Shown: positions 1 to 40,173 of the stretch, in pieces
Layout: the number at the start of each line of letters is the position of its first letter
How positions within the stretch are numbered: position 1 is the stretch's first letter
DNA from: Acaryochloris sp. IP29b_bin.176
GTDB taxonomy: Bacteria; Cyanobacteriota; Cyanobacteriia; Thermosynechococcales; Thermosynechococcaceae
Direction of reading: 5' to 3'
Length of the DNA stretch: 40,173 nt
Assembly: GCA_028285315.1 (NCBI GenBank)
Contig: JANQPU010000333.1
Span: forward strand, 1-40,173
The notes under the pieces: model-generated
Told to the model about the DNA's origin: nothing
Seen by the model: only the letters and a program-made list of their open reading frames with translations
The model's database searches: none
Translations under genes and position numbers: made by a program

Positions 1-356
1 TACCGATATATTTGGGGTTTTTTGAATTTGTGCATAATGCCAGAAAAAGGGGGAAAGCCTTGATGAGTAGCCTATTAGGCACCTTGCTTAGCTAACTCCT
101 TGAAACACCGATTGAGCCATCAGATAAATTTGAGTTCATCCTACGGGAGGTTAGCCTAGGAATTCAAATCTTCGGTTTTAGAGAATAATCAAGGCAAAAA
201 TTACCCCCTAGAGAAAGGTTGCAGAAGCATATACAGATAGTCGGGCGGCGAAGTAGTATGGTAAAGCGCTGTAAGCGTTGCAATGTAAAAGCATGTAAAC
301 GTCCTGGCGCATTTAGAACTTCATGTAACCGTCTCCGTAAAACTGGTAGGAAATTA
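1..356. other. Leading region without a supported gene
   Basis: No convincing coding sequence is seen in these 356 bases. The frame of the following gene stays open back to a TTG at 219, but the 46 extra residues (rich in Arg, Lys and Cys) do not belong to the Ycf23 family and lack a good ribosome site, so I treat 219-356 as leader. The stretch presumably holds the ycf23 promoter; I could not pick a reliable -35/-10 pair. Confidence 0.5.
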
Positions 357-1103
357 ATGATGCATCCTCACTTGCACTCAGCTTTGGCTCAACGCCGTGC
401 CATCAAGATTATCAGTGGCTTAAATAACTTCGATACAGAACATGTCACTGCTGTGGTGAAAGCTGCTGAACAAGGTGGAGCCACCTTTGTCGATATTGCT
501 GCTGATCCTGATCTCATTCAAACAGTGCGGCAGTTGATACGCTTGCCGATTTGTGTGTCAGCTGTAGAACCCAAAAAATTTGTTGAGGCCGTTGCGGCTG
601 GCGCAGATCTAATCGAGATTGGCAACTTCGATAGCTTTTATGCTCAGGGGCGTCAGTTTGGTGCTGGGGAGGTTCTAGCTCTGACGCGACAAACCCGAAC
701 CTTACTCCCAACTATTCCTTTGTCAGTCACCGTTCCGCACATTTTGGAATTAGATCAACAGGTTCAACTGGCGACTGAACTTGTGAACGCTGGAGCAAAC
801 CTGATTCAAACGGAAGGGGGAACCAGTAGTGATCCTGACCATGCAGGCACGTTAGGATTGATGGAGAAGGCAGCACCCACCTTAGCGGCTGCCTATGAAA
901 TTTCCCGATCTGTTGATATCCCAGTTCTCTGTGCCTCGGGTTTATCCAATGTCACAGCCCCCTTGGCAATTGCAGCGGGTGCATCAGGCGTCGGTGTTGG
1001 CTCAGCCGTTAATCGTTTAAATGATCCATTAGCAATGGTTGCAGCCGTGCGAAGCTTAGTGGAATCACTACCGCAATCCGTTAATCAGTCTGCGGTTGGG
1101 TGA
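357..1103 (+). CDS. ycf23: Ycf23 / DUF561 family protein
   Basis: This encodes a 248-residue protein of the DUF561 (Ycf23) family, conserved in cyanobacteria and red-lineage plastids. Its molecular function is not established. The sequence looks like a TIM barrel: alternating strands and helices, with glycine-rich phosphate-loop-like segments near the end (CASGLSNVTAPLAIAAG, then GVGVGSAVN). No membrane segment or signal peptide is seen. I chose the ATG at 357 because GGTAGGA lies just upstream at 346-352 and the resulting N-terminus fits the family. An upstream TTG at 219 would add a basic, Cys-rich extension of no known type. The next gene follows after about 137 bases in the same direction but is probably transcribed separately. 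Confidence 0.88.
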   Translation: MMHPHLHSALAQRRAIKIISGLNNFDTEHVTAVVKAAEQGGATFVDIAADPDLIQTVRQLIRLPICVSAVEPKKFVEAVAAGADLIEIGNFDSFYAQGRQFGAGEVLALTRQTRTLLPTIPLSVTVPHILELDQQVQLATELVNAGANLIQTEGGTSSDPDHAGTLGLMEKAAPTLAAAYEISRSVDIPVLCASGLSNVTAPLAIAAGASGVGVGSAVNRLNDPLAMVAAVRSLVESLPQSVNQSAVG

Positions 1104-1240
1104 TTGGCCTTTGCCATTACTTCTCATCTTCAACCGTCTGTTACGGGTGACTGGCTTGAGCGTGATGGCTACACAACCACAAACAGTAACTTCGATACCC
1201 TTTACATAGGGTGTTGGACGTAGTTCATGGAGAATAACTT
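1104..1240 (+). promoter_or_regulatory. Leader of the nucleotidyltransferase gene with a small inverted repeat
   Basis: This intergenic leader contains an inverted repeat, ACCCT (1197-1201) and AGGGT (1208-1212), separated by six bases. GGAGA at 1229-1233 lies seven bases before the ATG and is a good ribosome site. The repeat is short and may be chance. Confidence 0.3.
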
Positions 1241-3775
1241 ATGAGAGCCGTACTTATGGCCGGTGGAGAAGGGACTCGGTTAAGACCGCTAACCTGCGAT
1301 CTACCCAAGCCGATGGTACCCATTCTCAACCGGCCGATTGCTGAACATATTGTTAATCTGCTGAAACAGCATCAGATTTACGAAATCATAGCTACGCTTT
1401 ATTATCTGCCTGATGTGATGCGCGACTATTTTCGTGATGGGTCTGATTTTGGGGTGCAGATGACCTATGGCATTGAAGAAGAGCAGGCGTTAGGCACAGC
1501 GGGCTGTGTCAAAAATATTTCAGCGCTCTTAACAGATACCTTTTTGGTGATTAGTGGGGATTGCATCACCGATTTTGATTTGTCCGCAGCGATTCAGTTC
1601 CACCGTCAACAGGAATCCAAAGCGACTTTAGTGCTCGCCCGAGTCCCAGATCCAATGGAATTTGGGGTAGTGATTACGGATGATCAGAATCGCATCTGTC
1701 GGTTCTTGGAAAAACCATCGACCAGTGAGGTATTTTCCGATACGGTCAACACTGGCATTTACATTCTCGAACCAGAGGTTTTAGATTACCTGCCTAGTGA
1801 TCAGCAAACGGATTTTTCAAAGGATCTCTTTCCCCTGCTCTTAGAAAAAAATGAGCCCATGTTTGGGTATGTGGCAGAAGGGTATTGGTGCGATGTAGGC
1901 AGTTTAGATTCCTATCGCGAAGCTCAATATGATGCACTCCAAGGTCATGTCAAACTGGAGTTTGCCTATCAAGAGATGAAGCCGGGGCTATGGATAGGCC
2001 AAAATGTTTACGTCGATCCAGATGCTAAACTCTATCCACCTCTTCTGATGGGTGATAATTGCCGGATTGGGCCACGAGCCAATATCGAGTCTGGAACGGT
2101 TGTAGGCGACAATGTCACGATTGGCAATGATGCTGACCTCAAACGGCCGATCATTTGGAATGGCGTTTTGATTGGAGAGGAAGCCCATTTGAGAGCTTGT
2201 GCTATTGCCCGAGGGGCTAGGGTCGATCGCCGTGCTCATGTTTTAGAAGGAGCGGTTGTAGGGGCTCTATCAACGGTCGGGGAAGAGGCCCAAGTTAGTC
2301 CTGGTGTACGAGTGTGGCCTAGTAAGCATATTGAACCCGGTGCTGCTCTCAATATTAATTTAATTTGGGGAAATACTGCTCCTCGCAATCTTTTTGGCCA
2401 GCGAGGTGTGGCAGGCTTAGCCAACGTTGATATTACGCCTGAGTTCGCAGTGAAGTTGGGGGCTGCCTATGCGTCAACTCTCAAGCCAGGCTCTCAAGTG
2501 ACAGTTTCACGCGATCAGCGCAGTATATCCCGAATGGTCTCGCGGTCTCTGATTTCAGGCATTATGTCGGTAGGAATTGATGTTCAGAACTTAGAAGCAA
2601 CAGCACTCCCCATTGCCCGTTGTGTGCCTCGAACTTCAACAGTTGTGGGGGGGGTTCATGTTCGAATCCATCCTGATCGCTCTGATTTTATCTTGATCGA
2701 ATTTTTTGATGATCAGGGTATCAACATTTCTAAAGCTAAAGAAAAGAAAATTGAAGGCGCTTACTTCAAAGAAGACTTCCGGCGGGCTCCCATCGGTGAA
2801 ATTGGTGGCATTACCTATCCCGGCGGATTACTGGATGACTATGCTCAGATCTTTGAGAAGTGGCTGAATACTGCCGTGGTCCGGGAAGGCAACTTCAAGG
2901 TCGTCATTGACTATGTCTATGCAGTGTCTGGTGCTGTTCTACCCCGTTTGCTCAGTAAGTTTGGTTGTGATGCGGTTGTCTTGAATGCGAGCTTACGGAC
3001 TAAAGGCACCACCCCTGAAGAGCGGGAAGAATTGTTAACCCAGTTAGGACCTGTCGTTGAAGCGTTGAAAGCCAATTTTGGCGTGCAGGTTGCCGCCAAT
3101 GGTGAGCAGCTCTTGCTTGTGGATGAAACGGGGAGTGCGATACGGGGCGAGCAATTAACGGCCTTAATGGTGGAAATTATTTTAACGGCACATCCGAGAG
3201 GTACAGTGGTCGTGCCCGTGCATACGTCTAGTGCAGTTGAACAAGTTGCCCGCCGCCATGATGCGACTGTGATTCGGACCAAGGTGAATCCTACGGCTTT
3301 AATGGAGACTTGCCGGACTAATCCGAATGTGGTTTTGGGGGGAAGTGCAGATACTGGGTTTATTTTCCCGCAGTTGCATCCGGGCTTCGATGCCATGTTT
3401 TCCATTGCCAAGCTAATTGAAATGCTCACGCTGCAGCAAAAATCTTTGGGAGAGTTGAAAGCGGATTTGCCGCGTATCTTTCATCGGACCCAAACGGTTC
3501 GATGTCCTTGGAATCGTAAAGGGGCACTGATGCGCTATTTGGTAGAAACGCATCTTCCAGAAACTTTAGAATTGGTTGACGGTGTTAAAGTCAAAGACCC
3601 TGCATCCGATAATTGGACATTAATTCTGCCAGATGCGAGTGAGCCGCTGGTGCATATTTTTGCCAATGGGGGCAATCGCGAATGGGTAGACGCCACATTG
3701 CGAGATTACCGCCAGCGGATCCAGAAGTTTACTGAACGCGATCCAGATCTAGAAAATAATCTTGCGGAAAGCTGA
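1241..3775 (+). CDS. Fused sugar-1-phosphate nucleotidyltransferase / phosphohexomutase-like protein
   Basis: This 844-residue protein is usually annotated in cyanobacteria as mannose-1-phosphate guanylyltransferase. Three parts are visible. Residues 1 to about 240 are a nucleotidyltransferase with the MAGGEGTRLRPLT pyrophosphorylase loop and the downstream LPKPMVPI. About 250-370 is a left-handed beta-helix of hexapeptide repeats. From about 380 to the end is a phosphoglucomutase/phosphomannomutase fold. The second catalytic region is altered: where mutases have TxSHNP with the phosphorylated serine there is VRIHPD (about 474-479), and the metal loop DGDxDR is replaced by GGSADTG (700-706). 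The first half can plausibly make GDP-mannose or another NDP-sugar; the second half is probably not a normal mutase. The nucleotide and sugar used cannot be read from sequence. Confidence 0.9.
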   Translation: MRAVLMAGGEGTRLRPLTCDLPKPMVPILNRPIAEHIVNLLKQHQIYEIIATLYYLPDVMRDYFRDGSDFGVQMTYGIEEEQALGTAGCVKNISALLTDTFLVISGDCITDFDLSAAIQFHRQQESKATLVLARVPDPMEFGVVITDDQNRICRFLEKPSTSEVFSDTVNTGIYILEPEVLDYLPSDQQTDFSKDLFPLLLEKNEPMFGYVAEGYWCDVGSLDSYREAQYDALQGHVKLEFAYQEMKPGLWIGQNVYVDPDAKLYPPLLMGDNCRIGPRANIESGTVVGDNVTIGNDADLKRPIIWNGVLIGEEAHLRACAIARGARVDRRAHVLEGAVVGALSTVGEEAQVSPGVRVWPSKHIEPGAALNINLIWGNTAPRNLFGQRGVAGLANVDITPEFAVKLGAAYASTLKPGSQVTVSRDQRSISRMVSRSLISGIMSVGIDVQNLEATALPIARCVPRTSTVVGGVHVRIHPDRSDFILIEFFDDQGINISKAKEKKIEGAYFKEDFRRAPIGEIGGITYPGGLLDDYAQIFEKWLNTAVVREGNFKVVIDYVYAVSGAVLPRLLSKFGCDAVVLNASLRTKGTTPEEREELLTQLGPVVEALKANFGVQVAANGEQLLLVDETGSAIRGEQLTALMVEIILTAHPRGTVVVPVHTSSAVEQVARRHDATVIRTKVNPTALMETCRTNPNVVLGGSADTGFIFPQLHPGFDAMFSIAKLIEMLTLQQKSLGELKADLPRIFHRTQTVRCPWNRKGALMRYLVETHLPETLELVDGVKVKDPASDNWTLILPDASEPLVHIFANGGNREWVDATLRDYRQRIQKFTERDPDLENNLAES

Positions 3776-3940
3776 TCCATTCGTCATTCATTGGTAGACT
3801 TTTTTGAGCTTAGATGCCTGAATTTGGCCAGCTTTTGTCTTATTAGGGACTGGCAGGTTGAAACCTTAACTCAATACCTCTTATTTCAAAGTGCTGCTCT
3901 TCCGAGGGCTAAACTCTTATTCAGACGGAGGACTTGAATC

Positions 3941-4375
3941 GTGAATACTTGTGTATTAATGGCAAAGATTACCAAAGCCCCTCAACTGCGATATACCCAG
4001 GATGGACAGACTGCAATTTCTGAAATGTGGGTGCAGTTTCCACCCTTGCGCTCTGGCGATCCAATGTCCACGATCAAAGTGACAGGTTGGGGAAATTTGG
4101 CGCAGCAAATTCAAGAACAGTTTCATGAAGGCGATCAAGTCATTATTGAAGGTCGCCTGGGAATGAACACGATTGACCGCCCCGAAGGATTTAAGGAAAA
4201 GCAAGCCGAGCTCACTGCCTCCCGGATTCACACAACTGATATGTCGATCAGTGCGGGTGCTACACCTGCTGCATCCCCTGCTCCGACTCGTCCTACCCCG
4301 GCTGCTCAGCCTGCTGCGATTCCGGCTCCACCACAAGCAGAGTCAGAGCCCAATTACGACGACATTCCGTTCTAA
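3941..4375 (+). CDS. ssb: Single-stranded DNA-binding protein
   Basis: This encodes SSB (144 residues), which coats single-stranded DNA in replication, repair and recombination. Residues 1 to about 104 form the OB fold (VTGWGNLAQQIQEQF, then GDQVIIEGRLG). A Pro/Ala-rich flexible linker follows (about 107-135), and the protein ends in the acidic partner-binding tip DDIPF, typical of bacterial SSB. The start is GTG, supported by GGAGGA at 3927-3932 with an eight-base spacer. The gene converges on purD with only nine bases between the two stop codons, so their 3' ends probably overlap as transcripts. The linker is moderately long for a cyanobacterial SSB, and nothing in the protein looks damaged. 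Confidence 0.96.
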   Translation: MNTCVLMAKITKAPQLRYTQDGQTAISEMWVQFPPLRSGDPMSTIKVTGWGNLAQQIQEQFHEGDQVIIEGRLGMNTIDRPEGFKEKQAELTASRIHTTDMSISAGATPAASPAPTRPTPAAQPAAIPAPPQAESEPNYDDIPF

Positions 4376-4384
4376 TTGTTCTGT

Positions 4385-5668
4385 TTAATCCAGATTGATG
4401 TTGATCTTGCGCTGACCAATATCCTGGCGGTAGTAGCAACCTTCAAATTGGATTGCTGGTATAGCCTGATAGACGGCTTTTAGAGCCTCTTCAATAGTGC
4501 TCCCTTGCCCGGTAACCGCCAGTACCCGACCACCGCTGGTGACAATTTCTTGGTCTTTCAGTTGAGTACCTGCGTGAAAGACGGTAGCATTTCGGGCTTC
4601 AGCTTCAGCGATACCAGAAATAGGAAAGCCTTTTTGGTAACTGCCGGGATAACCACCAGAGGCTAACACCACGCAGGCAGAAAATCCTGGCTGCCACTGA
4701 ATATCTGTTTCAGCCAATTTCTGTTGGGTACAGGCCAGTAATAGCTGATCGAGAGAGGTAGCTAAGAGACTTAATACAGGTTGGGTTTCAGGATCACCAA
4801 ACCGACAGTTAAATTCGATCACTTTAGGATCGCCCATTGGGGTGATGATCAAGCCTGCATATATTACGCCTCTATAATCAGTTCCCTGCGTTTGTAGTGC
4901 TGCTAAAGTAGGTTGGAGAATTTCGGTTTCAACCCGCTGCATTAATTTAGGCGTCACCCAGGGAACGGGCGCATAGGCTCCCATGCCGCCTGTGTTCGGA
5001 CCTGTATCCCCTTCACCAATCGGTTTATGGTCCTGAGCTGGAATCAGTGGCTTAATGGTTTTGCCGTCGGTCAGGGCTAACACCGAGACCTCTTGCCCGG
5101 TCAGATATTCTTCAATCAGGACGGTTTGGCCCGCCTCGCCAAATTTGCCTGAGAAGGCTTCTGTTAATGCGTCGAGCGCTTCATCCAAAGTGAGGGCAAC
5201 GGTAACCCCTTTGCCCGCCGCCAGGCCATCGGCCTTGATCACAATGGGAGCACCCTGTGCCTGAATATAGGATTGGGCTGCGTCAGAATCGGTGAAGGTT
5301 TGGGCCTGAGCGGTGGGAATTCCAGCCTGGGTCATGAGAGTTTTGGCCCAGGTTTTGCTGGCTTCTAGTTGAGCACCGGCTTGGGTGGGACCAAAAACGG
5401 GGATCTTAAAAGGTTGCAAAGCATTAGTAATCCCTGCGGCCAGGGGTGCTTCTGGTCCTACCACAACCAGAGCAACATCGTGATCTTGGGCAAACTGACC
5501 GATGGCAGTAAAGTCTTGCTCGGAAATATCAATATTTTTGCAGTTGGCGAGGGTAGCAGTCCCACCATTTCCGGGTAAACAATACACTTGCTGCACCGTT
5601 TGCGATCGCAACAAGGACCACGCCAACGCATGTTCGCGACCACCACTGCCAATCACTAAGATATTCAC
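4385..5668 (-). CDS. purD: Phosphoribosylamine-glycine ligase
   Basis: PurD (427 residues) joins glycine to 5-phosphoribosylamine with ATP to make glycinamide ribonucleotide, the second step of purine synthesis. The N-terminus carries the GSGGREHALAW nucleotide-fold motif. The ATP-grasp region includes VIKADGLAAGKGV and the family signature FNCRFGDPETQPVL, and the length is normal. The start codon is GTG, with GGAG eight bases upstream on the reverse strand. A HIP1 octamer lies inside the gene (5602-5609). The methyltransferase gene lies 65 bases upstream in the same direction, so the two could share a transcript, but no functional link is evident. Confidence 0.97.
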   Translation of the reverse strand: MNILVIGSGGREHALAWSLLRSQTVQQVYCLPGNGGTATLANCKNIDISEQDFTAIGQFAQDHDVALVVVGPEAPLAAGITNALQPFKIPVFGPTQAGAQLEASKTWAKTLMTQAGIPTAQAQTFTDSDAAQSYIQAQGAPIVIKADGLAAGKGVTVALTLDEALDALTEAFSGKFGEAGQTVLIEEYLTGQEVSVLALTDGKTIKPLIPAQDHKPIGEGDTGPNTGGMGAYAPVPWVTPKLMQRVETEILQPTLAALQTQGTDYRGVIYAGLIITPMGDPKVIEFNCRFGDPETQPVLSLLATSLDQLLLACTQQKLAETDIQWQPGFSACVVLASGGYPGSYQKGFPISGIAEAEARNATVFHAGTQLKDQEIVTSGGRVLAVTGQGSTIEEALKAVYQAIPAIQFEGCYYRQDIGQRKININLD

Positions 5669-5733
5669 GGATTACTCCACCCAATAGAGAACATCCTATA
5701 GTCTGGGTGACGCCAGTGGTATTGGTCAACCGC

Positions 5734-6465
5734 CTAAAACTTGACTTTGAAGAGGTGAAACAGCTCTTGACTCTTTGCTTTAAGCACCTTGCCGCCCGCT
5801 GATTTAATCAGGCTTTTCCAGGTCTCTAGTGGCTCTGGGAAAACTTCTGCCCCCAGATAGGTTTCTAGAATAGACCAGTTATCGGCCAATTCGCTATCGG
5901 GATCAAGGACGTCGAAGACCAATACACCATCAGGCTTGAGCACGCGCTTGATTTCTGTGAGCACTGTTTGCCAATAGTCCTGGGGAAGGTAGCAGCTAAA
6001 CCCCGTCGCCACTACCCCATCAAACTGGTTGTTTTCGTATTTGAGATGGTGAGCCGGACCACGTTCTACTCCTCTGAACAGTTTGGAGTTTAACTGCGGT
6101 CCCCGACTATTCACTGCTTCCTGAGCGACTTTACTCAGCTCTTGACCGTAGAAATAGGCTTCCCATTCAAACCAGGGATAGACCAAAAAGCTCAACCCAC
6201 AGCCAATATCCAGCCAGTGCTGCTTTTTCTTCGGTTTCTGAAACTGCCAAAACTCAGAGGCAATTCTGGCTTGCAGACGCCCCGCATTCCAGTCTTGAAA
6301 GACAGGCATCGCTTCCACCTCTGGCGGTAGCTCAAAAGCAGCCTGTTCATATTCGCGGTTAAACCGCTGGGTCACCGCTTGGATCTGTTCATGCCACTGA
6401 TCATCGGGATTGGCTAGCTGGGGCAAACTGGTGTACAGATTCGTTTGCTGCTGTTTTTTAGCCAT
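5734..6465 (-). CDS. Class I SAM-dependent methyltransferase
   Basis: This 243-residue protein has a Rossmann-type methyltransferase core. Motif I is WLDIGCGLSFLV (about residues 84-95). An acidic second strand follows (YGQELSKVA), then FDGVVATGFSCYLPQDYW and the post-motif VLKPDGVLVFDVLDPDSE. The first 80 residues are a helical extension rich in charged and aromatic residues. The substrate is unknown; it resembles small-molecule methyltransferases of the methyltransf_11/25 type conserved in cyanobacteria. It lies between a small membrane-protein gene and purD, all on the reverse strand. Confidence 0.82.
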   Translation of the reverse strand: MAKKQQQTNLYTSLPQLANPDDQWHEQIQAVTQRFNREYEQAAFELPPEVEAMPVFQDWNAGRLQARIASEFWQFQKPKKKQHWLDIGCGLSFLVYPWFEWEAYFYGQELSKVAQEAVNSRGPQLNSKLFRGVERGPAHHLKYENNQFDGVVATGFSCYLPQDYWQTVLTEIKRVLKPDGVLVFDVLDPDSELADNWSILETYLGAEVFPEPLETWKSLIKSAGGKVLKAKSQELFHLFKVKF

Positions 6466-6514
6466 AGCGTTAATCAGATTGTAGGGTGAGCGTCTGAGCT
6501 GGTGACAAAAGATA

Positions 6515-6694
6515 TTAGCCTTTCAGGGCTTTGACAAAATTTTGGCGATAGGACTTATTCGCTAAAAAAACAGGCCAGAGTAGGGTGAGAAATAGACGAT
6601 TGGAGGTGAAATTTGTCTGCCTAAATCCAGTCCAAAAGCGCCAACCGCCACCAGCATAGATCACGACTAGTAATAGCCATACAAAAAAGGGCAT
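6515..6694 (-). CDS. Small membrane protein, 59 residues
   Basis: This is a short hydrophobic protein. A first transmembrane helix covers about residues 3-20 (FFVWLLLVVIYAGGGW), and a second hydrophobic stretch (LFLTLLWPVFLA) precedes a basic tail. I chose the internal ATG because a strong ribosome site, AGGAGGA (reverse complement of 6703-6709), sits eight bases before it. The longer reading from a TTG at 6715 would put that site inside the gene. It resembles small conserved cyanobacterial membrane proteins, but I cannot name it. It lies 49 bases upstream of the methyltransferase gene in the same direction. Confidence 0.72.
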   Translation of the reverse strand: MPFFVWLLLVVIYAGGGWRFWTGFRQTNFTSNRLFLTLLWPVFLANKSYRQNFVKALKG

Positions 6695-6702
6695 AAATGA
6701 TG

Positions 6703-6709
6703 TCCTCCT
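6703..6709 (-). promoter_or_regulatory. Ribosome-binding site fixing the start of the 59-residue protein
   Basis: The reverse strand reads AGGAGGA, a near-perfect anti-16S match, with an eight-base spacer to the ATG at 6692-6694. It decides between the ATG start and the longer TTG reading. Confidence 0.8.
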
Positions 6710-6967
6710 GGTCAAGGTTACGACGATGATAATGCCTCAATTTTAGTCCACAGATACGGTAATTGTTTGCATCTACACCATTCTGTCATGCGCCATTGGC
6801 CTAAGCTTTAGCCATACATCGGTACTGATGTTTGAAACCTGGATGTTGCTCTATGCCACTATTACTCTCCAGGGAATAGTAACCTAAGGTGATGTGAGGC
6901 AAAATCTCCCATATTTTGGAAGCTGCTCTAGGGAATGTCATGATGGAAATTAAAGTCGAGGGAATAA

Positions 6968-7468
6968 ATGATGTCCCAGTCTTCCCATGATCCAGATGCA
7001 GTGTCTGTAGAGATTGAAGTTATTTCGGATGATGACTACCAGCAGACCCTAGAGCAGCAAAGGCATTTGGCCGAGCAAGATAAAAAAGCCAGAGAACGAG
7101 CCCGGCAGATCTTGCAGCGCTATGATAATGGCTTTACACCTAATCTGATTCAGGATATTCGCCTATCAGCTTTTGATTCATTGACGGCAAGTCGAGCGAT
7201 CATGCAATTGTTGCGGTTGAGTTTAGCTGAAGATGAATATTGTGCAGTGGGAGAGCTCCGGTTGACCTATACGCGGGGGCGCAATTTTGCGATCGCACAG
7301 CAATGCGGCCAGATCCTCTACCAACTTGGCGGCATTCACTTGATGGAGCAGATCCTAACCCGCTTGATTCCGCCTTTCGATCAAGACAATCTCAATCAGG
7401 CTTGGCAAGGGATTGGGACTTGGTCCGCTGCTGCGATGCATTCTGGCCCAACCGCTAGACTGCCTTAA
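6968..7468 (+). CDS. Hypothetical protein, possible altered C-terminus
   Basis: This 166-residue acidic protein has no recognised domain. A charged segment rich in Glu, Gln and Arg (about 25-50, likely helical) is followed by a helix-rich region with LTASRAIMQLLRLSL and FAIAQQCGQILYQLGG. GAGGGA just before the ATG supports the start. The end is odd: in-frame residues after QAWQGIG are low-complexity (SAAAMHSGPTARLP). The +1 frame over the same bases reads on to a stop at 7530-7532 with protein-like content (LLRCILAQPLDCLNTLQQEG), so a frameshift in the last 30 codons is possible. It is probably soluble. I do not know its function. Confidence 0.6.
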   Translation: MMSQSSHDPDAVSVEIEVISDDDYQQTLEQQRHLAEQDKKARERARQILQRYDNGFTPNLIQDIRLSAFDSLTASRAIMQLLRLSLAEDEYCAVGELRLTYTRGRNFAIAQQCGQILYQLGGIHLMEQILTRLIPPFDQDNLNQAWQGIGTWSAAAMHSGPTARLP

Positions 7469-7548
7469 TACCTTGCAACAGGAGGGATATACCTCGTTGC
7501 TAAGGAGAAAGGGAAGATTGAGAATAGATTAGAGACATAGGTTAGCGT

Positions 7549-8439
7549 TTATTGTCCAGGAAACTCTGTGGTCTCGTATAGGGGTGCTGGCTTTTCTCTG
7601 ATCCGTTGCGCAATGGGTTGGACTCGTTTGACTACCTTAATTAGATACTCATAATTGGGGGGTTGGGCATTCGAGATATAACCCACTGAACGCTTGGTTT
7701 GGGGAGCTGCCGATTCTAAGGCGTCCAGCAACTGGGTTTGTACGTCTCCATCCACTTTAGGACTAATCAAAACAGCACCGGAGGGAACAATATGAGAGTC
7801 TCGGTGCAAAATTCGGAATTGTGTATCCTTAAACTCAGAGCGATACCGCTCAAATTTAGCTAGAGATAACGCTCCCGCAATCACTTCACCTGTCTCAATC
7901 CACTGCAATATCTCTTTCGGTGTTGAGCCAAACTTAATTTCTGCCAAGGTTAAGCCATACAGATTAAAGACTGGGAAGTAATACCCCGCTGCTGATCCCT
8001 TTTGACCCAAAGCAATGGGCTTGTTAGCAAGATCTGTGATCGAAGTGGCTGGATCATCGTCTCGCACCACAATGACGGAGCGCTCTCGTTCTCCCCCTTC
8101 GCGAGGGAGAAGAGGCACATATTGAGCCTGAGAAATAGCAATTGCAGCGAGCCCAGGAGGCGCAAAAACCAAGTCCCAGTTTTGACGCTCAATCTGATCG
8201 ATGGCTTGAATCTCATTCAGCGCAGGTTCTATTGCAATGATGCTCTTGAGTTTAGACCCTAAATGGGATTGCAGTTCAGCATATTGTTCTAAAGACCGGG
8301 CACCTTCACCGTAACTAACAACGCCAATTAATAATTTTTTTAAGGTTGAGTTTTCGGTCGGGCTGCAGGCTATCAATAACCATAAAACTGGCAATAAGAA
8401 GATTAAGAAAAAACGGCGAGAGTACATATTCAAGATCAT
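7549..8439 (-). CDS. PhnD-like phosphate/phosphonate-type substrate-binding lipoprotein
   Basis: This 296-residue protein is a periplasmic binding protein of the PhnD / ABC phosphonate substrate-binding type. The N-terminus has basic residues, a hydrophobic core and the lipobox LLIAC, with the cysteine at residue 25, so it should be a membrane-anchored lipoprotein. Later family-like segments include IGVVSYGEGA, WDLVFAPPGLAAIAISQ and KPIALGQKGSAAGYYFP. No permease or ATPase gene is adjacent, so it may act as an orphan sensor or receptor rather than in uptake. The next gene is divergent and encodes a membrane haem sensor, a pairing that suggests shared signalling; that link is inference. An alternative ATG lies four codons inside. 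Confidence 0.8.
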   Translation of the reverse strand: MILNMYSRRFFLIFLLPVLWLLIACSPTENSTLKKLLIGVVSYGEGARSLEQYAELQSHLGSKLKSIIAIEPALNEIQAIDQIERQNWDLVFAPPGLAAIAISQAQYVPLLPREGGERERSVIVVRDDDPATSITDLANKPIALGQKGSAAGYYFPVFNLYGLTLAEIKFGSTPKEILQWIETGEVIAGALSLAKFERYRSEFKDTQFRILHRDSHIVPSGAVLISPKVDGDVQTQLLDALESAAPQTKRSVGYISNAQPPNYEYLIKVVKRVQPIAQRIREKPAPLYETTEFPGQ

Positions 8440-8746
8440 AAAAAAACTTCATCAAATTTATTTGTGATTGATCTTGTCGTTGTTCATTGAGCTGGGCTAA
8501 GCTTGGGATTGGCGATAAGCTAATGAAATCAATTGTTTCAAAGTATCACAATATAGAGAAATACACAGAACAAAATTTCAGAATAGATCAAGTCTTAGGG
8601 CGACATCAATAGAGAAGTAGCTACGACAATAATTCTCTGATAAAAATTAATAATATCTTCTCTGTTGAGATTAATTGCCTTGCATTAGCCAACATATATT
8701 ATTGAAGAATAATACTTCTCTCAAAATAGTTTAAGGAATCATGTAA
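8440..8746. promoter_or_regulatory. AT-rich divergent promoter region
   Basis: This 307-base region separates the divergent lipoprotein and haem-sensor genes and should carry both promoters. It is AT-rich and has several inverted repeats: AATTAAT with ATTAATT around 8645-8675, and a perfect seven-base hairpin at 8697-8714 (listed separately). No tRNA or coding sequence is seen. Confidence 0.5.
8697..8714 (+). promoter_or_regulatory. Perfect hairpin upstream of the haem-sensor gene
   Basis: TATTATT (8697-8703) and AATAATA (8708-8714) are exact reverse complements around the tetraloop GAAG. The hairpin ends 32 bases before the ATG at 8747. It could be an operator or a 5' leader structure. All pairs are A-T, so its stability as RNA is low. 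Confidence 0.4.
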
Positions 8747-9667
8747 ATGTTCCAAAATCTGAAGTTAGGTGTCAAGCTCAATCTCATTTTGCTTTCAGTC
8801 TTTTTAGTTATTATTCTAATTAATGGATTGCTTTTATCCAATATCTTGCAGAAAAATGCTGAACAAGAAGTAAAAGATAAAGCGCTTGTGCTGATGGAGA
8901 CGATGACCTCTGTTCGTGAATATACTAGTCAGCAAGTCAATCAAGGAACCATCAAAAAGCTGTCTCCAGATCTAGAAATTGATGGTCAGTTTATTAAAAC
9001 TAGTGTTCCTGGCTATTCAGCTCGAGAAGTTTTCAGTAACTTGCGAGAACGGGAACAATATAGTGACTTTTTCTATAAAGAGGCAACGCTTAATCCAACC
9101 TATATTCCAGATAAGGCGGACAAGTTTGAAACTAAGATTGTAGAAAATTTTAGGGCGCAACCTGATATTAAGGAAAAAGTTGGTTTTAGACAGCTTGATG
9201 CTGGAGATTTATTTTATATTGCTCGACCCTTACAAGTTAATGACGAAAGCTGTTTAGTCTGCCACAGTACACCAGATAGGGCACCTGCCAGCCAAATTAA
9301 AACCTATGGAGATAAAGGGGGATTCGGTTGGGAATTAAATGAAATTGTGGGTGCTCAAATGATTCAAGTGCCTGCCAGTAGAGTATTTGAAGAAGCTCGA
9401 CGATTACAGCTCTTAGTCATTGGCATCTTAGCGGCCGGGTTTGTCATCGCTGCGGTTATTCTTAACCTATTTCTAAAGTTCTCCATTATTACTCCCTTAA
9501 CCAAAATGTCCAAGTGGTCTCGGGATGTTAGTACCGGTTCATCAGATGCTGATTTTGAGCATAAATCCAATGATGAAATTGGTGTCTTAGCTGCTTCTGT
9601 TAACCGCCTGAAGGTGAGTTTAGAAATGGCGATGAATATGCTCAAGCAAAACCCTGAGAACCCCTGA
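8747..9667 (+). CDS. Membrane sensor with Tll0287-like c-type haem domain and HAMP domain, no output domain
   Basis: This 306-residue protein has a first transmembrane helix at about residues 11-33. An extracytoplasmic domain follows, with one c-type haem motif CLVCH (Cys169, Cys172, His173), of the DUF3365/Tll0287-like type. A second transmembrane helix lies at about 220-243 and a HAMP domain at about 244-295. The protein then stops: no histidine kinase, cyclase or chemotaxis domain is present. By family knowledge such proteins sense redox state or a small ligand through the haem; here the HAMP helix must act on a separate partner. It is divergent from the PhnD-like lipoprotein gene. The gene ends seven bases before the convergent ABC-transporter gene. 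Confidence 0.85.
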   Translation: MFQNLKLGVKLNLILLSVFLVIILINGLLLSNILQKNAEQEVKDKALVLMETMTSVREYTSQQVNQGTIKKLSPDLEIDGQFIKTSVPGYSAREVFSNLREREQYSDFFYKEATLNPTYIPDKADKFETKIVENFRAQPDIKEKVGFRQLDAGDLFYIARPLQVNDESCLVCHSTPDRAPASQIKTYGDKGGFGWELNEIVGAQMIQVPASRVFEEARRLQLLVIGILAAGFVIAAVILNLFLKFSIITPLTKMSKWSRDVSTGSSDADFEHKSNDEIGVLAASVNRLKVSLEMAMNMLKQNPENP

Positions 9668-9674
9668 TTAGGCT

Positions 9675-12365
9675 TTAGAAAAAATCTTTAGCTTTTTGGA
9701 CCGCTAGTGTCAGAGCAAAAATCGCAAATATGAAGATGCCAAAGATTCCTAAGTGCTGATTGACGTTAACTTTGAATGTATTGCTAAATTGTTCGTTAAT
9801 GCCGTTGATTAAGCCTTCAGCGGCGCTAATGGCACCATTCCGCTTTAGGTTCCACTCAGTTAAGTCTTCTTGATACTTTTCTAGATCTTTATTGAATTTA
9901 TCAAAGGCACCAGGAGCTTGGGCATCAGCACCCGTCGGTTGCTGTGGCTGTTTGGGCTTGGGCTGATCGACAATGGGGTCATATTCTTGAAGGATGCCGG
10001 GAAACTCACATTGCTTGAAGACACTTTCTCCCATACAGTCACAGCTTTTTTTGCGATCGTCCTCAATCTCATCGTATTCTTCGACCTTGCCTGAAGTGAC
10101 ATCTTGCCAACACGGATCCTCAGCAACATCAATGCCTGCTTCAGAAAGGGTGGAGAGGGCTTCAAAAGGCCACTTTGTCAGGGATAACTGATTGAGAACC
10201 TTACCCGGAGGACCAAAAGTTTCAATCGGCAAGACCCCGCCGCCAAAAATAATTTGCGGAATGAGAAAGACCAATACCAAAATCGGAGCCACGCTCTGAT
10301 TGGGGGCAGCGGCAGATCCCAACAGCCCCAACAACATCCCGGCAATGACGGAGAGGGTAATCGTCAGATACATGCCCAGGAGGATGCCTGGTTCGCTTGG
10401 TAAATCTTTAACGGCAATGATTTTAAACAGCAAGAAGATACCGCCCTGATAGAGAGCAAGCAGGACACTGACCCAAACCTTAGAAAAGACATAGGGGGCA
10501 ATCTGCAGACCGATGATTCTTTCCCGACGATAGATATCAACTTCTTTAACGATTTCCCGCATCGTTGGCAAAGCTCCCACCATGACTGCAAACAAGATGG
10601 TGGTAAACAGCATGGTCAAGGCCAAACTGGCATCGCCGTCTTCAGTACTGAAAAGCGGTTGGCTCCAGGTCACTAGATCAAGTAGTCCTAGGATAGGAGC
10701 GACTGCCAGCATTAGCAAGAGGCTGACGCGATCGCGCATCAGAATCGCGATATTCCGTTTCGACAGAATCAAAAACTGCTTCCAACTCGAGATGGTCTTG
10801 ACCTGGGCTCCCGGCAACTGCTGGCGAATCCGTTTGGGTCCTCGATTGCCTCCAGATGCCCCCAAAGATTGTTGACGCTGAGCAACATATTTTTGATAGA
10901 GAGGAGATTTAAGATAGCGTTGTTGCCACTCTTGAGGGGATAGCTCATGCTCAACCTTAGTATAGATTTGGTTGAACTTCTCTACCCCAAAATATTGGGG
11001 AGCTTCCTTAGGTGGACCGTAGTAGGCTAAATATCCGCCTTGGGCCATAAACACAACCTGATCGCACATCGTCACATTGTCAGTGGCATGCGTGATCAAC
11101 AAAATCGTCCGGCCCTGATCAGCCAGTTCTCGCAACAGTTGCATCAACTCTGCTTCCGTGCCCGGATCCAAACCTGATGTTGCTTCATCTAAATAAAACA
11201 GACTCGGTTTGGTCAGCAGCTCTACCCCAATGGAGACTCGTTTAATTTGTCCCCCACTCAACGACTTGATCGGGACTGAACGGCGATGGGCAATGCCCAA
11301 ATCTTGCAGGACTTCGTTGACCCGCATTTTGCGTTCTGCTCGGGTTGTATCATTGGGCATGCGCAGTTGAGCCGCAAAATCTAGCGCTTGTTCAACGGTT
11401 AACTCCATATGAACAATGTCCCGCTGGGGAACATAGCCAATTTCGCTCCGATAGGCGTTGAAATTACGATATAAATCAGTGCCGTTAACTAGGACATTAC
11501 CGCTAGTCGCCGGACGAAAACCATTCAGTGCATCGAGTAAAGTAGATTTACCCCCGCCACTGACACCCGCAATCACCACAAATTCTCTAGCCTGAATAGA
11601 TAAGGAGATATCTTGCAACAGATTGAGATCCTTATTGATCACCTTATTCAGACCAATGGCATCAATCCGAAGGTTGCCCTCTTCATTACTATGTAATAGG
11701 GTCTCGTTCAGGTTAAATACCAGGTTCGTGGGACCAATGCGAATGGTGTCACCCACTCGTAGTGGATGATGTCCCACAATTTGCTTGCCATTGAGAAAGG
11801 TGCCATTCGTAGAGTTGAGATCGAGCACAATATAGGCCCCGTCCTGCTTCTTGATTTGGGCATGAAATCGCGAGACAGAAGGATGGTTGATTTCCATGTC
11901 GTTGAGAGGATCACGACCCAAGGTGAGGGTATCTCGCCCCTTCAAATCTAGATGGCGGGCTTGTGTAGGGGGGCTTCCTAAACCAGGATCGGGCATACCC
12001 GAAATGGTCGTTTTTTGTGCTGAGACAGGAGCGGCTGACGGAGCAGCAATAGGAGCTGTAACTGAAAACATTAATTCATAGTTGCCGATGCGGACTTGAT
12101 CGCCTGCGACCAACGTCCGAGGAGTATGGGGGGCCAGCTGAATTCCGTTGACGTAGGTTCCATCAGAGCTATTTAAATCGGTGACGACGTAAGCACTTCC
12201 AGAATATTTGAATTGGGCATGATGTCTAGAAACGGACAAATCATCACTCAAAACTAAATGATTATCTGGGGAGCGACCTAAACTGACTTCAGTTTGAGTC
12301 AGCGGAAATTCTCTGATTAGAGCTTGGTCTTTGCGAATATCAAGTTTGGCAGCAGGATTAGGCAT
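9675..12365 (-). CDS. ABCG-type transporter half with two N-terminal FHA domains
   Basis: This 896-residue protein joins two FHA domains (about residues 27-100 and 147-219, each with GR, SRxHA and NG motifs), an ABC ATPase, and an ABC2 membrane domain. The ATPase shows Walker A GVSGGGKST (about 267-275), signature LSGGQ (369-373), Walker B FYLDE and the switch His in LLITHATD. Five membrane helices fall between about 545 and 712, and a last one near the C-terminus (873-890). Between them is a roughly 150-residue hydrophilic insert with several cysteines and a Pro/Gln-rich part. FHA domains bind phosphothreonine, and the gene directly upstream encodes a Ser/Thr kinase, so regulation by phosphorylation is likely. 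Substrate unknown. I prefer the ATG at 12365 over a TTG at 12404. Confidence 0.88.
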   Translation of the reverse strand: MPNPAAKLDIRKDQALIREFPLTQTEVSLGRSPDNHLVLSDDLSVSRHHAQFKYSGSAYVVTDLNSSDGTYVNGIQLAPHTPRTLVAGDQVRIGNYELMFSVTAPIAAPSAAPVSAQKTTISGMPDPGLGSPPTQARHLDLKGRDTLTLGRDPLNDMEINHPSVSRFHAQIKKQDGAYIVLDLNSTNGTFLNGKQIVGHHPLRVGDTIRIGPTNLVFNLNETLLHSNEEGNLRIDAIGLNKVINKDLNLLQDISLSIQAREFVVIAGVSGGGKSTLLDALNGFRPATSGNVLVNGTDLYRNFNAYRSEIGYVPQRDIVHMELTVEQALDFAAQLRMPNDTTRAERKMRVNEVLQDLGIAHRRSVPIKSLSGGQIKRVSIGVELLTKPSLFYLDEATSGLDPGTEAELMQLLRELADQGRTILLITHATDNVTMCDQVVFMAQGGYLAYYGPPKEAPQYFGVEKFNQIYTKVEHELSPQEWQQRYLKSPLYQKYVAQRQQSLGASGGNRGPKRIRQQLPGAQVKTISSWKQFLILSKRNIAILMRDRVSLLLMLAVAPILGLLDLVTWSQPLFSTEDGDASLALTMLFTTILFAVMVGALPTMREIVKEVDIYRRERIIGLQIAPYVFSKVWVSVLLALYQGGIFLLFKIIAVKDLPSEPGILLGMYLTITLSVIAGMLLGLLGSAAAPNQSVAPILVLVFLIPQIIFGGGVLPIETFGPPGKVLNQLSLTKWPFEALSTLSEAGIDVAEDPCWQDVTSGKVEEYDEIEDDRKKSCDCMGESVFKQCEFPGILQEYDPIVDQPKPKQPQQPTGADAQAPGAFDKFNKDLEKYQEDLTEWNLKRNGAISAAEGLINGINEQFSNTFKVNVNQHLGIFGIFIFAIFALTLAVQKAKDFF

Positions 12366-12460
12366 CGTCAGGTTCGAGACAGCATGAGTGAAATTGGCTC
12401 GCAATGAGTCGATTGTGAGTGAGGGGGCTGGGCATTCGCGTTAGGTTCCCGTTCACTTAC

Positions 12461-12501
12461 ATTCGAACATTGATCAATATTAATCCCATTAAAGTTCGAA
12501 T
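12461..12501. promoter_or_regulatory. Spaced inverted repeat between kinase and transporter genes
   Basis: ATTCGAAC (12461-12468) and GTTCGAAT (12494-12501) are exact reverse complements 25 bases apart, and the palindrome TTGATCAA (12470-12477) lies between them. The element sits after the kinase stop and about 95 bases upstream of the transporter start. It could be an operator or an RNA stem controlling read-through. Confidence 0.4.
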
Positions 12502-12529
12502 CCTTCAAGATAAATTTATTCCGCAGCAT

Positions 12530-13837
12530 TTAGAAGCGTAATCGTTGCCGAAATTCTGTGGATTGTTCTGCGGTGGGAATGTGCTGAGAGAGGAGTTTGA
12601 CCAATTCTTGCTCGGTTGCGTTGGGGTGTTGAGTGAGGGTGCGCTGGTAAACGATAGCCGAAATTGGACCAATAAACTCTGCTAAGGTTTGCTGGCACTT
12701 TTGCCCAAATTCTGGCCGAATGGAGGGTTTTGAGTTGGGGGTAATGGGAGTTGTTGCGGATTCTGGTGCTGTCGAAGTAGGGCCTGTTGTTGCTGGAGGA
12801 GGAGCTGAAGGAGGCGGTTGACTAGCGGGTTGAGCGCTAGGAGTTGCGCTAGATCCTGAGGTCTTCGATCTTGAGGGGATGGTCTTGGGAGGATTCATAG
12901 CCTGGGTTGCTTCTAACCCTAAAGCTGAATTAAGGGCAGCAGTGGGAATAGATTGACCACTACTTTCCAAGACAACCAGTTGTTGCAGCACAACTTCGGC
13001 ATTGGCTGGGCGCTGACTAGCAACTGGGGCCATCAGCCAATCTAAGAGATTGGCAAATCTAGGCGAAATATTGATAGCGGTTGAACGCCATTCAAACTTG
13101 TCTGTACTGCCATCATAAAACTGGCTGAGTTCCTTACCTGTCACTAGGTAAACAAAGGTGCGGCCCAAGGCAAAAAAGTCAGATTGGGGAACAGCCTGAC
13201 CATGAATCTGTTCTCGCGGCGTATAAAAGGATGATACGACCCGTGTCCCTCCCTGCTGGGTATTGGTCACATTGGTTACGGAGCGGGCTGTGCCAAAGTC
13301 GACTAAACAGATATTGCCATTAGCTTTCAGCATGATGTTGGATGGCTTGATATCCCGATGAAGAACTTGCTGGTGATGAACGACCTGAAGAATCTTGAGA
13401 ACTTGCTTCAACCATTGCACTGCTAATTTCTCGTCAATGGGATGACCCCGTTGTCGTAAGTAATCTTGTAAATCTAACCCTACGATCTTTTCCATCACCA
13501 GACAGTGGAGAGGCTCTTTCCAATTCCGAGGGTAGAAGGTGAAGTAAGAATTAGGTTCAACTTTGGGAATACCAGGATGGTTGAGTTGGCTGAGTAGATT
13601 GGCCTCTCGTTGAAATAACTCAACATGTTTAGGATAGTTATCAGTGAGTATCTTGAGAATTTTAGGACTACTGTCCAAATCACTGACTTCGTAGGTTTTT
13701 CCGAATCCACCTTGCCCCCGAAGACTCAGAACTCGATAACGACCTTCCAGCAAAAGCTCTGATCCACAGCTAGCACAGAACAGATGTTCATCTGAGCTTT
13801 GTGGATCGGCACAACTAGGATTGATGCAGAGACTCAT
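12530..13837 (-). CDS. Ser/Thr protein kinase with N-terminal zinc-ribbon-like motif
   Basis: This is a soluble Hanks-type kinase of 435 residues. An N-terminal Cys4 motif (Cys4, Cys9, Cys21, Cys24) resembles a zinc ribbon. The kinase domain spans about 33-290: glycine loop GQGGFG (41-46), lysine 62, Glu78, catalytic HRDIKPSN (160-167) and DFG (180-182), so it looks active. A Pro/Ser/Thr-rich linker follows (about 315-372), then a small helical C-terminal domain (about 375-433) of a kind often found at the end of cyanobacterial kinases. No transmembrane segment is seen. It is upstream of, and in the same direction as, the FHA-ABC transporter, whose FHA domains are natural readers of its product. 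That pairing is inference from gene order. Confidence 0.9.
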   Translation of the reverse strand: MSLCINPSCADPQSSDEHLFCASCGSELLLEGRYRVLSLRGQGGFGKTYEVSDLDSSPKILKILTDNYPKHVELFQREANLLSQLNHPGIPKVEPNSYFTFYPRNWKEPLHCLVMEKIVGLDLQDYLRQRGHPIDEKLAVQWLKQVLKILQVVHHQQVLHRDIKPSNIMLKANGNICLVDFGTARSVTNVTNTQQGGTRVVSSFYTPREQIHGQAVPQSDFFALGRTFVYLVTGKELSQFYDGSTDKFEWRSTAINISPRFANLLDWLMAPVASQRPANAEVVLQQLVVLESSGQSIPTAALNSALGLEATQAMNPPKTIPSRSKTSGSSATPSAQPASQPPPSAPPPATTGPTSTAPESATTPITPNSKPSIRPEFGQKCQQTLAEFIGPISAIVYQRTLTQHPNATEQELVKLLSQHIPTAEQSTEFRQRLRF

Positions 13838-15876
<2,039 letters not shown>

Positions 15877-15881
15877 TTGGT

Positions 15882-17576
15882 TCAGTGAGTGGATCGCAAT
15901 CGGGATTGAGCAATTTGCCAACTGAGAAAAATCACAGGTAGTAGCCCTACGAGGACAATTGCTAAAGCAGGTGCAGCGGCCTCCACTAACCGTTCATCGG
16001 AAGCATAGCGATAGACACGCACAGCCAAGGTATCAAAATTAGGGGGTTGGATGACGATGGTTGCGGGTAATTCTTTCATCACATCCACGAAAACCAACAT
16101 CAAGGCAGTTAGCAAGCTGCCACCCATCAACGGCGCATGCACGTTGACTAAAGTACTGCGAGCAGTATGTCCCAGACTATGGGCGGCATCGTCAAAACTA
16201 GGCCGAATTTTGGCCAAACCGGACTCTACAGAGCTGAGAGAGACTGCCAGGAACCGCACTAGATAAGCGAAGATTAACGCGGTAATCGTGCCCTGCAGGA
16301 AAGCGCCAGATAGGTTAAACCAAGTTTGCATGAAGGGTGCGATCGCACCTTCGACCTGGGCTAATGGCATCATAATCCCAACCGCAATCACGGAGCCGGG
16401 AATCGCATAGCCCATGGCCGCAACCCTCACGCCCAGACGCATTGCGGGTGTGCCACACAAGCGCAAACCATAAACCAGGAATAAAGAGAGTAACACCGCC
16501 AGAGCCGCAGTTAGGGCTGCGAGCAGTAAGCTATTCAGGGCCAGGGGCAAAAACTGCTGATCTAAGGTCTCGGTAGCATTCACAAGAGTCATTTGTACTA
16601 GTAATGTGCCCGGAATCAACAGCCCTAGGGTTATGGGCAGGCAACAACTCCACCAGGCTAAGAAGGCTCGTCCGCCTTGCAGGGTATAGGTGGATAACCG
16701 CTGAAAGGGACTACTGATTTGGTAATAGCGAGCCTGTCGGCGAGACCACCGCTCTAGTAAAATCAGGCTTAGGATAAACATCATCAAGACTGCGGCCAGC
16801 TGTGTCGCAGCCAGGCGCTCGCCGCCGCCAAACCAGGTGCGATAGATACCTGTGGTGAAGGTGGGTACCCCGAAGTATTCCACCGTGCCAAAATCATTGA
16901 GGGTTTCCATCAAGGCCAGCGCCAATCCTGCTGTAATGGCAGGGCGCGCTAAAGGGAGTGCTACTTTGAAGAAACTTTGCCAAGGATTACACCCCAAAGA
17001 CCGACTCGCTTCTTGGGTACAGATCGACTGCTCCAAAAAGGTCACCCGCGTCAGTAGGTAAACGTAAGGATAAAGGACCAGACTCAGCATTGCGATCGCA
17101 CCCCACAGCGATCGGATATTTGGGAACCAGTAATCCGTTGCGCTTTCCCATCCAAACCAATTCCTCAATGCAGTTTGCACAGGCCCAAAATAATCGAGAA
17201 CGTCCGTGTAGGTATAAGCCAGTAGATAGGCGGGTGCGGCTAAAGGCAACAGCAATGCCCACTCAAAGATTTGGCTTCCAGGAAACTCACACATCGTCAC
17301 CAACCAAGCGGTGCCGACCCCAATTGCCAAGACGCCAATACTGACTCCTAGCATCAGTAATAGGGAGTTGGTGATGTATTGGGGTAAGACGGTTGCGGCT
17401 AGATGTTCCCAAATCTCGCTTTGGTTCGTAAAAATACTGCTTAACACCACAAAAATCGGTGTGGCAATCAATAGGGCAATTCCTATCACCCCCAGTGTCC
17501 ATACATTCCATTGAAGAGAGGGATGGGTGAAGAATTGCCGAGAGAGTTTGGAGAAAGGCTTGGGAATGGTACTCAA
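15882..17576 (-). CDS. futB: Fe3+ ABC transporter permease
   Basis: This 564-residue inner-membrane protein has about twelve hydrophobic helices and two copies of the binding-protein-dependent permease fold. Each copy has an EAA-like loop: EASRSLGCNPWQSFFKVALP in the first half and DDAAHSLGHTARSTLVNVHAP in the second. This duplicated architecture is that of FbpB/FutB, the permease for ferric iron delivered by a FutA-type protein. No iron-binding protein or ATPase gene is adjacent; in cyanobacteria fut genes are often scattered. The start codon is TTG without a clear ribosome site; an in-frame TAG lies just upstream. Iron as substrate is by family assignment only. Confidence 0.88.
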   Translation of the reverse strand: MSTIPKPFSKLSRQFFTHPSLQWNVWTLGVIGIALLIATPIFVVLSSIFTNQSEIWEHLAATVLPQYITNSLLLMLGVSIGVLAIGVGTAWLVTMCEFPGSQIFEWALLLPLAAPAYLLAYTYTDVLDYFGPVQTALRNWFGWESATDYWFPNIRSLWGAIAMLSLVLYPYVYLLTRVTFLEQSICTQEASRSLGCNPWQSFFKVALPLARPAITAGLALALMETLNDFGTVEYFGVPTFTTGIYRTWFGGGERLAATQLAAVLMMFILSLILLERWSRRQARYYQISSPFQRLSTYTLQGGRAFLAWWSCCLPITLGLLIPGTLLVQMTLVNATETLDQQFLPLALNSLLLAALTAALAVLLSLFLVYGLRLCGTPAMRLGVRVAAMGYAIPGSVIAVGIMMPLAQVEGAIAPFMQTWFNLSGAFLQGTITALIFAYLVRFLAVSLSSVESGLAKIRPSFDDAAHSLGHTARSTLVNVHAPLMGGSLLTALMLVFVDVMKELPATIVIQPPNFDTLAVRVYRYASDERLVEAAAPALAIVLVGLLPVIFLSWQIAQSRLRSTH

Positions 17577-17719
17577 AATCAGGAGGTAGTGCTACTGTCT
17601 AACGTCCAGTATTGCATTCTGCCAGAGCCAACCTGGGATGATTACCAGCTTGCATACCTACGCTGGAGTGTTCCAGAGAACCGTTAGAATCAGAGGGAGA
17701 TCAGTACAGGACAGCATCT

Positions 17720-19648
17720 ATGACGTCCCCGAAGTCAGTTGAATTTTTGGATGAATTTGAAGTCATTGTCGTGGGAGCAGGCCATGCGGGTTGTGAAGCA
17801 GCTTTAGCATCTGCTCGCATGGGATGCAGCACCCTGTTGCTCACGCTCAATCTAGACAAAATTGCTTGGCAACCTTGCAATCCGGCAGTAGGGGCACCTG
17901 CTAAATCCCAGCTTACCCATGAAGTGGATGCCCTTGGGGGCGAAATTGGCAAAATGGCCGATCGCACCTATTTGCAAAAGCGTCTCCTCAACCATTCTCG
18001 TGGTCCTGCAGTCTGGGCTTTACGTGCCCAGACTGATAAGCGTGAATATGCGGCGGTGATGAAAACTATTGTTGAGAACCAAGGTAATCTAACCGTTCGA
18101 GAAGGAATGGTCACTGATTTAGTGCTGGGGGACAACGATGAGGTGGTTGGAGTCCAGACCTACTTTGGTGTAGCATTTCGCTGCCAAACCGTCATTCTTA
18201 CTACAGGCACCTTTTTAGGGGGGCGCATTTGGGTCGGAGATAAGTCCATGCCTGCTGGACGAGCCGGGGAATTTGCTGCTGAGGGACTCACTGAGACCCT
18301 GAATCAGTTGGGATTTGAAACGGGGCGACTCAAAACAGGGACGCCAGCGCGCGTCGACAAGCGCTCCGTGGACTTCAGTGTTATGGAACCCCAACCGCCC
18401 GATCAGCAGGTTCGTTGGTTTAGCTTCGATCCCGCGGTTTGGGTGGAACGAGAGCAGATGAACTGTTACATCACCCGCACCACCCTAGAAACCCATAAGT
18501 TGATTCAAGACAACTTACACCTGTCTCCAGTCTACGGTGGCTGGGTGGATGCCAAAGGCCCCCGCTACTGTCCCAGTATTGAGGATAAGATTGTTCGGTT
18601 TGCGGATAAAGCTAGCCATCAGATTTTTATTGAACCCGAAGGGCGAGATATTCCCGAACTCTATATCCAAGGCTTTTCCACAGGTTTACCAGAAGCCCTG
18701 CAATTACAGATGTTGCGATCGCTCCCCGGTCTCGATCACTGTGCCATGCTCCGTCCGGCCTATGCGGTGGAATATGATTATCTCCCCGCCACTCAGTGTT
18801 ATCCCACCCTGATGACTAAACGGATAGAGGGGCTATTCTGTGCGGGGCAAATTAACGGCACGACGGGCTATGAAGAAGCGGCTGCCCAGGGCATTGTTGC
18901 GGGTATCAATGCCGCCCGGTTTGTTGATCACCAAGAAATGATCGTCTTCCCTAGAGCTGAAAGCTATATTGGCACCCTAATTGATGATCTCTGTACCAAA
19001 GATTTGCGAGAACCCTATCGGATGTTGACGGGGCGGTCCGAATATCGATTGCTGTTGCGATCGGATAATGCCGATCAGCGCTTAACCCCCTTAGGACGTG
19101 AGGTGGGTTTGATTGATGATCGGCGCTGGCACTTATTTACCCGTAAGCAGGCCACCATCACTGCTGAAAAAGAACGGCTCCATGCCACTCGCATCAAAGA
19201 GCGCGATCCCGCCGCTCAAGCTATTGTCCAGGCAACAGGCGAAAACATTAAAGGGTCGATTACCCTGTCTGACCTACTGCGGCGGCCCAAGTTTCACTAC
19301 TGCGATCTTCAGCAACATGGCTTAGGCATAGAGACCCTCGAACGATCCGAACGCGAAAGTGTCGAAATTGAAATTAAGTATGCGGGGTATATTCAACGCC
19401 AACAACGACAGATTGAACAAGTCAGTCGGCAAGAACAGCGCAAGTTACCAGAAGATTTAGACTATGCCAGCATCGATACCCTGTCGATGGAAGCACGGGA
19501 GAAATTAGTAAAAGTGCGTCCCCTGACGGTGGGGCAGGCATCTCGCATCGGTGGCGTCAACCCTTCTGATATCAATGCTTTGCTGTTTTATCTGGAAACC
19601 TTGGCTCGATTGTCTCCAGTCAGCAAAAAGCCTGTGATACCATATTAA
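17720..19648 (+). CDS. mnmG: tRNA uridine-5-carboxymethylaminomethyl(34) synthesis enzyme MnmG
   Basis: MnmG (GidA), 642 residues, works with MnmE to add the carboxymethylaminomethyl (or aminomethyl) group to wobble U34 of certain tRNAs, using FAD and NADH. The FAD-binding loop is [15 protein letters not shown] (about residues 17-31). Other family marks include [56 protein letters not shown] and the late [14 protein letters not shown]. The C-terminal helical domain ends normally ([16 protein letters not shown]). AGGA before the ATG supports the start. A tRNA-Pro gene follows 24 bases downstream and may be co-transcribed, although proline tRNA is not a usual MnmG substrate. Confidence 0.97.
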
Positions 19649-19672
19649 AGTCATGTTGGCTGTGGCCAGCGA

Positions 19673-19746
19673 CGGGATGTAGCGCAGTTTGGTAGCGCGC
19701 CTGCTTTGGGAGCAGGATGTCGCAGGTTCGAATCCTGTCATCCCGA
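19673..19746 (+). tRNA. tRNA-Pro (anticodon TGG)
   Basis: This 74-base sequence folds as a cloverleaf. The acceptor arms CGGGATG (19673-19679) and CATCCCG (19739-19745) pair perfectly. The D stem is GCGC/GCGC, and the anticodon stem CCTGC/GCAGG encloses TTTGGGA, giving anticodon TGG. The T arm has GGTTCGAATCC. The discriminator is A and CCA is not encoded. It lies at the left edge of the polysaccharide locus, the type of site used by integrating islands, but I found no duplicate of its 3' end in the window. Confidence 0.97.
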
Positions 19747-19779
19747 TTGTTTAGTGAAAAATAGTCTGGAGTAAGCCGC

Positions 19780-19820
19780 GCTGAGAATGCTGGGCAAAGC
19801 GAGTGCCGTTCTTTCTCAGC
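19780..19820 (+). repeat. Inverted repeat downstream of tRNA-Pro
   Basis: GCTGAGAA (19780-19787) and TTCTCAGC (19813-19820) are exact reverse complements separated by 25 bases. It may be a stem in the tRNA precursor or a weak terminator; no T-tract follows. Confidence 0.35.
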
Positions 19821-20004
19821 TTGACCTTAAAGGCAGTTGAGTGAATGAAGGCTGCTGAATGTGGAACAGGTCACTACCTACCCGATTTGATTACAGGACA
19901 AAACGTGTTTGAGAGGCTAAACTTGATAGTCAGAGAAACCTTTAATCCTTGTGTCTTGCTCTAAATCAAAACAGTTACTCTGTATAACCAAGCATAGGTG
20001 ATTT

Positions 20005-21900
20005 ATGAGTAACCTTTTCCACTGGCTACCTGAACACCCAGATTTCAGGAGCGAATTAGCGAAGATCAAACAGTCCATCAGCTCTGCTGATCATCAGCTT
20101 CAGCAAATTCGTAACCTTGCAAATCACAATTTAGACTTCAGGCAAATTAACCGCATTGACAACCTTATGGGAAAGGTTGCTGCTGAAGCAACATCACAAG
20201 CCAATCTGCGCCTAGCCATTGTAGGGTCAAGCACCGTAGAGCATCTTCTCCCATCCATCCGGGTTGCGGCACTGCGAAGAAAAGTGATGGTGGACGTCTA
20301 TATAGCCCCCTATGGCTTATACCGCCAGGAAATTCTTAATCCTAGCTCTGATCTGTACCAGTTTGTCCCAGATGTTGTTCTCATGGCACTTGGCGCTGAT
20401 GCACTATCAGTACAACTACCTCTCCATAGTCCTATGAGCGTTGTACAGGATTCAGTGCAACAGCAAGTTGAGGAATGGGAACACCTTTGGATAGTTCTTT
20501 CAGAACAATGCAGTGCTACTATCATTCAACATTTATTAGTGCTTCCACCAGAGACTCTCTTTGGCCAGTATGATGCACTACTTCCTGCTAGCCGGAATAA
20601 TATCTTGTCCGAAGCTAATAGTGTTCTAAGAAAAAAAGCTCGTCAACGTAATGTGCTGTTATTGGATGTTGATGCTTTAGCATCAACTATTGGTAAGAAT
20701 AATTGGTGTGACCCCTCACTATGGCATCATGCAAAGCAAGAAATATCTCCTGCTTTTGCGCCATTATATGGAGATGCAGTGTCAGGCCTTCTTGCAGCTC
20801 TACGGGGTCTATCTTATAAATGCTTAGTCTTAGATCTAGACAATACTTTGTGGGGAGGTGTCATCGGTGATGATGGGCTTGAGGGGATTGAAATAGGCCA
20901 GGGGAATGCTACTGGGGAAGCGTTTTTGGCTTTTCAGAATTATGTCAAATCATTAAAGGAACGAGGAATTATTCTAGCAGTATGCTCAAAGAATAATGAA
21001 GACAATGCTTTAGAGCCCTTCAAACTGCACCCCGAAATGGTTCTAAAGCAGGATGATATTTCTTGTTTTGTTGCGAATTGGGATGACAAAGCAACAAATA
21101 TTCGACAAATCGCATCTCAACTAAATATTGGTCTTGATTCCCTTGTATTTTTCGATGATAATCCTGTAGAACGCGGTATTGTCAGGCAATATGTGCCTGA
21201 AATTGCAGTTGTGGAGGTTCCTGAAGATCCTGCTAACTATGTGAGATGTCTTGCAAGTACGGGCTATTTTGATGCTGTTTCCTTCTCTGCAGATGACCAA
21301 GTTAGGACGGAGCAATATATTGCCAATCGGCAACGCCAAACTCTCAAGGATACGGCTCACACTATTGATTCCTTCCTAGAGACGCTCAAAATGGAAATGA
21401 TTGTTTCTCCTTTTGAGAAGCTGTCTATTCCGAGAATTACTCAACTTATTAATAAGAGTAATCAATTTAATCTTACTACCCGACGATATACGCAGGTTCA
21501 AGTCGAGGAAATGGCCAGTGATCCTACTATCCTAGACTTTCAAATTCGCTTATCGGATAAATTTGGGGATAATGGGTTAATTAGTGTAGTGATTGGGAAG
21601 CCGTCCCCTGATGATCCGCAATCTTTGCATTTAGATACTTGGTTGATGAGCTGCAGAGTACTTGGGAGGCAAGTTGAGCACGAAGTCTTAAATTCTATTG
21701 CCGAACGTGCTCAGAAATGTGGTTTTAATGTTCTTGTTGGGGAATACATTAAAACAGCTAAAAATGATATGGTCAAGGATCTATATGAAAGGCTAGGTTT
21801 TACTCGTATTCATGAAGATAGTGGTAATGCTGATCACAGCTTGTGGTATCTTGCATTAGCTGAGTTTGTTAAAACCCCTACTTTTATTAATGTGAAGTAA
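20005..21900 (+). CDS. FkbH-like HAD-IIIC family enzyme (probable acyl/glyceryl-ACP loading)
   Basis: This 631-residue protein has an N-terminal part of about 250 residues resembling an SGNH-like region. A HAD domain follows: catalytic DLDNTLWGG (Asp277, Asp279), SKNN (Ser328, Lys329) and FFDDNPVERG (Asp384, Asp385). The C-terminal region of about 180 residues is GNAT-like. This is the FkbH architecture. Characterised FkbH proteins take 1,3-bisphosphoglycerate, remove phosphate and place a glyceryl group on an acyl carrier protein. The next gene encodes an acyl carrier protein, so loading is likely here too. All HAD residues are present. AGGTGA five bases upstream supports the start. The exact acyl group is unknown. 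Confidence 0.85.
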   Translation: MSNLFHWLPEHPDFRSELAKIKQSISSADHQLQQIRNLANHNLDFRQINRIDNLMGKVAAEATSQANLRLAIVGSSTVEHLLPSIRVAALRRKVMVDVYIAPYGLYRQEILNPSSDLYQFVPDVVLMALGADALSVQLPLHSPMSVVQDSVQQQVEEWEHLWIVLSEQCSATIIQHLLVLPPETLFGQYDALLPASRNNILSEANSVLRKKARQRNVLLLDVDALASTIGKNNWCDPSLWHHAKQEISPAFAPLYGDAVSGLLAALRGLSYKCLVLDLDNTLWGGVIGDDGLEGIEIGQGNATGEAFLAFQNYVKSLKERGIILAVCSKNNEDNALEPFKLHPEMVLKQDDISCFVANWDDKATNIRQIASQLNIGLDSLVFFDDNPVERGIVRQYVPEIAVVEVPEDPANYVRCLASTGYFDAVSFSADDQVRTEQYIANRQRQTLKDTAHTIDSFLETLKMEMIVSPFEKLSIPRITQLINKSNQFNLTTRRYTQVQVEEMASDPTILDFQIRLSDKFGDNGLISVVIGKPSPDDPQSLHLDTWLMSCRVLGRQVEHEVLNSIAERAQKCGFNVLVGEYIKTAKNDMVKDLYERLGFTRIHEDSGNADHSLWYLALAEFVKTPTFINVK

Positions 21901-22027
21901 TAATTAAAGTGGAGTATATCTATTTTGCATTGATAAACACTAATCTTTTTTATATAGATTATTGAAAAAACGCAGTTTCTTCTTTTGGGTTAAAGTAATA
22001 GATATTAGAAGGGTTTGAGGTATTTTA

Positions 22028-22276
22028 ATGGATCGCAAAGGAATATTTGAACAGTTATTGACCGTTTTTCAAGATGTTTTTGATGATGATGATCTTGAAA
22101 TAAAAAATGAAACTTCTGCTAAGGATATAGAAGATTGGGACTCATTTAATCATATAAATATTGTTCTTGGAACTGAACAAGAATTCGGTGTGAAGTTTAA
22201 GACTGCTGAAATTGCTGCCTTAGCAAATGTTGGTGAATTCGTAGATTTGATAGCTAGAAAGCTGAACATTCAATAA
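22028..22276 (+). CDS. Acyl carrier protein
   Basis: This 82-residue acidic protein has the ACP four-helix pattern. The phosphopantetheine site is DSF with Ser39 (WDSFNHINIV) instead of the more usual DSL, as in many specialised stand-alone carrier proteins. GAGGT lies six bases before the ATG. It is placed between the FkbH-like gene (127 bases upstream) and the MBOAT gene (161 bases downstream), so it probably carries the group loaded by the former and used by the latter, as DltC does in Dlt systems. Base composition is very AT-rich: about 29% GC over 22021-22140 by hand count. Confidence 0.9.
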   Translation: MDRKGIFEQLLTVFQDVFDDDDLEIKNETSAKDIEDWDSFNHINIVLGTEQEFGVKFKTAEIAALANVGEFVDLIARKLNIQ

Positions 22277-22413
22277 ACGACAACGACAAATACTTAAAGC
22301 AGTAATTTGGATTTCTGGGTTAATGTTTTATATGATAATTATTTTCAGGAATAAATATAGTTGACTTAGTGCTTAATCAAAAAACTGCAAGATTTTTGTA
22401 GTGTGATTTTCTC

Positions 22414-22435
22414 AAATAGCGGCAGGCTATTTTTT
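22414..22435 (+). terminator. Terminator-like hairpin touching the MBOAT start codon
   Basis: AAATAGC (22414-22420) and GCTATTT (22426-22432) pair perfectly around loop GGCAG, and the T-run continues to 22435. The ATG of the next gene begins at 22438, two bases after the following G. It could stop transcripts from fkbH/acp, or act on translation, because it occupies the whole ribosome-site region of the MBOAT gene. Confidence 0.5.
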
Positions 22436-22437
22436 GA

Positions 22438-24057
22438 ATGCTATTTAATTCTTTTGAATTTATTTTCCTTTTTTTGCCAGTTACTGTAGTAGTTTTCTAC
22501 TCACTTCTGAAGCAGAAGTGGGAAAAACTAGCAGTAACATGGTTAGTCCTAGCATCGCTTTTCTTTTACGCATGGTGGAATCCTCCATATTTGGTGCTGT
22601 TATTAGTTTCTATCGGTTTTAACTATTCCATCAGCAGAGCACTATGCCATTATGAGCAAACCAACAAGAATCGTTTAGGAACTATTATTCTCTGGATTGG
22701 GATTTTTATAAACTTGCTCACTATTGGCTATTATAAATATTTTAATTTTTTCCTAGACACTGTTGATCATTTGTTCCGTACTTCAAGTGTTGTCACACAA
22801 ATAATTCTTCCTCTAGGGATATCATTTTATACTTTTCAACAAATTGCATACCTTATTGACTCCCATGAAGGTGAAACCAAAGAAGATAGTTTTCGAGATT
22901 ATTGCTTATTTGTTTCCTTCTTTCCGCAACTCATTGCTGGACCAATTGTTACCCATAAGGAAATGATTCCTCAATTTGCCGATCTTTCTAGGATTTCAAA
23001 ATTGACGAAAAATTTAACAATTGGCATAACTATATTTGCATTCGGATTATTCAAGAAAACAGTACTAGCTGACCAAATCTCTATATATGCTTCTCCTGTA
23101 TTCGATGCGGCAAACCAGGGAGTAAATCTAACAATCTTTGAGGCTTGGGGTGGTGCTTTAGCGTATACGCTACAAATCTACTTTGACTTTTCAGGATATA
23201 CCGATATGGCGATTGGAGCCGGTCGGATGTTTGGCTTGAGATTGCCCACAAATTTTAATTCTCCCTATCAGGCAATTAATATTATTGACTTTTGGGGTAG
23301 ATGGCATCTGACATTGACTCGTTTTTTAACTCGATATTTATACAATCCTCTAGCATTGCTAATGTCTAGGCGTCGATTAAATAGCGGAAAGAGTTTAATT
23401 AAGCGTGGCTTAGGAAGCCCTGGTGCATTTGCTGAATTAGTTGCTTTACCAACTTTAACTACTATGTTTTTAGCCGGTCTTTGGCATGGAGCAGGATGGC
23501 AATATATCGTCTTTGGATTGTTGCATGGGTTCTACCTCACGATTAATCACGGATGGCATATGATCAGAAAAATTTTGGGTCACGATCTCAAGAAAAATAG
23601 TTGGATTGGTCGGAGAGCTTCTCATGCACTGACTTTTCTTTCTGTAGTTGTGGCAATGGTATTTTTTCGGGCTCCAAATGTACAAGCAGGGATATTTATG
23701 TTGTCCTCTATGGCAAATGTTAGAGGATTAATGGGAGGTGAATATTTTATTAACTTTGTTTTTGGCAATCCTAAAGTCGGTGCTGGCGATCCTAAATTTG
23801 GAATTGTCTTTGTTGGTATTCTGTTAGCAATAACGTTTCTATGTCCGAATACGCAAGAATGGGTTTCTGATTATGACCCTGCATTAGGGTTTGATGTTTC
23901 GAGCTATTACAAGAAGCAACCCAAGTGGAAAATTAACTTCTGGAGGAAGTTCCGTTGGCAACCTACTATCTTTTGGGGCGCTTTAACCTCAGGGATTTTG
24001 GTCATGGGTTTGTTGGCGCTATCAGGTGTGAGTGAATTTATCTATTTCCAATTTTAA
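22438..24057 (+). CDS. MBOAT family membrane O-acyltransferase (AlgI/DltB-like)
   Basis: This 539-residue integral membrane protein has about ten hydrophobic helices. MBOAT marks are clear: the typical start LFNSFEFIFLFLP, FFPQLIAGPI, YFDFSGYTDMAIGAGRMFG, IIDFWGRWHLTLTRFLTRYL, and GLWHGAGW with the conserved active-site His350. AlgI, PatA and DltB relatives move an acyl group across the membrane onto a polysaccharide or teichoic acid. With an ACP gene before it and an SGNH-type gene after it, a DltB-like role taking an ACP-bound group is likely. The acceptor is presumably the glycan made by the downstream locus. No ordinary ribosome site is present; a hairpin abuts the start codon. Confidence 0.92.
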   Translation: MLFNSFEFIFLFLPVTVVVFYSLLKQKWEKLAVTWLVLASLFFYAWWNPPYLVLLLVSIGFNYSISRALCHYEQTNKNRLGTIILWIGIFINLLTIGYYKYFNFFLDTVDHLFRTSSVVTQIILPLGISFYTFQQIAYLIDSHEGETKEDSFRDYCLFVSFFPQLIAGPIVTHKEMIPQFADLSRISKLTKNLTIGITIFAFGLFKKTVLADQISIYASPVFDAANQGVNLTIFEAWGGALAYTLQIYFDFSGYTDMAIGAGRMFGLRLPTNFNSPYQAINIIDFWGRWHLTLTRFLTRYLYNPLALLMSRRRLNSGKSLIKRGLGSPGAFAELVALPTLTTMFLAGLWHGAGWQYIVFGLLHGFYLTINHGWHMIRKILGHDLKKNSWIGRRASHALTFLSVVVAMVFFRAPNVQAGIFMLSSMANVRGLMGGEYFINFVFGNPKVGAGDPKFGIVFVGILLAITFLCPNTQEWVSDYDPALGFDVSSYYKKQPKWKINFWRKFRWQPTIFWGALTSGILVMGLLALSGVSEFIYFQF

Positions 24058-24099
24058 TCTCTCTAACCTTTTATTCTGAATTAAGTGAAATGAGATAAT

Positions 24100-25236
24100 A
24101 TGAGCTTTTCTTCGCGCTCCTCAGATCATCAGGGCAATCACGAGAATAAACCATATGGAAGATTTTTGCTGGTCTTACTAGGGTTTTCTATTTTTTACTT
24201 GATATTGACATTTGTATGTAATCTTACTGTTGATCCTTATGGGTTATGGAGAAATGGTGGTAGACGCGATAATGACAGATTAATTAAAGCAATTAAAGTG
24301 AGCAGGATACGACCAAAGACGATATTTCTTGGTTCATCTTCTATTGTAATTGGATTGGATCCTAAGCATGTTGCTCTATCTAACAAACAGCCAGTATACA
24401 ATTTAGGGTTATTCGGTTCTAATATCTATGAAATAAGAAGATATTTTGAACATTCTTTAAGCACAAATAGCTTGAATACAGTTATTTTAAGTCTAGATTT
24501 CTATGCCTTCAGTCAACATCAAAAAACTGCACCTGGTTTTAGTGAGTCGAGGCTAGGCAACCATTTTGGCGATGTCCAAGACTATATTAGTTTATATTTC
24601 TCCCTCGATGCATTAAACTTGGTGATTGATCCATCTAAACGAGGAGCGTATTTAACACATGAAGGAGCATATCATCGCAAGGCGGATCCTGATAAAATTA
24701 GAGAAAATTTTGAGTCAGAATTAATTGAAGATTTCTCTGAAAAAGATTTATATGGAGATTTTAAACTGTCTCAATCATATGTAGAGGATTATCAAAAAAT
24801 CATTGCCAGTGCAAAAGAAAATCAGCTAGAAACGTTGACTTTTGTTCCCCCCATCCATGCAACACTTTTTTATGGGTTTGTTACGTCTGAGAGGTGGAGT
24901 GAATATAAATCTTGGTTGCGTAGTATGGTCGCAGTCAATCCAACTTGGGATTTTTCAGGGTGTAACAGTATAACGACGCAACCGATCAAGCCAGGTCTTA
25001 ATACTTATTTCGATGCTCCCCACTACACAATGAAAGTTGGTGACTGGTTAATAAGGCGGATGCTAAATTATAACGCTGACTCAATACCTTCTGATTTTGG
25101 TGTTCTAGTGACATCCGAAAATATCGAAGAACATTTAAAGAAAACCTATGATGATTGTTTGACTTGGCAGACACAAAATCCTGAGATAGTAAAATGGGTT
25201 GATGATATTAAAATATCAGCTTCAAAGGTTAAGTAA
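24100..25236 (+). CDS. Membrane-anchored SGNH-type protein (DltD/AlgX-like role)
   Basis: This 378-residue protein has one N-terminal transmembrane helix (about 20-42) and then a large domain that should face the periplasm. SGNH-type residues can be seen: LGSSS (Gly78-Ser81), NLGLFGSN (101-108) and, near the end, the Asp-x-x-His pair DAPH (Asp305, His308). This matches the catalytic Ser-Asp-His set of SGNH acyl transfer/esterase proteins such as DltD. It follows an MBOAT gene by 42 bases, the same order as dltB and dltD partners or algI with algJ/X. It could complete transfer of the acyl group to the glycan. Sequence similarity to DltD itself is not obvious; the match rests on motifs and order. 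Confidence 0.7.
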   Translation: MSFSSRSSDHQGNHENKPYGRFLLVLLGFSIFYLILTFVCNLTVDPYGLWRNGGRRDNDRLIKAIKVSRIRPKTIFLGSSSIVIGLDPKHVALSNKQPVYNLGLFGSNIYEIRRYFEHSLSTNSLNTVILSLDFYAFSQHQKTAPGFSESRLGNHFGDVQDYISLYFSLDALNLVIDPSKRGAYLTHEGAYHRKADPDKIRENFESELIEDFSEKDLYGDFKLSQSYVEDYQKIIASAKENQLETLTFVPPIHATLFYGFVTSERWSEYKSWLRSMVAVNPTWDFSGCNSITTQPIKPGLNTYFDAPHYTMKVGDWLIRRMLNYNADSIPSDFGVLVTSENIEEHLKKTYDDCLTWQTQNPEIVKWVDDIKISASKVK

Positions 25237-25264
25237 ACAGAGCTAGTAGGCTGTTTGTTGTTTT
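25235..25264 (+). terminator. Weak terminator-like stem after the SGNH-type gene
   Basis: AAACAG (25235-25240, overlapping the stop codon) pairs with CTGTTT (25251-25256), followed by GTTGTTTT. The stem is only six pairs, so it is at best a weak terminator. Confidence 0.3.
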
Positions 25265-25380
25265 AGGCTGCATAAAAATAAAAATGTTGTTGAACAGTTT
25301 TATATGGCTTCTAGATGCCGATTTTACTCGGTTTGTGTAACATTTCTCTCTGCTTTTAGTTATTATGATGTCTCACTAAA

Positions 25381-26913
25381 ATGATTCTATCAACTGATCA
25401 AAATAATATTGTTTTTAGCTTGGAAGATCTCAATCAGTTTAGCGCTATTAGTCGCGATCGCAATCCGCTACACTTATCTGCTGATTATGCTCGTAAAACA
25501 CCATATGGTGAGCAAGTGGTGTTTGGTGTCTTAGGGGCTTTAAAGTGTTTAAACCTCTTGAAAGATCGTATAGATTACTCATTGTCAAAAATCTCTATTG
25601 ACTTTCTAGGTCCTCTTTTTATAGATATTGTCTATCAGCTAGTCGTTGATGATAAAAAACCTGAAAAGGCAGTCTTGAAGATCTATGATGGATCGCGCTT
25701 ATTGTTAAAAGCAGCTCTTGCTTTTTCTCCAGGAAAAGTTGCATTAACTGATATTGGCAAGCTTTCAAATTCTAATTTATCTTTTTCTCAAGAATCGGAG
25801 TTCTATGAACCTAGCTTGCTTACATCCGGTCGAACATTAGAGGGGAAATATTCTCCTGATTTAGAAGAAGTGGGCCGCTTGCCCTTCAGTCTGCCCAATT
25901 TGAAGAGTAAAGGGATTGGTCTAGAGCATCTGACTACATTGCTATGTTCTACCTATTTGATAGGTATGAGACTACCTGGCAAACAGGCCCTTTTTTCTAA
26001 GCTTAAGCTTCGATACCCTGACTCTCAAAATGGCTCTCGTTCGTTAGAAAAATTAGACTACTGTTTAGAAATCCTGGAGTTTGATACTCGATTTCAACTT
26101 TTAAGGCTTGGAGTAAGCTTCGAAAATGAAAGCTATGGTTCCGTGGCGTCAGGCGAATTACAAGCTTTTGTAAGACCCATCCTTCCTACCCCAACACCGA
26201 GTCTTCTCAGCAGCTACTTACCTGCCTCTGACCGTTTAGCAGGGAAAGTTGCCTTAATTACAGGAGCGAGTAGAGGTCTGGGAGCTACTTTGGCTCAAAC
26301 CTTGGCTTCCCAAGGTTGTACGACACTTATTAACTACCATCGTAGTACCGATGAAGCCCAAAAGGTTGCTGCTCAATTTCCAGAAAAAATTTCTTTAATG
26401 CAAGGAGATGTGAGTGATATCGAGTGGTGTATGACCGCTAGAAAGTCGATTGAAGAGAAATATGGCCGCCTTGATTATTTGATTTGTAATGCATGTCCAC
26501 CCATTATACCGCTGCGATTCGAAGCGGATACAGTTGAGAGGATCAATACATTTATACATAAAAGTATTGCCCTTGTGAGCATACCAATGTCTGTGTTTTT
26601 GAATATAATCGTTGCGTCTGCTGGGTGGAATATTGCTATCTCTTCTATTTATACGGTTGAGGAAGCACCTGTAGAATTATCGCATTACATTAGTGCAAAA
26701 TTTGCAATTGAAGGATTACTGAAAGCATTAGCAATGGAAAATGAAGACATCCATTCATTACTAGTGAGACCTCCTAAACTATTAACTGATCAGACCAATA
26801 CTCCTTTAGGACGCGAAGGGGCTTTATCTACAGTTGAAATCTCAGCAAAGCTTGTTGACTACTTGTTGGCACAAAAATCTTCGAAAGTGTTTGATGTCCT
26901 AGAGTTTTTGTGA
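25381..26913 (+). CDS. MaoC-like hydratase fused to a short-chain dehydrogenase/reductase
   Basis: This is a 510-residue soluble fusion. The first 120 residues are a MaoC/PhaJ-like hot-dog domain with the hydratase pair Asp26 and His31 in RDRNPLHLS. About 160-265 looks like a second, degenerate hot-dog. From about 287 an SDR domain begins: TGASRGLG (294-301), Ser421/422, Tyr436 and Lys440 (YISAK). The usual NNAG is replaced by CNACPP. Together the domains could reduce and hydrate/dehydrate an ACP-bound chain, such as a 3-hydroxyacyl group. It follows the FkbH-ACP-MBOAT-SGNH genes by 144 bases and may tailor the same ACP cargo; that is inference. No ribosome site is seen before the ATG. It contains the only HIP1 site between 18.7 and 30.8 kb. 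Confidence 0.8.
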   Translation: MILSTDQNNIVFSLEDLNQFSAISRDRNPLHLSADYARKTPYGEQVVFGVLGALKCLNLLKDRIDYSLSKISIDFLGPLFIDIVYQLVVDDKKPEKAVLKIYDGSRLLLKAALAFSPGKVALTDIGKLSNSNLSFSQESEFYEPSLLTSGRTLEGKYSPDLEEVGRLPFSLPNLKSKGIGLEHLTTLLCSTYLIGMRLPGKQALFSKLKLRYPDSQNGSRSLEKLDYCLEILEFDTRFQLLRLGVSFENESYGSVASGELQAFVRPILPTPTPSLLSSYLPASDRLAGKVALITGASRGLGATLAQTLASQGCTTLINYHRSTDEAQKVAAQFPEKISLMQGDVSDIEWCMTARKSIEEKYGRLDYLICNACPPIIPLRFEADTVERINTFIHKSIALVSIPMSVFLNIIVASAGWNIAISSIYTVEEAPVELSHYISAKFAIEGLLKALAMENEDIHSLLVRPPKLLTDQTNTPLGREGALSTVEISAKLVDYLLAQKSSKVFDVLEFL

Positions 26914-27382
26914 TCAGTTGATAAGCGGGATCTATTTTTTTGAGTTTCCCCTAGTCACTCTGTATTTGAGCTTTGAGGGATCTAAATTTAGAGTGACAAT
27001 CATATTCCTAGCTAGTTTTATAGACTAATCAGGACAAAGTCTTCTAAAGTTATGTTGATTATTAGTACATTGTTGAATAACAAGTTCTGGCTGTTTACTG
27101 AAGATATTATATTGAGGGGCTATAGATAAAGCTTGAGTATGCATATTTAAGACGATATTGTACTAATCTGATTAGTCAAGCTTTCCATTTCATGTTTGCG
27201 TAGACTGTGTACTTAAGACGAGGATTTTAAGGTCAAAGCATATACTTATGTATTTAGATGTAAATAAGGAGCTATTGTTTGTGTGACGTGTGTCACGTTA
27301 ATGAATTTCAAGTCTTTCCATTATAGGAATTAATTGTTCCAATATTTTTGGCTGAATCTGCCCCGTAAAACATGTGGACATC
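26914..27382. other. AT-rich intergenic region between acylation and CDP-sugar modules
   Basis: No gene is seen in 469 bases. Two structures stand out: an inverted repeat GTCACTCT (26954-26961) / AGAGTGAC (26990-26997) soon after the reductase stop, and a CRP-like palindrome at 27282-27297. The region probably holds the promoter for the CDP-sugar genes. Confidence 0.5.
27282..27297 (+). promoter_or_regulatory. CRP-like binding site upstream of the CDP-glucose gene
   Basis: The sequence TGTGA-CGTGTG-TCACG matches the CRP-family consensus TGTGA-N6-TCACA at nine of ten fixed positions. It contains the perfect palindrome GTGAC-GTGT-GTCAC (27283-27296). It ends 85 bases before the ATG at 27383. 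Cyanobacterial SyCRP1 binds such sites, so cAMP control is plausible. Confidence 0.55.
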
Positions 27383-28192
27383 ATGACTGATTCGCAAACT
27401 CCTAATATTCCGGTGGCTATCTTATGTGGTGGCAAAGGCACAAGACTAAAAGAAGAAACTGAGTTCCGTCCCAAGCCAATGGTCATGGTTGGTGATCGTC
27501 CGATGATTTGGCACATCATGAAAATCTATGCTCACTATGGTTTCACGGACTTTCTCCTCTGCCTTGGCTATAAAGGCGATATGATTCGTGAGTACTTCTT
27601 TAACTATGATTGGAACCACAGTAATGTCTTGCTGGAATTGGGGGCTAAGAAAATCACCAAATTAGATAGTACTCATGGTGAAGAAAACTGGAGAATTTGG
27701 TTAATTGATACTGGCCCTGAGACAATGACTGGGGGGCGACTAAAGCGTCTGTCTCCTTATTTCAAAGACATTGGTAGTGACCTGTTTATGGGCACTTATG
27801 GGGATGGTGTTAGTAACGTTAACATTCAGCAATTACTGGAATTTCATCGTAGTCATGGAAAACTAGCTACAATTACCTCAGTTCGCCCTCCCTCTCGTTT
27901 TGGCGAGTTAGCCATTGATAACGATTTTGTAAGCCACTTTCAAGAAAAACCGCAAACCAGTGAAGGTTGGATCAATGGCGGGTACTTTGTCTTTCATCGC
28001 AAGGTTTTGGATTTAATTCAAGGGGATAGTACAGTCCTAGAAGCTGAACCTTTTAAGGCATTGGCTGCTTTGGGAGAGCTAGCAGTCTACAAGCATGATG
28101 GATTTTGGCAGTGTATGGATACCTATAGAGAGTTAGAACTCCTCAATCAACTGTACACCTCCAATCAAGCACTTTGGAGGGTTTGGTCATGA
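27383..28192 (+). CDS. rfbF: Glucose-1-phosphate cytidylyltransferase
   Basis: This 269-residue enzyme makes CDP-glucose from CTP and glucose-1-phosphate, the entry point to CDP-linked deoxysugars. The nucleotide loop is [15 protein letters not shown], followed by [19 protein letters not shown]. The long insert typical of RfbF, rather than RmlA or GalU, is seen around [11 protein letters not shown] and [20 protein letters not shown], then [12 protein letters not shown] chose the ATG at 27383 over a GTG three codons earlier. The stop overlaps the start of the dehydratase gene (ATGA), so the two are translationally coupled. Confidence 0.95.
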
Positions 28193-29172
28193 GTAAATTT
28201 TGGCAAGATCGGTCGGTGTTGATTACTGGTTGCACTGGGCTGCTAGGCAGTTGGATGACTCAAGAACTGATCGCTCGTGGCGCTCGTGTCGTTGGCTTGG
28301 TACGAGACTGGATACCTCAGTCTCGGTTATTTACCGAGGGGCTATCCAATCAAATTACAACTGTTTATGGGAGCATTGAAGATTTAGGCACTTTAGAACG
28401 AGCTATCAATGAATATGAGGTCGATACAGTCTTCCATTTGGCAGCGCAAACCATTGTTGGCGTTGCTAATCGTGAACCCTTGGGGACTTTTGAAGCCAAT
28501 ATTAAGGGAACTTGGAATATTTTAGAAGCTTGTCGTCGCGTAGGGGGAGTTAGTCGTATTGTTGTGGCTTCTAGCGATAAGGCCTATGGCGATCAAGAGA
28601 TCTTACCCTATGATGAGCAAACCCCACTCCAGGGTGAGCATCCCTATGATGTGTCTAAAAGTTGTGCTGATTTGCTATGCCGGACTTATTACGTGACCTA
28701 CCAGTTACCGGTCTGTATCACACGCTGTGGTAATTTTTATGGCGGTGGAGATCTGAATTTTAATCGTATTGTGCCTGATACGATTCGATCCACATTGCGC
28801 GATAAGTCAATTGTTATTCGGAGTGATGGGACGTATGTTCGGGACTATTTTTACGTTAAAGATGGTGTGCTAGCTTATCTCCATCTGGCTGAACAAATGG
28901 ATCGACCTGAAATACTAGGTGAGGCATTTAACTTTAGTAATGAGCTGCAAATATCAGTACTAGAGTTAGTGCACAAAATTCTGAAGTTAATGAACAAACC
29001 TCATCTAGAACCGACTATTCTGAATCAAGCCCAGAATGAAATTAAACATCAATATCTTTCTGCAGAGAAGGCAAGAAAACTATTGAATTGGAGATCTCAA
29101 TATGATCTGAATGATGCATTATTAGAAACCATTCAATGGTATAAGACATTTCTTGAGTCAGCTCCAGCTTAG
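28189..29172 (+). CDS. rfbG: CDP-glucose 4,6-dehydratase
   Basis: This 327-residue extended SDR enzyme converts CDP-glucose to CDP-4-keto-6-deoxyglucose with bound NAD+. It shows [12 protein letters not shown] (nucleotide loop), [18 protein letters not shown] and the catalytic YDVSK, followed by [19 protein letters not shown], which is characteristic of CDP-glucose dehydratases. The ATG at 28189 overlaps the rfbF stop by four bases and has GGAGG at 28176-28180; the longer TTG reading inside rfbF is not needed. The epimerase gene follows 18 bases after the stop. Confidence 0.94.
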
Positions 29173-29190
29173 CAATTGTATAGGAAGGGC

Positions 29191-29748
29191 ATGCAACTTC
29201 ATTCCACAAAGATTCCAGGCTGTTTTGAATTAGAACTGAATGTTTTTCAGGATCAGCGTGGTCGCTTTGTTAAAATATTTCATCGAGATATTTTCGAAAG
29301 TCATCATTTAGAAACTCATTTCGCAGAAGCATATTATTCTTACTCTATCCAGAATGTTTTGAGGGGACTCCATTTCCAAATTCCGCCTAAGGATCATACA
29401 AAGATGGTTCACTGTGCTCAGGGGGAGGTCATTGATGCAGTCGTCGATCTAAGGATTGGTTCGCCCACGTATGGGCAATTTGAAGTGTTTGAGCTGAGTG
29501 CAGAGAAGGGGAATTTAATCTATATCCCGCCAGGACTAGCGCACGGTTTCTACACCGCCAGTGAAGTTGCCTTATTGATGTATCAGGTGTCAACGGTTTA
29601 TGCCCCTGAACATGACAGAGGATTGTTGTGGAATTCTGCAGGGATTCCTTGGCCGAGTTCTAATCCTATTATTTCTGAAAAAGATCAAGAATGGACTGCC
29701 CTTGCCGAATTTGAGACCCCGTTTATCTATGAGTCTTCTGTCTCATGA
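29191..29748 (+). CDS. dTDP-4-dehydrorhamnose 3,5-epimerase-like enzyme (RmlC family)
   Basis: This 185-residue cupin of the RmlC family probably epimerises C3 and/or C5 of the CDP-4-keto-6-deoxyhexose made by the preceding enzyme. Family marks are FQDQRGRFVKIFHRD, NVLRGLHFQ (active-site His), DAVVDLRIGSPTYGQF and YIPPGLAHGFY. The match to RmlC is clear, but the context is CDP- rather than dTDP-sugars because no rmlA or rmlB is present. AGGA at 29182-29185 supports the ATG at 29191 over a TTG five codons earlier. The gene overlaps the next by ATGA. Confidence 0.92.
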   Translation: MQLHSTKIPGCFELELNVFQDQRGRFVKIFHRDIFESHHLETHFAEAYYSYSIQNVLRGLHFQIPPKDHTKMVHCAQGEVIDAVVDLRIGSPTYGQFEVFELSAEKGNLIYIPPGLAHGFYTASEVALLMYQVSTVYAPEHDRGLLWNSAGIPWPSSNPIISEKDQEWTALAEFETPFIYESSVS

Positions 29749-30677
29749 CTGATTCAAGATCACGCCCCACGGTCATCATTTCGGGTGCGAGTGGCTATTT
29801 TGGGGGGATTGCCTGCCAGTATTTTCGTGATCAGTCTTGGACTGTCTTGACTGCAACCCGCCACCAGGAGGCTGATTTATATTTTGATCTGAATCAACCG
29901 GAACACTTTGCCAAACAAGTGATCAATCAACCCGTGGATTTATTTATTCACGCGGCAGCTGCCCATGAAGTGACCTGTCGTGAGCAGCCTTATCAGAGTA
30001 TTTTTCAGAATTTTGCCGGTACGAAAGCTGCGTTGGACTTTTGCATTGCCAATCAAATTTCTCGGGTTGTCTATTTGTCAACTTTTCATGTATTTGGTCA
30101 TCCAACGGGACAGATTGATGAATTGACTCAGCCTTTGCCAGCCAATGACTATGGTTTAAGTCATTTACAATCTGAGGATTACTTGCGACTTTACCGCCGA
30201 GAGCAATCTTTGCAGACCTTAGTGTTGAGACCGAGTAACTTCTTTGGTGTGCCTGTTGATGTGGCGAGTTGTAAACGTTGGACATTAACACCCTTAGGAT
30301 TTTGCCGATCAGCGGTTGAGAAGAAACAAATTGTGCTGAGGACGCCGGGGTATCAGAGAAGGAATTTTATTGCGGTCCAGGATATTTGTGCCACGATCGC
30401 ATCGGCGTTCCATAAGATGGACACACTAGACTTACTCCATTTGCCGGGGCCGGAGACCCTGAGTATTCGGGAGCTTGCTCAGCTAGTACAGCGGGTGATG
30501 TGGCAGCAGTTTGACATTACGATTGATGTCGTGATGCCAGATGGTGAACCTATAGAAGATACGTTTACCTATTCAAGCCAGCGCTTAGCGACGGTTTATC
30601 ACCCTCAACTGACCCTAGAGAATTTCGTGCTGCAATTGTGCCAGCGTTTGCTCAAATCTGCAGACTTCGCAGTATGA
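29745..30677 (+). CDS. NAD(P)-dependent epimerase/reductase-like protein with His in place of catalytic Lys
   Basis: This 310-residue extended SDR protein is in the position where a 4-keto-reductase is expected. The nucleotide loop is IISGASGYFGG, then DLFIHAAAAHE and VVYLSTFHVFG with the conserved Ser/Thr. The catalytic YxxxK is YGLSH: the lysine is replaced by histidine. That may mean altered chemistry or a binding role. LRPSNFFG and RNFIAVQDI fit the family. It overlaps the epimerase gene by ATGA, so the five genes from rfbF probably act together. If active, it would finish a CDP-6-deoxyhexose by reducing C4. Confidence 0.82.
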   Translation: MTDSRSRPTVIISGASGYFGGIACQYFRDQSWTVLTATRHQEADLYFDLNQPEHFAKQVINQPVDLFIHAAAAHEVTCREQPYQSIFQNFAGTKAALDFCIANQISRVVYLSTFHVFGHPTGQIDELTQPLPANDYGLSHLQSEDYLRLYRREQSLQTLVLRPSNFFGVPVDVASCKRWTLTPLGFCRSAVEKKQIVLRTPGYQRRNFIAVQDICATIASAFHKMDTLDLLHLPGPETLSIRELAQLVQRVMWQQFDITIDVVMPDGEPIEDTFTYSSQRLATVYHPQLTLENFVLQLCQRLLKSADFAV

Positions 30678-30775
30678 TGATCGGCACCGTTGGCTGGGCA
30701 TGGATAGGTTAGGGTAGCGAGCAACCCACGAGTTGAAGGAAGACTGCTATAGTTTTGGGAACACTCTCTGGAAAT

Positions 30776-31933
30776 ATGCCTGAAGCGATCGTCAATGCTT
30801 TAAAACCAATCATCCGCCCTCTATTTAGTTGGGCTGTGCTCAAGCCTGCGATCGCATTTCTACTTCCTCGCCAAACCGTTGTCCAAGCGTTTGGTAGGGA
30901 CCATCCTAAGCATCGTCCTTTCCCACCTGAGACCTTTCCGACACCTGAAATTAAGCATATGCCGCCCTTTGATGGGCCCTTTCAGTATCTTGAGGGCGAG
31001 ACTTATACGACTCACGATATTTTCTCAACGGTGGTAGAGGGAGTATTAGTAGAACCCGGCAATGGGGTGGTGTTAACGTCATCCCGCAAGGTAATTGCCG
31101 AGTCTTTATATCCTCATATGGACGACATCACCATTTATGGGGCCTTACTCAACAAAAGCTTTCTCAAACGCAGGATGTTTGAGCAACCCGTTCAAGACAT
31201 TTCTGGATATGCCAGCCTCTATCAAGGCTTACCCAATGGGTACTATCACAAATTTATTGATTTGGTGCCGCGTTGTGCATTACTTTGCCAACCAGAATAT
31301 GCGGAAATTGATAACATTCAGCTTCTCTATGCCGATCCAGTGTCAGAAACAGAATCTTTTTTGGTACCGAAGCTGGTGCCTAAAAATGTAACCTTAACGA
31401 AGGTACAACCAGGTAGACTCTACCGAATTGAGAAATTAATTTTACCCACCTTCCTGACGCAATTTGGTTCTGGCTATCTACCACAAGCTTATATCCAGCG
31501 ACTCAGGGAAGCCGTTTTGCCTCAGCGTCCCCCGACGAAAGATAAGCGGATTTATATTTCCCGAGCACAGTCAGCCTCTGGGCTGAAAAAAAGACATATT
31601 GTCAATGAAGCAGAGTTGATTGCGGCTCTCAAGCCGTTGGGGTTCGGCACTTATGAGCTAGAAGATTACTCCCTGGAAGAAAAAATCAGTCTATTTTATG
31701 ATGCCGAAATTGTTGTGGGTGCCTATGGAGGGGGACTCACCCATGTGCTCTTTTCAGACCATGTCAAAATTTTGGAATTGCAAGTAATGGCCAAAACACA
31801 GACCTATTACTATTACTTGGCAAAAGCTTTGGGACATGATTATCGATTTTGGTTTTCGAATAAAGCCAATAACCGTGAGAATTTTGAGGTTGATATTCCT
31901 GAGATTTTGCAGTTACTAGAAGGATGGTGTTAA
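30776..31933 (+). CDS. Glycosyltransferase family 61 protein (DUF563)
   Basis: This 385-residue protein belongs to the GT61/DUF563 family. Visible features are NGYYHKFIDLVPRC in the middle, KRIYISRAQSASGLKKRHIVNE (split across the usual basic motif), LEDYSLEEKISLFYDAEIVVGAYGGG and LTHVLFSDHVKILEL towards the end. It has no clear signal peptide or membrane helix, so it likely works at the cytoplasmic face. It probably transfers the CDP-deoxyhexose or another sugar onto the growing glycan. The ATG at 30776 is preferred to a TTG seven codons earlier; the ribosome site is weak. A HIP1 site lies near the start (30848). Confidence 0.85.
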   Translation: MPEAIVNALKPIIRPLFSWAVLKPAIAFLLPRQTVVQAFGRDHPKHRPFPPETFPTPEIKHMPPFDGPFQYLEGETYTTHDIFSTVVEGVLVEPGNGVVLTSSRKVIAESLYPHMDDITIYGALLNKSFLKRRMFEQPVQDISGYASLYQGLPNGYYHKFIDLVPRCALLCQPEYAEIDNIQLLYADPVSETESFLVPKLVPKNVTLTKVQPGRLYRIEKLILPTFLTQFGSGYLPQAYIQRLREAVLPQRPPTKDKRIYISRAQSASGLKKRHIVNEAELIAALKPLGFGTYELEDYSLEEKISLFYDAEIVVGAYGGGLTHVLFSDHVKILELQVMAKTQTYYYYLAKALGHDYRFWFSNKANNRENFEVDIPEILQLLEGWC

Positions 31934-32168
31934 AACGGGGATGAAGCCATCCAGTAGCGAAAGAATAAAACTAGACTAAAGGGTTTCTGGATCTGAGAAA
32001 ATAAGGTGATGGCTCAAGTGGAAACTCTGTATCCAAGTTTGTGCCTAATGGGTACTTTTAGGATGCAAGTACTTAATGTTACCAATCCCTTAGGAAAACA
32101 GTTGTTTTGTACCAACAACAAACAGCTCAATAAGATACGCTAGAACTACTAATGAGATATTGATTTCT

Positions 32169-33169
32169 ATGCAATCTCTGATTACATCTGCCCAACCTAC
32201 TTTTGCCTCTCAAGTGGATAAGTTGCTGCTATTAGAAGCTGAAGCTATTGCTAAAGCAGCTGAGCGCTTACAACCCGATCAGGTTGATCGGGCAGTCGAG
32301 CTGATGATTAATTGCTCTGGGAAAGTGGTTTTGTCGGGGGTGGGCAAATCAGGAATTGTTGCGCGCAAAATCGCCGCTACCCTAACCAGTGTGGGAGTAA
32401 TGGCTGTATTCCTACACCCGGTCGAGGCGCTGCATGGTGATTTAGGCATTGTTGCCCTGAATGATGTGGTTGTGGTTTTAAGCAACAGTGGTGAAACGGA
32501 TGAACTGATTGCCATGTTGCCTTGTTTGAAACAGCGACAAGTTCCGCTCATTGCCCTGGTTGGTAATGTGCAATCGACGTTAGCGGATGAAGCGGATGTA
32601 GTCTTGGCGGCGACGGTTGACCAAGAAGCTTGTCCCATGAATTTAGCGCCAACGGCGAGTACGACAGTTGCGATCGCCATTGGTGATGCCTTGGCAATGA
32701 CCGTTACCCAAGCTAAAGGAGTGACTCCTGAAGCGTTTGCAGTTAATCATCCTGCGGGTCGACTGGGGAAACGCTTGACCATTAAGGTCTCTGATCTCAT
32801 GCACCAAGGCTCAGAACATCCTTGTATTTCTGCGGATGCTAGCTGGCTCCAAATCGTGACGAGTATCAGCCAAGGTGGGTTGGGAGCCGTGAATGTTGTG
32901 GATACTCACCATCAACTCCTGGGAATTGTCACCGATGGTGATCTGCGTCGGGCCATGGAGAAGATTCGCCCCGTAGACTTGGAACAGATGAATGCAGAGA
33001 AAATAATGACTGCTAACCCAACAACTACGGCTCCAGACCAATTGGCCTACGATGCCTTACAGGTTATGGAAAATCGTCCGTCTCAAATTTCTGTGTTACC
33101 CGTTGTCGATCGGGAGGAGCGCTGCGTCGGGCTATTGAGACTTCACGATATTGCTCAAGCGGGTCTCAT

Positions 33170-33173
<4 letters not shown>
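32169..33173 (+). CDS. kdsD: D-arabinose-5-phosphate isomerase (KpsF/KdsD type)
   Basis: This 334-residue isomerase interconverts ribulose-5-phosphate and arabinose-5-phosphate, the first step of Kdo synthesis. The N-terminal SIS domain has LSGVGKSGIVARKIAATL, HPVEALHGDLG and LSNSGETDEL. The middle includes NLAPTASTT and FAVNHPAGRLGKRL. Two CBS domains follow (about 205-330; GIVTDGDLRR). Domain order and length are normal. I use the ATG at 32169 rather than the TTG at 32160. The stop overlaps the kdsB start by ATGA, the first of three tight overlaps in this operon. Confidence 0.95.
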
Positions 33174-34742
<1,569 letters not shown>

Positions 34743-34743
<1 letters not shown>

Positions 34744-35261
34744 TGAGTATTCTGTCAACTGCCGACTTACATCCCCGACTCGCAAACGTTAAGCTCCTGG
34801 CATTGGATGTTGATGGTGTCTTGACGGATGGTGGTCTGTATTACACCGAAACTGGAACAGAACTGAAAAAGTTTAATGTCAAAGACGGACAAGGGCTGAA
34901 ACTCCTTATGCAGTCGGGAGTTGAAGTTGCCATCATTACGGCTAGTGATTCCCCTGTGACGCGACATCGGGCCAAGAAACTAGGGATTCAACATGTTTTC
35001 CTAGGGGTTGAAGATAAGCTCTCGGTGCTCAAATCCCTATGCCAGACCCTCAATTTTGATCTGACTCAAGTGGCCTATGCGGGAGATGATGTCAATGATT
35101 TGCCGATATTGCAAAACATCGGATGTCCCTTCACCGTGAATGATGCCATGCCTGCCAACCGTGCAGAAGCCATTTATATCACTCAAAAAGATGGAGGATG
35201 TGGCGCGGTGCGAGAACTTTGTGATTTACTGATTCAAAGTCAGGCCAGTCTCTCATCTTAA
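34743..35261 (+). CDS. kdsC: 3-deoxy-D-manno-octulosonate 8-phosphate phosphatase
   Basis: KdsC (172 residues) is a small HAD phosphatase that releases Kdo from Kdo-8-phosphate. The four HAD motifs are visible: LDVDGVLTDGGLYY, IITASDS, the lysine in VEDKLSVL, and YAGDDVNDLPIL. The ATG at 34743 shares one base with the kdsA stop; the TTG at 34740 is less likely. It ends 22 bases before the GT-B gene, so that gene is probably in the same operon. Confidence 0.95.
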
Positions 35262-35283
35262 TCCCTGACAAGGATCCGACAAG

Positions 35284-36612
35284 ATGCTACAAAAGCTAAA
35301 AATCAGGTCTCGTCAGGATATTGTTCCCCTTGAGAAAGCGATTCTGGGGCAATATTATTTTTCACTGCAAGACTATTTGGGCTTTGATGAGAAGCTAGCG
35401 CTGCTGTTCCAATCCGTGCTACTTCGGCTCTCTCGTCCGTTTACCCAACCGGAAATCAGCTTCTTTCTCTACTCCAAGGCTTGTGAGCGCTTATTAATCC
35501 CACTTCTATTACACTTAGCTGAAAGTGGCATTCTGGAGGAAAATGGCATCAAGCTGAATCTGATTGTGCTGCCGGGGATTCATCAACTACAGCTAGTGCC
35601 CCAAACCCTAGAACAATTGAGATCTTTGGGCATCACACCCCAGGCCAATTATTTGAGCCTGATTCGAGCCTGTTTATCGCCCCCAAACAAAGTAGTAGTC
35701 TTTTGCTTAGATCATCGAGAACTTTATGATTTTCATCAGTGTGGGGTTGATACAGCGGATCAGTTGTGTCAGTTTGGTGTCAACACCATTTCCATCCAAC
35801 ATGGCGGAACTCGCAAAGATTCTGTCAAAGGTCTGGCATCTACAGTCTCAGACCTGATTATGGTTTGGGGCAAACGGGTTGAGCGGGAATTGGTGCAGGA
35901 CTATGGGGTCGATCCACAACGGATTCGGGTGGTGGGCAATCCGTTACATGATGTCCTAACAACACTAGATCCTGAGGCTGCATTGGTCACTTTGCAAGAG
36001 TGCTATCCCCAAGTGCAGCCTCAGCTTCAGAATAAAAAAATTGTGGTTTTGGCAGCCTGCCTTCATACGGAATACCAGGGCTATGGGGACGAACCCCAGC
36101 TTTATCGGCAGTATATTCAACATATTTATGAAAGCCTTGATTTCTCAAGCGTATTGTTGCTAATTAAAATGCATCCCAACGATCAAAGAAATCCAAATCT
36201 ATATCGGCAGGCAGCACAACAATTTGCGGATCTAGACTCGGTGATCGTGATCGAACCAGAAGTCACCGAGTTAAATGTTTATACCCTGCTGGCAATTGCT
36301 GATTTACTGCTAACGCGCAGTTCCACGGTAGCCGAGGAAGCTTTGATGATGGGTAAGAAGGTAGTGGCCTTTGATTTATTTCAAGATGGGCCATCGCAAG
36401 GATACAAACATCTAGAAGAATATGGTGTCTATCAGACTGTATATGGAGAACCTAAAACGGCTTTAAAGACTCAAGTTGAGCATATGCTATCTGATGGGAA
36501 TTCAGATCACAGTACATCGATCGATCTTGCAGCAGAATTTACCTATGTCTTAGATGGCAATTCTACACAGCGAGCTGTAAATGAAATCGTTCATTGCCTA
36601 TCAGTTTCTTAG
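35284..36612 (+). CDS. GT-B fold glycosyltransferase, capsule-type
   Basis: This 442-residue protein has two Rossmann-like halves. The C-terminal half has LLIKMHPNDQR (His-Pro motif), then IADLLLTRSSTVAEEALMMGKKVVAFD (Ser/Thr-rich donor loop), the arrangement of capsule-type, polysialyltransferase-like and CDP-glycerol transferase-like enzymes. The N-terminal half shows VFCLDHRELYDF and SIQHGGTRKDSV. No membrane helix is seen. It follows kdsC by 22 bases, so it is a good candidate for a CMP-Kdo-using or Kdo-linked transferase, but no donor-specific motif proves it. It does not resemble WaaA. Confidence 0.65.
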   Translation: MLQKLKIRSRQDIVPLEKAILGQYYFSLQDYLGFDEKLALLFQSVLLRLSRPFTQPEISFFLYSKACERLLIPLLLHLAESGILEENGIKLNLIVLPGIHQLQLVPQTLEQLRSLGITPQANYLSLIRACLSPPNKVVVFCLDHRELYDFHQCGVDTADQLCQFGVNTISIQHGGTRKDSVKGLASTVSDLIMVWGKRVERELVQDYGVDPQRIRVVGNPLHDVLTTLDPEAALVTLQECYPQVQPQLQNKKIVVLAACLHTEYQGYGDEPQLYRQYIQHIYESLDFSSVLLLIKMHPNDQRNPNLYRQAAQQFADLDSVIVIEPEVTELNVYTLLAIADLLLTRSSTVAEEALMMGKKVVAFDLFQDGPSQGYKHLEEYGVYQTVYGEPKTALKTQVEHMLSDGNSDHSTSIDLAAEFTYVLDGNSTQRAVNEIVHCLSVS

Positions 36613-37195
36613 ACTCTTAATACATAAGTACAACGGTTGCCGCTAGTAAATGTTCTGATTCAACCCGATATAATAAACTTATTTTAGGCGATGTGCAACT
36701 AAATCCCTGGAACCGCTGATTACTCGTTTCTCCTAGCAGAATACTATGATCAGGAACAACACAATATTAGTACTTTCAGGAAAATCGCACATTGCCTAAA
36801 TGTAGGTTATAACTGTGGAGTATTAAGATTACTCTTTATTTGCCACCTAATATTGAGACTAATATAGGGAGGAGTAGGCGAGTTGCGTTCTCTGAGCTTG
36901 GATATCAGATTATTTTGCTTGACTCGGATCCTCTCTTCACTCGTTGTTTCTATCTTCTAAATGAAAGACAAAAGCATAACTGTATTCATTGACTCCTATC
37001 AAAGCCAATATCGCCTAATCAATCAGTGTCTATTTGGTAGAACGCTGAACAAACCGCCGGGGTTGGGTTGTCAGCTTTTCCCGTCCTCCTGCATCTGTAT
37101 TAATTGTAAGGATGAACAACGACGATAAATTATCCTGAAATATTCAACCGCTCCGCCTTTTTGAGGTGCACCCTCGTCGAGCCTAGTTATTGATT
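36613..37195. other. Intergenic region with a MITE-like repeat
   Basis: No gene is seen in 583 bases between the two glycosyltransferase genes. A 118-base unit with terminal inverted repeats lies at 36683-36800 (separate entry). TATAAT occurs at 36669-36674, just before it, without a convincing -35 partner. The rest shows nothing recognisable. Confidence 0.45.
36683..36800. repeat. MITE-like element with imperfect terminal inverted repeats
   Basis: TTTAGGCGATGTGC (36683-36696) and GCACATTGCCTAAA (36787-36800) are reverse complements at 13 of 14 positions and bound a 118-base unit with no coding capacity. Weak similarity of the ends continues inwards. A target duplication is not clear. It could be a small non-autonomous transposable element or a long hairpin. 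Confidence 0.45.
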
Positions 37196-38452
37196 ATGAA
37201 AACAATTGCACTAATTGAGACTAATTCTGGAAACGGTCATCACCTTACTTATTTGAGGCTATTCAGTAAAACCCTACTGGAGCAGCAGTATCAGGTAATG
37301 GCTTTTTATCCTAGACCTGTAGATCTTACCGATTGGATTGAAGAGCACTGCCCAGACTATCGTGATCGCCTGTGGGCATTCGAGATGCATAAGCATAAAC
37401 GGCGACGAGTTCCAGTATTGGGCGTTGTTCCCGAACCGATTGCGGTGATTGAAAGGTGGCAGCACTTAGCAAGGACTGTCCGTAATGCTACTGAAGAGAT
37501 CGGTTACTCTCCTGACCACGTTTTTTTAAACTGGCTTGACAACTATCTCAGCCACTATCTAACACACCACATTATTGATGCGATATTTCCATACAAATGG
37601 GCTGGACTTTATTTTCGTCCAGGCATTCTGAGATTTGGACAGCGGTCCCTCAAGGGATTTAGCGAACCCTTAACCCACTACGCGATCGCCCGTTCTCCCC
37701 GGTGTCACGCCCTGGCAATGCTCAATGAGGAGCTTGTAGATGATTTACAAGAGGATTTAGGGAAGCCTGTGGTTGCTTTCCCCGACATTACAGACGAAAC
37801 AATGCCTCAGGCTGACAATGAGCTGATCAAGGAAATTCGCCGGAAGGCAGGAGATCGTAAGATTGTCGGACTCATTGGTGCGCTAAGCAAGCGCAAGGGG
37901 ATCCTAACACTGCTGGAAGTAGCGCGACAGTCGGTTCAGGAAAACTGGTTTTTTGTGTTTGCGGGCACACTGGATGAATCGATGTTTCACCAAGACTTTG
38001 ATCAGCGGTTTGGAGATGAATTTCAGCAGATCAAAAACATGCGAGACGAACCGCCCTCTAACTGCTATTTTCATTTTGAATTTATTCCAGATGGTGATGC
38101 TTTTAACAGCATGATTGATGCCTGCGATGTTTTATTCGCAGCCTATGAAAATTTCCCCTACAGCAGTAACTTATTAACCAAAGCAGCCCTCTTCAAAAAG
38201 CCAATTATTGTCAGTGAAGGTTATTGTATGGCAGCTCGGATTGAAAAATTTAGGCTAGGCGTCACCATTCCCGAAGGAGATGTGGCACGGTGTATTGACG
38301 GACTACGCTATCTTTGCGATTGCTCTGATCAGGCTTTAAGTGAGCTAAATCCTGACTTTGAAGGCTATTATCGACTGCATTCAATTGAGCAAATTCGCAC
38401 GGTTTTTTCAGGACTTTTCAATCAAGCAAATGTATTGCCAGCTTCTGTTTAG
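37196..38452 (+). CDS. Glycosyltransferase family 4-like protein
   Basis: This 418-residue GT-B protein starts ALIETNSGNGHHLTYLRLF, like glycosyltransferases that bind the acceptor with a glycine-rich N-terminal loop. The C-terminal donor half has LIGALSKRKGILTLLEVAR, WFFVFAGTLDE, then CDVLFAAYENFPYSSNLLTKAA and KPIIVSEG, the retaining GT4 pattern. It appears soluble or membrane-associated. Donor and acceptor are unknown; placement suggests assembly of the same glycan. I chose the ATG at 37196 over the TTG two codons earlier. The epimerase gene follows after 44 bases. A HIP1 site lies inside at 37682. Confidence 0.78.
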   Translation: MKTIALIETNSGNGHHLTYLRLFSKTLLEQQYQVMAFYPRPVDLTDWIEEHCPDYRDRLWAFEMHKHKRRRVPVLGVVPEPIAVIERWQHLARTVRNATEEIGYSPDHVFLNWLDNYLSHYLTHHIIDAIFPYKWAGLYFRPGILRFGQRSLKGFSEPLTHYAIARSPRCHALAMLNEELVDDLQEDLGKPVVAFPDITDETMPQADNELIKEIRRKAGDRKIVGLIGALSKRKGILTLLEVARQSVQENWFFVFAGTLDESMFHQDFDQRFGDEFQQIKNMRDEPPSNCYFHFEFIPDGDAFNSMIDACDVLFAAYENFPYSSNLLTKAALFKKPIIVSEGYCMAARIEKFRLGVTIPEGDVARCIDGLRYLCDCSDQALSELNPDFEGYYRLHSIEQIRTVFSGLFNQANVLPASV

Positions 38453-38496
38453 AGAGTGGCCTGAATAATTTTCATGATAAGTATTAGGAGGTTTGT

Positions 38497-39552
38497 GTGA
38501 AGGTATTAGTGACGGGTTCTAGTGGTCTTATTGGTTCAGAGGCAGTTGAGTATTATGACCACGAAGGCCATCAAGTGTTTGGGGTTGACAACAATATGCG
38601 CGCCGAATTTTTCGGTGAGCAAGGCGATACGCTTTGGAATCTAAGTCGTCTTAAAGAGGGGACACAGAGCTTTTCTCATCACAGTATCGATATTCGTGAT
38701 CGCCAAAGTATTTTTGAATTATTTGAAGCAGAAAAATTCGATTTAATTATTCACTGTGCAGCTCAGCCATCCCATGATAAAGCCTGTCAAATTCCTTTGC
38801 TTGACTTTGAGGTGAATGCATTAGGGACTGTTAACCTTTTAGAGGCTGCTCGTCAATTCTGCCCAGAGGCTGTGTTCATTCATATGAGTACAAATAAAGT
38901 TTATGGGGATGCCCCCAATGAGGTGCCACGCATTGAGCTGGAGAAGCGGTATGACTATGCAAATCCAGAAGATTACAATGGTATTCCTGAAACTTGCCGG
39001 GTCGATCGCTGTTTACATTCTCTGTTTGGCGCATCTAAAGCTGCGGCGGATATTGTTGCCCAGGAATATGGTCGCTACTTCGGCATGAAAGTAGGAATTT
39101 TCAGGGGCGGCTGCCTTACTGGCCCGTCTCACTCAGGGGTAGAGTTGCATGGTTTTTTATCCTATCTGGTGAAGGTTGCTGTCAGCGGACGAACCTATAA
39201 GGTCTTTGGTTATCAGGGTAAGCAGGTTCGAGATAATATTCACAGCTACGATGTAATTCAAGCCTTCGAGGCATTTCGCAAAAATCCTAGGCCTGGTGAA
39301 GTCTATAACTTGGGAGGCGGGCGTGAAAATAGTGTTTCTGTCCTGGAAGCATTTGACCGGGTTGAAGCTATCACTGGCCAAAAAGTTCAGTGGGAATATG
39401 TTGAGACCAATCGGATTGGTGATCACCTTTGCTACATTTCGGACTTGAGCAAGCTAAAGTCTCATTTCCCTGATTGGGGAATTACCCGTAGTCTGGACAA
39501 CATTTTTCAGGAAATAGTAGACGCCGAGCAGTCTAGACTAGCCTCAATTTAG
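38497..39552 (+). CDS. NAD-dependent sugar epimerase, CDP-paratose 2-epimerase-like
   Basis: This 351-residue extended SDR protein has [41 protein letters not shown] and [19 protein letters not shown], features of the CDP-paratose/tyvelose 2-epimerase (RfbE) group. Where the catalytic tyrosine is expected it has Phe: [10 protein letters not shown]. From memory this variant occurs in one branch of the group, so the enzyme may still be active. The start is GTG with AGGAGG five bases upstream. It could act on the CDP-deoxyhexose from the upstream module, but the 3-dehydrase needed for paratose is absent from the window. UDP-sugar substrates remain possible. Confidence 0.82.
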
Positions 39553-39744
39553 CTTGAGTCTCTGGACAGAAGTTTGGGGAACTATTGCAATGATAGTGGT
39601 GCCAAAGTCGCGCTGGGATCAAACTCGAGTCAATAGATTTCTACGAAACCACTTATTCTGAGTACATCCGACATTGAGGGGGGAGTAGCTCGAGCAGCTT
39701 ACCGGCTTCATGAAGGGTGGAAATAGCTCGGTGCACCATCTCAG

Positions 39745-40110
39745 ATGTTGGTCAGAGCCCGTTTGAACCGAGATTGCTCGGTGATCGCAGAAAAATCTTT
39801 GCTCACTAAACTCGGGCCGCAGATGAGCCGGGTTGCGGTGCGCCGATATCCCAAGCGCATCAAGTATAACCATTTGGTGACCAACTGTCTGATCTTCTAT
39901 AACATTGTTGAAATGAGTCGCATCATCAGAGAGTTAATTCACGAAGGCCATACCATTGCTGCTGAAGCGGTTGCATCCTTGAGACCTTTTCTAACGCGCC
40001 ATGTCAACCGCTTGGGTCAGTATAGTCTGAACTTAAATCGAAAATATCAGAGTCTTGATTTCAAGGCTTTCATGGATTGTGCGTCAACAAAGTGTGGGAT
40101 AGGAGGCTAA
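39745..40110 (+). pseudogene. C-terminal remnant of a Tn3-family transposase
   Basis: About 75 residues match the end of Tn3-family DDE transposases: IKYNHLVTNCLIFYNIVEMS, then a helix with EGHTIAAEAVASLRPFLTRHV and NRLGQYSLN. The fragment lacks the N-terminal and catalytic parts: an in-frame stop lies at 39724, and the bases back to 39553 show no convincing transposase frame. No intact terminal inverted repeat or resolvase is visible. It marks an old transposition event at the right edge of the polysaccharide locus. Confidence 0.75.
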
Positions 40111-40173
40111 GTCTTGCCATCTCCAAGGATGCTCCGTCAATCCAGCTCGTTGGGCAGCCGTGTTCTTGAATCG

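Follow-up and report, generated by a model that had tools for sequence, protein, structure and literature searches.

A candidate Dlt-like cassette for envelope lactylation fed by 1,3-bisphosphoglycerate in a cyanobacterium

In the Dlt system, DltA loads D-alanine on the acyl carrier protein (ACP) DltC, and DltB (an MBOAT protein) and DltD (an SGNH protein) pass the D-alanine to a cell-surface polymer. Enzymes of the FkbH type put glyceryl from 1,3-bisphosphoglycerate onto an ACP. A lactoyl-ACP starter module is used for FR901464 and bryostatin. For lankacidin, lactoyl-ACP derived from 1,3-bisphosphoglycerate has been proposed as the starter (Dorival et al., PMC6162330); He et al. 2014, listed among the references of that paper, reportedly described a dehydratase acting on glycerate together with a ketoreductase. 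A tool paper writes the FkbH loading reaction with D-lactate-ACP as the product (PMC7901079). Both lactyls and glyceryls are among the substituents of exopolysaccharides (PMC4432689). The locus described here is probably a Dlt-like trans-envelope lactylation cassette fed by 1,3-bisphosphoglycerate, with its reactions, its lactyl product and its acceptor all predicted.

The five genes of the cassette

The window (the whole stretch of DNA analysed, 40,173 nucleotides from Acaryochloris sp. IP29b_bin.176) carries the following cassette genes:

20005..21900, + strand: predicted FkbH-type glyceryl-loading enzyme, 631 aa, with FkbH_N, a HAD core (DLDNT at 277) and a C-terminal acyl-transfer part (SCR at 549, Cys550)
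22028..22276, + strand: stand-alone ACP, 82 aa, phosphopantetheine Ser39
22438..24057, + strand: predicted MBOAT O-acyltransferase, 539 aa, catalytic His350 by alignment with DltB
24100..25236, + strand: putative membrane-anchored SGNH-like acyltransferase (DltD/AlgJ analogue), 378 aa, one TM 18-45, GxS 78-80, DxxH 305-308
25381..26913, + strand: predicted MaoC double-hotdog dehydratase fused to an SDR ketoreductase (MaoC/SDR), 510 aa, fifth gene of the cassette

The preliminary description had placed the first four genes, in this order, at 20005-25236, which is where they lie, but it stopped short of the MaoC/SDR gene, with which the cassette runs on to 26913. What can be read directly from the sequence is the set of five genes, the folds or motifs of their products and the conserved linkage. 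The FkbH protein belongs to its family by TIGR01686 (301.8 bits against a cut-off of 146.65) and also has FkbH_N (PF21211); the DxDNT and SCR motifs are present, and D277, D279 and C550 are invariant in a 12-row alignment. The ACP scored 20.6 bits with the PP-binding model (cut-off 20.8) and up to 34 bits with NCBIfam ACP models, and it comes after FkbH in every cyanobacterial cassette. The MBOAT is a member of PF03062 (66.3 bits, cut-off 27), and its profile matched the DltB structures 6bug (E 2.9e-30) and 8jem (about 3e-30) in the PDB. The two active-site residues named in the preliminary description hold: Ser39 of the ACP sits in a WDSF motif, and His350 of the MBOAT aligns with His336 of DltB (6bug), i.e. 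a catalytic His at the DltB position.

The fourth protein has, as had been described, a membrane anchor (a single N-terminal TM at 18-45 by hydropathy) and the Ser and DxxH motifs (G78-S-S80 and D305-A-P-H308), of which G78, S80 and H308 are invariant in an 8-row alignment. The Pfam signals of its family are weak and come from relatives (DUF1574 and DltD, with one relative matching PF04914 at E 0.1), the window's own protein had no PF04914 match in Pfam, and an AlphaFold model built from three sequences (pLDDT 52) was unusable for the fold. The putative SGNH-like assignment comes from the motifs together with the location of the gene directly behind that of the MBOAT.

The fifth protein consists of a MaoC-type hotdog, a second hotdog-like half and an SDR ketoreductase, and was modelled by AlphaFold with pLDDT 85. 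D26 and H31 of the MaoC part and S421, Y436 and K440 of the SDR part are invariant across 17 rows of relatives. The fold search gave SDRs only, because the SDR domain filled the list (matches included FabG types, Z 26), and the hotdog half was assessed by profile: the N-terminal MaoC profile matched 3-hydroxyacyl-thioester dehydratase 2 (HTD2; 3ir3, E 1.1e-14) and the (R)-specific enoyl-CoA hydratase PhaJ (1iq6, E 4.5e-12), both matches spanning the DxNPxH motif. The Pfam MaoC score of the window's protein is below the cut-off (22.6 vs 27 bits), and 14 of 14 family members match MaoC. The G+C content of the cassette is 32-42%, compared to 49-51% for mnmG and the kds genes flanking it on both sides, which suggests that the cassette has been acquired. 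Promoter and terminator scans gave no clear excess over shuffles.

Conservation of the cassette and of its parts

The conservation of gene order proposed as a check in the preliminary description was found in two further cyanobacteria and, short of the SGNH gene, in a third. All five genes are collinear in Leptolyngbyaceae RM1_1_2 (L036, genome G215) and in Pseudanabaenales MAG.87 (L037), and in Vasconcelosia minhoensis (L035) FkbH, ACP, MBOAT and MaoC/SDR are together, with an SGNH homologue alone on another contig. The MaoC/SDR gene is next in cassette order in these three and is thus present in four of four cyanobacterial cassettes. The MBOATs of the three other cassettes are 58-61% identical (60% in RM1_1_2). 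Flanking genes differ between the cassettes, save for kdsD-kdsB-kdsA, which follow the cassette in MAG.87 and, at a greater distance, in the window too. The lack of an SGNH gene in the Vasconcelosia cassette counts against the proposed lactylation cassette.

A set of 386 cyanobacterial genomes has 7 places with a close FkbH (E<=1e-90) and 18 with a close MBOAT (E<=1e-100), and the two adjoin, with identical gene order, in the window's genome and in that of RM1_1_2. The linkage is not due to chance, since such rare genes adjoin in the same order in two of the 386 genomes. The other 16 MBOAT places (about 38-48% identity, tblastn), several of which pair the MBOAT with an SGNH protein from the same family, had neither FkbH nor ACP beside them. 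As members of the same MBOAT and SGNH families are paired in this way where FkbH and ACP are absent, the pair alone is no proof of an ACP donor, and it could be that MBOAT and SGNH here perform an ordinary O-acetylation with another donor, the acyl-ACP of FkbH, ACP and MaoC/SDR serving a different transferase and the operon being merely shared. The trio does indeed go with other transferases in many other genomes, such as WcbI in Niveispirillum. Against this, the MBOAT lies between ACP and MaoC/SDR in each cyanobacterial cassette, and the four cassette MBOATs form one clade (support 100/100) apart from the MBOATs without FkbH; we consider a shared operon of this kind quite improbable. It is more in line with the DltB homology and with the position of the MBOAT gene that lactyl-ACP would be the MBOAT donor, as D-alanyl-DltC is for DltB.

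The association of MaoC/SDR with FkbH extends beyond the cassette. In a genome scan, FkbH was close to MaoC/SDR in 16 of 21 loci, spanning Cyanobacteria, Nitrospira (eight loci), a Sericytochromatia MAG, Paenibacillus and Actinomycetes (Lentzea, Saccharothrix). MaoC and SDR also occur as two individual genes next to FkbH and ACP, in a picocyanobacterium (L116) and G053 (L114). A single polypeptide MaoC-SDR-FkbH-ACP-KS, by its domains a polyketide synthase loading module, is encoded in Paenibacillus, Ensifer canadensis and Streptomyces anulatus. On a Streptomyces griseofuscus plasmid, MaoC/SDR (33% identical to the window's), ACP and FkbH have a C-A-PCP-KS protein and a stand-alone DH as neighbours; judged by domain order, with an LkcA- and LkcB-like make-up, the locus appears to be lankacidin-type. 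A phylum-wide search with the entire MaoC/SDR protein returned mostly ordinary SDRs, and E. coli genomes gave no match to FkbH in a distant DNA search.

The transferred group and its acceptor

The wide recurrence of the trio, the fused loading modules and the lankacidin-type locus argue for lactyl-ACP, made via glyceryl- and pyruvoyl-ACP, as the likeliest product, a reading from homology and linkage. In this route, FkbH would transfer the glyceryl of 1,3-bisphosphoglycerate to the ACP, the MaoC domain would take off the beta-hydroxyl as water to give pyruvoyl-ACP, and the SDR domain would reduce the alpha-keto group to give lactyl-ACP. At the cytoplasmic face, the MBOAT would then pick the lactyl off the ACP and carry it through the inner membrane, and the anchored SGNH protein would esterify an extracytoplasmic glycan with it.

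The starting view, as in the preliminary description, was that glyceryl (or a related hydroxyacyl) is the final group, and it was set back because the MaoC/SDR gene was found linked, making lactyl likelier than glyceryl. For glyceryl to be what the MBOAT and SGNH proteins attach to the polymer, MaoC/SDR would have to act in another step. Glyceryl esters of exopolysaccharides are already known (PMC4432689), and sets of FkbH, ACP and MBOAT without MaoC/SDR exist (see below), but MaoC/SDR is present in all the cyanobacterial cassettes and is fused to FkbH-ACP in the three loading modules, and we therefore regard glyceryl in this cassette as unlikely, though the strongest of the alternatives. It is also conceivable that the SDR works slowly or not at all and that the group moved is pyruvoyl or another glyceryl-derived C3 acyl. 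While a pyruvoyl-ACP starter was left open for lankacidin, the lankacidin lkcE mutant accumulated lactoyl alone as an intermediate (PMC6162330), and the invariant Ser, Tyr and Lys of the SDR in 17 relatives likewise count against an inactive reductase; a pyruvoyl product seems very improbable.

Glyceryl may nevertheless hold elsewhere. Alphaproteobacterial loci in Rhodobacteraceae SC52, Sinorhizobium meliloti (on pSymB) and Tistrella mobilis group FkbH with an ACP and an MBOAT, and each has an extra protein in the SGNH position that Pfam does not recognise. The sets thereby share four elements with the cassette, but differ from it in having VOC or methyltransferase genes and no detected MaoC/SDR, and they are annotated only generically. 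Unconverted glyceryl may be transferred in them. On the tree of MBOATs, three changes are required for the rows linked to FkbH and no bootstrap tree had only one, with sampling uneven and the Tistrella branch very long; it is possible that MBOATs have been recruited to FkbH-ACP several times.

The acceptor is predicted to be some extracytoplasmic glycan. The genes downstream of the cassette in the window encode a CDP-glucose cytidylyltransferase, a CDP-glucose dehydratase, an RmlC-like epimerase, an SDR and a GT61, and the glycan they would make had been named as the acceptor. This candidate is unsupported because the downstream genes are not conserved with the cassette: none of the other three cassettes has the CDP-sugar genes next to it, and the Vasconcelosia minhoensis genome has no close KdsB.

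Relation to known systems and significance

The cassette shares with Dlt a dedicated ACP for a small acyl group, an MBOAT with a catalytic His and a membrane-anchored protein with SGNH-type motifs, and the predicted lactyl is the hydroxy counterpart of the alanyl of Dlt. In contrast to Dlt, where DltA is used, FkbH and MaoC/SDR would form the acyl-ACP from a glycolytic intermediate, the fourth protein is outside PF04914 and the host is a cyanobacterium. No AMP-binding domain (DltA) was found in any of the five proteins or in the neighbouring genes that were scanned, and the MBOAT scored 181.8 bits against the DltB equivalog TIGR04091, below the cut-off of 375. Lacking DltA and a DltD match, and with a DltB score under the cut-off, this is not a Dlt system, and the cassette would work in Dlt fashion without being Dlt. 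The idea of a trans-envelope acyl cassette in which FkbH-ACP replaces DltA-DltC, with a DltB/DltD-like exit, is supported, given the conserved gene order and the recurring sets in Alphaproteobacteria; taken as a whole, the earlier reading is partly supported.

With the lankacidin starter module the cassette has in common FkbH, ACP, a MaoC-type dehydratase and an SDR ketoreductase. However, the lactyl proposed for lankacidin begins a polyketide chain, whereas here it would exit by the MBOAT to a surface polymer. The AlgI/AlgJ/AlgX system for exopolysaccharide O-acetylation likewise has an MBOAT and a periplasmic SGNH-like protein, and the cytoplasmic donor of AlgI has been called unidentified (PMC4432689); unlike that system, the cassette encodes a dedicated ACP and loading enzymes beside the MBOAT. 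In the open-access literature that was searched, FkbH with MBOAT gave one unrelated review and HAD-IIIC with MBOAT gave nothing; the preliminary description had likewise known of no described system with this gene set. The parts are known, and their combination appears to be new.

A more general route from glycolysis to envelope acylation can be proposed, in which FkbH-loaded ACPs feed MBOAT/SGNH exporters and accessory genes set the acyl group (in cyanobacteria MaoC/SDR, giving lactyl; in Alphaproteobacteria VOC, methyltransferase or no such gene, giving a glyceryl-type group), possibly assembled more than once. We find the case for and against this generalisation evenly balanced. To our knowledge, no gene set has been assigned to the addition of lactyl or glyceryl to bacterial exopolysaccharides; the cassette is a candidate for such decoration of the coat and predicts the metabolite that feeds it. 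The model also predicts that a switch between lactyl and glyceryl could take place by gain or loss of MaoC/SDR. If true, a Dlt-like system in a Gram-negative-type envelope would be carrying the hydroxy analogue of alanine, which is uncharged, and enzymes of polyketide starter units would have been reused to decorate the envelope.

Base composition and downstream sugar genes

The stretch 20005-30677 of the window is probably an acquired island, because its G+C content is low (32-42% in the cassette, with a GC3 of 22-34%) between mnmG (51%) and the kds genes (49-50%). Further features of the window are:

27374-31933, CDP-glucose cytidylyltransferase, CDP-glucose 4,6-dehydratase, RmlC-like epimerase, SDR and GT61
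32160-35261, Kdo genes in a cyanobacterial host: KdsD, KdsB, KdsA and a KdsC-like HAD protein
39745-40110, part of a Tn3-family transposase, where the contig ends

Judged by their predicted products, the genes at 27374-31933 are a CDP-deoxysugar pathway. In another genome (G053, locus L034), a MaoC/SDR fragment has relatives of the pathway's cytidylyltransferase and dehydratase genes at a distance of about 5 kb. As in the window, kdsD-kdsB-kdsA is downstream of the cassette in Pseudanabaenales MAG.87.

Features of the FkbH proteins

The window FkbH (20005-21900) has, at residue 74 in its N-terminal part, a GSS motif like that of SGNH proteins. A frameshift, either sequencing error or decay, splits FkbH in the Leptolyngbyaceae RM1_1_2 MAG (L036, 4653-6574). 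The FkbH of Sinorhizobium meliloti pSymB is encoded in a single frame in some records and is split over two in others, strain 1021 among them.

Gene neighbours of FkbH in other bacteria

S. meliloti 1021 pSymB, 624000-644000 (L103), FkbH-ACP-hypothetical-MBOAT-VOC cluster
Niveispirillum (L104), 9.0-13.5 kb, FkbH-ACP-WcbI-MaoC/SDR
Maritalea (L118), 7314-11292, fusion of FkbH with an aminoglycoside 3-N-acetyltransferase-like domain, and the MaoC-SDR next to it

An FkbH-MaoC/SDR-ACP trio is present in many Nitrospira (L038-L045); in the two loci read (L039 and L043) it is followed by an ABC-type polysaccharide exporter ATPase, and no MBOAT was found beside it. By gene content, Niveispirillum has the same predicted acyl module as the cassette with a different putative transferase, WcbI. 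In Maritalea, the FkbH fusion adjoins a MaoC-SDR with a C-terminal ACP-like match, and both sit within a nonulosonate-type cluster, an arrangement that suggests sugar N-acylation.
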